This document shows positions 1 to 64,000 of a stretch of DNA of 64,000 nt, piece by piece; position 1 is the stretch's first letter, and the number at the start of each line of letters is the position of its first letter. The notes beneath the pieces were generated by a model. It was not told the origin of the DNA and made no database searches. It saw nothing but the letters and a program-made list of their open reading frames with translations. The translations under genes and the position numbers were made by a program. The stretch comes from Arcobacter ellisii (GTDB lineage: Bacteria > Campylobacterota > Campylobacteria > Campylobacterales > Arcobacteraceae), in NCBI RefSeq assembly GCF_003544915.1, contig NZ_CP032097.1, forward strand, positions 2,356,001-2,420,000, read 5' to 3'.

Positions 1-506
1 TCATCTTCTTTTATTTTTTCTAACTCTTTTTTTGTTTTGATTAGCTCTTTATATAAACTATCAAAACTATCTTTTAGTTCTTTAAATTCAACTTTATTTT
101 TTGATGTCAATTTATCTAAAAAATCAATCAATTTTGGACTATCAAATTCAGAAGTATCTTTCAAATTTAAGTGTTTAATTAGTTTTGTAGAAAAATCAAA
201 AAGATTCTTTTTTGATATAGTTTGATTATTTAAAAAATATCTAACCTTATCTTTTTTAATACTTTTTATAATAATTTCATCTTGTATAGAAATATCAAAA
301 GCTTCATCACAAATATTTGTATCACTTAAAATAACTTCACCAATATTTGCTTTTACTTCACTCAGGGCAAATAATGACAAAATTGCTTGCATTAAAATAG
401 ATTTTCCAGCACCACTTGGTCCTGTAAAAATATTTAATCCTTTATCAAACTCTAAATCAATTTCATCAAATGACAAACAATCTTTTAAATAAACTCTTGT
501 AATCAA
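1..506 (-). CDS. recN: DNA repair protein RecN, N-terminal part (runs off the window)
   Basis: About 168 residues are visible, starting at a TTG codon (504-506) three bases after the nadK stop. The N-terminus reads like an SMC-family ATPase head: a first strand with VYLKDCLSFDEIDLEF, then the Walker A GPSGAGKS near residue 30, then the start of a coiled coil rich in Lys/Glu. RecN is an SMC-like ATPase that acts early in double-strand break repair. It follows nadK directly, as in many bacteria, so the two are probably co-transcribed. The C-terminal half (Walker B, signature) lies outside the window, so another SMC-like ATPase cannot be fully excluded. Confidence 0.85.
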   Translation of the reverse strand, partial: MITRVYLKDCLSFDEIDLEFDKGLNIFTGPSGAGKSILMQAILSLFALSEVKANIGEVILSDTNICDEAFDISIQDEIIIKSIKKDKVRYFLNNQTISKKNLFDFSTKLIKHLNLKDTSEFDSPKLIDFLDKLTSKNKVEFKELKDSFDSLYKELIKTKKELEKIKED

Positions 507-509
507 TTT

Positions 510-1376
510 TTAGTTTCCCCATCTTAATTTTTCATTTAAAACTTCAAAATAATTTCTTTGAATTCTATGTAACATTTTTGCTTTTTTATTTGCAATTTTT
601 ATTTTTATTGATTGATTTTGTTCAATTTCATAAATATCTTGACCATCCACAATCACAACAGCACCTTGATTATCCATAATTTTAAACTCTATTTCAAAAT
701 CTGCTGGCATCACAAGTGGTCTTTGTGTTAATGAATGAGGAGCAACTGGTGTAACTATAAAAGCCTCTGTTAGAGGATAAACAATTGGACCACCAACGGA
801 TAAATTATAAGCTGTTGAACCAGTTGGTGTAGAAATAATTACCCCATCACCATAATATGTATTAAAAGATTTTCCATCTATTTTTCCTTTTATTTTTATC
901 ATAGAAGAGATAGATTTTCTTGAAATTACAATATCATTAAAAGCAACAAATTTGTTTAAATTTACACTTCCTTCAACCATCATTCTATTATCAATTTTAT
1001 ATATATTATTTTTTAAATCTTCAATAAATTTAGGTAATTGTTCCATTGAAATATCTGTTAAAAAACCTAATGTTCCAAGATTTATTCCAAGAACTGGTTT
1101 ATCATATTTAAAAGATTTTCTAACTACTGAAAGTAAAGTTCCATCTCCACCAACTGATATTAAAAAATCTACTTTTTTACACAACTCTTCTAGGGATAAA
1201 CCTTCTAAACCTATCATATTTGCTGAGTTATTTTCAAGTAATATTTCTATATTTGAGTATTCAAATAACTTTTTAATTTCATCAAAAGTCTTCTTTAATT
1301 CTGGACTTGAAGGTCTTAAAATAACCCCTGCTGTTTTAATAGTTGGTAAAAGTTCAACATTTTTTTCAATTCTCAA
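510..1376 (-). CDS. nadK: NAD kinase
   Basis: A 288-residue cytoplasmic enzyme that phosphorylates NAD to NADP. The diagnostic GGDGT motif is at residues 76-80, followed by the NAD-binding stretch YGDGVIISTPTGSTAYNLS and the GGP turn. Length fits the family. The start used is TTG (1374-1376) with a weak GGAT upstream; no ATG lies near it in frame. It is followed three bases later by recN, which suggests a nadK-recN operon. Confidence 0.95.
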   Translation of the reverse strand: MRIEKNVELLPTIKTAGVILRPSSPELKKTFDEIKKLFEYSNIEILLENNSANMIGLEGLSLEELCKKVDFLISVGGDGTLLSVVRKSFKYDKPVLGINLGTLGFLTDISMEQLPKFIEDLKNNIYKIDNRMMVEGSVNLNKFVAFNDIVISRKSISSMIKIKGKIDGKSFNTYYGDGVIISTPTGSTAYNLSVGGPIVYPLTEAFIVTPVAPHSLTQRPLVMPADFEIEFKIMDNQGAVVIVDGQDIYEIEQNQSIKIKIANKKAKMLHRIQRNYFEVLNEKLRWGN

Positions 1377-1464
1377 GTTTTATCCATTTTTTAAATTCAT
1401 TTAAAATATTTGATTTATTCTATCCAATTAAATATAAAATAACTTAAATAAATTTAATTCAAAA

Positions 1465-1500
1465 AAAAAGGGATATGCTAATGCACATCCCTTTTTTATT
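1465..1500 (-). terminator. Rho-independent terminator of the str operon
   Basis: Read on the minus strand, a 9-bp stem GGGATGTGC / GCATATCCC (one G-U pair) with an ATTA loop is followed by a run of nine T. The G-U pair only forms in the minus-strand RNA, which assigns the terminator to fusA, ending at 1517. Confidence 0.9.
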
Positions 1501-1516
1501 TTAAGAAAAGTTAAAA

Positions 1517-3622
1517 TTAACCATTTCTCTTTTTAATAATTTCTTCAGAAACATTTTTTGGAACTTCTGAATAGTTATCAAAAATCATTGAGTATGTAGC
1601 TCTACCTTGAGACATAGATCTTAAGTCTGTAGAGTATCCGAACATTTCAGATAATGGAATCATTGCAGTAACTAATTTGATACCTGCTCTGTCGTCCATA
1701 GATTGAACTTGTCCTCTTCTTTTATTACAATCCCCAATAACATCTCCCATATAATCTTCAGGAGTTTCAATTTCAACTTTCATAATTGGCTCTAAAATAA
1801 CAGCTTGAGCAGCTGCACTTCTACAAGCTTGTTTGAATCCCATAGAAGCAGCTAATTTAAACGCCATTTCAGATGAGTCAACGTCGTGGTAAGAACCGTC
1901 ATAAACAGTAACTTCAATATCAACCATTGGATATCCAGCTAAAATACCACCTTGCATTGCTTCAAAACAACCTTTTTCAACAGCAGGAATATACTCTTTT
2001 GGAATTACCCCACCTTTAATGTCATTGTTAAATTTGAAGTTTTCTTCGCTATCAACTAATGGTTTAATTTCTAAGAATACGTGACCGTATTGACCTTTAC
2101 CACCAGATTGTTTTGCATATTTATACTCTTGTTTAACAGCATTTCTAATTGTTTCTCTATAAGCAACTTGAGGAGCACCAACTTCAGCTTCTACTTTGAA
2201 TTCTCTTTTCATTCTATCTACAAGAATTTCTAAGTGTAACTCACCCATTCCTGAAATAATAGTTTGTCCAGTCTCTTCATCAGTATTAACTCTGAATGAT
2301 GGATCTTCTTCTGCTAATTTACCTAATGCAATACCCATTTTTTCTTGGTCAGCTTTAGTTTTTGGCTCAACTGCAACAGAAATAACTGGTTCTGGGAATT
2401 CCATTCTTTCTAAGATAACAGGATCTTTTTCAGAAGCTAATGTATCTCCAGTAATTGTATATTTTAAACCAACAACAGCACCGATTTCTCCAGCATAAAG
2501 CTCTTTAATCTCTTCTCTATTGTTAGCGTGCATTTTAAGTAATCTTCCGATTCTCTCTTTTTTCATTTTTGTAGAGTTATATACATAAGTTCCAGATTCT
2601 AAAACCCCTCTATAAACTCTTGTAAATGTTAACTGTCCAACGAATGGGTCAGTCATAATTTTAAATGCTAATGCTGCAACTTCACCATTATCAGTTGAAG
2701 GAACGATTACAGCTTCACCATCTTGCGTTTCTCCATTGATATCAGCAACTTCAGTTGGAGCTGGTAAATACATAGCAACAGCATCTAATAAAGTTTGAAC
2801 ACCTTTATTTTTAAATGAAGTTCCACATACCATTGGAGTAATTTCCATTGCTAAACATCTTTTTTTAAGTCCTGCAACGATTTCTTCTTCAGTTAATTCA
2901 ACACCCTCAAGGTATTTTTCCATTAATTCTTCAGATGATTCAGCAGCAGCTTCAACCATTTTTTCTCTATATTCAGTAGCTTGATCCATTAAATCTGCTG
3001 GAATTTCTTCAACATGGTAGTTTGAACCCATCGCAGCATCTTCATCCCAAACGATAGCTTTCATTTGTACTAAATCAATAACACCTTTGAATTTTTCTTC
3101 AGATCCAATTGGAATTTGAATAGGAACTGGATTTGCTTTTAATCTTTCTGCAACTTGTTTTTCAACATTAAAAAAGTTTGCACCTGTTCTATCCATTTTA
3201 TTTACATAAATAATTCTTGGAACACCATATTTATTAGCTTGTCTCCAAACTGTTTCAGATTGTGGTTGAACCCCACCTACTGAACAAAATACAGCTACAG
3301 CACCATCAAGAACCCTCATAGATCTCTCAACTTCAATAGTAAAGTCAACGTGACCTGGAGTGTCAATGATGTTAATCATTAATTGTTCTTTAGTTTTTGG
3401 GTGAGTCCAGTTACAAGTAGTAGCAGCAGAAGTAATTGTAATACCTCTTTCTTGCTCTTGCTCCATCCAGTCCATAGTTGCAGCACCTTCATGAACCTCA
3501 CCAATTTTGTGTGAAACACCTGTATAGAATAAAATTCTTTCAGTAGTTGTTGTTTTTCCTGCATCAATGTGAGCAGCAATACCGATATTTCTAACTCTGT
3601 TAAGTGGTGTTTTTCTTGCCAT
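1517..3622 (-). CDS. fusA: Translation elongation factor G
   Basis: A 701-residue translational GTPase that drives ribosomal translocation. The G1 motif [12 protein letters not shown] lies near residue 18, followed by the G2/effector region [19 protein letters not shown] (G3) and [10 protein letters not shown] (G4). Domain IV/V sequence continues to the normal C-terminus. It ends the rpsL-rpsG-fusA operon and lacks the tuf copy that follows fusA in many other bacteria. The only tuf in this window is at 59.7-60.9 kb. Confidence 0.98.
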
Positions 3623-3631
3623 ATTATAATC

Positions 3632-4111
<480 letters not shown>

Positions 4112-4115
4112 CTAC

Positions 4116-4499
4116 TTATTTTTTACCGGCTTTAGGTCTTTTAGTACCATATTTAGATCTTGCAACAGTTCTGTTTGCAACACCAGCAGTATCTAATGCA
4201 CCTCTAACGATGTGATATTTAACCCCAGGTAAATCTTTTACCCTTCCTCCTCTTACTAAAACAATTGAGTGTTCTTGTAAGTTGTGACCTTCTCCACCGA
4301 TGTATGAAATAACTTCAAAACCTGTTGTTAATCTAACTTTTGCAACTTTTCTTAAAGCCGAGTTAGGTTTTTTTGGAGTTGTTGTATATACTCTTGTACA
4401 TACTCCTCTTCTTTGTGGACACTCTTTAAGTGCTGGTGATTTAGATTTTTTAATCACCTTTTTTCGCTCATTTCTTACAAGCTGATTGATTGTAGGCAT
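4116..4499 (-). CDS. rpsL: 30S ribosomal protein S12
   Basis: A 127-residue decoding-centre protein and first gene of the str operon. The loops where streptomycin-resistance changes arise look wild type: lysine in [12 protein letters not shown] and lysine in [13 protein letters not shown] are both present. The start ATG follows an AAGGAAA ribosome binding site. Confidence 0.98.
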
Positions 4500-4522
4500 T
4501 TCTTTCCTTTATATAAATTGGT

Positions 4523-4546
4523 TTGAGTAATTATAGCTTTACTCAA
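4523..4546 (-). promoter_or_regulatory. Hairpin in the rpsL leader; divergent promoter region 4500-4737
   Basis: TTGAGTAA and TTACTCAA form an 8-bp stem 23-46 bases upstream of rpsL, within its presumed 5' leader. The remaining 238-bp gap holds the divergent promoters of rpsL (minus) and the MFS gene (plus). No clear consensus -35/-10 pair was picked, and the hairpin's role is unknown. Confidence 0.4.
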
Positions 4547-4737
4547 GCTTCTCGTGCAAATCAACATTTAGTTGAAACGATACTCCCATTCTAGGAAACT
4601 TGGTAGAGTTTTCTAAAAAAGTTCAGGATTATACTTAAAATTATATTAAAAATATCTTATGTTATATTATTCCTTACATTAAGTTTGAAGTTATCTTTTT
4701 TTACTAAAATTCGAAAAAATAAAAAGGTAAAAAATAT

Positions 4738-5889
4738 ATGACTAAACAACTATTTCCTTTAGCTTTAGGTGGTTTAGCAATAGGAACAACTGAATTTATA
4801 ATTATGGGATTACTTCCTGATGTTGCAAGTTCAATAGATGTTTCCATTCCTGTTGCTGGACACCTCATCTCTGCGTATGCATTTGGAGTTGTTATTGGAG
4901 CTCCTACATTGGTTGCTCTTAGTGCAAAATTTCCTCCAAAATCTATACTGATTGTATTAATGATTTTATTTACAATATTCAACGCTTTTTCAATTATTGC
5001 ACCAGATTACAATACACTTTTAATGTCACGATTTTTTGCAGGGCTTCCCCATGGAGCTTTTTTTGGAGTAGGAACTGTTGTTGCTACAAAATTAGCTCAA
5101 AAGGGGAAAGAGGCTCAAGCTATCTCTTCAATGTTTACAGGACTTACTGTTGCTATTTTACTTATGGTTCCATTTGTTACATTTATAGGACATAATCTTC
5201 ATTGGAGATACGCATTTGGAATAGTTTCCTTACTTGGTTTATTAACTATTTTATCTTTATATCTTTGGTTGCCAAAATTAAAACCTCTAAAAACTGTAAC
5301 CTTTAAAGAAGAGTTAGAATTTTTCAAAACAATTAAAGCTTGGCATATTTTAACTATTGTTGCTATTGGTTTTGGAGGACTTTTTGCTTGGTTTAGTTAT
5401 ATAGCTCCACTTTTAATTCATGTTTCACAATTTGATGCTTCACAAGTTTCTTATCTAATGATTGTTGCAGGGGCTGGGATGGTTGTAGGAAATATAATGG
5501 GTGGTTATTTAGCTGATAAAAAAGATCCTGCAACTGCAACTATAATGCTTTTATCATTTATGGTAATTTCACTTATTTTAGTATTTTTTCTTTCAGAGAA
5601 TAAAATCATCTCTATTCTTCTTACTTTTATTTGTGGAGCTTTAGCTATGTCAATTGGAACACCAATAAATATGGTAATGTTAAAGAGTGCAAAACATTCA
5701 GAGATGTTAGCTGCTGCATTTATGCAAGCTGCGTTTAATGTTGCAAACTCTTTAGGAGCATTTTTTGGAGGGATACCTTTATTTTTTGGTTTATCTTTTA
5801 GTTATCCTTCTCTTGTTGGTGCATTTATGGCAGGAACGGGTGCTTTATTGTGTATTATTTTTTATAAAAAATATCAACAAAGTTTTTAA
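4738..5889 (+). CDS. MFS transporter, DHA1 (AraJ/drug efflux-like) family
   Basis: A 383-residue inner-membrane protein with about 12 hydrophobic segments. The N-terminus carries the DHA1-type motif ALGGLAIGTTEFIIMGLLPDVA and the loop 2-3 region. A second half starting near residue 200 repeats the six-helix layout, with GNIMGGYLADKK as the half-repeat of motif A. Such proteins export drugs or sugars by proton antiport; the substrate cannot be told. It stands alone, divergent from rpsL and convergent with the DUF2971 gene two bases downstream. The ribosome binding site is AAAAGG before ATG. Confidence 0.85.
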   Translation: MTKQLFPLALGGLAIGTTEFIIMGLLPDVASSIDVSIPVAGHLISAYAFGVVIGAPTLVALSAKFPPKSILIVLMILFTIFNAFSIIAPDYNTLLMSRFFAGLPHGAFFGVGTVVATKLAQKGKEAQAISSMFTGLTVAILLMVPFVTFIGHNLHWRYAFGIVSLLGLLTILSLYLWLPKLKPLKTVTFKEELEFFKTIKAWHILTIVAIGFGGLFAWFSYIAPLLIHVSQFDASQVSYLMIVAGAGMVVGNIMGGYLADKKDPATATIMLLSFMVISLILVFFLSENKIISILLTFICGALAMSIGTPINMVMLKSAKHSEMLAAAFMQAAFNVANSLGAFFGGIPLFFGLSFSYPSLVGAFMAGTGALLCIIFYKKYQQSF

Positions 5890-5890
5890 A

Positions 5891-6706
5891 TCATCTATAT
5901 GATGATTTTGAACTTTTTATTTTTACATTATAAAAACCATTATTAGCCAAAAATATTCTTATTTCTTGGTCTATAAACTTATTCTTAGGTCCTTTAATTA
6001 TCTCTAGTATTGGTTCATTTTCCTCATTAAAATTATCAAATTTTAGTTCAAAATATGGTATTAAACTTCCACAAACAGCTCTAAATAACATTGTTGAAAT
6101 ATTCTTTTTAAAAATAAATCTTTTTGTCTCTTTATCTTCTATAATCAAAGGTGTATGAATGAGTCTTATCTCTTGTTCTTCCATAAAAAGTTCATTTTTT
6201 GATTTAGCTGAAAGATAATTTATCTCATTTATTATATTTTCACAAAACTCTTCAAATTCAAAAGATAAAAAATCAAATTTCTCTTCAAACTTAAAAAGAG
6301 GCTCTAATATCTCTTCAATCTCTTTTTGTTGTTGTTCTTCATCATATAAAACTTTTGATGTTTTTATTAATTTATTCTCTTTAAAATATTCTGTATTAAA
6401 TCCAATAGCAACACCATATCCATCATTTGCATAGGCTCTCCATTGACTTAATAAATCTTCTCCTTTTGAAAAAGAAGCGATATAAACATTTGGTTGTTTT
6501 TTTTCATAAAGTTTTAAAAATGTATTAAATTTTTCGTAGTTATTTTTAGTAGTTAATTCTTGAATTCTTTTCAAAACTTTTTCTTTAATCCAATGAATCT
6601 CTTTATAATCGTTTAGATTATAAACTGAACTAAGCCATAAAGTTTTATTTTGAATTATTGCTTTAAAAGCATCAACATTACAATAGTGATACATAATATT
6701 TCCCAT
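5891..6706 (-). CDS. DUF2971 domain protein
   Basis: A 271-residue soluble protein matching the DUF2971 pattern: MYHYCNVDAFKAIIQNKTLWLSSVYNLND at the N-terminus, FSKGEDLLSQWRAYANDGYGVAIGF in the middle, and an EQEIRLI segment after residue 170. The family has no firmly established activity and is often found in accessory and defence-like contexts. The start is supported by TAGGAG eight bases upstream of ATGGG. It is a single gene between an MFS exporter and a chemoreceptor. Confidence 0.8.
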   Translation of the reverse strand: MGNIMYHYCNVDAFKAIIQNKTLWLSSVYNLNDYKEIHWIKEKVLKRIQELTTKNNYEKFNTFLKLYEKKQPNVYIASFSKGEDLLSQWRAYANDGYGVAIGFNTEYFKENKLIKTSKVLYDEEQQQKEIEEILEPLFKFEEKFDFLSFEFEEFCENIINEINYLSAKSKNELFMEEQEIRLIHTPLIIEDKETKRFIFKKNISTMLFRAVCGSLIPYFELKFDNFNEENEPILEIIKGPKNKFIDQEIRIFLANNGFYNVKIKSSKSSYR

Positions 6707-6740
6707 AGTAATCTCCTATGGAAAACATTATACTATAAAA

Positions 6741-8615
6741 TTATTTCCCCTCAAACTCTTTTTGATTGGTATTTAACACAACTTTTTCAGCTATATCATT
6801 TACTTCACGTGCAACTTTATTTGCCTCATCAGCAGATGTTGCATTTTTTTGTGTCACTTGGTCTAAGTTATTTACTGTATCGTTGATTTGTTCCATTGCA
6901 TTAAACTGCTCTTTTGAAGAGCTTGAAACTTCATTTATCAAAGATAAAGTATTATGAATATTTGTATTTAATCTCTCATAACCTTGTATCATTTCAGCTG
7001 AAATTACTTTACCTTCATTTGCTTTTAAAGTCGCATTTTCAACCAAAGTTTTAATCTCTTTAGCAGCATCAGCAGACCTACTTGCAAGATTTCGCACCTC
7101 TTGAGCAACAACAGCAAATCCTTTTCCAGCTTCACCAGCAGTTGCAGCTTCAACAGCTGCATTTAAAGATAAAATATTTGTTTGAAATGCAATTTGGTCA
7201 ATAATTGTAATTGAATCAGCAATTGCTTGTGTTTGGGCATTTATTTCATCCATTGATAAAGCTGTTTTTGAGGCTAACTCTTGTCCAACTATAACTGAAT
7301 CAGAAACCTCATTTGCATAAGAGGTCATTTTTACAATATTTTGTGAACTATTTTGCATATTTGCTGTAATCTCTTCTATTGCAGCAGCCGTTTGTTCTAA
7401 AGAAGCTGCTTGAGAATTTGCCGATGTTGTTAAATTTTCAACATTTCTTGATAATCTTTCTGCATTTGAAGATAAAATCAATCCCATCTCTTTATTTTCA
7501 AGCAACATTGATGTAATTGCTAAACCAAGTTTATTTACATCATTACATAAAGCTTTTAAATCTCCATCTAATCCTGCAACATTTATTTTTTCTCTATAAT
7601 CATAATTTGCATATAAAGATAAAACTTTCATTACATTTTTGATGTTATTTTCAACAGCACTTAACATTTGATTTATTACATTTTTTAACTCATTTAAAGA
7701 AGGATTGTTTGTTTCACCTTCAATTCTTGTATTTAATAAACCTTTTTTTGCTTCATTTGCACATTTTATTGCACTATTTACAATCTCTTTATCTTTTTCA
7801 ATAGATTTTTTTGCAACCAAAATATTTTTATTAACTTCATTTGCCATAATTCCCAATTCATCTGTTGAATTTATCTCTATAAGTTTTGATTCTTTAGTCT
7901 CTTGGTTTAAATATTTAAAGAATTCCAATAAACCTTCATTAAATTTTTCCAAAGGTTTTTTAATCGAGTTTGTAATTAGAACTGTCACAAAAAATACTGT
8001 AATCAAAACAATAATAATCAAAGAGTATAAAGTGTATAAAGTTGAATCAATTTTACTTAAAGCATTTTTATAACTTAACTTATTTTGTTCATCTGCTGTT
8101 TTATTTATTGCATTTAATTTTTCATTAATAACCAAAAAAACCTCATCAGCAACGGATAACATTGGTGTTGCCATACCTAAATCAACACTTAACATATCAA
8201 CTGCATCTCTAACTGTTAAGTTATACTCTTTTAACTCTTTGTTAACAGCTTCTATACTTTTTTTATCATCAGCAGTTAAATACTCTTCTTTTAAAAATAT
8301 TTCCATATCTTTTTCTATTTTTGCTTTTAGATTATTTAACAATGTAATTTGTTCATCAATTAATGATTGTTCATATTTATCTGTTGCATAACTAAAAATC
8401 TTGTATAAAATTGAATTGAAAAGATTTATATCACTCAATAATTTACTACTTGATTTATAAAGTTCAAATTTTACATCAACAATATTTTTTAATGTTTCTT
8501 TATCTGATTTTAGTGCGTTATTAGAAAAGATTGCTAAGACTATTAGAAAAAGAACAGCTATAACTGGAGCAATTAATACTTTTTTACCTAATTTCATATT
8601 TTTTATACCAAACAT
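6741..8615 (-). CDS. Methyl-accepting chemotaxis protein (4-helix-bundle type sensor)
   Basis: A 624-residue transmembrane receptor. There is one membrane segment near residues 12-30, a helical periplasmic domain to about 185, a second membrane segment to about 210, a long HAMP-like region, then the signalling hairpin whose tip [20 protein letters not shown] lies near residue 473. It would control CheA through CheW. The C-terminus ends KEFEGK, a motif shared with the other receptors in this window. A Cache protein gene lies just upstream on the same strand, separated by a hairpin. The ligand cannot be inferred. Confidence 0.93.
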
Positions 8616-8647
8616 AATCTATCCTACTTAATTTAGATTTTATGCAG

Positions 8648-8717
8648 AATTTTCTAAAAATATAAAACTACTCTATACTTTTAGAAAATTTAAAGTCTTG
8701 AAAAACAAGACTTTAAA
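8648..8717 (-). terminator. Two inverted repeats between the Cache gene and the chemoreceptor gene
   Basis: TTTAAAGTCTTG / CAAGACTTTAAA (8689-8700 and 8706-8717) forms a 12-bp stem with an AAAAA loop just after the Cache gene stop. A second pair, AATTTTCTAAAA / TTTTAGAAAATT (8648-8659 and 8679-8690), lies in the chemoreceptor leader. The first is a likely terminator or attenuator for the Cache gene; T-runs are weak. Confidence 0.55.
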
Positions 8718-8728
8718 TAAATAATGTT

Positions 8729-9172
8729 CTACTCTTTGTATACACCAGCACCAATTAGTTGATTTTCTCCAATTCCAATAACGAAAGATGTTTTTGGAGT
8801 TTGTTCTCCTTTAGTTGGATGATCCCATACATAATCAACCCAACCAGAACCATCTGCTTTAACTTTATCTATAAACTCTTTGAATAATTGATTTCCTGCT
8901 TTATCTTTATATCTATAAAGATTTTTCCCTTTTAAAGGTTTTTTTGGATGAGCTGTTATGATACCATCAAAATCATTTGCCCAAATATATAAATCACCAT
9001 TTACAAATTCACTTTCTGGTTTATTAAACTCTTCAACACAAGCAGCAACACCTACTTTTTTACAAAAGTCTACACCTTTCATAACAAGGGCTTTTGCTTC
9101 ATCTTGTGTATTAGCATTTGCAAATGTTGCACATAATAATATTGAAGCTCCTAACTTAAATAATTTACTCAT
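8729..9172 (-). CDS. Periplasmic single Cache domain protein
   Basis: 147 residues. A signal peptide (MSKLFKLGASILLCATFANA) precedes a domain typical of free-standing Cache proteins: DLYIWANDFDGIITAHPKKPLKGKN, then GSGWVDYVWDHPTKGEQTPKTSFV and a final GAGVYKE strand. Cache domains bind small molecules outside the inner membrane. This protein has no transmembrane or signalling part, so it may act as a binding partner for a receptor. The chemoreceptor encoded directly downstream is an obvious candidate, but that is inference. The ribosome binding site AAGGAG precedes the ATG. Confidence 0.8.
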   Translation of the reverse strand: MSKLFKLGASILLCATFANANTQDEAKALVMKGVDFCKKVGVAACVEEFNKPESEFVNGDLYIWANDFDGIITAHPKKPLKGKNLYRYKDKAGNQLFKEFIDKVKADGSGWVDYVWDHPTKGEQTPKTSFVIGIGENQLIGAGVYKE

Positions 9173-9367
9173 AACCTTCTCCTTAGTTAATTTTTGTAAA
9201 CAATGTTTGCATAAAAATAATTAATTGAATCTTAATATTTATTGATTATTTTTAATAAACTTAAATTTTTATTAAAATGCTATTTTATTGCTATTCTAAG
9301 GCATTTTTTGAGCTTATTTTTTTAATTTTTTAGCAAAAAAAGAAAATATATTACTAACTAGAAATAA

Positions 9368-10018
9368 TTAATTTTTCTCTAATTTTTTATTTTCTAGTTT
9401 ATAAATTGTAGGTGTTAATTGTTCTATAAAAGATTTGTGATGAGAGATAATAATCATTGATTTTTTTATAGAATTTAAAATATTTATAATTCTTTTTTCA
9501 GAACTTTCATCTAAGGCATTTGTTGGTTCATCTAAAAGTAAAATTTTTGGTTTAGTTATCAAAATACCAGCAAGTGCAACTATTTTTTGTTCTCCACCAC
9601 TTAATTCATAAATTATTCTATCTTTTAGATGTGATATTTCTAATTCTTCTAGCATTTCTAAAGCTTTTTGATAAGCCTCTTCTTTTTTTGTTCCTGTTGT
9701 TCTTAAACTAAACATTACATCTTCAATAACAGTTGCAGATAAAAAAAAGCTACTAATATCTTGAGGTAGATATCCAACTTCAAAACGGAAATTTCTATAA
9801 TCTTTTTTATTTTTAATCAAATTATGAAAAAGATATAACTCTCCTGAATAAGACTCTTCAAGTCCTGCAATTATTCTAAGAAGTGAACTTTTACCAACAC
9901 CATTTGAGCCAATAATTGCTACTTTTTCTTCATGTCCTACACTTAGATTTATATTCTCAAATAAAAGATTACTTCCATTTGAATATGAAACATTTTTTAA
10001 TGTTATAGAACAACTCAT
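9368..10018 (-). CDS. cbiO: ECF-type nickel/cobalt transporter, ATPase subunit (CbiO/NikO)
   Basis: A 216-residue ABC ATPase. Walker A GSNGVGKS is at 37-44, the signature LSGGEQK near 135, Walker B ILLLDEPTNALD follows, and the H-loop IIISHH comes last. It overlaps cbiQ by four bases and is the last gene of a five-gene operon, so it would power metal uptake with CbiQ and CbiM. This is the usual size for a single-domain CbiO. Confidence 0.88.
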   Translation of the reverse strand: MSCSITLKNVSYSNGSNLLFENINLSVGHEEKVAIIGSNGVGKSSLLRIIAGLEESYSGELYLFHNLIKNKKDYRNFRFEVGYLPQDISSFFLSATVIEDVMFSLRTTGTKKEEAYQKALEMLEELEISHLKDRIIYELSGGEQKIVALAGILITKPKILLLDEPTNALDESSEKRIINILNSIKKSMIIISHHKSFIEQLTPTIYKLENKKLEKN

Positions 10019-10662
10019 GCAAAAACCTTCAAAATAAATGTTATTAAAACTGTAATTATTAAATAAAAATCAAATTTATTTAGATTAAAACTATCACTTA
10101 AATAAATCTCTCCATTAAAACCTCTTAATTCAAAACTATCTTTTAAATTTTGTGCTTTTTGGATTGATTTTACAAATAATAAACCTAAAATATTACCATA
10201 GGTTTGATAGATAAAAAGATTTGTTTTACTATGAAAACTTCTTGTTACTAGTGTAGTTTTTATATTTTTAAAATCATCTTGCAACTCAACTATCATTTTC
10301 CATGTAAAATAGAATGTTGAAACAAATCTATTTGGGAATTTTAACAAATAAAATCCTCTTACAATATCCAAACCTTTTGAATTATAAAAAAGCAATAGAT
10401 TAAAAAATATAATCATGTTAGTTCTTACATAAATATTTAAAGCTTCAACTAAACTATTTTGAATCCAAACAAATACAAATATTGCAAATATGAAAAGGTT
10501 TAAAAATAGTAGTTTTTTTAATACTTTAAAAAGATTATCAAAATTTGTAATAATCAAAAAAATTAAAGGAATTAAAAAATAAAACTCAAAAGTAGAAAAA
10601 CTTAGAATCAAACTATAAACAAATGCACAAATAAGTGAAATTGCTGGATTAAAATTTATCAA
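10015..10662 (-). CDS. cbiQ: ECF transporter transmembrane component (CbiQ/NikQ)
   Basis: A 215-residue inner-membrane protein with about five hydrophobic segments and a long cytosolic loop. That loop carries the T-component features RSFHSKTN and the ARG-type coupling segment KAQNLKDSFELRGFNGE, which contacts the ATPase. It overlaps both neighbours by four bases. Confidence 0.85.
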   Translation of the reverse strand: MINFNPAISLICAFVYSLILSFSTFEFYFLIPLIFLIITNFDNLFKVLKKLLFLNLFIFAIFVFVWIQNSLVEALNIYVRTNMIIFFNLLLFYNSKGLDIVRGFYLLKFPNRFVSTFYFTWKMIVELQDDFKNIKTTLVTRSFHSKTNLFIYQTYGNILGLLFVKSIQKAQNLKDSFELRGFNGEIYLSDSFNLNKFDFYLIITVLITFILKVFA

Positions 10663-11147
10663 TTTTTCACTCTTTTTAGAACCATAAAAATTACAGCAAT
10701 AATAATTAATCCAAATAGAACTTTAAATATTTCAAAATAATCAAGCTGTTCTTCTAAAACTTTTATTTTATTTTCTAAATCTCTATTTTTTTCTTTAAGT
10801 TTTTTTAGTTCTTCACTTTCACTACTTTTATCTTCAATAATTTCATTTTTTACTGCGACAATCTCTTTTATCTCTTTTGTAACAATATGACCAGCACCTG
10901 CATCAACCAATACCATTAACTCTTTTTGATTTGTTTTAAAATTATATTCACCATTTGAATCTAAACTATCACTTAATAAAATATTGTTTTTTATATCTCT
11001 TATTTCAAGTTTACAATTCATGCAAGGTTTTGCATTTGCAAAATATGAACTTATGAAAAAATTTTCATTTTCAAAATCCGTAAAAAGATTTATTTTGTGT
11101 GCAAATAAAAATATTGGTAAAAAAAGAAAAATTAAATATTTCAACAT
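10659..11147 (-). CDS. NikL-like accessory subunit of a nickel ECF transporter
   Basis: 162 residues: signal peptide, a small beta-rich periplasmic domain with a CMNC pair near residues 42-45, a coiled coil (about 105-140) and one C-terminal membrane helix. The position between cbiM and cbiQ and the architecture match NikL (CbiL-type) accessory proteins of NikKLMQO systems. The Cys pair and the H in GAGHIV could touch metal. The identity rests on context and topology rather than on a strong motif. Confidence 0.65.
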   Translation of the reverse strand: MLKYLIFLFLPIFLFAHKINLFTDFENENFFISSYFANAKPCMNCKLEIRDIKNNILLSDSLDSNGEYNFKTNQKELMVLVDAGAGHIVTKEIKEIVAVKNEIIEDKSSESEELKKLKEKNRDLENKIKVLEEQLDYFEIFKVLFGLIIIAVIFMVLKRVKN

Positions 11148-11746
11148 AAACTAGTATCCTTTAAAAGAGTAGGCATTACTTTTTTTATATAAAGTAATAA
11201 GAAAAGAGTTATTATACCTTCTAAAATCATTGTTGGAATATTTACAGCGATTACAGAATATCCAACTGCTAAATATTCTTCTTTTGATAAAACTAAAATT
11301 ATAAATAAAAAAATTGATGAAATAAAAACACCAATAAATCCAACTAAAAAAAATCTAATTTTTTCATTTATCTTTTTCATAATATTTAATTTAAAGATTA
11401 AATATACCATAAATGCAGGCATTGCCATAATTATTATATTTGCACCAAGTGAAGTTAGCCCACCAAAACCTAAAAGTAAAGCTTGTAATATTAAAGCAAT
11501 TGAGATAGATAAAAAAGCTAAATTTCCTAAAAAAATTCCTATAAATCCAAGTAACATCAAATGAATTTGTGTAGGACCAAAAGGTATATGTATAAATGAA
11601 GTTACAAAAAATAGAGCACTCAAAGCTGCAACTAAAGCTATTTTTTCATTTGATAATTTTTTTAATGCATAAGCACAAAATAAAGTAGCTACAACACCTG
11701 TTGTTATAGCCACTTCAACACTAATTATTCCATCTGAAATATGCAT
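11141..11746 (-). CDS. cbiM: ECF transporter substrate-binding membrane protein (CbiM/NikM)
   Basis: A 201-residue protein with about six membrane segments. It starts MHISDG: the N-terminal Met-His of CbiM/NikM is part of the metal site, and a second metal-site stretch, SFIHIPFGPTQIHLMLLG, is present near residue 50. This is the specificity subunit. Whether Ni or Co is carried cannot be settled from CbiM alone, but the adjoining NikK- and NikL-like genes favour nickel. Confidence 0.88.
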   Translation of the reverse strand: MHISDGIISVEVAITTGVVATLFCAYALKKLSNEKIALVAALSALFFVTSFIHIPFGPTQIHLMLLGFIGIFLGNLAFLSISIALILQALLLGFGGLTSLGANIIIMAMPAFMVYLIFKLNIMKKINEKIRFFLVGFIGVFISSIFLFIILVLSKEEYLAVGYSVIAVNIPTMILEGIITLFLLLYIKKVMPTLLKDTSLC

Positions 11747-11754
11747 AAATTATC

Positions 11755-12477
11755 CTAATAAGCTTTTATCCAAAGTAAAGCACCATTTTCAATAGGATAT
11801 TTTTTACCTTCAAACTCTTTTTCACCCTCTTCTATTAAAGCTGCAAATCCCCACCAACCTTTGTGATTCATTACAAAAGAAAAAACTCCATTGTCATCAG
11901 TTTTTACTACTTGAGTTATGTGTGCATCTGTTGGAGCTTTTAAACCAAATTCATTATAAAGTTCAACTTCTACTTCTACATTTGAAGCAGGTTTTCCATC
12001 ATGTAAAACTTTTCCTTGAAAAATATTTCCAGAATATAAACCAAAAGGTTTTACCATAGGTATTATTTCATATTTTAAACCAAGAGGTGTATCCCAACCA
12101 TCTTCTACTCCAAAAGCACTAATCATCAATTTTGGAACATGGGAAATAAATTTTTCTTCTGCTCTTTCAAAATATGGTTGTGGTTCTGTAAAAAATTTAT
12201 AAATACCAGGTTTTTTAATTTGATAATTTGTACTCCAAGCTTTATGCTCAAATTTTTTAGTTTCAACTAAAACTAAAGGATTCTCTTTTGATTCTAAAAA
12301 AACTCCAATTGGTTTTTCCATTGTCATGCCAGTTTGTTCAAATGGATGAATAAACATAACATCAATTTTTAAATTTGAATCTTTTTTTTCATTAATATAA
12401 TCACTACTAGGAATTGATGTTAAAAAATGTGCATTTGCAAATATTCCCATAATTAAAATCATAAAACTTTTTTTCAT
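11755..12477 (-). CDS. Periplasmic DUF4198 protein (NikK-like nickel transport component)
   Basis: 240 residues beginning with a signal peptide that ends near NAHFL. The mature protein is beta-rich with DUF4198 features: the conserved H in NAHFLTSIPSSDYI, MFIHPFEQTGMTMEKPIGV, and a C-terminal carboxypeptidase-regulatory-like fold, FQGKVLHDGKPASNVEVEVEL. NikK proteins are extra components of nickel ECF transporters. It opens the operon and lies nine bases before cbiM. No cobalamin riboswitch was seen upstream. Confidence 0.75.
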   Translation of the reverse strand: MKKSFMILIMGIFANAHFLTSIPSSDYINEKKDSNLKIDVMFIHPFEQTGMTMEKPIGVFLESKENPLVLVETKKFEHKAWSTNYQIKKPGIYKFFTEPQPYFERAEEKFISHVPKLMISAFGVEDGWDTPLGLKYEIIPMVKPFGLYSGNIFQGKVLHDGKPASNVEVEVELYNEFGLKAPTDAHITQVVKTDDNGVFSFVMNHKGWWGFAALIEEGEKEFEGKKYPIENGALLWIKAY

Positions 12478-12489
12478 TAAATTTCCTTG

Positions 12490-12700
12490 TCTAAAATTCT
12501 AGTAGGATTATATTTATATGCTAGTTACATAAAAATAAATTACAGTAATTCTTATATATTTTTAGAACAAAATATATTTATATATAGAACTATATATTAT
12601 TTTTATATAAGTTATATATTTTATATAAATATATATTTTGTTATAATTTCAATCTATAAAATATAATATTATATATTTATATATAGAAATAATTAAGGAA
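12490..12700 (+). promoter_or_regulatory. Nearly pure A+T divergent promoter region
   Basis: The stretch between the nickel-transport operon (minus) and the parA-like gene (plus) is almost entirely A and T, with repeated TATATA/TTATATAT blocks. Examples are ATATATTTATATATAGAA at about 12570 and again near 12675. It must hold promoters for both sides. It may also serve as a binding or partition-like site for the AT-hook-like protein encoded at 13303. No NikR-type box was identified with confidence. Confidence 0.4.
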
Positions 12701-12704
12701 ATAC

Positions 12705-13301
12705 ATGTCTTACGTTGTTTATAGTATTAAAGGTGGTGTTGGGAAAACAACATTATCTGTTCAAATCTCTCAAATGTTAGAATTTACATATGTAACAAAT
12801 GACTCACATTCATCAGCTCACAACCTAATGCCTGAAGAAAAAGGTTTTTTAGTTTCAAGTGAAGAGTATGAAGAGATTCCTTTTGATGAAAATGTAGTTT
12901 ATGATTTTGGTGGATTTAAAGATAAAAGAATAAATGAAGTAATAAAACAAGTTAATAAAGTAATCATTCCTACATTAACCTCAATCGTTGATGTTCAAGC
13001 AACCCTTGCTACACTTAAAGATGTTATGGAAATAAATAAAAATATCATCATTGTAGTAAATAGAACAAAAAACAATAATAAAGCCACTGAACTAAAAGAG
13101 TATTTAGAAGAAGAATTAAAAAAACTTTATGGAAAAGTTGAAATTCCAATCATATTTGTAAGAGAATCATCTATATTAGAAGACTCTTTATTTGATTGTG
13201 AATATGTAGAAAATAAAGCAGGAAATAATAGATTTAAAAGACATATTTATAGAAATGCAATAGAAGATATGATTAATCTAAAAAAAGTTTTAAAGGCTTA
13301 A
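12705..13301 (+). CDS. ParA-like ATPase (chromosomal, orphan)
   Basis: A 198-residue deviant-Walker ATPase. KGGVGKTT is at residues 9-16 directly after the first strand, followed by VVYDFGGFKD in place of Walker B and a VNRTKNNNKATEL guanine/adenine loop. It lacks the N-terminal HTH of long ParA proteins, so it is of the short plasmid/VirC1 kind. It is followed one base later by a small basic protein, which looks like a ParA/partner pair. The role could be partitioning or positioning. It lies near no other plasmid-type gene. Confidence 0.8.
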   Translation: MSYVVYSIKGGVGKTTLSVQISQMLEFTYVTNDSHSSAHNLMPEEKGFLVSSEEYEEIPFDENVVYDFGGFKDKRINEVIKQVNKVIIPTLTSIVDVQATLATLKDVMEINKNIIIVVNRTKNNNKATELKEYLEEELKKLYGKVEIPIIFVRESSILEDSLFDCEYVENKAGNNRFKRHIYRNAIEDMINLKKVLKA

Positions 13302-13302
13302 A

Positions 13303-13572
13303 ATGGGATATGCAGATAAATTAAAACTAAATTCATCAAAAATCAAAACTGATGAAAAAGTTTTAGAAGAGAGTTCAAAAAAGAAAATATCAGGTCGCCC
13401 TAAAAAAGCTATTGAAGAGGTTAGAAATACAGCTATTCCTGTTGCACTTAATCAAAAAGAGAAAGATTGGATAGAAGAACAAGCTTTAAAAATGTCAAAA
13501 GAAGTAGGAGTTAAAATCACTACTTCTGCTTGGATGAGAATGACTCTATTAAAAGATATGCCAGAGAATTAA
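13303..13572 (+). CDS. Small AT-hook/ribbon-helix-like partner of ParA
   Basis: 89 residues. A disordered basic N-terminus carries KKKISGRPKKAIEE around residue 28, which has the GRP core of an AT-hook. It is followed by a strand and two helices (NTAIPVALNQKEKDWIEEQAL, then TTSAWMRMTLLKDM) that resemble a ribbon-helix-helix domain. One base separates it from the ParA-like gene. By analogy with small ParB/ParG-type partners it probably binds DNA and stimulates the ATPase. Its 3' end overlaps the stop of the convergent VOC gene by four bases. Confidence 0.6.
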   Translation: MGYADKLKLNSSKIKTDEKVLEESSKKKISGRPKKAIEEVRNTAIPVALNQKEKDWIEEQALKMSKEVGVKITTSAWMRMTLLKDMPEN

Positions 13573-13955
13573 ACTTCAATATAATTTGATAGTTCAATTA
13601 GGTTCATATCAGGGTCACGTAGATAAATAGATTCAATTTTTCCATTTGCACCTGTTCTATTAACGATCCCCTCTTCTATTTTTAGACCAATTGATTCTAA
13701 ATATTTTTTTACTTCACTAAGTTTTGAATCAATAATAAAACACAAATCAGCACTCCCCTCTTTTACATTAAAGGCTTTTGGTTCAAATTCATTTCCTAAT
13801 TTATGTAAATTTATTTTTTGATTTCCAAATTTTAAAGCAACTCTATTTTCACCAAAAATCTCTTTTTTCATTCCTAATATTTCATAAAATTCAACAGTTT
13901 TATTTATATCTTTTACTGTCAAAACCAAATGGTCAATATTTGTTATTTTGAACAT
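13569..13955 (-). CDS. VOC family (glyoxalase-like) protein
   Basis: 128 residues starting MFKITNIDHLVLTVKDI at ATG 13955, preceded by AAAGGAAA. A longer upstream reading lacks a ribosome binding site and enters the MFS gene. The two beta-alpha-beta-beta-beta modules of VOC proteins are visible, with metal-ligand-like His in IDHLVLTV and Glu in MNLIELS. The fold supports several chemistries (glyoxalase, fosfomycin resistance, dioxygenase); the reaction is unknown. It lies 11 bases after the MFS exporter gene, as the second gene of an operon. Confidence 0.8.
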   Translation of the reverse strand: MFKITNIDHLVLTVKDINKTVEFYEILGMKKEIFGENRVALKFGNQKINLHKLGNEFEPKAFNVKEGSADLCFIIDSKLSEVKKYLESIGLKIEEGIVNRTGANGKIESIYLRDPDMNLIELSNYIEV

Positions 13956-13966
13956 ATTATTTCCTT

Positions 13967-15103
13967 TTAAAATATTCTTCTTCTTTTTACAATTAAAAGC
14001 ATAATCATAAATAAAATGGCACAAAACATATATATAACAACATTCCATCCAAATTTTTCATAAATAATTGAAGGAATATAAGAACCCATTGCTCCACCTA
14101 AATAATAAAAAGTAAGATACATTCCTGAAGTTAAAGATTTTTGTGAAGATTTCATTGAGTTTGCTAAACCTGTACTTACAGTATGAACCGTAAACATTCC
14201 TAAACAAAATAAAAATAACAACATAAACATTGTAATAATATTTGGAACAGTTAAAAATATAGTTATAAATAAAAAGAATATCAAACCAATTAAAATAGTG
14301 TTTATTTCATTTCTAAAATATTTGATAATCTTTTTTGAATTTAAAGAGACTAAAATTCCCATTCCATATCCTAAATAAAGTAAAGATATTTGAAATTCAG
14401 ATGTTTGAGAAGAGATATCTTTTACCCTAAAAGGTAATACATTTAAAACTCCTGCAAAAACAAAAAATACACAAAACATCAATAAATATATAGTTGAAAA
14501 TCTTTTATCTTTTAATATTGATAATACATCACTTATTTTAGGTTTTACAATCGTTGCTTCACCCTCATAAGATAATTTATTTACAAAATAAATTGATATT
14601 AAAATAGCAAGAGATAAAGAGTAAAATACATATTGATAAGAAAAATTAGTTGCTATAAATCCTGAAAAAATTCTTCCAACTAAACCACCAAAAACCGTAG
14701 CTGCAACATAAATTGACATATTAAATTTGACATTTTCTTTATCAATACTTGCCAAAATACTCATAAGTGAAGTAAGAATTGCAGGAACAACTAAGGCTTC
14801 AATTGTTCTAAAAAGTAAAAACCACTCGTAATTTGTAGATAATCCTAAAAAAATATTTGTAACAAATAAAACTATTGAAGAGTTTATTAACATTTTTTTA
14901 GCATTTACTTTTTCTAATAAATATCCATAAATTATTGGTGAAATTGCTAAAAATAGCATGATAATTGCTGTAAACTGCGAAGCTTTTGTTATAGAAACAT
15001 TAAATTCACGTGCAAGCAGTGGTTGTAGTGGTTGCGTTGCATACATCACAGATAAAACTATGATAATACAATAAACAATAATAAATAAATCAAATCTTTT
15101 CAT
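13967..15103 (-). CDS. MFS transporter (YnfM-like)
   Basis: About 378 residues with 12 hydrophobic segments, starting MKRFDLFIIVYCIIIVLSVMYATQPLQPLLAREFNVS, which is typical of the YnfM/arabinose-efflux group. ATG 15103 is chosen over the TTG five codons upstream because GGAAAGAG is correctly spaced before the ATG. It probably exports a small molecule by proton antiport. The VOC protein encoded downstream may act on the same compound. Confidence 0.82.
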   Translation of the reverse strand: MKRFDLFIIVYCIIIVLSVMYATQPLQPLLAREFNVSITKASQFTAIIMLFLAISPIIYGYLLEKVNAKKMLINSSIVLFVTNIFLGLSTNYEWFLLFRTIEALVVPAILTSLMSILASIDKENVKFNMSIYVAATVFGGLVGRIFSGFIATNFSYQYVFYSLSLAILISIYFVNKLSYEGEATIVKPKISDVLSILKDKRFSTIYLLMFCVFFVFAGVLNVLPFRVKDISSQTSEFQISLLYLGYGMGILVSLNSKKIIKYFRNEINTILIGLIFFLFITIFLTVPNIITMFMLLFLFCLGMFTVHTVSTGLANSMKSSQKSLTSGMYLTFYYLGGAMGSYIPSIIYEKFGWNVVIYMFCAILFMIMLLIVKRRRIF

Positions 15104-15190
15104 CTCATCTCTTTCCAATCAAACATATAAAAAAGTGATAATATAGAGCAATATCCATAAAGAAAGGGTTAAAACAGATATATTAAAAAA

Positions 15191-15207
15191 GCGATTTTTT
15201 TACGATT
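15191..15207 (+). promoter_or_regulatory. Tandem GCGATT / ACGATT boxes, 11 bp apart
   Basis: GCGATT at 15191 and ACGATT at 15202 lie upstream of the prephenate dehydratase-like gene. The same hexamer pair with the same 11-bp step occurs at 16250/16261 and 21729/21740. Direct repeats one helical turn apart are typical of OmpR-family response regulator sites. Confidence 0.45.
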
Positions 15208-15253
15208 CTTTTTTTATATTATTGTTAATAACTATATAAAAAAGGAATTAACT

Positions 15254-16246
15254 TTGAGTAATAAATCAACTAAAAAAGAAGAAGAACTTCAAGAAATTGA
15301 TAAAAAAATATTAAAACTTTTGTCTAAAAGAAATAAACTCTTAAAAGATTTTAAAGATACCAATTTCTTTTCATACAATAATAACTTTATTGAAAATATT
15401 AAAAATGAAATGTTTTTAGAGTTAGAACATGAAAAAATCGATGAAAAGATTGTTTATTTAGGTCCTGAAGGAAGTTATACTCAAGAGGCTGCCATAAATA
15501 AATTTGGTATAGGTAAAACATATTATTCAGTTAATTCTATAAAAAATATTTTTTATGAAGTAAATGAAGATAGAGCAAAATATGGAGTTGTACCAATTGA
15601 AAATAGTTCTAATGGAATAGTTGGAGATACAATTAACTGTTTTGATACTTATAACTTAAATATAATTGGTGAAACTATTTTGGATATTCATCATACACTT
15701 GTTAGTAATTGCAATAAAATTGAAGATATAAAAATAATTTATTCAAAAGATATTGCCTTTGACCAATGTTCAATCTTTTTAGAAAATTATCATCTAAATG
15801 AGACTAAATATGAATATGTTGATTCAACAACAAAAGCAGCTAAATTGGCTTCACAAATACCAAATAGTGCGGCAATTTGTTCTAAACTTGCTGCTAAAAC
15901 AAATCATATACCAATTTTATTTAATGATATTGAAGATAATAAAAATAATAAAACTAGATTTTTTATCATTAGTAAAGAATCAACAAAAAAAACCAAAAAT
16001 GATAAAACTTCAATTATAGTTCAATTGCCTAATAAATATGGTTGTTTGATTGATTTTTTAAATGACTTTAAAGAGAATAAAATAAATCTAAATAAAATAA
16101 AATCACATATTGTAAAAGGAATATCTACATTTTTTATTGAATTTGATGGTCATAAAGATGATTCTAATGTAAAAAAGATTTTAAATAAGCATAGTAATAA
16201 TATAAAAGTTTTAGGCTCTTATAAAAAAGAGATTGAAGATATTTAA
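15254..16246 (+). CDS. pheA: Prephenate dehydratase-like protein with degenerate chorismate mutase domain
   Basis: 330 residues. Residues 1-60 resemble the first helices of a chorismate mutase (EIDKKILKLLSKRNKLLKDF). A prephenate dehydratase domain follows with YLGPEGSYTQEAA, VVPIENSSNGIVGDTIN and the catalytic KTRF near 235. The C-terminal ACT-like domain lacks the normal Phe-binding GALV and ESRP motifs, having GCLI and KSHI instead. It would convert prephenate to phenylpyruvate. The TTG start follows AAAGGAATT. It may be a second, divergent PheA; the altered ACT domain suggests loss of phenylalanine feedback control. Confidence 0.75.
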   Translation: MSNKSTKKEEELQEIDKKILKLLSKRNKLLKDFKDTNFFSYNNNFIENIKNEMFLELEHEKIDEKIVYLGPEGSYTQEAAINKFGIGKTYYSVNSIKNIFYEVNEDRAKYGVVPIENSSNGIVGDTINCFDTYNLNIIGETILDIHHTLVSNCNKIEDIKIIYSKDIAFDQCSIFLENYHLNETKYEYVDSTTKAAKLASQIPNSAAICSKLAAKTNHIPILFNDIEDNKNNKTRFFIISKESTKKTKNDKTSIIVQLPNKYGCLIDFLNDFKENKINLNKIKSHIVKGISTFFIEFDGHKDDSNVKKILNKHSNNIKVLGSYKKEIEDI

Positions 16247-16249
16247 TTT

Positions 16250-16266
16250 GCGATAAATTTGCGATT
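16250..16266 (+). promoter_or_regulatory. Tandem GCGATA / GCGATT boxes, 11 bp apart
   Basis: GCGATA at 16250 and GCGATT at 16261 form the same 11-bp-spaced pair as at 15191 and 21729. The site precedes the stub of a secreted protein and the truncated response regulator. Confidence 0.45.
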
Positions 16267-16948
16267 GGATTTGAATAATCTTACCTTTCATAATTTAACA
16301 AGAGAGGTATGGTATGAAAAAATTTACAAAGAGAAGTCTAATTGCAGCTTTGTCATTAATTATTTAAAAGGACCTACAACAGGAATTGAACTTGCTAAAG
16401 AATTAAAAAATATAATTCCTACTACACCTGTTGTTTTTTTAACAGCAAATTCAGAAGTAGCAACTATAAAAAAAGCTTCTGAAACTTTTGCTTATGGGTA
16501 TATCTTAAAACCCTACAAAAAATCAAATCTACACGCTGCAATAGAAATTGCTCTGAAAAAATCTGCAGAAGATAATGCCAAAATAAAAAAACTTGAAGCT
16601 GTTGAAAATGTAAATAAAACTTTACTTCATCAACTAGAACTAAACAATGAACAAAGGTCACGTACTATTCAATTAAAATATGGTTATTTATTTGATAAAG
16701 AAAAAGAGATTTTATATTATGGTGATGAACCTGTTAAATTGACTACAAAAGAGACAAAAATTATAAAATATCTTTGTGACAGTCCAGGTCATAATGTATC
16801 TCAAGAACAACTTGAATATGCAATTTGGCAAGATGAACCAGCAGGTTATGCTGCTTTTAGATCTGTATTATTTAGACTTAGAAATAAAGTTCATAAAGAT
16901 TTAATTAGTAATCAAAATAACACTGGATATAAAATAGAACTTTTTTAA
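16259..16948 (+). pseudogene. 5'-truncated OmpR-type response regulator
   Basis: The frame from about 16353 encodes LKGPTTGIELAKELK, VVFLTANSE and YGYILKPYKKSNL. These are the part of a receiver domain after the phosphorylated Asp, with the T and K of the switch. A linker and a complete winged-helix domain (about residues 140-229, ending FRSVLFRLRNKVHKDLI...YKIELF) follow. The first half of the receiver, including the acidic pocket and phospho-Asp, is missing. Sequence before the junction is unlike a response regulator and encodes a signal-peptide stub in another frame. A protein could start at TTG 16259, but it would lack the phosphorylation site. Confidence 0.75.
16314..16367 (+). pseudogene. 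Stub of a secreted protein (17 codons) at a deletion junction
   Basis: ATG 16314 with GAGAGG six bases upstream opens MKKFTKRSLIAALSLII, a classical start of a signal peptide, then stops at TAA 16365-16367. Its end meets the response-regulator sequence. This looks like the promoter and 5' end of one gene joined by deletion to the 3' part of another. Confidence 0.55.
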
Positions 16949-16955
16949 AATTAGA

Positions 16956-16983
16956 AAAGGAGAAAATTACTATTTTCTCCTTT
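16956..16983. terminator. Bidirectional terminator
   Basis: AAAGGAGAAAAT / ATTTTCTCCTTT with a TACT loop is a perfect 12-bp stem, flanked by A- and T-rich tails, between the truncated regulator (plus) and the convergent chemoreceptor gene (minus). Confidence 0.85.
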
Positions 16984-16984
16984 C

Positions 16985-19228
16985 TTATTTTCCTCTAAAT
17001 TCTTTTGTATTAACAGCTGTTACAATATTATTTGCTAATACTGAGGTTTGAGTTGCAATATCATTTGTTTGGTTTGCAATATTTGCATTTACTTGAGTTT
17101 GTTTATCTAAACTATTTATAGCATCACTGATTTGTTCCATCGCAACTTTTTGTTCATTTGCGCCATTTGATACATCATTTATTAAACTTATAGTGTTATT
17201 TATATTTTGACTTATATGATTATAACCCTCTATCATAGAAGCAGCTATTTGTTTACCATCATTTGCTTTTAATGTTGCATTTGAAACTAAAGTTTTTATT
17301 TCATGGGCTGCTTCTGCACTTCTATTTGCTAAGTTTCGCACCTCTTGAGCAACAACAGCAAATCCTTTTCCTGCTTCTCCAGCAGTTGCTGCTTCAACAG
17401 CTGCGTTTAGACTTAAAATGTTTGTTTGAAATGCTATTTGGTCAATTATTGAGATTGATTCAGTTATTGCATTTACTTGAATATTTATCTCTTCCATAGA
17501 ATTAACAGTTTGTTCAGCTAATTTTTCTCCACTTATAACTGAACTACTTAATTCATTTGCATTTTTTGCCATCATTGCTACATTTTGAGTGCTTTGTATT
17601 ATATTACTTGTTATCTCTTCAACAGCTGCTGCTGTTTCTTCTAATCTTGCTGCTGCATCATTTGAAGCTTTATTTAATTGATTTACATTTTTTGTTAATT
17701 GATTTGAACCTTTTTGAAGGATCAATGCATTTTGTTTATTTTCTAATAACATTGATGTAATAGCTTCACCTAAATTATTTATTCCATCTACTAACTCTTT
17801 TAATTCCCCATAAATATCATTATTATTTATACTATTTAGATAGTTATAGTTTGAGTATTGGGCTAAAACTTTTAAAATATCAGAGTTAATTTTTTGCTGA
17901 GTATCAAGCATTTTATTTATTGTTTTTGCTAAAGTTTGAACTTGTGGATTAGCTGCTTTTGAGTTCACTCTACAAGAATAATAACCTTTTTGAAATTTAT
18001 CTAAAGTAATAGTTGCTTCACCTACACAAAGTAAATCTTTTTCTAAATCTCCATTTATTCTATCTATATTAAAATTTACCATTTTAGCAAGTTTTCCCAA
18101 CTCACCTCTTGTATTTAAGTCTATATATTCAAGTTCATTTATCTCTCTATTTAGGTATTTCATAAACTGCTCAATACCTTTGTATATTTTATCAATAGCA
18201 CGAGTTATACTTGAATTAAAGAAGATTATAAAATAGATTATTAAAGAAATAATACTTAAACTAATGATTACTAAAAAATACATGAACTTAGTTTGAGTTG
18301 ATAAATCTTTTTCTATTTGTTCTATTAAATTTTGTGAAAGATAGTCATCAATTTGTTTTAAAATATTTATTTTTTCTGTCATTTTACTAAACCAAAGAGT
18401 TGGTTCTAAATCTAATTTTACATCTTTATTATCCACATAAGATAACAGATTTTTTCTTATCTCTTTTAATTCATCTATTGAAGAGTGATTAATTTTATCT
18501 AGGAAAAACTTTTTATTTTCATCTGATGAATATTTTAAAAATCCATCAATAAAAATCTGTTGTTCATATACTAATCCAGCATATTTTTCATATGCTCCTA
18601 GAGCAAAACTTTTTGAAGCAAAAATATTTGAACCAATCCCTCTTTCAAGACCTGCTCTCTCTTTTGCCATCAAAAAATTATAATAGGCTATTAATGTTCT
18701 TGTATCTTTCTCTTTTTCTACTTTAGTTGTTGTAAGTGCAATAAAATCTAAAAGCATAGAATTTATATTTGTATAATAAACTAGAGCCGTACTACTTTTT
18801 ATTTTCAAATTATTTATATCATTTCTAACTTCTTCTAAAGTTGCTAACTCTTTTAATATCTTTGATATTAAAGTATAAGCATTTAAAGGAAAAATCTCAG
18901 AGTTTAAAGTTTGAACAGTTTTTTTAAACTCATTTATATTTTTATTTGTAAGTTCTTTTTGTTCTGTTAAGTTATCTTTGAATTTAACGCCATTACTTCC
19001 TATATAACCTGCACTCATTCCTCTTTCTTTTTGAGTTTCATGCAATAATAAAGATATTTTAACATTTAGATTTGCTAACTCTTTCATATCTTCTAATTGG
19101 TTTACTTTTTTGTATGTGTTAAAATTTAGAAAAAAAGATAAAATAATTATAAATATCAAAGGAAAAACACTTATAACTTTTATTTTATTTCTAATAGACA
19201 TTGTTTTTAAAAATTTTATTATTCCCAT
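16985..19228 (-). CDS. Methyl-accepting chemotaxis protein with NIT (nitrate/nitrite-sensing-like) domain
   Basis: 747 residues: membrane helix near 17-36, a periplasmic all-helical domain to about 310 with the NIT hallmark [17 protein letters not shown], and a second membrane helix near 315-335. A HAMP-like region follows, and then the signalling tip [20 protein letters not shown] near residue 596. NIT domains were defined as sensors of nitrate and nitrite, but ligands differ. It ends KEFRGK. A PAS protein gene lies eight bases upstream on the same strand, so the two may work together. The start has AGGAAAG upstream. Confidence 0.9.
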
Positions 19229-19236
19229 TATCTTTC

Positions 19237-19626
19237 CTACTTCATATTTTTATAAATATTTTCATATTTTTCTATTTCATTTCTTGAAGCAATTCTTCTA
19301 CAAGAGATATAGCCTTTCGAACCATCACACGAAGTAAAAGGAAATACTGTTGCAAAAACCCAATAATAATCCCCCGATTTTGTAGCATTTTTTACAAAAC
19401 CTTTCCAAGGTTTACCACTTTTTACTGTTTTCCATAACTCTTCAAATGCAGCTTTTGGCATATCTTTATGTCTTACAATATTATGTGGTTTTCCTACTAA
19501 TTCATCTAATTTAAAACCGGAAACTTCACAAAACTCTTCATTTGCATATCTTATAATTCCTTTTTCATCAGTTTCTGACAATAAAAAAGATTCAAGACTC
19601 AATTTAATCTCTTTTCCCAAATTCAT
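19237..19626 (-). CDS. PAS domain protein, Aer/CetB-like
   Basis: 129 residues forming one PAS fold: [22 protein letters not shown], then [43 protein letters not shown] and a final strand. The RHKDMP stretch and the WKG...NGDYYWV core are typical of the FAD-binding PAS domains in Aer and Campylobacter CetB. It has no membrane or output domain. In Campylobacter, CetB pairs with a transmembrane receptor (CetA) for energy taxis. Here it sits directly before a chemoreceptor gene, which supports such a bipartite arrangement. Confidence 0.82.
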
Positions 19627-19665
19627 TTTTCCTAAAATAATTTTTTCGAATAGTACTTAAATAGT

Positions 19666-19703
19666 AAAAGGTAATTATTGATTGAAGTCAATAATTACCT
19701 TTT
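19666..19703 (-). terminator. Strong hairpin after the chemoreceptor gene
   Basis: A perfect 16-bp stem, AAAAGGTAATTATTGA / TCAATAATTACCTTTT, with a 6-base loop lies between the chemoreceptor stop (19757) and the PAS gene start (19626). It would end the upstream message on the minus strand and isolate the PAS-receptor pair. A smaller repeat, GATAGG / CCTATC, overlaps the receptor's 3' end at 19748-19765. Confidence 0.75.
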
Positions 19704-19756
19704 ATATATGAGAAATTAAAAATTTATCTTGGGAAAAATAGTTTTAAGATAGGTTT

Positions 19757-21640
19757 TTACCTATCTATTTTCATAATCTCTTCTTTCCCTATAAAATTTT
19801 TATTATTTGCTTCATTGAATATATTTTTTGCGATTTTTTCAGTTTGAATTGCGATATCATAAGTTTGATTCATAATTGAACCATTAAGTTTTGTTTGAGA
19901 ATCTAAATCATCAATAATATTATTAACTTCTAAAATATCCTTTTCTTGGTTTGTACTTAAATTAGTAATTGTATTTATCATCAAAGTTGATTTATTTATA
20001 TTTTCAAGTAGTTCATCATAACCTTTTATCATACTACTTGAAATAGACTTACCTTCATTTGCTTTATTTGTGGCATTTTCAACTAATTGTTTTATTTCAC
20101 GTGCAGCTTCTGAACTTCTACTTGCAAGATTTCTAACTTCTCCTGCTACAACTGCAAACCCTTTCCCTGTTTCCCCAGCAGTTGCTGCTTCAACTGCTGC
20201 ATTTAGTGATAATATGTTTGTTTGAAAAGCAATTTGGTCAATTATCATTATTGCTTCATTTATTAAATTAACTTGATTAGTAATTTCATCCATAGAGTTA
20301 GAAGTATTTAAAGCTAATTTTTGTCCCTCTTTTGCAGAAATATTTAACTCTTGTGCATATTTGCTCAACTGAGAAATATTTCCATTACTTTCTACAATTA
20401 CATTTGTAATATTTTTTAAAGAATCATTTGTTTTATCCAAAGAGATAATTGTATCTTTTGTAGAATCATTTAAAGTATTTATATACTCAATTAATCTATT
20501 TGAAGCACAATCTAAAGTAATTCCTCTTAATAAAGATTGTTTTAATAATTCTGAAATCTCTTCTGTTAAAAAATTAATATTTTCAATAAACTCAGCGATT
20601 TCACCCTTTTGATTTCTTATTTCAACTTTGTTTATAAATTTATAACTACTAAACTCTTTTAAAACAACAGAAATTGATTCTATATTTAATCTTAATTCAT
20701 TTATCATCAAATTAAAAGCTTCACATAAACTATTAAGTTGTTGATTATTTGGGACTTTTTCTACTTTAACATTCAAATAACCTTTATTAATTTGAGAAAC
20801 CACAGCTAAAACATTTTCAACTGTTTCATTATCTTTTTGTATTCCATCTTTTATCTTATATATATTCTCATTTATAATTTTTGACATCTTTCCAAACTCA
20901 TTTGTATCACTCTCTTTCATAAACTCAATATCTTTTGACTCATTTGATAAGTACCTAAAAAAAGAGAGTAATCCTTCTTGAAAAGTTTTTAAAGAACGTT
21001 TAATATCTGTAAAAATTGTATAAGTAATCAAAACTGCTAAAACTATACTAATTAAAAAAATTGCAAGTATGATATTTAAAATATTCTCTTTTATTTTTTT
21101 TGAATTTTCATAAAACTCTTTTCCATTTTTTTCAGCCAATTTTGTCAATTCATCCATTTGTTTATATAAAATCACATCATGGGGCATAGCTTTTTCTTTG
21201 ATAAGTTTTCCAGCAAGTTGCATATTTCCACTAATCATCGCATCTACAACTTCTGTTCGTAAAGGAATCCAAGTAATAAACTGTTTTTTTGCTTCATTAA
21301 GTTTTGTTTTATCCCCTAAAAAAGAGTTTTCTAACTCTTTAAATAAACCAAATATCTCTTTATCAATTTTACTAATTTTTTCAATAGCTAATTGTTTTTC
21401 TTCTTTTGAATTTGTTAAAGCGATATCTTTAACAGCACTTATTTCTAAAGTAATTCTAAAACTTATTGCTTTTGTTATATTACTCACTTGATAAGGATAA
21501 TTATAAAATCTTGAAGTAATTGATGCTAAATCTTCTATTTTAGAAATAGAATAACTACTTATAAAAATTATCATAAAAATAAGTATAGAAAATCCAAAGA
21601 TTATTTTTATATTAATACTTAAATCATTTATTTTATTCAT
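19757..21640 (-). CDS. Methyl-accepting chemotaxis protein (4-helix-bundle sensor)
   Basis: 627 residues with a membrane helix near 11-30, a helical periplasmic domain rich in Lys/Glu (to about 185), a second membrane helix to 210, and a HAMP-like region. The signalling tip [23 protein letters not shown] is near 468. Unlike the other two receptors it carries an extra tail after the shared motif ([13 protein letters not shown]), and its adaptation region differs from theirs. The ligand is unknown. Divergent from the SDR gene. Confidence 0.92.
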
Positions 21641-21690
21641 TCATTTTGCCTTATTGTTTTTGTTCCAAGAATGTAATCTTATTTAATTAT

Positions 21691-21745
21691 AATCGCACAA
21701 AATTCGCAATATTGGGAAATTACAAAAAGCGATTACTATGCGATT
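21691..21745 (+). promoter_or_regulatory. Paired GCGATT boxes (two direct, two inverted), 11-bp step
   Basis: GCGATT at 21729 and GCGATT at 21740 are direct repeats 11 bp apart. Upstream, AATCGC at 21691 and ATTCGC at 21702 form the mirror pair, also 11 bp apart. The site lies between a chemoreceptor gene (minus) and the SDR gene (plus), so a regulator bound here could act on both. Confidence 0.5.
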
Positions 21746-21788
21746 TTTTTTATATATATTTATTTCATAAATCATAAAGGATTATTAT

Positions 21789-22583
21789 ATGGATTTAAAA
21801 ATAGCAAATAAGACTGCTTTAATTACAGGTTCAACTCAAGGAATTGGATTTGAAACTGCTAGAAAATTATTACAAGAAGGTGTAAATGTAATAATTAATG
21901 GAAGAAATGAAAAAAAAGTAAATGATGCTGTTTCAAAACTAAAAAATGAATTTCCTAAAGGAAGAATAATAGGAATAACTGCTGATTTAAAAGATAATAT
22001 TGGTTGCAATAAATTAATATCTAAAATTCCTCATATTGATATTTTAATAAATAATCTAGGTATTTTTGAACCAAAAAATTTTAAAGATATTACTGAACAA
22101 GAGTGGCTACATATGTTCAATGTAAATGTAATGAGTGGAGTAAGACTAGCTCAACACTATCTTTCTTCAATGATAAATGAAAATTGGGGAAGAATTATAT
22201 TTATTTCAAGCGAATCAGCTATTCAAATTCCAAAAGAGATGATTCATTATGGTATGACAAAAACAGCTCAAATCTCTGTATCAAGAGGAATTGCTGAACT
22301 TACACGTGGAACAAATGTTACTTCAAATGCCATTTTATTAGGACCTTCAAAATCTGAAGGTGTTGTACAATTTATTGAAGAGTTTGCACAACAAAATAAT
22401 TTAACATTTGAAGAAGTTGAAAAAGATTTTTTCAAAAATGTAAGACCAACATCACTTATTCAAAGATTTGCCCAAGTTGAAGAAGATGCAAATATGATTG
22501 TATATATAGCAAGTGCTTTATCAAGTGCAACAAATGGTGCTATTTTAAGAGCAGATGGTGGAGTAATTCAATCTGCATTCTAA
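21789..22583 (+). CDS. SDR family oxidoreductase
   Basis: 264 residues with a classical Rossmann dehydrogenase pattern: TGSTQGIGFETA for cofactor binding, NNLGIF (variant of NNAG), the catalytic Ser in IFISSESA, and YGMTK as the YxxxK pair. A basic residue after the second strand (NGRNEKK) suggests NADP preference. The substrate is unknown; the sequence resembles FabG-like 3-oxoacyl reductases. AAGGA precedes the ATG. leuB follows 20 bases downstream. Confidence 0.85.
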   Translation: MDLKIANKTALITGSTQGIGFETARKLLQEGVNVIINGRNEKKVNDAVSKLKNEFPKGRIIGITADLKDNIGCNKLISKIPHIDILINNLGIFEPKNFKDITEQEWLHMFNVNVMSGVRLAQHYLSSMINENWGRIIFISSESAIQIPKEMIHYGMTKTAQISVSRGIAELTRGTNVTSNAILLGPSKSEGVVQFIEEFAQQNNLTFEEVEKDFFKNVRPTSLIQRFAQVEEDANMIVYIASALSSATNGAILRADGGVIQSAF

Positions 22584-22603
22584 TTATAAAAAGGAAATAA
22601 AAA

Positions 22604-23667
22604 ATGAAAAACTATAATATATCAATAATCAAAGGTGATGGGATAGGTCCAGAAATCGTTGATGAAGCAATAAAAGTATTAAACGCAGCTGCAAAAAAAT
22701 GTGATTTTGAATTAAATTATAAAGAGTATTTAATGGGTGGTATGCTATTGATACTACTGGTGTTCCACTTCCACAAGAGACAGTTGATGGAGTTTTAAAC
22801 TCTGATGCTTGTTTGTTTGGTGCAATTGGTGGAGAAAAATGGGATACACTTCCTAGAGAATTAAGACCAGAAACTGGATTATTAAAATTCAGAGAAGAAA
22901 TGGGTGTATACGCAAACTTAAGACCTGCAATTATTTATGACGAATTAGTAAATGCATCAACTTTAAAACCTGAAGTAATTCAAGGTGTTGATATTATGAT
23001 TGTAAGAGAATTTGGTGGAATCTATTTTGGAAAACCAAGAGAAAATGATGGATTTAAAGCATTTAATACAATGGTTTATACAAAACCAGAAATTGTAAGA
23101 ATTGGTAAAACAGCATTTGAACTTACAAGAAAAAGAAGTAAAAGAGTTTGTTCTGTTGATAAAGCAAATGTTTTAGAAGTTTCTCAACTTTGGAGAGATA
23201 CTATGAATGAATTAGCAAAAGATTACCCAGATGTTGAATTAACTCATATGTATGTAGATAACGCAGCAATGCAACTTGTAAGAAACCCAAAACAATTTGA
23301 TGTTATCGTAACAGGAAATATCTTTGGTGATATTCTTTCAGATACAGCTTCAATGGTAGTTGGTTCAATTGGATTACTTCCAAGTGCTTCAACAGGAGAT
23401 AAAACAGCAATATATGAACCAATACATGGCTCAGCACCAGATATAGCAGGAATGGGAATAGCAAATCCAATAGCAACAATCGTAAGTGCAGCAATGATGC
23501 TAAGATACTCTTTAAATGAAGTAAAAGCAGCAGATATGATAGAAGAAGCAATAAAAGCAGTATTAAAAGATGGATATAGAACAAAAGATTTAGCAGCATT
23601 TGATGCAAAAGAGGTGTTAAATACAACTGCTATGGGTGATATTGTTGCTAGATACGTAAGTAGATAA
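22604..23667 (+). pseudogene. leuB: 3-isopropylmalate dehydrogenase, frameshifted
   Basis: The frame from 22604 encodes the LeuB N-terminus (IIKGDGIGPEIVDEAIKVL...EYLMGG), then breaks. From about 22743 a second frame continues with [31 protein letters not shown] and the rest to YVSR. One base is missing after GGTGGT: ATGCTATTGAT should be ATTGCTATTGAT, or similar. Everything else, including the Asp residues of [10 protein letters not shown] and the C-terminal nucleotide site [10 protein letters not shown], looks intact. LeuB oxidises 3-isopropylmalate in leucine synthesis. Either a recent mutation or an assembly error. Confidence 0.9.
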
Positions 23668-23710
23668 TTTTTTCTATATAAATATATATTTATATATATA
23701 ATATATAAAT

Positions 23711-23735
23711 CAAATAAGCTTTAAAAGCTTATTTG
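23711..23735 (+). terminator. leuB terminator overlapping the left attachment site
   Basis: CAAATAAGCT / AGCTTATTTG with a TTAAA loop, 44 bases after the leuB stop. Its right arm is the first part of the att repeat, so one arm is chromosomal and the other is shared with the island end. Confidence 0.7.
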
Positions 23736-23783
23736 ATTAGATAATTAGTTTTTTGGGAGTAATTTTATAGGAACTATCTGGAA
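23727..23783 (+). repeat. Left attachment repeat (attL)
   Basis: The first 33 bases (GCTTATTTGATTAGATAATT onward to 23759) are identical to 46604-46636. The next 24 match with three differences. Read on the minus strand it encodes the displaced end of YciI (FQIVPIKLLPKN, stop), with I where the current gene has V. Confidence 0.92.
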
Positions 23784-23843
23784 CTAAATTTATTAATAAA
23801 ACTAGCCAATTTATGGCTTTTCAAGATTGAATTACTTTTTTGA

Positions 23844-23860
23844 TACCTGAAAAAGTACCT
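23844..23860 (+). repeat. Arm-type repeat, left end
   Basis: TACCTGAAAAAGTACCT. A near-identical TACCTGAAATATTACCT lies at 46501-46517 inside the right end in the same orientation. Each is a TACCT-N7-TACCT pair, suitable as an integrase arm-binding site. Confidence 0.55.
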
Positions 23861-23882
23861 TTATCTTTTTTTATTTATACTC

Positions 23883-24419
23883 TTAAATAAAAACAACTAC
23901 ACAGAATATTATTGCAAGAAAAATCAAATCTATCTTAAAATAAAATTTTCCCTTATCATATGGTTCTAGATTTAGCTCAATTATATTTTTGTCGTTTGTA
24001 AACGCTTTATCTATCATATAATGAAAAAATGTAATTAAAAATATAATCAAAGAAGAAGCTAACAAATTTAATATAGATTCAGCTTTACGATCTATTCCAA
24101 TGAAATTATTAAAATCTGAAAATAATAAAAAAATAGCAAAAGCAAAAAATAAAAATCCTAAAAAACAAACTATATATCTAAATAGTTTTACTATTGTTAA
24201 ATTATATTCTTTATTAGATTTTTCATTTACAGATTTTCTAGTTCTAATTTTAAAGTACTCTTTAAAAAAATGGTTAGTTAAAATACTTTGAGCTAGATAG
24301 TAGTTATTATTATTTTGTCCAATATTACCATTCCCACCACTTATATTAAAAGTATCTTTATCTAATTTACTTTTAATTTCAATTAGATTTCCATTGATTT
24401 TTTTTAGTAACTCTTCCAT
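23883..24419 (-). CDS. Unrecognised membrane protein with ISGGxxNIxQ motif
   Basis: 178 residues. A helical N-terminus (about 1-22) leads to FNISGGNGNIGQNNNNYYL (about 24-42), then a basic linker, two membrane helices (about 78-100 and 115-140) and a final one at 165-178. The Gly/Asn motif is nearly the same as one in the CI-like repressor encoded next to it (HISGGTKNISQVNGG). This suggests the two proteins interact or share an assembly motif. No known family was recognised. Confidence 0.6.
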   Translation of the reverse strand: MEELLKKINGNLIEIKSKLDKDTFNISGGNGNIGQNNNNYYLAQSILTNHFFKEYFKIRTRKSVNEKSNKEYNLTIVKLFRYIVCFLGFLFFAFAIFLLFSDFNNFIGIDRKAESILNLLASSLIIFLITFFHYMIDKAFTNDKNIIELNLEPYDKGKFYFKIDLIFLAIIFCVVVFI

Positions 24420-24599
24420 TATTTATACATCCATTTAGAAATATTTAAATATAAGTATTTTATCTTTTTTAATTTCATAGAATATAATATAATTTTTAAA
24501 TATTAATCCCTTATATTTTAATTATCAACATAATTTGATTTACGTTACATTTTATTATAAGAATTGCTAATTGTAATTTATTTTTAAAGTTTGAAGCAT

Positions 24600-25001
24600 C
24601 TACAGATAATTTATCAATTCTTTTTTTATTTTTTCCAATTCTTCTTTTAAAAAATTCATTTTTTTTGTCATTTTTGCTAAATTTTCAATTTTCTTAAATT
24701 CTTCAAAAAGTTCAAGTTCATCTTCATTTTCAGAACCTTGATTAATTGTTCCACCATTTACTTGAGATATATTTTTTGTTCCACCTGAAATATGAAAAGT
24801 TGGTTTATCTTCACTTGAAAGCCAATCAAGAGAAACACCTGTCTCTTCTGCAACTTTAAGTAAATACTTATTTGGTATGGCATTCCTTTTTTTCCAACTA
24901 TCTATTGTAGAAAGAGTTATATTAAGTTGACTTGCTAACTCTGAATATGAAGTAACATCCATTGCAATTTTCATTTTTTCAGTTGTAATTTTAACATCCA
25001 T
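24600..25001 (-). CDS. CI-like phage repressor (HTH), short form
   Basis: About 133 residues. ATG 25001, preceded by AAGGG, is preferred to the TTG six codons upstream. The N-terminal domain is a CI/bacteriophage repressor HTH: YSELASQLNITLSTIDSWKKRNAIPNKYLLKVAEETGVSLDWLSS. An ISGG-x-x-NI-x-Q motif (about 72-83) and a C-terminal coiled coil follow. It lacks a LexA/S24-type self-cleaving domain, so induction by RecA cleavage is unlikely. It lies divergent to a strong promoter with palindromic operators and is probably the master repressor of the island. Confidence 0.82.
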   Translation of the reverse strand: MDVKITTEKMKIAMDVTSYSELASQLNITLSTIDSWKKRNAIPNKYLLKVAEETGVSLDWLSSEDKPTFHISGGTKNISQVNGGTINQGSENEDELELFEEFKKIENLAKMTKKMNFLKEELEKIKKELINYL

Positions 25002-25038
25002 ATCTTTTACCCTTATCAAATAATATCATTTAATAAAA

Positions 25039-25082
25039 AAGTTCAAAAAGAACTTGACATACATTCTAAAAGAATGTATAAT
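25039..25082 (+). promoter_or_regulatory. Consensus promoter with two palindromic operators
   Basis: TTGACA (25054-25059), a 17-bp spacer and TATAAT (25077-25082) make a perfect sigma-70 promoter reading right. The spacer is the palindrome TACATTCTAAAAGAATGTA (25060-25078). A second palindrome, AAGTTCAAAAAGAACTT (25039-25055), overlaps the -35. Both share TTC-N5-GAA with centres 22 bp (two turns) apart. This is a repressor-controlled early promoter, with the repressor gene divergent. Confidence 0.85.
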
Positions 25083-25351
25083 ACACTCAATGATTAGCCA
25101 AAATGAGTCACTTGGCTTTTTGATTATAACAAGTTGATTATAACAAGTTCTTTAATATGCAAAGCTAATAGATATAAATAGCCACTTCGGACTGGATATT
25201 AGTGCTTAGAAACAATAGTGACTGTTTTTAAGGTTGTTTTACTTTTTAATTAAAGGGTCAACTGTTATGCGGGGATATATGGTCAAAGGCATATATCAAT
25301 TTACTTTGATTAATTTCAAAGATTTAGGATTAAACAAAATAAGGAAGAATA
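25083..25351 (+). other. Long untranslated leader after the early promoter
   Basis: About 260 bases lie between the promoter and the first gene. They include a perfect 14-bp tandem repeat TGATTATAACAAGT (25121-25148), AGCCACTTCGGACTGG and GCGGGGATATATGGTCAAAGGCATATAT, with more G/C than the surroundings. No protein frame with a ribosome binding site was seen. It could be a structured leader or a small RNA. Confidence 0.35.
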
Positions 25352-25609
25352 ATGACAAATTCGGAAAAAGTAAAAATGATTATAAATGAAATAAAAGCTA
25401 TGTACCCAAACAAAATGGTTTTAAATGCGACTCAAATGACAAGAACAATAGGAATAAGTTTGAGGACATTTTCTAGAATAATAATGGCTGAAGAATGGAG
25501 TAAATTACCACCATTTAAAAGCGAAGAAGTGAAAAGGAAAGATGGTATGAAAAGCACTAAATATCAATTTAATATTTTTGATATTGCTGAATTTTTATCA
25601 AAAAAATAG
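25352..25609 (+). CDS. Small DNA-binding-like protein of the early operon
   Basis: 85 residues with a helix-turn-helix-like stretch NATQMTRTIGISLRTFSRII (about 25-44) and a C-terminal FDIAEFL segment. AAGGAAG precedes the ATG. First gene after the regulated promoter and 11 bases before the AlpA-like gene. Probably a regulator or recombination directionality factor; no family recognised. Confidence 0.55.
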   Translation: MTNSEKVKMIINEIKAMYPNKMVLNATQMTRTIGISLRTFSRIIMAEEWSKLPPFKSEEVKRKDGMKSTKYQFNIFDIAEFLSKK

Positions 25610-25620
25610 GGAGTAAAAGA

Positions 25621-25824
25621 ATGAATGAAGATAAATTTATTAAAAAAGCAGAAGTACTTACTGAATATATAAAGATAGGAGAAACAAAACTTGATGAAAT
25701 AATAAAGAATGGTAATTTTGTTGAGCCTATACCTATTGAAGGGTTTGCTCATAGCTTATATAGTGTCCTGGAGATACAAAAATGGATGGATGACCAAAAA
25801 CAAAAAAGAAATATAAAAAAGTAA
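25621..25824 (+). CDS. AlpA/excisionase-like small HTH protein
   Basis: 67 residues: FIKKAEVLTEYIKIGETKLDEIIKNGNFVEPIPIEG followed by YSVLEIQKWMDDQKQ, the layout of AlpA/MerR-like excisionases in which a helix-turn-helix is followed by a wing and a W-containing helix. AlpA activates integrase or acts in excision. It fits beside the repressor and is 67 residues, the usual length. Confidence 0.72.
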   Translation: MNEDKFIKKAEVLTEYIKIGETKLDEIIKNGNFVEPIPIEGFAHSLYSVLEIQKWMDDQKQKRNIKK

Positions 25825-25887
25825 CTCCCTCTTAAAAGACTTTGGCGAAGTGGCTAAGAGAGAGCTGTTAAAACGGCTTAAGGCTTT

Positions 25888-25925
25888 AACTAAGTGAATA
25901 CTACAACATAGTAACTTAGTTTTTT
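25888..25925 (+). terminator. Terminator after the AlpA-like gene
   Basis: AACTAAGT (25888-25895) pairs with ACTTAGTT (25914-25921), with an inner ACTA/TAGT pair. Six T follow. Confidence 0.7.
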
Positions 25926-25953
25926 ACAATTACACACATGTGAGGATAAATAT

Positions 25954-26295
25954 ATGAGTGAAAAAGATAAGCAAACAGGATTAGCGGACTATACAACAAT
26001 AAAACATCATCCACGTGTTAAATATGACCTTTCAAATAATGATTATTGCATTGCAAATGCAATATATCATCTTAGTAATAACCCAGATAGTAAATTCAAA
26101 GGTTGGTATTATGGAAAAATTGAAACATTAGGTCAAATGTTTAATTTTGGAAGAACTGCTACATATGAATCAATTAAAAAATTAACTGAAAAAAATCTAG
26201 TAGAAAAAGACCCAGAAAGTGGTTTTTTAAAAACAACAAATAAATGGTGGGATGAATTTGTAAATTTTGAAATTGGACAGTTGTCCGGAAAGTGA
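25954..26295 (+). CDS. Winged-helix protein, replication-initiator-like
   Basis: 113 residues: KYDLSNNDYCIANAIYHLSN then GWYYGKIETLGQMFNFGRTATYESIKKLTEKNLVEKDPESG, a winged-helix domain like those at the N-terminus of phage and plasmid replication proteins. The frame stays open after the TGA for 23 codons, to a stop at about 26365, so the ancestral protein may have been longer. Repeats with a TCCGGA core begin inside its last codons. It is likely to bind DNA and may start replication of the excised island. Confidence 0.55.
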   Translation: MSEKDKQTGLADYTTIKHHPRVKYDLSNNDYCIANAIYHLSNNPDSKFKGWYYGKIETLGQMFNFGRTATYESIKKLTEKNLVEKDPESGFLKTTNKWWDEFVNFEIGQLSGK

Positions 26296-26360
26296 ACTAG
26301 AATCCATAAAACGAATTATAACTGTTCGGAAAATGAATTAAATAATCCGGAATCCGGACA
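26282..26360 (+). repeat. TCCGGA-centred iteron-like repeats
   Basis: TGTCCGGAAAGTGAACTAGA (26282) and TGTTCGGAAAATGAATTAAA (26323) are two related 20-mers, 41 bp apart. TCCGGA (26346) and TCCGGACA (26353, inverted) follow. Such G+C-containing repeats stand out in this A+T-rich DNA. They could be an origin bound by the winged-helix protein, or coding remnants of its tail. Confidence 0.45.
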
Positions 26361-26411
26361 CATATAATAATATATATAACAATATCCATAAAGAAGAAGA
26401 GGAAGAAGAAA

Positions 26412-26780
26412 ATGATTGATGAAAATCAAAAAATTGAACTCTTTGATAAATTTTATGATTGGTTAAAAGCAGATGGATTGAAGCCTAAAACAAGTGAAAG
26501 ACTGCATCGAAAAAAGATATTTAGTTCTTTACTTAACAATAATCAAATGACACTAGATAATTTTAAAGACTTTTTAGAAGATATAAAGATACAAGATATC
26601 GAAAACTTACAAAGTCAAACAATAAATTATCAAAATCAATTATTTACCATTGATGAAGTAGTAGTAAATAAAAATCTTGAAGAATTTACACTTAAAAATC
26701 TAGCTTTAAATGCCAACATAAAATGTAAATTTAATCAATTAGCTCAAATACAAAATTTAGTTCACAAAGAAAATAGTTAG
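26412..26780 (+). CDS. Unrecognised small helical protein
   Basis: 122 residues, mostly helical and charged (KIELFDKFYDWLKADGLKPKTSERLHRKKIFSSLL). AAGAGGAAGAAGAAA before the ATG gives a purine-rich ribosome binding site. No membrane segment or known motif. It lies between the winged-helix gene and the ParA operon; a 118-bp spacer with TACCCTTT/AATCCCTACGG follows. Confidence 0.55.
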   Translation: MIDENQKIELFDKFYDWLKADGLKPKTSERLHRKKIFSSLLNNNQMTLDNFKDFLEDIKIQDIENLQSQTINYQNQLFTIDEVVVNKNLEEFTLKNLALNANIKCKFNQLAQIQNLVHKENS

Positions 26781-26898
26781 CCAATATTTATGAGCTAAGG
26801 GAATGGTTAATTTTGTTTTGCCTACCCTTTAATCCCTACGGCAAAATCAAAGACAAGCAAAATTAACACGATATAAAACAACAGAAGAAAGGCAAAAG

Positions 26899-27609
26899 AT
26901 GTCACAAAAAGAAAATACAAATACATTTGTAGTGTGTAGTTTAAAAGGTGGAGTTGGTACTACAACTTTATCTGAAATATTAGCTACATTATTACATAAA
27001 GAAGATAGAACACTAACTATTTATCACCCAGATAGTTTCAATGTTATTGATGATGAGCAACAAAATTTCGAATTGGTTCATATAGGTACAAAATCAATTC
27101 AATTACAAAATTTTGGTAAGAAAATTAGTTCAGAGTATATTGATTTTCTTTTCAAAAAAACAAGAAATATAAACATTGTTGATATAAATAAAGATGCTTT
27201 TGAGTTACTAGAAGAACTAGGTATGGGAGTTAATTATTATATTCCACTAACTGATAATGCAATTGAAGTAGATCTTGCAATCAAGACAATAGAAATAATC
27301 GAAGAATTTAGTATCGATCCAAAAATATATTTGATTCTGAATAAATGTAATTCATTAAATAAAAATGAGATAAAAAAACAATTTATAGGCTTGTTCGGGG
27401 ATAAAAAAATAGGAATAAAATCAAGAATAGATGAAATAACTGTTGATAATATCTTCTATATTCCAACATCTAAAATATTTAGTGAATTCTCACTAACAAA
27501 AAGCAATCTACTTGATTATCTAAATTCAAATAATCAAAAAAATGAAGCATTTAATCAAGAAGTTGAACATTTTGTTCAAAAAATACAAGATTTAAAAAAA
27601 TCGTTTTAA
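26899..27609 (+). CDS. ParA-like protein with degenerate P-loop
   Basis: 236 residues, clearly a paralogue of the next gene. The deviant Walker A reads KGGVGTTT at 16-23: the signature Lys16 is kept but the nucleotide-binding Lys at 21 is Thr. The adenine-site region LILNKCNSLNKNEIKKQFIGLFGD is shared with the paralogue. It probably binds nucleotide poorly or not at all and may be a structural partner in a heterodimer. First of six packed genes. Confidence 0.8.
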   Translation: MSQKENTNTFVVCSLKGGVGTTTLSEILATLLHKEDRTLTIYHPDSFNVIDDEQQNFELVHIGTKSIQLQNFGKKISSEYIDFLFKKTRNINIVDINKDAFELLEELGMGVNYYIPLTDNAIEVDLAIKTIEIIEEFSIDPKIYLILNKCNSLNKNEIKKQFIGLFGDKKIGIKSRIDEITVDNIFYIPTSKIFSEFSLTKSNLLDYLNSNNQKNEAFNQEVEHFVQKIQDLKKSF

Positions 27610-27620
27610 AAGGAAAACAA

Positions 27621-28424
27621 ATGAAAAAGAATCAAAAAACAAATATTAATACACATGTTGTATGTAACACAAAAGGTGGCGTTGGAAAAACAATAACAGG
27701 TTCGATGATTTTACCTCTTATTTTACATTCTATGGACAAACAAATTTCAGTATATGAGATAGATGATAATAATCAAATTTCTATTTCATCAAATCACATT
27801 AAATTTAAAAGCATTCAAATTCGAGAAAGTGAAGATGTATTAGACCAAGTATATTTTGATAGTTTTTCACAAGATCTAAATAAAATAAATATCATAGATT
27901 GTGGAGGAGGAAATGACACAAAAGCAATTTTAAATTCTCTTGCTCAAAGTGATATGAATTCTCTTAACTACTACATTCCAATCAATGATGATTACGATCA
28001 AGTTGATAATGTAAAAACCACTATTAGATTAATCAAAAGCTTTGATTCTAATCCTACTATTAATTTAATTCTTAATAGATGTATTAGTATGGATAAAACA
28101 GAAATTAAAAAACAATTTTCTTCGCTTTTCGGTGATGATGAAATTGATCTTCCATCAAGAATTGAGCAACTAGAATTTGACAATCTATTCTTTATACCAA
28201 ATACAAATATATTTTCACTTTTAAAATCTCACTATCAAATTGCATTACTTGATAGTTATATTAATGCTGCTGATTTAGTTGCAAATAAAGATACATATCA
28301 TATTGCTTGGCAACAAGAAGGTGAAGAAAAATTTATGAGAAATATGAAAATGTTTAGATTTGCTAAAAAAGTTTTACAACTAGTTGAACAACTACAACCA
28401 CTCAAAAAATCATTAGGAGTGTAA
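27621..28424 (+). CDS. ParA-like ATPase with intact Walker motif
   Basis: 267 residues. KGGVGKTI is at 18-25, and INIIDCGGGNDTKAIL replaces the D-box. LILNRCISMDKTEIKKQFSSLFGDDEIDLPSRIEQLEFDNLFFIPNTNIFS aligns almost position by position with the upstream paralogue, apart from conservative changes. Such ATPases position DNA or protein complexes along the nucleoid or membrane. It lies 11 bases after the paralogue and 5 before a tail-anchored coiled-coil protein, so a membrane-linked role is likely. Confidence 0.82.
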   Translation: MKKNQKTNINTHVVCNTKGGVGKTITGSMILPLILHSMDKQISVYEIDDNNQISISSNHIKFKSIQIRESEDVLDQVYFDSFSQDLNKINIIDCGGGNDTKAILNSLAQSDMNSLNYYIPINDDYDQVDNVKTTIRLIKSFDSNPTINLILNRCISMDKTEIKKQFSSLFGDDEIDLPSRIEQLEFDNLFFIPNTNIFSLLKSHYQIALLDSYINAADLVANKDTYHIAWQQEGEEKFMRNMKMFRFAKKVLQLVEQLQPLKKSLGV

Positions 28425-28429
28425 TAACT

Positions 28430-29002
28430 ATGGAAAACAAATTAATTGCAATTGATAAATCACAAATTGAAGAACTTATTGACACATTAAAATTTCTTCA
28501 ATTGAAAGTTTTATCAACATTAAAAAATGATCAAGATGGTGGATTAGTAAAAGAACTTAAAAATATCAATGATGAAATAGCAAATCTTACTGATACAGTA
28601 AGTACACTTGATGACTTATGTCTTAAAAGCGAAGAAATATTAAAAAACTTCACAAATTTCGAAGTCAATTATAAAAAAATACTTGATGAACAAATATTGA
28701 AAGCTGAAAATTTGAAAGATACACTCGAACTAAGAGCAACAATTTGGACGGAACAATTAGGGGAAAATTTAAATACTCTCAAAAGTGAACTTGAAAAAGA
28801 AATCTCAAAAAAATTAAAAGATGTTGATTTAAAAAAATTTGAAAATGCAAATCAAAATGTAAAAGATGCAATTAAGAATTTTGATATTTTTCATCAAAAA
28901 ATGGAAAAATCTTATTTAAAAAATAACATATTGACAGGAATTATAAGTTTTTTAGGTGGTGGTACTGTAATCGGTTCACTTGTTTATTTCTTTTTAAAAT
29001 AA
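28430..29002 (+). CDS. Tail-anchored coiled-coil protein
   Basis: 190 residues. Residues 5-160 are predicted helical coiled coil with regular heptads (LKNINDEIANLTDTVSTLDDL...). A single C-terminal membrane helix (ILTGIISFLGGGTVIGSLVYFFL, about 166-188) contains a GGG kink. The layout resembles small mobilisation or partition accessory proteins (MbeD/MobB-like), but no motif proves that. It is the fourth partner candidate for the ParA pair. Confidence 0.6.
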   Translation: MENKLIAIDKSQIEELIDTLKFLQLKVLSTLKNDQDGGLVKELKNINDEIANLTDTVSTLDDLCLKSEEILKNFTNFEVNYKKILDEQILKAENLKDTLELRATIWTEQLGENLNTLKSELEKEISKKLKDVDLKKFENANQNVKDAIKNFDIFHQKMEKSYLKNNILTGIISFLGGGTVIGSLVYFFLK

Positions 29003-29012
29003 AGGATAAAAA

Positions 29013-29312
29013 ATGGTAATGCGTCAAAAATCAAAAACAGATATGGCTACACAACTTGCTATATCTGATGAAATCAAAACTTTAAATGAAAATATTGAAA
29101 TTGTGGCATCTTTATTAAAAGATATAAATATTCCTTTTCTTGCAGGTAAAAATGGTCAAGAATTACTTGCTATGTTTATCCAAATTAGAAACCTTTTCAA
29201 AGATAAAAATGAAAAAGTAGAAAAGAAGATGATAATCCTTGAAAAATTACCACTTTTATATTTACAAATTAGTTTCATAAAACAACAAATAAAATCAGGA
29301 GCAAGTGCATGA
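29013..29312 (+). CDS. Unrecognised small helical protein
   Basis: 99 residues, no membrane segment, helical with a hydrophobic middle (FLAGKNGQELLAMFIQIRNLF). It overlaps the next gene by four bases (ATGA), which ties its translation to that membrane protein. Function unknown. Confidence 0.6.
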   Translation: MVMRQKSKTDMATQLAISDEIKTLNENIEIVASLLKDINIPFLAGKNGQELLAMFIQIRNLFKDKNEKVEKKMIILEKLPLLYLQISFIKQQIKSGASA

Positions 29313-29929
29313 AAAATATAGGTACAACTCTTGGTTTATGGTGGCTTAGTAGCTTTGACAAGTCTCAATTTTTATTTAAAAGTTTGAGAACTCTTCCAGT
29401 TTATTTACGATATTTGTTTTATGTATCTTTAATTACAGCTCTATATTTTACTATCGTAAAATTAGGAGCTATTATTGATGTTAGATCATATACATCTATT
29501 CCTGTATTTATCCAAAGCCTTTTAATCTTAATTGGCTTTGGTATAAAAGCACTAAGTGTAATTTTTACTATGGGAATTTTTTCGTATGAGAATTTATATA
29601 GTAGCAATTTTGATGTTGATAAACACCTGGAACAACAAAGAGAAAAGAAACAATATATAAGAGAAAACCAACTTGAAAAATACAGATTAAGAAATATACA
29701 TGGATTTATTAGGATTTTATTATATATTGGAATTTACTGCTTTCTATATCTTCTCTTGGAAGATATTTTGGTTAGTGCATTTTTTAACGTTTATCCTAAT
29801 CCATCAAAAGAGATTTATATTAAATTTCTCTACGATTATGATTTTGTTATCAAATGTTTTACAGGTATATATTTCATCTTCACTTTGGTTTTAGACTATT
29901 TCGTAAGAAAAAATAGGAGCTTACAATGA
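29309..29929 (+). CDS. Unrecognised polytopic membrane protein
   Basis: 206 residues with about four membrane helices: 30-50, 62-90, 130-150 and 175-195. A basic/glutamine-rich cytosolic loop (KHLEQQREKKQYIRENQLEKYRLRN) lies in the middle. Overlaps both neighbours by four bases. Likely forms a complex with the 829-residue protein encoded next. Confidence 0.6.
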   Translation: MKNIGTTLGLWWLSSFDKSQFLFKSLRTLPVYLRYLFYVSLITALYFTIVKLGAIIDVRSYTSIPVFIQSLLILIGFGIKALSVIFTMGIFSYENLYSSNFDVDKHLEQQREKKQYIRENQLEKYRLRNIHGFIRILLYIGIYCFLYLLLEDILVSAFFNVYPNPSKEIYIKFLYDYDFVIKCFTGIYFIFTLVLDYFVRKNRSLQ

Positions 29930-32415
29930 AAACATTTTTAATCTTCCTATTTAGTTTTATATTTGCTCTTAAATCTTTTGCATATACAGAAATAAGTACA
30001 TCAAATGTAATGGAAGATTATAGAAAAGGAGACATGGAAAAATATAAAAATGATGATTTATTGCCAATTTCTAAAGAAGCTCTTATAAGTAGAGGAATTA
30101 TCTCTAATGAAAGCCAATTAACAAGACAAATTGCAACTCCAATTAATAGTGCAAATATAAGATCAAGTATAACTTGTTCTTTTGTGGGTAATGATTGGAC
30201 TGCAACTGTTTATTCAATAAATGCTCAAAGTGGGATAGTTACTTGTATGGTTGCAAAAAAAGGAGATTTATATAATCCTATTGGAGTATTTGATATAAGT
30301 TATCCAAATTTAAAAGAAGCCTTTGCGTTAGATTTAAAAAAAGCAGAAGAAAAAAATAAAAATTTAATTGATAATGCAGATAATCAATTTAAACCTTTAC
30401 AAGATTCAGTAAGTTCTATTCAAAGCTCAATTTTAAATCAAACTGGAAATTATTTAACTATTCCTAGACTATTAACTGCTGCAATTTTGAGTGATACTGA
30501 TATTGTTGATGTTGATGCAACTAAAACAGCAGGTAAACTACAACTAAAAGATAATTTTGTATCAAGTTACTTTGATTCAGGTTCTAATGAATTTGTTGAC
30601 AATAAAGAGTATATTTTAACAGATGCAGAAACAATTTTTAGTGTTTATACAGGTCTAAGTGATGTAGGTATGATATATCTTATTTTGTTAATAGCATTTT
30701 TTGGAATCTGGGGATTAGGAAGTAAAACTTTATCTCATCTTTCTTCAAAAGTTGAAGAAAAACAAAATCATGAAAAAGTATCTCCATATGTTACAGGTAT
30801 TGTATTAGGTATCTTACTATTCTTTCCAACTGGATTTAAAGAGCAAGTTTCAAACAATGGCCAAGTAGTTGCAGAGTATGACATCATGAAAACAAAATAC
30901 CAGGATTTTGAAAAAAGTGGATATTACTTATTTAGTGATTGGGCTGATGCAGCTGCTAAAGTAATTATTGATGCAGAAATAAACGCAATCATTAAAAAAA
31001 GTGGAGTTGGGACAAAAGAACAAATTATTCAAACAAGTGCAAGTAAAACTCAAGCAGAAGAATTAAAAAACTTTACAAGAATAGTGACAGAAATTTGTGA
31101 AAATAATATCTATAACTATGATGGATTAATTGATAGTGAAGGAAGACATCAATATTCAATAGATCCAAATGTTGCATATCCTACAAGTGAAAAATGGGCA
31201 TATGCAAATAGCAAAATTAGAAGTAATACTTCAAACTTATACTATTCAGTTGTTGATGGAGAAGTAAAAAGTAGTGGTGCTTATAATCAAAATGTTTTAA
31301 ATAAAGTAAATGGAAATAATCCTTTAGACAACTATTATCCTGAATATAGTTTAAGTCTATGTGGTAAAAACTATTATGCAGATCAAGAAAACCTCTCAAA
31401 ACTAAAAAGCAATAATGAATCAATGGAGTTATTATCTAACTCTTCTAATAAAATTCCAATGCTACAAGGACTCATAAAATTTCAATATGAGTTATATAGA
31501 GACTTTGGATATTTAGCTGTTCTTGGATTACCCGTTACAAAACTTCAAACGGAGTATATTGGCGGATTATATAAAACAAAAAGAAGTGAAGTTTTAGAAA
31601 AACTAAATGATGAAGTAAAAGAAGATTCTTGGGGAACTCATATGATTATGAGTTCAATTCCATATATGTTTGTTCCAGGAGCAGGAACAATATTTAATGT
31701 TGTTACTGAAAACTCTGGAAAAATTGGAGGTGCTATTGGAGGTGCAGGAGGTGCAGCTGCAGGTGGTGGAATATTAAGTTGGTTAAGTGGAACAGTTGGT
31801 ACTATTGCAGGAGCAGCAGTTGGTACTCTAGGAGGAGGAATATTAGGTATGTATTTTGCTTATGAAACAGCAAAAACAGTACTAGAACTTACTCCAATAG
31901 TTGGATTAGTTGTAATTGGATTACTTAGATTTATAGTTATTATGATAAAGATTTTTAGTTTTCATTTTGCTAGTTTATTTATGATGCCTATTATGTTTGC
32001 AAGACAAAATATAGAAGCAATATCAAGATTTACGATGAAAATATTTGCAACTATGTTAGAACTTCCAATATTTGTTTTAGCTGTTTGGTTGGCAATGACT
32101 GCAAGTTCTTTAATACATTCAATTGGTGATATTTTTGGTAAGAAAATCATTATCGGAATGTTAGAAAACAACTCTTTGCAACACCAAGCATCTAACACCA
32201 ATCATTGGGAATGGACAAGTAAACTAAAGATTTATGTTTTTGATGGATTTATAGAAATTGCAATTGCTGTGTTTAGTATTGTGATTATTTATAAAATAAT
32301 TGTTTCTCTGCATAGTACTTTATTTGAAGTAATTGAAGTTCAAGGAAGTAAAGAACTTGATAATGCAATTGAATCAATGAAAAATGAAGCAACTGGTTGG
32401 GGAAGTAGAATATAA
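29926..32415 (+). CDS. Large DotA/TraY-like polytopic membrane protein
   Basis: 829 residues. A signal peptide (to about 20) is followed by a periplasmic domain to about 240, two membrane helices (about 243-262 and 285-305), and a second periplasmic domain with several Cys to about 540. Next come a Gly-zipper segment (GAIGGAGGAAAGGG...GGGILGMYFAY, about 600-650) and four or more C-terminal helices with FARQNIEAISRFTMKI and a cytosolic tail. This topology and the C-terminal helix pattern recall DotA/TraY of type IVB secretion, which form membrane-spanning complexes. Sequence similarity was not tested, so the family call is tentative. Confidence 0.5.
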   Translation: MKTFLIFLFSFIFALKSFAYTEISTSNVMEDYRKGDMEKYKNDDLLPISKEALISRGIISNESQLTRQIATPINSANIRSSITCSFVGNDWTATVYSINAQSGIVTCMVAKKGDLYNPIGVFDISYPNLKEAFALDLKKAEEKNKNLIDNADNQFKPLQDSVSSIQSSILNQTGNYLTIPRLLTAAILSDTDIVDVDATKTAGKLQLKDNFVSSYFDSGSNEFVDNKEYILTDAETIFSVYTGLSDVGMIYLILLIAFFGIWGLGSKTLSHLSSKVEEKQNHEKVSPYVTGIVLGILLFFPTGFKEQVSNNGQVVAEYDIMKTKYQDFEKSGYYLFSDWADAAAKVIIDAEINAIIKKSGVGTKEQIIQTSASKTQAEELKNFTRIVTEICENNIYNYDGLIDSEGRHQYSIDPNVAYPTSEKWAYANSKIRSNTSNLYYSVVDGEVKSSGAYNQNVLNKVNGNNPLDNYYPEYSLSLCGKNYYADQENLSKLKSNNESMELLSNSSNKIPMLQGLIKFQYELYRDFGYLAVLGLPVTKLQTEYIGGLYKTKRSEVLEKLNDEVKEDSWGTHMIMSSIPYMFVPGAGTIFNVVTENSGKIGGAIGGAGGAAAGGGILSWLSGTVGTIAGAAVGTLGGGILGMYFAYETAKTVLELTPIVGLVVIGLLRFIVIMIKIFSFHFASLFMMPIMFARQNIEAISRFTMKIFATMLELPIFVLAVWLAMTASSLIHSIGDIFGKKIIIGMLENNSLQHQASNTNHWEWTSKLKIYVFDGFIEIAIAVFSIVIIYKIIVSLHSTLFEVIEVQGSKELDNAIESMKNEATGWGSRI

Positions 32416-32419
32416 ATCA

Positions 32420-32451
32420 AAGAAAGTAATATGAAAAAATATTACTTTCTT
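32420..32451 (+). terminator. Terminator after the 829-residue protein gene
   Basis: A perfect 13-bp stem, AAGAAAGTAATAT / ATATTACTTTCTT, with a GAAAAA loop. Placed five bases after the stop, it ends the ParA-to-DotA-like operon. Confidence 0.8.
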
Positions 32452-32487
32452 ATATTATAATTATTTAAAATTAAAAAAGGAAATTAA

Positions 32488-32979
32488 ATGAGTTTTTCAA
32501 ATAACGTAAAACAGGGTGCAGTAATAGGTGGAGTTCTTTTCTCTGGAGGTATTTTTATAAGATTATTTATTTATTTTTTTATATTTAGTTTTATATCTTT
32601 TATTGTTCTACTATCATTAGATAGTAAGGCAACATCAATCATATATCATTTTTCTTTATTTAATAATAGATCTATTGGTTACTTCTTTCTATTTCTAATT
32701 GCATCTTTACCTGCATTACTATTATTATCACTAAAAGAATGGTCAATTAGAAGATTTAGAAGAAAAAACAATTTACCAATTTATAAAAACATTTCATTAG
32801 AACTTTTACAAATGGAAGCTAATAAAAATGCTCAAATGGAATATGAAGCAAATCAACATATTAAAAATATATATGGCTTTGAAGAAACAAAAGATTTAAA
32901 CTATTGGTTTGAGTTAAAAGAAAAAGGTGCTATTACTCAAGAAGAGTATGAAGCAAAAAAGAAAGAATTTTTAAAATAA
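32488..32979 (+). CDS. Membrane protein with C-terminal SHOCT domain
   Basis: 163 residues: two or three membrane helices (about 10-48 and 60-80), a basic stretch, then a typical SHOCT motif at the end, LNYWFELKEKGAITQEEYEAKKKEFLK. SHOCT modules are short oligomerisation or anchoring tails found on many bacterial membrane proteins. AAAGGAAA precedes the ATG. It lies after the operon terminator, so it has its own promoter or depends on read-through. Confidence 0.72.
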   Translation: MSFSNNVKQGAVIGGVLFSGGIFIRLFIYFFIFSFISFIVLLSLDSKATSIIYHFSLFNNRSIGYFFLFLIASLPALLLLSLKEWSIRRFRRKNNLPIYKNISLELLQMEANKNAQMEYEANQHIKNIYGFEETKDLNYWFELKEKGAITQEEYEAKKKEFLK

Positions 32980-32988
32980 ATTTCACAT

Positions 32989-33012
32989 AAGAGAGATTAT
33001 TGAATCTCTCTT
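32989..33012. terminator. Hairpin between convergent genes
   Basis: AAGAGAGATT / AATCTCTCTT with an ATTG loop. It covers the last codons of the minus-strand gene and lies ten bases after the SHOCT gene stop. Confidence 0.65.
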
Positions 33013-33440
33013 AGAGTTTCAATAGTATCTCTTAAAACTTTAATTTGAAGAGCTTTATCTGTAGTTGATAAATTTGAGTTTTCAACTTCAGCTATTTTTT
33101 CATTTACAAATTTTAAATCATCTTCAACAGATGAAAAGAAAGCAAATTCTTTTAACATACTTGAAATTCTTTGAATATCAAGTTTATATTTTTCAAGATC
33201 ATCATTTTTAAATTGTTCAGAATCTAATGACATTTCAAAACCTCTATCACTTTGAAATTCACCTAAATATTCAACTACAAAATCATAATTATTAGTTGGA
33301 TATTGATTTTCAAAATGTTTGATACCTTGAGATAATGCAGCAGATTTATCATCACTATAAGTGTAATAATTATCTATAAAATGATGATTATTTTTTTCAA
33401 AAACTTGGATTTCATAATTAGGTTCTAATTCTTCATACAT
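32997..33440 (-). CDS. Unrecognised acidic protein
   Basis: 147 residues, strongly acidic, no membrane segment. The N-terminal half is mixed alpha/beta (YEIQVFEKNNHHFIDNYYTYSDDKSAALSQG) and the C-terminal half is helical (FVNEKIAEVENSNLSTTDKALQIKVLRDTIETLREIQ). It stands alone with opposite direction to its neighbours, so it is an independent cargo gene. Function unknown. Confidence 0.6.
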   Translation of the reverse strand: MYEELEPNYEIQVFEKNNHHFIDNYYTYSDDKSAALSQGIKHFENQYPTNNYDFVVEYLGEFQSDRGFEMSLDSEQFKNDDLEKYKLDIQRISSMLKEFAFFSSVEDDLKFVNEKIAEVENSNLSTTDKALQIKVLRDTIETLREIQ

Positions 33441-33529
33441 GATAAAGCCTTTAATTTTTTAAAATTATACAATGTTATTTTTGTTTAATTTTAAAATATT
33501 ACATATTGAAATAAAAAAAGGAGTACAAA

Positions 33530-33907
33530 TTGAGTACAAAAAGAAAAACAAAAAATGATATCTTACTTTCAAATATTGAAGTAATAAAAACTCTTTTAAT
33601 AAATTTATATACTATTCCTAAACAATTAGCTTATATTAGCCAAAACAATAAAAGCAATTTTAGTGTATCAGATACTACATATATGAAATTTTTAAATGAA
33701 TATTTACCAAAAGAGTATGAACAATATAAAAAGAATTTATATTTTAAAACAAGAATTTCAAAAATAAAAGAAATAGCCAAAATATACACAATTATAGAAT
33801 TTCAATTTCATGAATTAAATTTTACTGGGTATATAAATGGAAATACTAAATTAGATTTAACAATAGAAGATTATAAGCATTTTATGATTAGGTATTTTAA
33901 AAATTAA
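33530..33907 (+). CDS. Unrecognised basic protein
   Basis: 125 residues from a TTG start behind AAAAAGGAG. Lys- and Tyr-rich, helical, with no known motif. It sits 87 bp before the NERD gene on the same strand and may share its promoter region. Confidence 0.5.
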   Translation: MSTKRKTKNDILLSNIEVIKTLLINLYTIPKQLAYISQNNKSNFSVSDTTYMKFLNEYLPKEYEQYKKNLYFKTRISKIKEIAKIYTIIEFQFHELNFTGYINGNTKLDLTIEDYKHFMIRYFKN

Positions 33908-33994
33908 ATTATTTCTATAAAAATAATCATTGTATTATTTATTTATAACTATAATTAATACATAATAAATTTTTTTGAATAAAAGGTATATTGA

Positions 33995-34948
33995 ATGACA
34001 TTAAAGAATATTGATGAACATAAAGAAAAACAAATAACTATTTTAAAGAATTTATTAAATCTCTCTCAAAATGAAAATCAAAAAATTTTAATAAAAAAAG
34101 AACTTTCAAAACTAGAAACTGGTTTAAAGGGAGAAAAAGATACAGCTTATTTTATAGATTTTAAATTGAATGATAGTGATAACTATGTAGTACTTCATGA
34201 TTTAAGATTTGAAACTGAAAAATTTTCAGCTCAAATAGATCATTTATTAATAAATAAAGCAATTGGTATCATCTTAGTTGAAACAAAACATACAAAAGCA
34301 AAAGTTACAATAAATGATGATGGAACAATGCTTTATGATTATGGTAATGGAAAATCATTCAATCAAGCTAATCCACTAGAACAATCAAAAAGACATGAAC
34401 AAATTTTACATGAGATTTTAGAAAAATATAATATGAAAATGCATATTGAATCTTATGTAGTATTTCTTCCTGATGTTGTTATAACAAATAAAGAGTTGCC
34501 AAAATATTTTTATAGAGCTGATTCATTTTATGATTCAATAGTTACTAATTTTCAAAGAAGTCCTATGAAAATTTTAGGAGCAATTTCTAAACTTATTACA
34601 AACACAATGCTTACAACAAGAGAAATTGAAAATATTGGTAATATTTTAATTAAAGAACATAAACCAGTAAATATTGATTATGAAAAAAAATATCCTATTT
34701 CAAACTCTAAAAATGATTTAGAAAATGAAAAGGTCATTACTATTCAAAATGAAGAACTTAATGATATAGAAATATTATGTAAGAAAAATAATATTGATAT
34801 TTCAACTTTTAAAGAGATAAAACATGCAGATAAATATATGGGTAAACCAATGGTAAGTTTTATTTGTAAAAAATGTGAAACTACTCAAAAAAAAGGTTTT
34901 AAAACATTTACTGAAACAAAAGTTTTATGTAAAGTTTGTGAGTGTTAA
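33995..34948 (+). CDS. NERD domain protein with C-terminal zinc ribbon
   Basis: 317 residues. Residues 35-160 match the NERD (nuclease-related) pattern: an N-terminal E in GLKGEKDTAYF, then AQIDHLLINKAIGIILVETKHTKAKVTI with D and E-x-K of a PD-(D/E)xK-like nuclease core. The end carries FICKKCETTQKKGF...VLCKVCEC, two CxxC pairs forming a zinc ribbon. NERD proteins are linked to DNA processing and are frequent in accessory DNA. AAAAGG precedes the ATG. Confidence 0.85.
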   Translation: MTLKNIDEHKEKQITILKNLLNLSQNENQKILIKKELSKLETGLKGEKDTAYFIDFKLNDSDNYVVLHDLRFETEKFSAQIDHLLINKAIGIILVETKHTKAKVTINDDGTMLYDYGNGKSFNQANPLEQSKRHEQILHEILEKYNMKMHIESYVVFLPDVVITNKELPKYFYRADSFYDSIVTNFQRSPMKILGAISKLITNTMLTTREIENIGNILIKEHKPVNIDYEKKYPISNSKNDLENEKVITIQNEELNDIEILCKKNNIDISTFKEIKHADKYMGKPMVSFICKKCETTQKKGFKTFTETKVLCKVCEC

Positions 34949-34974
34949 TTAAAAGAATTAGTAAGTTTTAGAAC

Positions 34975-35012
34975 CTTGTCAATCTGATAAAATAATATCA
35001 AGAATTGACAAG
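34975..35012. repeat. Interrupted inverted repeat
   Basis: CTTGTCAAT...ATTGACAAG outside and TGATA...TATCA inside form a 14-bp stem with small bulges, between the NERD gene and the HigBA pair. It may end transcription of one or both. No strong T-run. Confidence 0.55.
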
Positions 35013-35037
35013 AAGAATAATCAATACTCTTTAAAAT

Positions 35038-35328
35038 TTAAGCAGTAACTTGAACTTTAACTCCAAGTGAACCAAGTATTTTCATAATAGTGTCAAATTT
35101 AGGTTTTGTGCCTTTATGAAAAGTTTTATATAAACTTTCTCTACCTAATCCTGTTTCACTTGCAATTTGGCTCATACCTTTTGCTTTTGCAATATTTCCA
35201 AGAGCTTCTAGTAATTCATCCATATCACCATCTGCTAAGATTTGAGATAGGTATTCTGCTATTACTTCTTTATTATCAAGATATTGTGCTATATCAAAGT
35301 TTGTAAGTTCTACATTACTCATTTTCAA
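35038..35328 (-). CDS. Antitoxin of a HigBA-type module (addiction-module antidote HTH)
   Basis: 96 residues with an XRE-type HTH in the C-terminal half (GMSQIASETGLGRESLYKTFHKGTKPKFDTIMKILGSLGVKV), the pattern of the addiction-module antidote family. The N-terminal part (YLDNKEVIAEYLSQILADGD) would cover the toxin. Its start overlaps the toxin's end by 14 bases; toxin-first order is typical of HigBA. It probably represses the shared promoter through the palindrome at 35622-35639. Confidence 0.88.
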   Translation of the reverse strand: MKMSNVELTNFDIAQYLDNKEVIAEYLSQILADGDMDELLEALGNIAKAKGMSQIASETGLGRESLYKTFHKGTKPKFDTIMKILGSLGVKVQVTA

Positions 35329-35614
35329 GCTCCTTTAAAATCTCATTTGCTTTTTTAATATCATCACTTTGTGATGATTTATCACCACCAACTAATAAAA
35401 CAATAATTTCATCATCTTTTTGAGTATAGTAAACTCTATATCCTGGACCTGTTGGAATTCTAAGTTCACTTATATTATTACCAACTGATTTATGGTCTCC
35501 AAAGTTTCCTAATTTCATTCTCTCAACTCTTCGTAATACTGCAACTTTACCTTGAGTATCTTTGAGCTTTAACAACCATTTTGAAAAGATATTTGTTTGT
35601 TTTATTAAATACAT
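35315..35614 (-). CDS. RelE/ParE-superfamily toxin of a HigBA-type module
   Basis: 99 residues: TNIFSKWLLKLKDTQGKVAVLRRVERMKLGNFGDHKSVGNNISELRIPTGPGYRVYYTQKDDEIIVLLVGGDKSSQ. This is the phage-derived Gp49-like/HigB pattern with conserved ELRI...GYRVYY and LLxGGDKSSQ. Such toxins usually cleave mRNA on ribosomes. The start ATG (35612-35614) has no ribosome binding site and lies five bases after the -10 box, so the message should be leaderless. Confidence 0.9.
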   Translation of the reverse strand: MYLIKQTNIFSKWLLKLKDTQGKVAVLRRVERMKLGNFGDHKSVGNNISELRIPTGPGYRVYYTQKDDEIIVLLVGGDKSSQSDDIKKANEILKELENE

Positions 35615-35619
35615 AAGTC

Positions 35620-35648
35620 ATTGTATCTTAAAAGATACATAGTGTCAA
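35620..35648 (-). promoter_or_regulatory. Toxin-antitoxin promoter with palindromic operator
   Basis: On the minus strand, TTGACA (35648-35643), 17 bp and TACAAT (35625-35620) make a near-consensus promoter. The perfect 18-bp palindrome TGTATCTTAAAAGATACA (35622-35639) fills the spacer and part of the -10. It fits autoregulation by the antitoxin. Confidence 0.85.
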
Positions 35649-35668
35649 GAAGATAAAATTTTTATTCA

Positions 35669-36148
35669 CTAAAAACTTCCTGTATTTTTAAACTGGTTAA
35701 ATCTCAAATTATCTAAACCATTTTTTAATCCAAACATTCTTGCATAACCATCACCATCTTCACATCTATTTCCATGATAAAAAGAAAATTGATTTCTAAA
35801 TTTTTCAATATCAAAATTTAATTTTAGAGGATTTTTTGATAAATAAACATATAAATATGCACTTCTAAGTCTTGCTTGGTTTGAAAGAGTTTTATCATTT
35901 GCTAATTTTTTCCAAATAGCAGTATCTCTATCCAGTAAAAGAGAATAAAGTTCATTTTCAAAATCAAGTTGAGAAGTAAAATATTTTTCATTTTCTAATA
36001 TTCTTAAAAAAGTTTGTTTATTAGCTTTTTGCATTAAATATTTTGCTCTGTCTGGGCATAGATTATCAAGTAAGTTTTTTAGGTTTTTATTAGTTTTTAA
36101 AAACTCTAAATCTTCTCCAAAAAGTTCTATCATATCTTTTTTAGTCAT
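35669..36148 (-). CDS. Unrecognised protein of the phosphoesterase operon
   Basis: 159 residues, helical N-terminal two thirds, then a compact end with FSFYHGNRCEDGDGYARMFGLKNG. No known family. It begins one base after the phosphoesterase stop and is the third gene of a tight operon (HepT-like, phosphoesterase, this one). Confidence 0.6.
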   Translation of the reverse strand: MTKKDMIELFGEDLEFLKTNKNLKNLLDNLCPDRAKYLMQKANKQTFLRILENEKYFTSQLDFENELYSLLLDRDTAIWKKLANDKTLSNQARLRSAYLYVYLSKNPLKLNFDIEKFRNQFSFYHGNRCEDGDGYARMFGLKNGLDNLRFNQFKNTGSF

Positions 36149-36149
36149 T

Positions 36150-36974
36150 TTAAACCTCTATTTGTCTAATCTTAACCCAAGAGCCATTTCCACTTTCATT
36201 GAAATATCCAAGTGGATTACAGATACATTTAACATTATATTCTTCATATTCCAGTTCTTCGTGAGTATGTCCAAATATCCAATATTTCATATTTCCATTT
36301 TTTAAATATTTTTCTCCATCAAAGCAAAAGAACACATTTGATGGATTATTTTGGTATCTAATATTTATATGTTCATTTTTAGCAGATGGATTTATATGAG
36401 TAATCATTACATCACATTTTTGAAAAACCTTTTCAATTTTTGGTCTTTCAATTTGAAAAATATCATCAAAATTTTCAACACCATAAATAAACTCTGCATC
36501 ATTCATAATATTTCGCCACATTACATTAGTTGATTTTCTAGTGAAAGTTTCTGTTGGATATTGTCTAAAGAAATATCCATCATTATACCAACCATCACAA
36601 CCACCAAATTTAACTCCATCTATTTCAACTATCCAACCATCTAAACAATACATTCCAACTTCGCTATTGATTAGTTCTCTCATATTTTCAACTCTTGCAA
36701 ATGAGTTTTTGAATTGAGATTTATTCTCTTTCCCTAATAAATAGTAATCATGGTTTCCAAGAACACAAATTATATTTTTGTAATACTCTTTTAGAATCTT
36801 TAATATTTTTATATTTTGGAAATTATTATGACCAATATCTCCTGCAATTACTAAAACATCTCCACAATTATTAAAATCAATAATTTGGCTATAAAATTTG
36901 ATTACATCATCACTTTTATATTTATTGTAAAAGTAATTATCAAAGTGTACATCACTTAATATATCTATTTTCAT
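36150..36974 (-). CDS. Calcineurin-like metallophosphoesterase
   Basis: 274 residues with the full dimetal motif set: DVH at 8-10, AGDIGHN near 45, LGNHDYY near 72, THINPSA near 170 and FGHTHEE near 245. The enzymes hydrolyse phosphodiesters or monoesters of nucleotides, nucleic acids or lipids. The context (HepT-like gene upstream with 4-base overlap, unknown gene downstream) suggests nucleotide or RNA-end chemistry in a toxin- or defence-like module; that part is inference. Confidence 0.85.
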   Translation of the reverse strand: MKIDILSDVHFDNYFYNKYKSDDVIKFYSQIIDFNNCGDVLVIAGDIGHNNFQNIKILKILKEYYKNIICVLGNHDYYLLGKENKSQFKNSFARVENMRELINSEVGMYCLDGWIVEIDGVKFGGCDGWYNDGYFFRQYPTETFTRKSTNVMWRNIMNDAEFIYGVENFDDIFQIERPKIEKVFQKCDVMITHINPSAKNEHINIRYQNNPSNVFFCFDGEKYLKNGNMKYWIFGHTHEELEYEEYNVKCICNPLGYFNESGNGSWVKIRQIEV

Positions 36975-37582
36975 TTTTTATTTTTCTTACTTTTTATATA
37001 TTCAAGAATATCTTGAATACCATCTTTAGGATCAAACCAAGTTATTTTTTTAACATTCTGCATAAACCATTCACATTCTTGTAAATTACTAAATACAAAG
37101 CAACCCAATTCACTAGGAGAATCATTTTTAGATGTGTAATTATATTTATCTATTTTTCTCATTCCTGCAAATTCTGCTAATCTATCAATTTCATTATAGA
37201 TAGAATTTAAATCATATTTATTCTCATTAATGATTTTTTCTTCATTCATAAGTATTTGTATTCCAAATTTATTTAAATACATTATTGAATTTTTAATACC
37301 AGGTAATATATTTTGAATAAAATCATTTATATTAGAGTTTTCATAATCATTTAAAATAGAATCTTTTATCTTATCTATAGCTTTTAAATTTTCATTTGAA
37401 AAGTTTTTTAATATATCAAATTCATTATCATCTTTTAATTTTACAAATTGTTCAGCAATAATAATTATATTCATCGTAAGTGCAGCTTTTAAAATCTTAT
37501 CTTCAACATTTTCTTTCAATATAAAATTAATATCATCAACAGATTCTAATATTCTTTTTAATTTATCATTAGTTTTAGACAT
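36971..37582 (-). CDS. HepT-like protein with degenerate RNase motif and extra C-terminal domain
   Basis: 203 residues. The N-terminal 105 follow the HepT (DUF86) helix pattern: RILESVDDINFILKENVEDKILKAALTMNIIIIAEQFVKL...NLKAIDKIKDSILNDYENSNINDFIQNILPGIKNSI. The HEPN catalytic RxxxxHxY is replaced by KDSILNDY, so Arg and His are lost. The remaining 100 residues hold a separate domain (LGCFVFSNLQECEWFMQNVKKITWFD). No MNT partner is adjacent. It overlaps the phosphoesterase gene by four bases. Confidence 0.6.
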   Translation of the reverse strand: MSKTNDKLKRILESVDDINFILKENVEDKILKAALTMNIIIIAEQFVKLKDDNEFDILKNFSNENLKAIDKIKDSILNDYENSNINDFIQNILPGIKNSIMYLNKFGIQILMNEEKIINENKYDLNSIYNEIDRLAEFAGMRKIDKYNYTSKNDSPSELGCFVFSNLQECEWFMQNVKKITWFDPKDGIQDILEYIKSKKNKK

Positions 37583-37656
37583 TTTTCAAATCCTTTAATC
37601 ACTATATTTAATACCAAAGATTTAGTTAAAATAAATAATTATTCATAATATTTTTA

Positions 37657-37986
37657 CTATTGCTTTAAATTTGCAAATATATCATGAACTTTTTTTTCTT
37701 TATTAATTTTATTTTCAATAACTATATCTTCATTAGTAGTATTTTCTTTTTTGATATTATTCGATACATCTTTATTTGAAAATCTTCTTTTACAAAATCC
37801 TTGTAAATTAGAATAAGAAACTTTACAATTACAATCTTCTTCTAAAAAACTTTGTACTTGTTTTAAACTAAAATTTGCTTCATATAACAAATATTCAATT
37901 GCTTTTAAATGATCATCTAATTTTGATTTTCGTCCTAAGCCTTGCTCTTTTTGAGCTCTTTTTTTTGCCAATGATAAAGAATCCAT
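37657..37986 (-). CDS. Small TraK-like DNA-binding protein (tentative)
   Basis: 109 residues. A basic N-terminus (SLAKKRAQKEQGLGRKSK) leads to DDHLKAIEYLLYEANFSLKQVQSFLEEDCNCKVSYSNLQGFCKRRF, whose layout resembles the TraK/KfrB-type module of IncP plasmids; TraK binds oriT. The C-terminal 40 residues are charged and probably disordered. It reads away from a 329-bp spacer with oriT-like features, which supports a mobilisation role. Likeness is by eye and weak. AAGG precedes the ATG. Confidence 0.4.
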   Translation of the reverse strand: MDSLSLAKKRAQKEQGLGRKSKLDDHLKAIEYLLYEANFSLKQVQSFLEEDCNCKVSYSNLQGFCKRRFSNKDVSNNIKKENTTNEDIVIENKINKEKKVHDIFANLKQ

Positions 37987-38315
37987 ATTATCGCCTTATA
38001 TTTAATAAATTATCTATTAATATCTTATTAAATAGTATTATAATAAAAATATCTTACATTTTACCTTATAATATCGTATTAAAACTTCTAAATAATATTT
38101 ATACCTAATTTAATATCTTATATTTGTAATTTAAAATAATCAAAAAAGAAACCAAGCGAGTATGCCAAATGTGGTCACAAATTTCTAACGCAATTTATTC
38201 CCAATTTGACCTCTCGTTGTTCACTAAAGGTGACAAATAATATAAAAAATTAAAAAAAGTCATAAATGAGTAATTCTTTTAGTAAAATAATTAAAACTTT
38301 TTATTAGGGGGAAAA
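37987..38315 (+). other. 329-bp spacer with oriT-like features
   Basis: Between divergent genes. The left part (37987-38130) is nearly all A+T with TATCTTATT-type repeats. Then 38145-38235 has more G/C and repeated elements: GGTCACAAATTT (about 38173) and GGTGACAAATAA (about 38229), i.e. GTCAC and GTGAC in inverted order around GACCTCTCGTTG. Nothing coding was seen. It could be an origin of transfer or a regulator site. Confidence 0.35.
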
Positions 38316-39026
38316 ATGAATTTATTTGTTTATAGAATTGCAAAAGGTCATGAAGGAGGAATTATTGAAGATTCTTGTCCTACAAATTTTAATAAAATGT
38401 ATCAAACATCTTTAAAAGAAACATTATTGAATACAGACCTTGGTCAAATTCCATATGAAACAAATAATTATATTGATTTTTTACATCGTGAACTTTGGCA
38501 ATGTGGAAAACTAAGACAAGGATGGGGAATTGAAGGATTAGATTTAATAGGAGTAGATAATGATGCAGATGATACAGAAAAAAATCGTTGGATTAAGAAT
38601 TATGTACTGGGATTAAAAAAATATTGGAATATAGATCCTTTAGATCCAAATAGTGGATACAATGAAAGTCATTTACCTTGTCATGAAGCAGCAGGTAGGA
38701 TGAAAATGCTTTCATCTGTAATGTTAAATACAAAACCAAAAGATATAATTTTTATCCCAAAACATTCATTTGACAATCATCATGATGATTATCATTTCAC
38801 AATCTGCGAAGTTGTAGGTCCTTATTATTTTGATTTAAATAAAAATTACCAAGATTTTGGACATACGATAAGTGTAAGAAATTTAAAAACATTTAAATAC
38901 TCTGAAGACACAATAGTAGGAAAAGATTTTTTAGGTCAGCATCAAAAAGCTGTCTCTGAAATAAAAGAAAACTATATGGTATATAACAAGTTTTTAAATT
39001 TTATAAATAAATATTATATATTTTAA
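38316..39026 (+). CDS. Candidate PUA/EVE-like domain protein
   Basis: 236 residues, soluble. Motifs: LWQCGKLRQGWGIEGLDLIG near residue 50-70, PCHEAAGRMKML, then DIIFIPKHSFDNHHDDYHFTICEVVGPYYFDLN...DFGHTISVRNL. The last part has the strand order and the D-x-x-H-x-I-x-V signature of PUA/EVE-like readers of modified bases found in restriction proteins. AGGGGGAAA gives a strong ribosome binding site. It stands alone. Function not established. Confidence 0.45.
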   Translation: MNLFVYRIAKGHEGGIIEDSCPTNFNKMYQTSLKETLLNTDLGQIPYETNNYIDFLHRELWQCGKLRQGWGIEGLDLIGVDNDADDTEKNRWIKNYVLGLKKYWNIDPLDPNSGYNESHLPCHEAAGRMKMLSSVMLNTKPKDIIFIPKHSFDNHHDDYHFTICEVVGPYYFDLNKNYQDFGHTISVRNLKTFKYSEDTIVGKDFLGQHQKAVSEIKENYMVYNKFLNFINKYYIF

Positions 39027-39045
39027 ATGTTGAAAATTCAACATT
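39026..39045 (+). terminator. Hairpin after the PUA-like gene
   Basis: AATGTTGAA / TTCAACATT directly at the stop codon, then an A/T-rich tail. A short, compact stem. Confidence 0.5.
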
Positions 39046-39099
39046 AATAATTAAGATTATTTTTATATAATTTGAAATAATTTAATTCAAAGAGTTAAT

Positions 39100-39510
39100 T
39101 TGGCAAATAAAAAAATTAAATGGTTTATTTATACTGTTTTAGTTGGGATGATACCTATAATATCAAGATTATTAATTACATCAATCATTAATAAAGAAGA
39201 TGTAACTTTTTTTGTTGCAACAGATTTTATTGCATTAGGTTTAGTATTACATATTTCTATTATTAATGAATTAGAACATGTTAAAAATGATATAAATTGG
39301 AAAACAATACAAAATGGAATGTCTATAGTTTATATAGCAGCTTATAGTGTATTATTTTGTTTAGGAATATTAAATGATGAAATACCAAATATGATCGATA
39401 AGTCTATTCTTTTAAAATTATCAGTTATTCTAGTAGTAACTTCGTTTTTTTTAAGTTCATCAGTTTTTCATAGAGTAAATGCTATTTATTTAAAGGATAG
39501 TAATGTTTGA
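39100..39510 (+). CDS. Small membrane protein of a DUF6414 module
   Basis: 136 residues from a TTG start. Four membrane helices: about 8-28, 36-56, 74-94 and 106-124. It overlaps the next 45-codon gene by eight bases, so it belongs to a three-gene operon ending with the DUF6414 gene. No motif beyond hydrophobicity. Probably the membrane part of a module. Confidence 0.65.
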   Translation: MANKKIKWFIYTVLVGMIPIISRLLITSIINKEDVTFFVATDFIALGLVLHISIINELEHVKNDINWKTIQNGMSIVYIAAYSVLFCLGILNDEIPNMIDKSILLKLSVILVVTSFFLSSSVFHRVNAIYLKDSNV

Positions 39511-39640
39511 AACAATATTAATATGGATGAGTGTAATTATATCAATAATAGGTTTAGGAATAAGTTTTTGGTCTTTTAAAAATACTAGAGATAAATATTA
39601 TAATGATTTTATAGATAAAAGAAAAAAGAAAAGTAGGTAA
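39503..39640 (+). CDS. 45-residue single-pass membrane protein
   Basis: The ATG at 39503 lies within the end of the preceding gene, with AAAGGA eight bases upstream. The frame encodes a helix IWMSVIISIIGLGISFW, a short linker and a basic tail rich in Lys/Arg, then TAA, two bases before the DUF6414 start. Tight coupling on both sides and a membrane helix with positive-inside tail support a real gene. Confidence 0.7.
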   Translation: MFETILIWMSVIISIIGLGISFWSFKNTRDKYYNDFIDKRKKKSR

Positions 39641-39642
39641 AT

Positions 39643-40563
39643 ATGTTTAAACAATTTTTATATTTAGATGAACAAAAAATGTATTCATTATCTTCTCAAT
39701 TATTTGAAGGAATAACGGAATATATTTTAAATGAAAATGAATCAAGTGAAAGTGAAGAAACAAAACAAAATGGTCCTTTAGCTAGTGGTAGAATTATGGC
39801 AGATGTTATTAATTCAACTATAAAATCAACTGAAAAAAGATTTTTACATGATCATTCTTTTATTCTATTGGAAAATGAATTATTAAAAGGAAAGCATATT
39901 TTAAATATTGATGAAAAGACAATTTTTGAAAATGAAGATTTTGAAAAATTTTCATTTGTAAAAGTAAAAGCAAGAGCTATTTTTAATGATATAAATAAAA
40001 TTAATGAATTATTTGAAAATTTTAATTCACTAGGTGAAGCTCTTACATATTTAAATATTGAATCAGAAATAGAAAAAATATTACAAAATAAAAATAATTT
40101 ATCAGAAAAAGAACAAAATCAATTTAACCAAGAAATTAAAAGATTACGAAAAAAGGAAAATATAATTAAATTAGCTGAAACAAATAATTTGAGAAGAGAT
40201 GATGATTTCTTAAAAAACTTATCATTGATTACTAATTATGGCTTTTCTGAAGATTTTGAGATTCAACAAAAAGTTAATAATTTTTTATTTACTTCTACAT
40301 TAAACAGAGAGAATTTAAGAGAAAGTGAGAAAAGTTTAATTAAAAAGTATTCGAGACAATCAGAAAAAGAAATTGTAATTTTAGGAATAATTACACAAAC
40401 TTTGAAAGAAAATACTTTAGAAATTAAAAATATTGAAGGAAAGAATTTAAAAGAGGGATTATCTAATATTATTGAACATTTAGCAAATATTGAACTATCT
40501 TTATTTGGTAAAGCTTCAAATGAAATTATTATTGATCCTATTGCTGTTTATATTGAATTATAA
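39643..40563 (+). CDS. DUF6414 family protein
   Basis: 306 residues. The start FKQFLYLDEQKMYSLSSQLFEGITEYIL matches the recurrent N-terminus of DUF6414 proteins. The middle is helical and charged, the end beta-rich (NEIIIDPIAVYIEL). Soluble. The family has no established biochemical role that I know of; members often sit beside small membrane proteins, as here. The three-gene layout suggests one membrane-associated system. Confidence 0.7.
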   Translation: MFKQFLYLDEQKMYSLSSQLFEGITEYILNENESSESEETKQNGPLASGRIMADVINSTIKSTEKRFLHDHSFILLENELLKGKHILNIDEKTIFENEDFEKFSFVKVKARAIFNDINKINELFENFNSLGEALTYLNIESEIEKILQNKNNLSEKEQNQFNQEIKRLRKKENIIKLAETNNLRRDDDFLKNLSLITNYGFSEDFEIQQKVNNFLFTSTLNRENLRESEKSLIKKYSRQSEKEIVILGIITQTLKENTLEIKNIEGKNLKEGLSNIIEHLANIELSLFGKASNEIIIDPIAVYIEL

Positions 40564-40570
40564 AAAAATA

Positions 40571-40599
40571 ATAAAGTTGTTAAAAATTAACAACTTTAT
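40571..40599. terminator. Bidirectional terminator
   Basis: A 13-bp perfect stem, ATAAAGTTGTTAA / TTAACAACTTTAT, loop AAA, between the DUF6414 gene and a convergent membrane protein gene. Confidence 0.8.
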
Positions 40600-40634
40600 C
40601 TAAACTTCTTAATTAAAAATTACATTATTTTCTA

Positions 40635-41285
40635 TTATTTATATTTTTTTTCTAAAATTTCCTTTTTTATAAGATTATTAATTCGAATAAAACCTCTCTC
40701 TTCTAGGTATTCTTTTAAAAGAAAATATGGCAAAAGAAATAGTAAGAAAAAAACAGAACCAATTATAATAAGAAAAATAAATGTATCTATCAAATTTATA
40801 GATTGTAAAAAATGTGTTGTTATTTTTTTTAAAAATAAATCTATTATTGAATTTTTATAATATAAGTAGTCAAATAAGAATAAACAAACTGTTCCATAAT
40901 AAATAGAAAGTGATTCATATAATTGAGTTTGTTCTTTCCATTTTTCTTGAGTATAATTGAACATTACACTATTATTATCTTTAAATGATTTTGTCAATAA
41001 TTTATAATATTCGATATAGTAAGCACTATTCTTTTTTTTAACTTTTAATTCTACTATCATAGTAAAAAAAGCAAATATCATTTTTGATACAATTGCAATA
41101 TAAAAAGAGTATAGACATAAGAATACTAAGAAAAATCCTACACTATTTTTAAAAAAATCTAATTTTAGACAATAAATATTTTCAAAATTATTTTCTAATA
41201 AAAAAATATCTAAAAATAATACAAATGATACAATTAACAGTAAATATTTAATATTTGCAAATTTTTCAAGTTTTGATGTTTCCAT
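40635..41285 (-). CDS. Unrecognised membrane protein (second of a pair)
   Basis: 216 residues with about five membrane helices, the first at 14-32 and the last at 175-200, and a cytosolic loop around 80-115 rich in Lys/Tyr. Lies four bases after the other membrane protein gene, so the two form an operon. No known family. Confidence 0.6.
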   Translation of the reverse strand: METSKLEKFANIKYLLLIVSFVLFLDIFLLENNFENIYCLKLDFFKNSVGFFLVFLCLYSFYIAIVSKMIFAFFTMIVELKVKKKNSAYYIEYYKLLTKSFKDNNSVMFNYTQEKWKEQTQLYESLSIYYGTVCLFLFDYLYYKNSIIDLFLKKITTHFLQSINLIDTFIFLIIIGSVFFLLFLLPYFLLKEYLEERGFIRINNLIKKEILEKKYK

Positions 41286-41289
41286 TATA

Positions 41290-41997
41290 TTAATTTATCC
41301 TTTCTTTTTTATTTTCTTTTAATTTTATTAAAAATATTTCTTTTTGCTCAGTTGAAATTCTATTTTTTTTAACATGTAATGCTAAAACACTATTATAAAA
41401 AGGTTCTTCATATTTATTGATATCAAGTATATAAGGAAAAGAAATTCCTGATAAGATTAATCCAGTTAATATTGACGCAAGTAAATTTTTTGCAAATGAT
41501 TTAATAAAAGAATAATTTTTCATTAATGAACTTTTTATAGTAGTCCCCAAAAAAGCTATCCATATTATAAAAAATGAAAAAAATGTTATCCATAATAAAA
41601 CTTTTAAATTATTTTCATACTCAAAGTTATACGTTTCTAAAATTTGATTATTTAACATAATCATAATTGTCAATATAAAAAATGGCATAGCAAATAATCC
41701 ATACTTTACTATGTGAAGAAACAAAGCATAATAATTATCAATTACCTTGATTTTTAATAACAAGGACAAAAATAGCGGTCTAAATAGAGCAATTAAAAAT
41801 ACTCCTGATAAAAAAACACCTATCCAGTGTTCTATACTAATAACATCAAATATATTAAATGAAAATGATGTAAAATTTGTTTTAACAATACTAGTAAATA
41901 CGTATGTTATTAAAATTGAACATATCAATAAAATTATTAAAAGAAATAATTCTTTTAATCCGGGCTTTTTATTTAATTTTAAATAATTAGCAATCAT
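41290..41997 (-). CDS. Unrecognised membrane protein (first of a pair)
   Basis: 235 residues with five or six membrane helices and a Lys-rich C-terminal tail after IKLKENKKERIN. AAGGAG precedes the ATG. Upstream, 287 bp (41998-42284) of A+T-rich DNA shared with the divergent 42285 gene shows nothing more than possible promoters. Function unknown. Confidence 0.6.
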   Translation of the reverse strand: MIANYLKLNKKPGLKELFLLIILLICSILITYVFTSIVKTNFTSFSFNIFDVISIEHWIGVFLSGVFLIALFRPLFLSLLLKIKVIDNYYALFLHIVKYGLFAMPFFILTIMIMLNNQILETYNFEYENNLKVLLWITFFSFFIIWIAFLGTTIKSSLMKNYSFIKSFAKNLLASILTGLILSGISFPYILDINKYEEPFYNSVLALHVKKNRISTEQKEIFLIKLKENKKERIN

Positions 41998-42284
41998 TTT
42001 TTCTCCTTCTTTTTTAATTTGAAAGAAGATTATATATAATAATTTTTTAACTGATCAAAAATATTACAATATGTAATATATGATTATTTTACTTTATCTC
42101 TAATTTTTCACCTATCTCTTTTTGATTTATAATATTTAATTAAAAAATGAAATTACTCTAATGTAAACAATTTATAAACATAAATCAAAAAAATTTGAGA
42201 AAAAGTATAATATTTTTGTTAATTCTAAATAATAATAATAATGATAAAATAAACAATTATATAAAATAAAAAAAGGATAATTAA

Positions 42285-42575
42285 ATGAAAGTTATATTAC
42301 GTAGAACAATATATTGCCATTCTCAAGAAAGAGGTCTTATCTCTAATTGTGTTTTTAAAGAATATAATTGGAAAATTTCTCCTGTAATTGGTGCAATAGT
42401 GGATGATACTGCTTGGCACAGAAATGATATTACTAAAATTGAAGAAATTATTATCCATGCTGAGGATGGTGATGCATATTATGTAAATTTGAATCCTCTT
42501 TGTGTAGATTCTGAATCATCTGTAAATAAATACGTTGAAATAGCAAAATCACATTACTGGAAAAAAGAATGTTAA
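42285..42575 (+). CDS. Unrecognised 96-residue protein
   Basis: Soluble, alpha/beta, with Cys at 11, 22, 72 and at the C-terminus, and two W/H-rich spots (DDTAWHRND, SHYWKKEC). AAAAAAGG precedes the ATG. Monocistronic with its own terminator at 42622. Function unknown. Confidence 0.55.
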   Translation: MKVILRRTIYCHSQERGLISNCVFKEYNWKISPVIGAIVDDTAWHRNDITKIEEIIIHAEDGDAYYVNLNPLCVDSESSVNKYVEIAKSHYWKKEC

Positions 42576-42621
42576 TTTTATATAAAGTACTTTAAAAGTT
42601 TTTTATTTAAGGGAATAATAA

Positions 42622-42659
42622 AAAAAGGTGCCCAGAGAATAACCCCTGAACACCTTTTT
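42622..42659 (+). terminator. Rho-independent terminator
   Basis: AAAAAGGTG / CACCTTTTT with a 20-base loop containing CCC..AACCCC, after the 42285 gene. The T-run is part of the right arm. It could also end a small RNA. Confidence 0.7.
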
Positions 42660-42792
42660 AAATATAAATCCAACTCTATTTTTTTATGATTGTTGGTCTT
42701 TCTAAGTCTAATTGATTCATAAATTTACCTTTTTTAACTAAAATATATACTTTTTAGTATGAAAATTATACCTTTTTTTTATAAAAAGAACT

Positions 42793-43785
42793 TTAATTAC
42801 TCTTAATAACATACTCTATTGATTCAAAACTGATTTTTTCTTCTACCTTGAAATCATCATAGTTAAAATCATGTTCATCTGTATAGGATAATATAATATA
42901 AATATCATTAAAAAATACATAAAAAATTCTATATTTATTATCTTGTGCTTTAGTTACTGCATTTATTGCTAAAACGTATACTCCGTAAAGAGTCGTTTGT
43001 TTTTTGTTAATATAAATATTTTTATCTTTTTTATATCTTGGACTATGAGGATGTGCTTCTATAATATATGGGCTATTACATTGCCCATTAGAAAATAAAT
43101 ACATTGGATAATAAATTCCTCTAACTAAACTAGTGATAAAATTTTTTGAATCTTTCTCGCATTTAATTACACTATTAATAAAATTTTGACTAAAAATAAT
43201 ATTCTTTTTTTCTTTTAATCTAATTCCCAAAAATACTTTAACAGTATCTAAATAATAAAAGAATTCTTTTTCTAATATCTTTTGACATAATTCATTATTG
43301 CTAATAATTCTTAAATTTTTATCCATTTGCCACTTTAATATGTCAATATTATTGAATAACTCAAATTTATTTTCACAAACGCTTTCAGAATTTTTATTGC
43401 TAATTATTATATTATTGTAATAATCATTATATTGAATTCTTAGTGCACTAGATATAAAACCATGTATTTCATTAGGTAATTTTTCAATAAAAGAACAATT
43501 ATCTGTATCTTGATATGAATATACTTCTTTAATATATTTTAATTTATGGCTATTTCTAGCAAAATATATTTCACTAAAAGTTAATTTTGAATTTAAATCA
43601 ATATTGAATAAATTTTTATATCCACTTAACTCTTTATATTGATCTAAATATTTATTATAAATAATTTTGATAGTTTTACATTTTATATTATCAAAAATCT
43701 CACTTATTAAATAATTATTTTCTTTTATTTTTGAGATTTCTGAAATATATATATTAGGATCTATAGAAATATTAATCAATACCAA
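42793..43785 (-). CDS. Unrecognised partner of the AAA-ATPase, PIN-like N-terminus
   Basis: 330 residues from a TTG inside the end of the ATPase gene (14-base overlap), so translation is coupled. The first 150 residues have a PIN-nuclease-like rhythm: IDPNIYISEI with an early Asp, a helical middle, then LPNEIHGFISSALRIQYNDYYNNIIISNKN. The rest (NSPYIIEAHPHSPRYKKDKN...) is unrecognised. It is the likely effector of a two-gene ATPase system; the nuclease idea is tentative. Confidence 0.5.
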   Translation of the reverse strand: MVLINISIDPNIYISEISKIKENNYLISEIFDNIKCKTIKIIYNKYLDQYKELSGYKNLFNIDLNSKLTFSEIYFARNSHKLKYIKEVYSYQDTDNCSFIEKLPNEIHGFISSALRIQYNDYYNNIIISNKNSESVCENKFELFNNIDILKWQMDKNLRIISNNELCQKILEKEFFYYLDTVKVFLGIRLKEKKNIIFSQNFINSVIKCEKDSKNFITSLVRGIYYPMYLFSNGQCNSPYIIEAHPHSPRYKKDKNIYINKKQTTLYGVYVLAINAVTKAQDNKYRIFYVFFNDIYIILSYTDEHDFNYDDFKVEEKISFESIEYVIKSN

Positions 43786-45142
43786 TTCTTTTTTTCATTA
43801 ATTTTTTTGTGAAATTCATATATTGATCAAAAAAACCATCTGGCCAATTAAGAATTTCACCTTCTGAATCAATTTCGATATTTTCAAACTCTACATTATC
43901 TTCATTACGATGTAAAAAATAAATTTTATATAGACTTTCAATTTCAGGAATATCCATTTTTTCAAGTATTATCTGATTTATAATATGTTCACTATGCGTT
44001 TCTGCAATTATTTGTCTATTGTTTTTTGCTAAGCACAATAAAAATGTAGCTAACTTCATTTCTAACTCTGGATGTAAATGTATTTCAGGTTGTTCAAGAA
44101 CAAATAACTCATTCTCTTCTAATAGCAATCCTTGAATAATAATAGGTAAGATTTGACTTATTCCAAATCCTGAATTGTTTATTGAAAAACCATTTATTAA
44201 TATTTGTATTAGAACATCATCTACAACATGTTTTATATTAAAATCTACTTCATTAAAAAAATATTTAAACCAATAATTTAAACCTTCGTTTAATGTCTCA
44301 TGTTTTAATTCTTTATCTTTTAATTTCCTAAAATAAGAAACTTTTTTATCTCGAAATTTTACTAAAATATCAATTGCATTATCACCATTACTTAACATTA
44401 TATTTTGCCCACCAATTAAATGATAATATTCTCTTGGATGACTTCGTAAAGGCTCTAAATATTTTAATTGAGAAATACTCTTTACTATCATTTCTACTTT
44501 CTTAGAAACACCAAAAGTTACTTTATCAACATTTTCTTCTATCTCAAAATAATCATACAAACTTGGATTATCATTTAAATAAAAATATCCTTCTAAAGGT
44601 AGAGATTTAATAAATATAAAATCTGCAATGCCTTTAAAATGGGTAGGTATTTTTTCTTTCATATCCTCTTTTATTCTTACATAATAAGGACTCAAAAAAT
44701 TAAATGCATCAACATTAAATTTATCATTAACGCTTTTTCTACTAATTTCTAAACTAGAATCTAACTTATTTCTAACAAAATTTTCAATTTTTAAATAACA
44801 AAGTTGTCCTTCTTTTAAATCAGTATCAAAATAGTATTCCATTTTTACTTCGGAATTAAGGTCATTAATTTCTGATGTCTTAAAATTAAATTCAATTTTT
44901 TTTGATAAATCATTATTATTTATTTTTGTTTGAAAACTTGTTAAAGGAGGAAAATATGTTGGAGATAATAATGTATCACTATTATTATTTCTATAATCGT
45001 AAATATCTAATATTGATTTTAAAATTGTTGTTTTACCTACATTATTTATACCAGAAATAATTGTAAGATTATTAAGTTCCAAATAATCCTCCAGTATAAG
45101 AGATTTATAATTCTTTATTTTAATCCTTTTTAACATTAACAT
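43772..45142 (-). CDS. AAA-type ATPase with DUF3696 (OLD-like family)
   Basis: 456 residues. ABC/SMC-like head: MLKRIKIKNYKSL, Walker A GINNVGKTT at 31-39, signature region FGISQILPIIIQGLLL, Walker B ELFVLEQPEIHLHPELEMKLA, and a H-loop IAETHSEHI. The C-terminus IDSEGEILNWPDGFFDQYM is the DUF3696 hallmark. Such ATPases pair with an effector in several phage-defence systems. It lies 19 bases downstream of the integrase stop on the same strand. Confidence 0.85.
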   Translation of the reverse strand: MLMLKRIKIKNYKSLILEDYLELNNLTIISGINNVGKTTILKSILDIYDYRNNNSDTLLSPTYFPPLTSFQTKINNNDLSKKIEFNFKTSEINDLNSEVKMEYYFDTDLKEGQLCYLKIENFVRNKLDSSLEISRKSVNDKFNVDAFNFLSPYYVRIKEDMKEKIPTHFKGIADFIFIKSLPLEGYFYLNDNPSLYDYFEIEENVDKVTFGVSKKVEMIVKSISQLKYLEPLRSHPREYYHLIGGQNIMLSNGDNAIDILVKFRDKKVSYFRKLKDKELKHETLNEGLNYWFKYFFNEVDFNIKHVVDDVLIQILINGFSINNSGFGISQILPIIIQGLLLEENELFVLEQPEIHLHPELEMKLATFLLCLAKNNRQIIAETHSEHIINQIILEKMDIPEIESLYKIYFLHRNEDNVEFENIEIDSEGEILNWPDGFFDQYMNFTKKLMKKRIGID

Positions 45143-45161
45143 CCTTTTTATATTTGGTTAA

Positions 45162-46481
45162 TTATATAATTTTATTGCTTTTATTCATTATTTTATCTAA
45201 CCAATCAGCATACCATTGAATTAATTCTTTTTTCTCGTCAAAATGTTTATATTTAGATTCTCTATTATAAGCTGCTTTAATTTTATTTTTTTCTTTATGA
45301 GCTAAACAAGCTTCAATAATGTCAGAGTGGAAACCATGTTCTTTGTATAGTTCATGTGCAATAGTTGAGAACATACTTCTAAAACCATGGAAAGTGTGTT
45401 TATTTTGATAACCTAGCTTATTTAATGTATCAGATAATGTAGCCCCTGAAACTCCTCTATCATTTTTATATGGAGATGGAAATACATATTTACCTCTGTA
45501 TTTTGAAAATGGTTCTATTTGTTTTAAAATCTTTATTGCTTGAATAGGCAAAGGACAAACAAAATCAACTTTCATTTTCATTTTTTCTTTTGGTATTTCC
45601 CAAATACCCTTTTCTAAATCCACATCATCCCAACACATGAGCCTTATATTTTCACTTCTAACAAATACATAAGGAATTAATTTAAATATAAATACTGTAC
45701 TTATATCACTTCTTAATTTCTCACCTATTGAATTTATATCAAAAAGTAATTGTTTTATATCTTTTGGTTCTATTAATGCAGGAAGATGAGTGTCTTTTTT
45801 ATTTGGAACTAAAATCGTACTTTTATCTATATTTGCAATTATATTATTCTCAATATATTCTTTAGTAACTGCATACATATATATTTTATTTATTATCGAT
45901 AAAAGCCTATGAGCAGATTCAATAATTCCTTTATTTTGCATTTTTTCTAATGCAGTTATAATATCAACTCTTTTAATGTCTTTAATAGCAACACTACCTA
46001 ACCAATTTGTGATATTTTTTAAAATTCTTGTGTTTTGAATAATTGTTGCTTCACTAGAACTTTTTCTTCTTAATTCAATCCATTCATCAACTACATTTTG
46101 TAAAGTTAAAGATTCAGAAGCTTTTTTTATTCGTTTCGCAGAAATGGGATTAATATGATTAGATAATAATTGCCTAGCTTCTTCTCGTTTTTCTCTAGCT
46201 TCTTTTAAAGTTACTTCTGGATAAACACCAAAAGACATACTAAGATTTTTGTTTCCATATCTAAAATCATATCTCCATACTTTAGAGCCATTAGCTTTTA
46301 TAATAAGATACAAACCTTTCCCATCTGCTAATTTATTTTTTCTTATTGCTTTTTCATTTGAATTAGATTTCTCTAATTCTTTCTTTAATAGCTCAAATTC
46401 TTCATCAGTAGTGTATTTAGTATTTTTAATCTCTGTATCACTAAGAGGTTTTGATATTTTTGGCATTTTTAAGGTACTCAT
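45162..46481 (-). CDS. Tyrosine recombinase (integrase) of the island
   Basis: 439 residues. The N-terminal arm-binding domain (DUF4102 type: LADGKGLYLIIKANGSKVWRYDFRYGNKNLSMSFGVYPEVTLKEAR) is followed by a core-binding domain (about 130-220). The catalytic domain has Arg in VRSENIRLMCWDDVD (near 275), HGFR (near 363), a late His in LAHK and Tyr in AAYNRES (near 405). Length and layout are those of P4/CP4-57-type integrases, which normally use tRNA 3' ends; here the site is the end of yciI. It is 141 bases from yciI, and its gene reads away from it. Confidence 0.95.
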   Translation of the reverse strand: MSTLKMPKISKPLSDTEIKNTKYTTDEEFELLKKELEKSNSNEKAIRKNKLADGKGLYLIIKANGSKVWRYDFRYGNKNLSMSFGVYPEVTLKEAREKREEARQLLSNHINPISAKRIKKASESLTLQNVVDEWIELRRKSSSEATIIQNTRILKNITNWLGSVAIKDIKRVDIITALEKMQNKGIIESAHRLLSIINKIYMYAVTKEYIENNIIANIDKSTILVPNKKDTHLPALIEPKDIKQLLFDINSIGEKLRSDISTVFIFKLIPYVFVRSENIRLMCWDDVDLEKGIWEIPKEKMKMKVDFVCPLPIQAIKILKQIEPFSKYRGKYVFPSPYKNDRGVSGATLSDTLNKLGYQNKHTFHGFRSMFSTIAHELYKEHGFHSDIIEACLAHKEKNKIKAAYNRESKYKHFDEKKELIQWYADWLDKIMNKSNKII

Positions 46482-46500
46482 CTTTTAATAATTCTTATAG

Positions 46501-46556
46501 TACCTGAAATATTACCTAAAAGAAACTTGATTTAGTCTAATTTATTATGATTTAGT
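46501..46556 (+). repeat. Arm-type repeats, right end
   Basis: TACCTGAAATATTACCT (46501-46517) matches 23844-23860 at the other end with two differences. TGATTTAGT occurs twice (46528 and 46548), 20 bp apart. These lie between the integrase start and the att core, as integrase and excisionase sites do. Confidence 0.55.
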
Positions 46557-46583
46557 ATGATGTAATATGATATTCAAAAGTAG

Positions 46584-46611
46584 AAATAAGCCCGATATTA
46601 TGGGCTTATTT
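46584..46611 (-). terminator. yciI terminator overlapping the right attachment site
   Basis: AAATAAGCCC / GGGCTTATTT with an 8-base loop, 11 bases downstream of the yciI stop. One arm belongs to the shared att repeat, the other to the island. Confidence 0.75.
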
Positions 46612-46660
46612 GATTAGATAATTAGTTTTTTGGGAGCAATTTAACAGGAACTATCTGGAA
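46604..46660 (+). repeat. Right attachment repeat (attR) within yciI
   Basis: Matches 23727-23783 at 54 of 57 positions. It covers the last 12 codons and stop of yciI plus 18 bases downstream, so the gene's end is supplied by the island and stays in frame. Confidence 0.92.
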
Positions 46661-46909
46661 TTCGTCCATATTCCAAACATTGTTTTTAACATATGGTTCA
46701 TTTTCTAACCACTCGTCAATTTCATCATCAGTTGCAAAATCAACTAATAAAGTTGAACCAACCATTACTTCATCTTCAATTAATGCACCAGCATTAATAA
46801 TTTTACCTTCAGCCATTAATTTTCTAGTACCTTCAACATGTGCATCTCTTACAGCTAGTCTTCTTTCAAGAGCGTTATCGTTATCATAAGCAATTACTAA
46901 ATATTGCAT
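46622..46909 (-). CDS. YciI family protein
   Basis: 95 residues of the YciI fold: MQYLVIAYDNDNALERRLAVRDAHVEGTRKLMAEGKIINAGAL..., with the conserved His-Asp pair region (RDAHVEG) and FQIVPVKLLPKN at the end. YciI proteins are small ferredoxin-like enzymes or accessory proteins; the function here is unknown. The 3' end is the island's integration target, yet the reading frame is preserved. Confidence 0.9.
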   Translation of the reverse strand: MQYLVIAYDNDNALERRLAVRDAHVEGTRKLMAEGKIINAGALIEDEVMVGSTLLVDFATDDEIDEWLENEPYVKNNVWNMDEFQIVPVKLLPKN

Positions 46910-46975
46910 GGTATATATCCTTTTTTATTTAATTTTAGCATTCTATCATAAAAATAAAATGACAAAATTAAATTA

Positions 46976-47359
46976 TTACAAAGTAGTTGCAAATAAAAAT
47001 GTTAATGGATAAATTATAACGTTCAAATATCTAAAAAAAGGAGTAATAGTTACATTTATTTGTAATAACTCATTTATATCTTTTCCATTTAAAAGATTTT
47101 TCATTAGTGTTAATTTAAAACTAATATCAAAAAATTTCAAAATTAAAATTGAACTCATAAGAAATCCAAAATTATTAAAATAAAAAGATAAAAAAATTGT
47201 ATAAAAAAATGATGGATGAAAAATAAAGTATAAAAATATATTTTTCTTAAATATAAAAAAATTGTTCTGTAATAATTCGTGTAGAGTATTAGATTTTTGC
47301 CAAGTAGTTTCAAATAACTCAAGCAAAACAAAAATAAAAAGTAAAAGAGTAATTTCCAT
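46976..47359 (-). CDS. Unrecognised small membrane protein
   Basis: 127 residues, Phe/Leu-rich, with three or four membrane helices (about 2-18, 40-62, 66-80 and 105-125). It lies 42 bases downstream of rpoC on the same strand and may be co-transcribed with it. Function unknown. Confidence 0.6.
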   Translation of the reverse strand: MEITLLLFIFVLLELFETTWQKSNTLHELLQNNFFIFKKNIFLYFIFHPSFFYTIFLSFYFNNFGFLMSSILILKFFDISFKLTLMKNLLNGKDINELLQINVTITPFFRYLNVIIYPLTFLFATTL

Positions 47360-47401
47360 TGTAGTTATTCCAATAAGGCTTAAAAAGCCTTATTGTTCAA
47401 A

Positions 47402-56090
<8,689 letters not shown>

Positions 56091-56123
56091 TTAAGTTTGC
56101 TTTTTATTTATATAAAGCACAAA

Positions 56124-56185
56124 AGCATCCATAAAGGATAAGGTTAAAATTTCACAAAATTTTAACCTTAACCCTCAAAGATGCT
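56124..56185 (-). promoter_or_regulatory. Structured rplL-rpoB spacer (attenuator or processing site)
   Basis: A 14-bp stem around AAGGTTAAAATT / AATTTTAACCTT (56139-56152 with 56157-56170) lies inside a longer-range pair AGCATC (56124-56129) / GATGCT (56180-56185). It sits between rplL and rpoB on the minus strand, where other bacteria have a partial terminator or an RNase III site. Confidence 0.65.
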
Positions 56186-56235
56186 GAACTTATATACAGG
56201 GAAAACCCTGTATAACAGTCAATAATTATAAATAA

Positions 56236-56607
56236 TTATTTAATTTCTACTTTAGCACCAGCTGCTTCTAAAGCTGCTTTAGCTGCTTCAGCGTCAGCTT
56301 TAGAGATTCCTTCTTTAATTGTAGAAGGAGTTTGCTCAGCTGCATCTTTAGCTTCTTTTAATCCTAAACCAGTTAGTGCTCTGATTTCTTTAATAACATT
56401 GATTTTTTTGTCACCTGAATCTAAGATAACAACATCAAATTCAGTTTTTTCTTCTGCAGCTTCAACAGCAGCAACAGCACCACCAGCAACTGCTACAGGT
56501 TGAGCAGATACACCAAATTTTTCTTCAAATTCTTTAACTAATTCTGATAATTCTAATACAGATAAACCAGAGATAAATTCTAAAACGTCTTCTTTAGAAA
56601 TTGCCAT
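56236..56607 (-). CDS. rplL: 50S ribosomal protein L7/L12
   Basis: 123 residues: N-terminal dimerisation helices, Ala/Val-rich hinge ([19 protein letters not shown]), and the C-terminal factor-binding domain with [22 protein letters not shown]. Forms the ribosomal stalk with L10. Confidence 0.98.
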
Positions 56608-56655
56608 TTCATTTTCCTTATTATTTTTTTATTTTAATATTAATAGCTTAAATAA

Positions 56656-57144
56656 TTAAGCTGCCTCTTCTTCTTTTTTTCTTCTAAGTGCATCAAGACC
56701 AATAGTAAAGTTTCTAACAGGCCCCATCCATACAGATGCAAGCATACCAAGAAGTTCTTCTCTTGATGGTAATTTAGCAAACGCATTAACAGTAGCAAAG
56801 TCAGCAATTTTACCTTCAATGATACCTGATTTAATAGCAAATTTTTCTTTGTTAGCAGATGCAAATTTATCAGCTACTTTACAAGCTGAGATTTGATCTT
56901 CAGACCATAAGAAAATATTTGTACCACTTAATTCAACATCACCAAGTTCTGCATTTTTAACAGCAACAGTAACTAAAGTATTTTTAGCAACTTGAACTTT
57001 TGTTCCATTAGCTCTAGCTTCTTTTCTTAAAGATTCTAACTCTTTATGAGTAAGTCCTTTGTAATCACAAACAACAACTGCTAAAGAAGATTTGAACTCT
57101 TCTGTTAAAAAATTAATAATTTCTGATTTTTCTTGTCTAGTCAT
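56656..57144 (-). CDS. rplJ: 50S ribosomal protein L10
   Basis: 162 residues from ATG 57144, which has GGGAGGAG just upstream. The TTG six codons earlier is inside that ribosome binding site and is not the start. MTRQEKSEIINFLTEEFKSS and the C-terminal L12-binding helix are typical. Preceded by an L10-leader-like region. Confidence 0.97.
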   Translation of the reverse strand: MTRQEKSEIINFLTEEFKSSLAVVVCDYKGLTHKELESLRKEARANGTKVQVAKNTLVTVAVKNAELGDVELSGTNIFLWSEDQISACKVADKFASANKEKFAIKSGIIEGKIADFATVNAFAKLPSREELLGMLASVWMGPVRNFTIGLDALRRKKEEEAA

Positions 57145-57290
57145 TTTTTCTCCTCCCTTCAAAACATCGACTTAGGCGGGACTTACAAGAAACGGAGGTG
57201 TTTCTTACCAGCTGCCTTCAGTTTTATTTCAGTGCTTTGAATAACACTCAATAATAAAGATTTAATCTTCATTATTGAATGCTAAAAAAA
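57145..57290 (-). promoter_or_regulatory. rplJ leader (L10-L12 autoregulation type) and rplA-rplJ hairpin
   Basis: Read on the minus strand, the spacer contains GCAGCTGGTAAGAAACACCT, then CCGTTTCTTGTAAGTCCCGCC ahead of the ribosome binding site. This is the G/C-rich paired core (AAGAAAC / GTTTCTT) of L10 leaders, where the L10-L12 complex binds its own mRNA. A separate stem, TCAATAAT / ATTATTGA (57248-57278), follows rplA. Confidence 0.75.
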
Positions 57291-57308
57291 AATTAGATAA
57301 GGTAAACC

Positions 57309-58007
57309 TTATCTAATTTCCATAATTTCCATGTTATCTAAAATGATTGATGGACTCATTGTTAACGATATAGCTGCATTAGTAATATATCTTCCTTTTG
57401 CAGTTGAAGGTTTAGCTTTATTAATAGCTGCGATAAATGCTGCTGCATTTTCTCTAATTGCTTCTGCAGAGAATGAAACTTTACCAATTCCTGCTTGCAT
57501 ATTACCTTTTTTGTCAACTCTATATGTAACTTGACCACCTTTAGCATCATTTACAGCTTTAGTAACATCCATAGTTACAGTTCCAGTTTTAGGATTTGGC
57601 ATTAAACCTTTTGGTCCTAAAATTCTTCCAACTTTTCCTACAATTCCCATACAATCAGGAGTTGCAATTAATACGTCGAAGTTAATATTTCCAGCTTGAA
57701 TTGCTTCAGCTAAATCATCGTTTCCAACAACATCTGCACCAGCAGCTTTTGCTTCATCCAATTTTAAACCTTTTGCAAATACTGCAACTCTTACAGTTTT
57801 ACCTGTACCATTTGGAAGAACAACTGCACCTCTAATCATTTGGTCAGCATGTCTTGGATCAACATTTAAGTTAAGTGCGATTTCTACACTTTCGTCAAAT
57901 TTTGCTGATTTTAATTCTTTTACTGCTGCACAAGCTTCAGTTAAAGAATATTTTCTATTCTCAATTTTTTCAGCTAATGCCTTATATCTTTTTGAAATTT
58001 TTGCCAT
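57309..58007 (-). CDS. rplA: 50S ribosomal protein L1
   Basis: 232 residues with [15 protein letters not shown] and the conserved [15 protein letters not shown]. Binds 23S rRNA at the L1 stalk. Follows rplK in the usual order. Confidence 0.98.
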
Positions 58008-58086
58008 TTTTTTCTCCGCAAGTTTATTATTTTGCTACCGCCATTATAGAGTCCGGTGGTAAGACTTATTTAAAACAGAATGTTTA

Positions 58087-58512
58087 TTATAATTCTGTTT
58101 CAATACCAATTGATCTAGCTGAACCTGCAACAATTTTTGCAGCAACTTCTCTATCATCTGTATTTAAATCCTTGATTTTTAAATCAACGATTTCCATAAT
58201 TTGCTCTTTTGAAAGTTTTCCAACTTTTTGTTTAAGTGGATTACTTGAACCTGATTTAACACCAGAGATTTTTTTAATTAAATCTGTCATTGGTGGTTGT
58301 TTTAATTCAAATGTAAAACTTTTGTCAGTATAAACAGTGATAACAACAGGGATTCTATACCCTGCTTTCTCTTTTGTTTTTTCATTAAAAGCTTTACAAA
58401 ATTCCATAATGTTAACACCTCTTTGACCTAATGCTGGTCCAACTGGTGGTGATGGATTTGCAGCACCCGCAGGTATTTGTAATTTAATTAGCCCTTGAAT
58501 TTTTTTAGCCAT
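58087..58512 (-). CDS. rplK: 50S ribosomal protein L11
   Basis: 141 residues: [34 protein letters not shown] with the proline-rich thiopeptide-site hinge. Lies at the GTPase-associated centre. Confidence 0.98.
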
Positions 58513-58606
58513 GCTATTCCTTTAAAAATTTTTTAATGATTAGACATTAGGCAAGAAAACTATTTTAAGAAGCTAGTTTTTTTGCCTAATGCCTATATTT
58601 GAAATA

Positions 58607-59134
58607 TCAAATAACTCTTTCTACTTGAGTATAAGATATTTCCACTGGAGTGTTTCTTCCAAAGATAGAAACATTTAATTTTAATAATCCCGAAACCATA
58701 TCAAAATCTTCAACTATTCCGTTAAAGTTTGCAAATGGTCCTTCATTAATTCTTACCATTTCACCTTCATCAAATGAAACTTTTGGTTTTGCTGCTGCTC
58801 TATTTTTAACTTTTTCTAAAATTAAATTAATATCTTTTTCAGAAAGTGCAGTTGGTTTTTTAGATTCACCGATAAATCTTCCTACTTTTGGCATTGACTG
58901 AATTCTATGCCATAATCCTGTATCTAAATCAATTTTAGCAAAAGCATATGCAGGATACAAAGGTCTTTCAACTATTGTTTTTTTACCTTTTTTGATTTCA
59001 ATTAAATCTTCAGTTGGAACTAAAACTTCAGCTATTCTATCATCTGCCATTTCTTCAGCTAATTTAACTAAAGCTTTTTTTACAGATAATTCACTACCAG
59101 AATAAGTTTGTATTGCATACCATTTATGTGCCAT
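58607..59134 (-). CDS. nusG: Transcription antitermination factor NusG
   Basis: 175 residues: NGN domain (KWYAIQTYSGSE...PLYPAYAFAKI) and a C-terminal KOW (FDEGEMVRINEGPFANFNGIVEDFD). Couples RNA polymerase to Rho or the ribosome. Nine bases after secE. Confidence 0.97.
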   Translation of the reverse strand: MAHKWYAIQTYSGSELSVKKALVKLAEEMADDRIAEVLVPTEDLIEIKKGKKTIVERPLYPAYAFAKIDLDTGLWHRIQSMPKVGRFIGESKKPTALSEKDINLILEKVKNRAAAKPKVSFDEGEMVRINEGPFANFNGIVEDFDMVSGLLKLNVSIFGRNTPVEISYTQVERVI

Positions 59135-59143
59135 TTCGTTCCC

Positions 59144-59326
59144 TTAATTTATTATTGAAGATAAGCTTAATGACATTATTCCATCAATTAGAGCTAAGAA
59201 CAAAGTAATTACAGTTACTACAATAAAAACAGATAAATATGCTGATCTAATTTGTTCTTTTATAGGAAAAATTACTTTTAGTAATTCTGCTTTTGCATTA
59301 GCATAATAATTTTTAAATCTATTCAC
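59144..59326 (-). CDS. secE: Preprotein translocase subunit SecE
   Basis: 60 residues from GTG 59326 (MNRFKNYYANAKAELLKVIFPIKEQ). GGAG lies seven bases before this GTG, which makes it better than the TTG four codons upstream. An amphipathic helix with the conserved KVIFP(I)KEQ is followed by one membrane helix, the short form seen in most bacteria. Confidence 0.93.
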   Translation of the reverse strand: MNRFKNYYANAKAELLKVIFPIKEQIRSAYLSVFIVVTVITLFLALIDGIMSLSLSSIIN

Positions 59327-59408
59327 AACTGGCTCCAATTTTGATTACTACTATTTAAGCTTTTAAATTCTTTCAAAAAAAGAGAGTGCTTCTTTTAAAA
59401 AAATTTAG

Positions 59409-59484
59409 TGGCAGGCCAGGGGGGATTCGAACCCACAACCATCGGATTTGGAATCCGGCGCTCTACCATTGGAGCTACTGACCT
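59409..59484 (-). tRNA. tRNA-Trp (CCA)
   Basis: Acceptor AGGTCAG / CTGGCCT, the anticodon loop TTCCAAA gives CCA, T-arm GTTCGAATC, and 3' CCA is encoded. Lies between rpmG and secE. Confidence 0.97.
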
Positions 59485-59492
59485 ACTAGGTT

Positions 59493-59522
59493 AAAAGACT
59501 TGTAGAAAACTACAAGTCTTTT
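59493..59522 (-). terminator. Hairpin between rpmG and tRNA-Trp
   Basis: A 13-bp perfect stem, AAAAGACTTGTAG / CTACAAGTCTTTT, four bases after the rpmG stop. Either ends the tuf-rpmG message or marks tRNA processing. Confidence 0.7.
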
Positions 59523-59525
59523 ATA

Positions 59526-59696
59526 TTAAGATTTTAATTTTACTTCTTTGTGTAAAGTATGTTTTTTTAATCTTGGACAATATTTTTTAACTTCAAACTT
59601 TTCAGTGTGAGTTTTTGGGTTTTTCCAAGTAGTGTAGTTAATATCTCCACTCTCTTGACATTTTAATCCAATTTTAATTCTTACTGCATTTGCCAT
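59526..59696 (-). CDS. rpmG: 50S ribosomal protein L33
   Basis: A 56-residue gene: [47 protein letters not shown]. Only one Cys remains of each zinc-binding pair (KCQES and YCPRL), so this is a zinc-independent form. It lies 11 bases after tuf, with the ATG at 59696. Confidence 0.95.
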
Positions 59697-59707
59697 TTAC
59701 TAAATCC

Positions 59708-60916
59708 TTATTCAATGATTTCAGCAACAACTCCAGCACCTACAGTTCTACCACCTTCTCTAATAGCAAACTTTGTACCTTTGTCTAGAGCAATTGGAGC
59801 AACTAATTCAACTGTCATTTCTACGTTATCACCAGGCATAACCATTTCTACACCCTCTGGTAAAGTACAAGAACCTGTAACGTCTGTTGTTCTTACATAG
59901 AATTGTGGTCTATATCCTGAGAAGAATGGAGTATGTCTTCCACCTTCCTCTTTAGAAAGGATATACACTTCGCATCTGAATTTAGTATGTGGAGTAATTG
60001 TTTTAGGTTTACATAAAACTTGTCCTCTTTCTACTTCTTCTTTTTTGATACCTCTTAAAAGAATACCGCAGTTATCACCAGCTTGACCTTGTTCCATTTC
60101 TTTTCTGAACATTTCAACACCTGTTACAGTAGTTGTTTTAGTATCAGAGAATCCAACGATCTCAATAGTTTCACCTACTTTGATTGTTCCTTTTTCAATT
60201 CTTCCAGTAACAACAGTTCCTCTTCCTGAGATAGAGAATACGTCTTCAACTGGCATTAAGAAATCTTGGTCAACATCTCTTTCTGGAGTTGGAATATAAG
60301 TATCTACTGCTTCCATTAAAGCAACAACTTTTTCTCCCCATACACCTACAGAACCTGCTTTAGCTTCTTCTAATGCTTGGAATGCAGAACCTGCAATAAT
60401 TGGAGTGTCATCACCTGGGAAATCGTAAGTAGATAATAATTCTCTAATTTCCATTTCAACTAATTCTAACATTTCATCTCTATCTTGAGGGTCAAGTTGA
60501 TCTTCTTTGTTCATAAATACAACGATATATGGAACCCCAACTTGTTTAGATAATAAGATGTGCTCTCTTGTTTGTGCCATTGGTCCATCTGTTGCAGCAA
60601 TAACTAAGATTGCTCCGTCCATTTGAGCAGCACCAGTAATCATGTTTTTAACGTAGTCCGCGTGTCCTGGACAATCAACGTGAGCATAGTGTCTTTTATC
60701 TGTTTCATACTCAATGTGAGAAGTAGCAATAGTAATTCCTCTTTCTCTTTCTTCTGGAGCATTGTCGATTTGATCATAATCTTTCATCTCTCCACCATAT
60801 TTAACTGCAAGAACAGCAGAAATAGCAGCTGTTAAAGTAGTTTTACCGTGGTCAACGTGTCCAATTGTACCGATGTTAACGTGTGGCTTATTTCTTGAAA
60901 ATTTTTCTTTTGCCAT
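59708..60916 (-). CDS. tuf: Translation elongation factor Tu
   Basis: 402 residues with [29 protein letters not shown] and the C-terminal beta barrels. Delivers aminoacyl-tRNA to the ribosome. Preceded by four tRNA genes as in the tufB locus of other bacteria; the only tuf in the window. Confidence 0.98.
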
Positions 60917-60946
60917 AGAATTCCCCTTCTAAATTTTTGGTTATTG

Positions 60947-60988
60947 CCCTCTGAGTAGATAAGCCACTAGGCTTCTCTATTCAGAGGG
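60947..60988 (-). promoter_or_regulatory. Hairpin in the tuf leader
   Basis: CCCTCTGA (60947-60954) pairs with TCAGAGGG (60981-60988) and AAGCC with GGCTT inside, giving a long G/C-rich stem-loop 31 bases upstream of tuf. Probably a processing site or regulatory structure of the tRNA-tuf transcript. Confidence 0.6.
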
Positions 60989-61062
60989 GATTTATTATCA
61001 ATTTTATTAAAAATAAAATCGTGTTGCGTATTATATTTAAAAAATACTAAAAAAAACTTTAA

Positions 61063-61118
61063 TGGGAGATAAATTATTATAGAGTTATAAAAAATCTGTG
61101 CTTATAACTCAGCTCCCA
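61063..61118 (-). other. Nested inverted repeats between tRNA-Gly and tuf
   Basis: TGGGAG (61063-61068) pairs with CTCCCA (61113-61118). Inside, GAGTTATAA (61082-61090) pairs with TTATAACTC (61102-61110). It may be a terminator or processing structure between the tRNA genes and tuf. Confidence 0.5.
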
Positions 61119-61136
61119 GTAATCAATAAAAATAAA

Positions 61137-61213
61137 TGGAGCGGGAGACGAGACTCGAACTCGCGACAGTCTGCTTGGAAGGCAGAAGCTCTAGCCAACT
61201 GAGCTACTCCCGC
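61137..61213 (-). tRNA. tRNA-Gly (TCC)
   Basis: GCGGGAG / CTCCCGC acceptor, anticodon loop CTTCCAA, T-loop GTTCGAGTC, encoded CCA. Confidence 0.97.
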
Positions 61214-61223
61214 AACATTTGCG

Positions 61224-61308
61224 TGGTGGTGAGAGAAGGATTCGAACCTTCGAAGCCGTAGGCGGCGGATTTACAGTCCGCAGGATTTGACCACTCTCCA
61301 ACCTCACC
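61224..61308 (-). tRNA. tRNA-Tyr (GTA)
   Basis: 85 bases with a long variable arm (CTACGGCTTCGAAGG region), anticodon loop CTGTAAA, acceptor GGTGAGG / TCTCACC, encoded CCA. Confidence 0.97.
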
Positions 61309-61369
61309 GATTAAAATATTATTGTTCTGGTCAAGCGCTGTTCTTAAAAGATTACGCACGACATAAAAA

Positions 61370-61446
61370 TGGAGCTGGTGAAGGGAGTCGAACCCCCGAC
61401 CTGCTGATTACAAATCAGCTGCTCTAGCCAACTGAGCTACACCAGC
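61370..61446 (-). tRNA. tRNA-Thr (TGT)
   Basis: Acceptor GCTGGTG / CACCAGC, anticodon loop TTTGTAA, encoded CCA. Confidence 0.97.
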
Positions 61447-61461
61447 GCCAAAAAATAAAAA

Positions 61462-61537
61462 TGGTGGTTCGAGACAGAATCGAACTGTCGACACAAGGAT
61501 TTTCAATCCTTTGCTCTACCGACTGAGCTATCGAACC
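61462..61537 (-). tRNA. tRNA-Phe (GAA)
   Basis: Acceptor GGTTCGA / TCGAACC, anticodon loop TTGAAAA, encoded CCA. First of the tRNA row; murD ends 36 bases upstream. Confidence 0.96.
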
Positions 61538-61572
61538 ACTGAAATTGGAGTGTGATTATACTAGCTAATTTA

Positions 61573-62751
61573 TTAATTTAAACTTAAACTGTTTACTAAA
61601 TTTTTAAATTCATCACCTCTATGAGCATAAGACTTAAATTGATCCAATGAAGCGGCAGCTGGAGACAATATTCCTATACTTTTTTTATTCATATTGTTAT
61701 TTATTTTTTCAACTGCAATATTTAAAAAATCACATTTTTCAACATTTATTGAATATTCTTTACAATAATCAACTATTTTATCTGTATTACTTCCAATAGC
61801 ATAAACAGTTAAATCTAGTTCTTTAATATTTTCAAATAAAGGTCTTAAATTTGCACCTTTATCATCGCCACCCAATATAAGATGTAAATTATCTTTTCTA
61901 TATGGAGTTAAACCATTTATTGTCGCATCAACATTTGTTGCTTTACTATCATCAATCCATAATCTATTTTTTTTATCAAAAAATTCTTCAACTTTATGTT
62001 TATCTATTTTAAATTGGTTTATTAAATCGTAATTAATTTCATCAAATATAATCTTTCTAGTTGCCATTGCTAATATTGCATCTAAAAGAAATGGTTCTTT
62101 AAAATTTATTTTAGATTTTTCAAAACCAAAATGATTACACAATTCATCACTATTATTATAAGTAATTACATGTGCATCTGTTTTAAAATCTTTAAATTCA
62201 GATGGGATAATTGCTACATCATTCTCATTCATTAACTCAAGTGGTTTTAATTTTGCATTTTTATACTCTTCAAAAGAACCATGCCAAGTAATATGATCTT
62301 CAGTAATTGGTAATAATAAATAAATATTAGGTTTTGATTTATGAGTATAGTGTAATGTAAAAGATGAAGTTTCTAAAATCCATATCTTTTTATTTTCATC
62401 TAGATGACTTAATGGTATTCCAATATTTCCACCACAAACTGAATCATACTCATTTAATAAATGTTGACACATTTGTGTTGTAGTTGTTTTTCCATTAGTT
62501 CCAGATATCCAAATAGAAAAAGGCATAATTTCTTGAAATAAATCATAGTCACTAATCACATTATTTGAATTTAAAACCATTTGATTATAAGGTGGAATTC
62601 CAGGACTTACAACTGTTAATTCATCAGAATTTTTATCATAAGTATCAAAATCTTTATCATCATATAATACAGCATTAGGAAATTTATCTTTTAAAGCTAA
62701 TGCCGTAATACCTTTACCTAAAATTCTTATTTTTTTATTATCTATTTTCAT
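61573..62751 (-). CDS. murD: UDP-N-acetylmuramoylalanine--D-glutamate ligase
   Basis: 392 residues, shorter than the E. coli enzyme but typical for this phylum. ATP site SGTNGKTTTTQM near residue 85, HITWHGSFEEYKNAK and DDSKATN in the ligase domain, and a C-terminal ILSPAAASLDQFKSYAHRGDEF. Adds D-Glu in peptidoglycan precursor synthesis. Nine bases after mraY. Confidence 0.95.
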   Translation of the reverse strand: MKIDNKKIRILGKGITALALKDKFPNAVLYDDKDFDTYDKNSDELTVVSPGIPPYNQMVLNSNNVISDYDLFQEIMPFSIWISGTNGKTTTTQMCQHLLNEYDSVCGGNIGIPLSHLDENKKIWILETSSFTLHYTHKSKPNIYLLLPITEDHITWHGSFEEYKNAKLKPLELMNENDVAIIPSEFKDFKTDAHVITYNNSDELCNHFGFEKSKINFKEPFLLDAILAMATRKIIFDEINYDLINQFKIDKHKVEEFFDKKNRLWIDDSKATNVDATINGLTPYRKDNLHLILGGDDKGANLRPLFENIKELDLTVYAIGSNTDKIVDYCKEYSINVEKCDFLNIAVEKINNNMNKKSIGILSPAAASLDQFKSYAHRGDEFKNLVNSLSLN

Positions 62752-62760
62752 TACTTTTCT

Positions 62761-63822
62761 TTATCTGATTTTTAAACTTAATAAAGCTACTAAGTTTGTC
62801 ATAAATGCAATAATCCAAAATCTTACAATGATTTTATTTTCTTTCCAACCTTTTTTTTCAAAATGGTGATGAATAGGTGCCATTAAAAATATTCTTTTTT
62901 GTCTTAATTTATAAGAACCAACTTGTAATATTACAGATACTGTTTCTAATACAAATATAAATCCAATTGCTAATAATAATATTTCTGATTTTGCAACTAT
63001 TGCCATGTAACCCATAAATGCACCTAAAGGTAAAGAACCTGAATCCCCCATAAATATCTCTGCTGGATGAGAGTTAAACCATAAGAATCCAATCAAAGCT
63101 CCACATATTGCACTTCCCATAATTGCTAATTCACCTACAGTTTGAATATTTGGTAATAATAAATAAGTTGAAAATATTGCATGACCTGTTACATAAGCTA
63201 AAACTGATAATGTAAAAAATGCAAGTATTGATGGAACTGTTGCTAAACCATCTAGTCCATCAGTTAAATTAACAGCATTTGATGTACCAACAATAATAAA
63301 CATCCAAAATACAACTGCTAAAATTCCCATATCAAAAACTGGATATTTGTAAAATGGTGTATATAATTCACTTGAATGTCCATAATGATAAGCTATAAAT
63401 GAGATAATTGCTGCGCAAAGAAATTGTAACATCAATTTTGCTCTAGCACTTAAACCAGCAGAATTTTTTTCTTTTGATATTTTTGAATAATCATCTTGTA
63501 TACCAATTAATGAAAAAAGTGCTAAACAAAGTAATCCACCAACAACATAATAGTTACTTAATTTTGCTGTTAATATTGTTGCAATAATTGTTGCAAATAT
63601 AAATACAACTCCACCCATAGTTGGTGTCCCTACTTTTGTTTGATGCGTTTCGGGAGCATATTCATATATAGGTTGAGAAGCTTTTTTTGCTCTTGCCCAA
63701 CGAATAAATTTTGGCATTAAATACATTGTTAAAACAAAAGCTATAAAAAAACTCATTCCAGCTCTAACTGAAATGTATTGAAAGATATTGATATCTAGAT
63801 GTCTGTAAAACCAATAAAACAA
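62761..63822 (-). CDS. mraY: Phospho-N-acetylmuramoyl-pentapeptide transferase
   Basis: 353 residues with ten membrane helices. [23 protein letters not shown] and the His cluster [12 protein letters not shown] are all present. It makes lipid I at the inner membrane; murD acts two steps earlier and is in the same operon. Confidence 0.97.
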
Positions 63823-63889
63823 ACTTGAACCTTGATTTTGATATAATTGCGCGATTATAATATATAATACTTTTTAAAAGGTTTAAATA

Positions 63890-64000
63890 ATGACAAATAA
63901 AACGCTACTTATAATAACTGATGGAATTGGATATAACTCATCAAATGAATATAATGCTTTTTTCAGTGCAAATACTCCAACATATGATTATTTATTTAAA
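63890..64000 (+). CDS. gpmI: 2,3-bisphosphoglycerate-independent phosphoglycerate mutase, 5' end
   Basis: 37 residues before the window ends: [35 protein letters not shown]. The DG after the first strand and the NAxxxANTPxxDxL motif are those of GpmI. Divergent from mraY, with AAAAGG before the ATG. Confidence 0.88.

Follow-up and report, generated by a model that had tools for sequence, protein, structure and literature searches.

A conserved six-gene module in a mobile DNA island of Arcobacter ellisii and its possible part in DNA transfer

Six closely packed genes within an integrative island

The DNA analysed here (the window) is a 64-kb stretch of Arcobacter ellisii, and related genomes or loci are referred to by labels such as G029 or G104. 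In the ORF list of the window, six reading frames of the + strand occupy positions 26899-32415 (Table 1). They are separated, in order, by 11, 5 and 10 nt and then joined by two overlaps of 4 nt, which agrees with the close packing (gaps of 5-11 nt and 4-nt overlaps) reported in a preliminary description of this DNA. The deviant Walker A motif of ParA proteins reads KGGxGK[ST]. Both ParA products remain under the Pfam cut-offs; ParA2 fits this motif, ParA1 has T for K, and the G029 copy of ParA1 carries an intact P-loop (KGGVGKT). As for the strong terminator that had been said to end the operon, a stable AT-rich hairpin is indeed present at its end, but it is absent from the list produced by a G+C-based terminator scan.

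Table 1. Features of the operon and of the surrounding island (positions in the window)
Feature	Position	Strand	Remarks
Left flanking direct repeat, attL candidate	23727-23783		57 bp, 94.7% identical to 46604-46660
85-aa small gene near left end	25352-25609	+	HTH-type by eye only; homologue in G007
67-aa gene	25621-25824	+	Excisionase/AlpA-like by size and place only; homologues in G030, G083b, G053
113-aa winged-helix, replication-initiator-like protein	25954-26295	+	Sub-threshold HTH_27; weak PHROG replication-initiation/DnaD matches
122-aa conserved partner	26412-26780	+	Homologues in G029, G085, G053, G063
ParA1	26899-27609	+	P-loop lysine replaced by T (KGGVGTT)
ParA2	27621-28424	+	KGGVGKT intact; dN/dS 0.09
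190-aa protein	28430-29002	+	One C-terminal TM, residues 171-189 (hydropathy); candidate coiled coil in the preliminary description
99-aa small protein	29013-29312	+	Profile family also in G105, G107, G228, G286, G357
206-aa protein	29309-29929	+	Four TMs (hydropathy); homologues in 8/8 close loci
829-aa protein, VirB6-class-like channel subunit candidate	29926-32415	+	Relatives, layout, 25-row alignment
Terminator-like hairpin	32420-32451	+	13 bp, AT-rich, -13.8 kcal/mol, z -5.8
163-aa two-TM SHOCT-type protein	32488-32979	+	26.6 bits vs SHOCT cut-off 27; entry-exclusion candidate by place
109-aa small protein, relaxosome-accessory candidate	37657-37986	-	In 8/8 close loci
Conserved non-coding element, candidate oriT	38154-38218		10 further places: 9 by family search and G104
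Tyrosine integrase	45162-46481	-	PF00589, PF13356, PF22022
Right flanking direct repeat, attR candidate	46604-46660		Overlaps 3' end of 95-aa gene 46622-46909 (-)

The operon lies inside an integrative element of about 22.9 kb with 57-bp flanking repeats and a tyrosine integrase; the gene overlapped by the right repeat is presumably yciI-like. Among the small genes at the left end, the 67-aa gene has no Pfam match, and at the place corresponding to the 113-aa gene G007 carries a phage replisome-organiser gene (PF09681). Models for relaxases, VirB4 and coupling proteins (PF03432, PF08751, PF03135, PF10412) found no match in the island, in keeping with the earlier statement that VirB4, a coupling ATPase and a relaxase are missing from it. 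PF03135 is absent from the whole window genome, where no helper machine was detected either, and the island shows no VirB4-class ATPase of the kind expected in a complete type IV secretion system. An Rfam search gave no match.

The 109-aa protein has no library match above cut-off. A relative of it weakly matches KorA/HTH proteins, and proteins of its type lie near ParA and relaxase genes in G357 and G228b. A likeness to RP4 TraK was dropped, as it came from recall with no library or plasmid match in support. The conserved non-coding element is put forward as a candidate oriT; its G104 copy is 84% identical over 64 bp. Since it lies upstream of cargo genes it could also be a leader, and a promoter role is possible. 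The promoter-like count over 25000-39000 was 100, not above shuffles (mean 106). A second motif class (G083a, G083b, G082, G030, G007), left out as evidence, stands ahead of one and the same cargo gene in four or all five of these loci.

Besides the window, seven loci in six further genomes of the family hold close relatives of the 829-aa protein (54-87% identity). Counting the window, the close loci number eight, spread over 7 of the 104 family genomes, and they lie in variable islands. The large gene directly follows the four-TM gene in each of the seven others, and none of the eight loci matches the relaxase, VirB4 or coupling-protein models named above. The core common to them runs ParA, 'coiled coil', (small), (bitopic), four-TM, large. 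When gene order was checked in other genomes, the broad order of the operon was recovered, but the full set of six, both ParAs included, is present only in two of the eight loci (window and G029). By profile, the 190-aa family is present in six of eight, with a different 228-aa protein in its place in G007 and G030. Our simple ORF caller truncated the large gene of G083a at its start (the match covers residues 5-829) and missed the G082 small gene; it is also the source of the apparent absence of ParA from G083a. Between the window and G029, dN/dS is 0.09-0.34 for the six genes, and no stop interrupts the large-gene frame in any of the eight close loci; for these reasons the operon is more than a chance arrangement. 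Purifying selection acts on its genes, which share homology and synteny across loci. The six-gene operon is a genuine module, conserved in Arcobacter-like bacteria as part of a mobile DNA island.

The large protein and its wider family

Hydropathy predicts a signal-peptide-like start (residues 1-19) and TM segments at 247-265, 285-303, 658-676, 706-724 and 775-793 in the 829-aa protein, a pattern that leaves two large non-membrane segments. This layout, like the tail-anchored 190-aa and the four-helix 206-aa proteins, had been described correctly beforehand, and the glycine zipper proposed at the same time corresponds to a match at residues 600-643 that nevertheless stays below threshold. The protein has no Pfam match (TrbL included), no NCBIfam match at E 1 and no PDB match. 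The suggested membership of the DotA/TraY class was not supported: in profile-profile comparison (hhalign, run without a negative control) the family against six TraY proteins gave a non-significant probability of 1.9% (P 0.025, C-terminal TM part), and against single R64 TraY and against F TraG 0.3% each. The 829-aa protein resembles the DotA/TraY class in layout only. An AlphaFold model of the large protein, built on seven sequences, reached a mean pLDDT of 45, too low for judging whether it has the pentameric VirB6 fold. In a 25-row alignment of the family nine columns are invariant, four of them cysteines.

With single sequences, tblastn found nothing in plasmids or phages and a scan of genome contigs no relative, nor did an alignment scan of viral contigs find one. 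A 68-residue, Gly-rich match in G022 was dropped as chance and was not seen again in the phylum-wide search. By iterated profile search, 29 proteins were joined (hmmsearch with --max, over loci fetched because of a prior match, where drift is possible), and the wider family occurs in 25 of 397 phylum genomes. Some distant relatives are encoded on plasmids of Campylobacter and Caminibacter, alongside conjugation-like genes (SLT, HerA-class ATPase, 'TraM recognition'); the Caminibacter row is the weakest family member, with a very long branch in the tree. On the plasmids seen, the relative is annotated as hypothetical and the plasmids are typed as non-mobilizable, and the family points to a conjugation-like system across Campylobacterota behind such annotations, on which the islands may depend.

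Contig G104 carries a large-protein relative together with a MOBP relaxase, directly upstream of which lies a homologue of the 206-aa four-TM protein. A search with a single divergent protein found a G104-type ATPase in one genome out of the 104 of the family, and none in the island. In five chromosomal modules (G357, G228b, G383, G286, G228) a relative stands beside a TrwB-type coupling protein (PF10412, 5/5), accompanied in three of them by a TrwC relaxase. This Pfam scan of relaxase and coupling candidates covered 6 of 15 relative stretches (these five and G056), leaving out the 1146-aa protein of G413 and, for G228, any relaxase candidate; the relaxase candidates G383 957-aa and G056 499-aa had no Pfam match. 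The large-protein and four-TM families thus also occur with conjugation genes and beside a coupling protein or relaxase. In the tree the window islands group with G104 and G105 (99/97), joined at the next step by G228, G286 and G357 (100/100 for 14 rows), while G228b and G383, both coupling-protein neighbours, stand outside this clade on long branches.

Possible functions of the operon

Since the large protein belongs to a family found in DNA-transfer clusters of related plasmids, the island may hitch on the machine of another element, and we consider it somewhat probable that the operon serves as transfer-helper module to an integrative mobilisable island that lacks a relaxase. Some features of an SGI1-type island are present, namely the integrase and the flanking repeats, with no match to the VirB4, relaxase or coupling models tried. 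In such a scheme, the arrival in the cell of a helper element whose type IV machine matches would lead the island to excise and to be nicked at an oriT mimicking that of the helper (candidate 38154-38218). The complex would be brought into position at the membrane by ParA and the anchored 190-aa protein, and there the 829-aa protein may replace or supplement the helper's VirB6-class inner-membrane channel subunit. Such an exchange of subunits with the helper, suggested by analogy, could improve the island's own transfer and perhaps bypass the helper's entry exclusion, as with SGI1 TraG. Of the roles first proposed for the membrane complex (transfer, entry exclusion or defence), transfer is favoured for the operon, whose large protein has a wider family near conjugation, coupling-protein and relaxase genes. 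Entry exclusion is a lesser possibility, chiefly for the SHOCT neighbour.

It is rather unlikely, in our view, that a decoy channel subunit and the SHOCT protein serve to block incoming or resident conjugative elements (exclusion or fertility inhibition) and not the island's own transfer. The two-TM SHOCT gene comes just after the large gene in six of eight close loci and adjoins it in the window, G029, G085, G082, G083a, G083b, G105, G104 and G106; in G228 it does so on the other strand, in G357 it lies apart, and G007, G030 and G286 have none. Its dN/dS of 0.51 is the highest of ten window-G029 genes compared, its TM/loop part appears variable and its tail conserved (12 sequences, by eye), and the cargo includes a defence-like ATPase, all of which would suit interference. 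However, ParA, the integrase and the candidate oriT fit mobilisation, and related modules elsewhere adjoin a coupling protein and relaxase.

That the operon is left over from a decayed ICE and now without function seems improbable: in the tree the islands do lie close to a full cluster and to mobilisation modules, and ParA1 has lost its P-loop lysine, but the large and four-TM genes are retained in eight loci and dN/dS is low. We give little credit to a maintenance module, in which ParA and membrane-anchored partners would maintain the excised circle without taking part in transfer; the replication-initiator-like genes adjacent to ParA would suit it, yet it leaves unexplained a large channel-like protein common to conjugation gene clusters. 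Least of all do we expect ParA to drive a minimal machine for transfer or secretion that works on its own; this would agree with an island without a transfer-ATPase model match and a genome without PF03135, but in relatives the large protein is accompanied by a HerA-class ATPase or coupling protein.

Comparison with known systems

A literature search of limited extent found no description of the six-gene module. Islands and plasmids of C. fetus are described as carrying several T4SS types, with parA beside some (PMC4822827); the regions in that account are of the virB or tra/trb type, and the likeness consists of two C. fetus plasmid records in which the large protein's Campylobacter relative finds a match. 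The G357/G228b/G286-type mobilisation modules are closer in having a homologous large protein and, in some, a four-TM, small, ParA or 109-aa-type protein, but they encode a TrwC relaxase and TrwB-type coupling protein. With DotA/TraY (R64 TraY) the 829-aa protein shares, by hydropathy only, the signal-peptide-like start, a long segment between TM groups and a C-terminal TM cluster, while no profile match was significant.

Reading the operon as a transfer-helper module brings it nearest to two islands. GISul2 is described as a putative island with a VirB6-class gene and its neighbours (TrbJ/TrbK/TrbL) and no relaxase, thought to supply this subunit to a helper machine (PMC5704250); its gene is of the TrbL family, and it is likened to the window island by description only. 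SGI1 carries a VirB6-class subunit (TraG) homologous to that of its helper (PMC5389848, PMC5704250), and like the window island it is reported to combine such a subunit with integration at a gene 3' end and replication functions (PMC5389848, PMC10954446, PMC8409611, PMC5704250). It differs in phylum, in its own mobilisation proteins MpsA/MpsB (PMC9299015), and in having TraN and TraH where the window island has ParA and the anchored 190-aa, small and four-TM proteins. The candidate subunit of the window island has homologues in the fuller transfer clusters of G104, G106 and Campylobacterota plasmids. Only tentatively do we raise the idea that these islands are a third independent lineage of VirB6-class channel-swapping islands after SGI1 and GISul2, acting on a largely unannotated Campylobacterota transfer system with the fast-changing SHOCT protein as exclusion partner. 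If this were true, VirB6 capture would be a general rule for hitchhiking islands beating entry exclusion, and one could test whether mobilisable islands from unrelated bacteria have taken up the same channel subunit again and again, and for what reason.

The operon and its island

The preliminary description of a six-gene operon was borne out in its sequence features: the six open reading frames, their spacings, the membrane features and the terminal hairpin were all confirmed. The operon encodes two ParA proteins, a 190-aa anchored protein, a 99-aa small protein, a 206-aa four-TM protein and an 829-aa large protein. The element around it (Table) is bounded by a direct repeat of 57 bp (94.7% identity), with a tyrosine integrase gene at its right end. 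The corresponding site in G053 holds an element with 44-bp flanking repeats (86%), and that of one G083 locus an element with 31-bp repeats (100%). Immediately left of the island lies what we take to be a 3-isopropylmalate dehydrogenase-like gene, broken into two frames. A cargo pair inside the island is defence-like; its 456-aa ATPase had matches to 84 PADLOC families, among them NsnB at E 1.7e-64, and its 330-aa neighbour was without match.

Table. Features of the island and its left border, as positions in the window
Feature	Position	Strand
Isopropylmalate dehydrogenase-like gene	22604-23667	+
Frame break in this gene	near 22798-22813	
Flanking direct repeat, left copy	23727-23783	
Six-gene operon	26899-32415	+
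SHOCT protein gene (163 aa, two-TM)	32488-32979	+
109-aa protein gene (relaxosome-accessory candidate)	37657-37986	-
Conserved non-coding element	38154-38218	
Cargo pair	42793-45142	-
Flanking direct repeat, right copy	46604-46660	

Close relatives and the conserved non-coding element

In a tblastn search of 104 family genomes, the 829-aa protein had matches in nine. Seven further close loci (G029, G085, G082, G007, G030, which is of the same genus, and two in G083) encode large proteins with 54-87% identity to that of the window, and the relative in G053 shows 25%; a 68-residue match in G022 was discarded as chance. The large, four-TM and 109-aa proteins are present at all eight close loci, window included. 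ParA is found at seven, being missing from G083a, one of the G083 loci, and the 190-aa protein at six, with another protein in its place in G007 and G030, from which the small and SHOCT proteins (six of eight each) are also missing; a bitopic protein occurs at four. Between the window and G029, dN/dS was 0.25 for ParA1, 0.09 for ParA2, 0.34 for the 190-aa protein, 0.27 for the small, 0.20 for the four-TM, 0.13 for the large and 0.51 for the SHOCT protein. At the second G083 locus, G083b (L018:11017-11940), the large gene is followed by a tandem pair of two different SHOCT membrane proteins.

Past the 109-aa gene, gene content varies. A relative of the window integrase occurs at four of the seven other loci (G030, G082 and both of G083), and G029, G085 and G007 carry a different integrase-like gene, so named from mutual similarity only. 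Since the large genes of G007 (L027) and G030 (L030) are 94-97% identical per 300 nt but their ParA windows only 57-73% and their 109-aa gene windows 64-70%, the comparison suggests that pieces have been exchanged between islands.

The conserved non-coding element, which separates the 109-aa gene from the cargo, was found in 9 of the 104 family genomes (10 places, window included), and with 84% identity over 64 bp on G104. G010, G020 (partial coverage only), G025, G055, G063 and G080 carry it and had no tblastn match to the large protein. It is flanked by a 109-aa-type gene and cargo in the window, G029, G085 and G025, and adjoins a gene of the 33530-33907 family in G055, G063, G080 and G104. 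With this placement across genomes, the element is a candidate oriT, though a shared leader would fit too.

Transfer genes beside distant relatives

An alignment query of the large protein found six loci on genome contigs; of the 397 genomes in the phylum-wide search, 25, that of the window among them, held relatives. At one of the six loci, on contig MGWK01000055 (G104), a relative of about 50% is encoded towards the end of an exported-protein cluster. This cluster includes a DsbA-like gene (DSBA, E 1.5e-7) and, at E 0.16, a doubtful match to SLT; nine cluster genes and the SHOCT gene were found again in G106. The contig also encodes a MOBP relaxase (PF03432, 25.7 bits against a cut-off of 24.6, first 523 residues scanned), with a four-TM protein homologue immediately upstream, and an ATPase whose match to TrwB is below threshold. 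Although labelled as a Flavobacteria MAG, this contig (L044, G104:C55) encodes proteins resembling Campylobacterota ones and is possibly mis-binned.

A profile search, iterated across the 1447 ORFs of the fetched loci, joined 29 large proteins, Campylobacter plasmid copies included. The copy of Campylobacter sp. RM16187 matched 13 PLSDB records by tblastn (itself included; 12 Campylobacter, one Helicobacter), all typed non-mobilizable by MOB-suite and all annotated 'hypothetical protein' in the matched region. The Campylobacter, Helicobacter and Caminibacter plasmids (L132, L133, L134; H9-H21) carry a large membrane protein of this family that is annotated as hypothetical, and are typed non-mobilizable. 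Three records, two from Campylobacter and one from Caminibacter, were examined, and each has a 'TraM recognition domain' protein and an SLT protein; from such neighbours we infer that the plasmid clusters may be type IV machines. Their six-row ATPase profile (plasmid clusters, G104 and G042) matched HerA-class structures best (4e-13), not a VirB4 model.

Among 15 stretches fetched around relatives, five further loci place the large protein beside a TrwB-type coupling protein (PF10412 in all five scanned: G357, G228b, G383, G286, G228). Relaxase candidates were scanned in G357, G228b and G286, where a TrwC relaxase (PF08751) adjoins the large protein, and in G383 (957 aa) and G056 (499 aa), whose candidates matched nothing in Pfam at 1e-3. 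The order in G357 is ParA, 118 aa, 109-aa-type protein, TrwC, TrwB, 138 aa, four-TM, large and small protein. In a midpoint-rooted tree of 28 large proteins G107 is the first to join the window islands (100/100), followed by G104 and G105 (99/97), G228 (97/95), and G286 with G357 (100/100, 14 rows); deeper joins are unsure because of long branches elsewhere. The operon is a real, conserved, transfer-derived module.

Helper search and comparison with known systems

Ten genomes were searched for a helper: the seven that hold close loci, two in which distant relatives occur (G053, G056), and G025, which has the conserved element only. VirB4 (PF03135) was found in G082 only and TrwC in none; PF10412 exceeded its cut-off in seven, but apart from G082 these matches span only some 40 residues, with E values between 3.6e-4 and 5.4e-4. 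PF03432 occurs in 21 genomes of the family's 104; of those with close loci, G000 (the window genome, in which the window spans C1:2356001-2420000), G030 and G082 have it, with no match inside the islands; the single G000 match (C1:1292910) lies outside the window. The G104-type ATPase was found in one of the 104, G042. By these searches, no machine usable by the island on its own was detected in the window genome. A small gene precedes the G000 MOBP relaxase (L112, G000:C1:1283000-1302999), which lies downstream of a presumed aroE-like gene; the elements of G080, G063 and G055 that carry the conserved element likewise stand beside such a gene.

For the large protein, searches of Pfam, NCBIfam, PHROGs and PDB brought up nothing meaningful, and hhalign matched it to neither TraY nor F TraG. 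Its 25-row alignment has nine invariant columns, four of them cysteines (C84, C107, C391, C479). All four fall within predicted non-membrane segments, in keeping with disulfides and with the DsbA-like gene in the cluster on G104. The layout of the large protein is of the same kind as that of extended VirB6 proteins, to which a review assigns at least five hydrophobic helices along with large hydrophilic domains (PMC12857230).

None of the literature matches listed describes the module. T4SS regions of Campylobacter fetus islands and plasmids have been published (PMC4822827). TraN, TraH and TraG of SGI1 replace helper subunits, TraG being thought to disable entry exclusion (PMC5389848); a 2024 review also names SGI1 TraG (PMC11389934), and GISul2 carries TrbJ, TrbK and TrbL and is believed to act in a similar way (PMC5704250). 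By analogy, the putative function of the present module would make it a further case beside SGI1 and GISul2, to whose modules its sequences are, as far as tested, unrelated.
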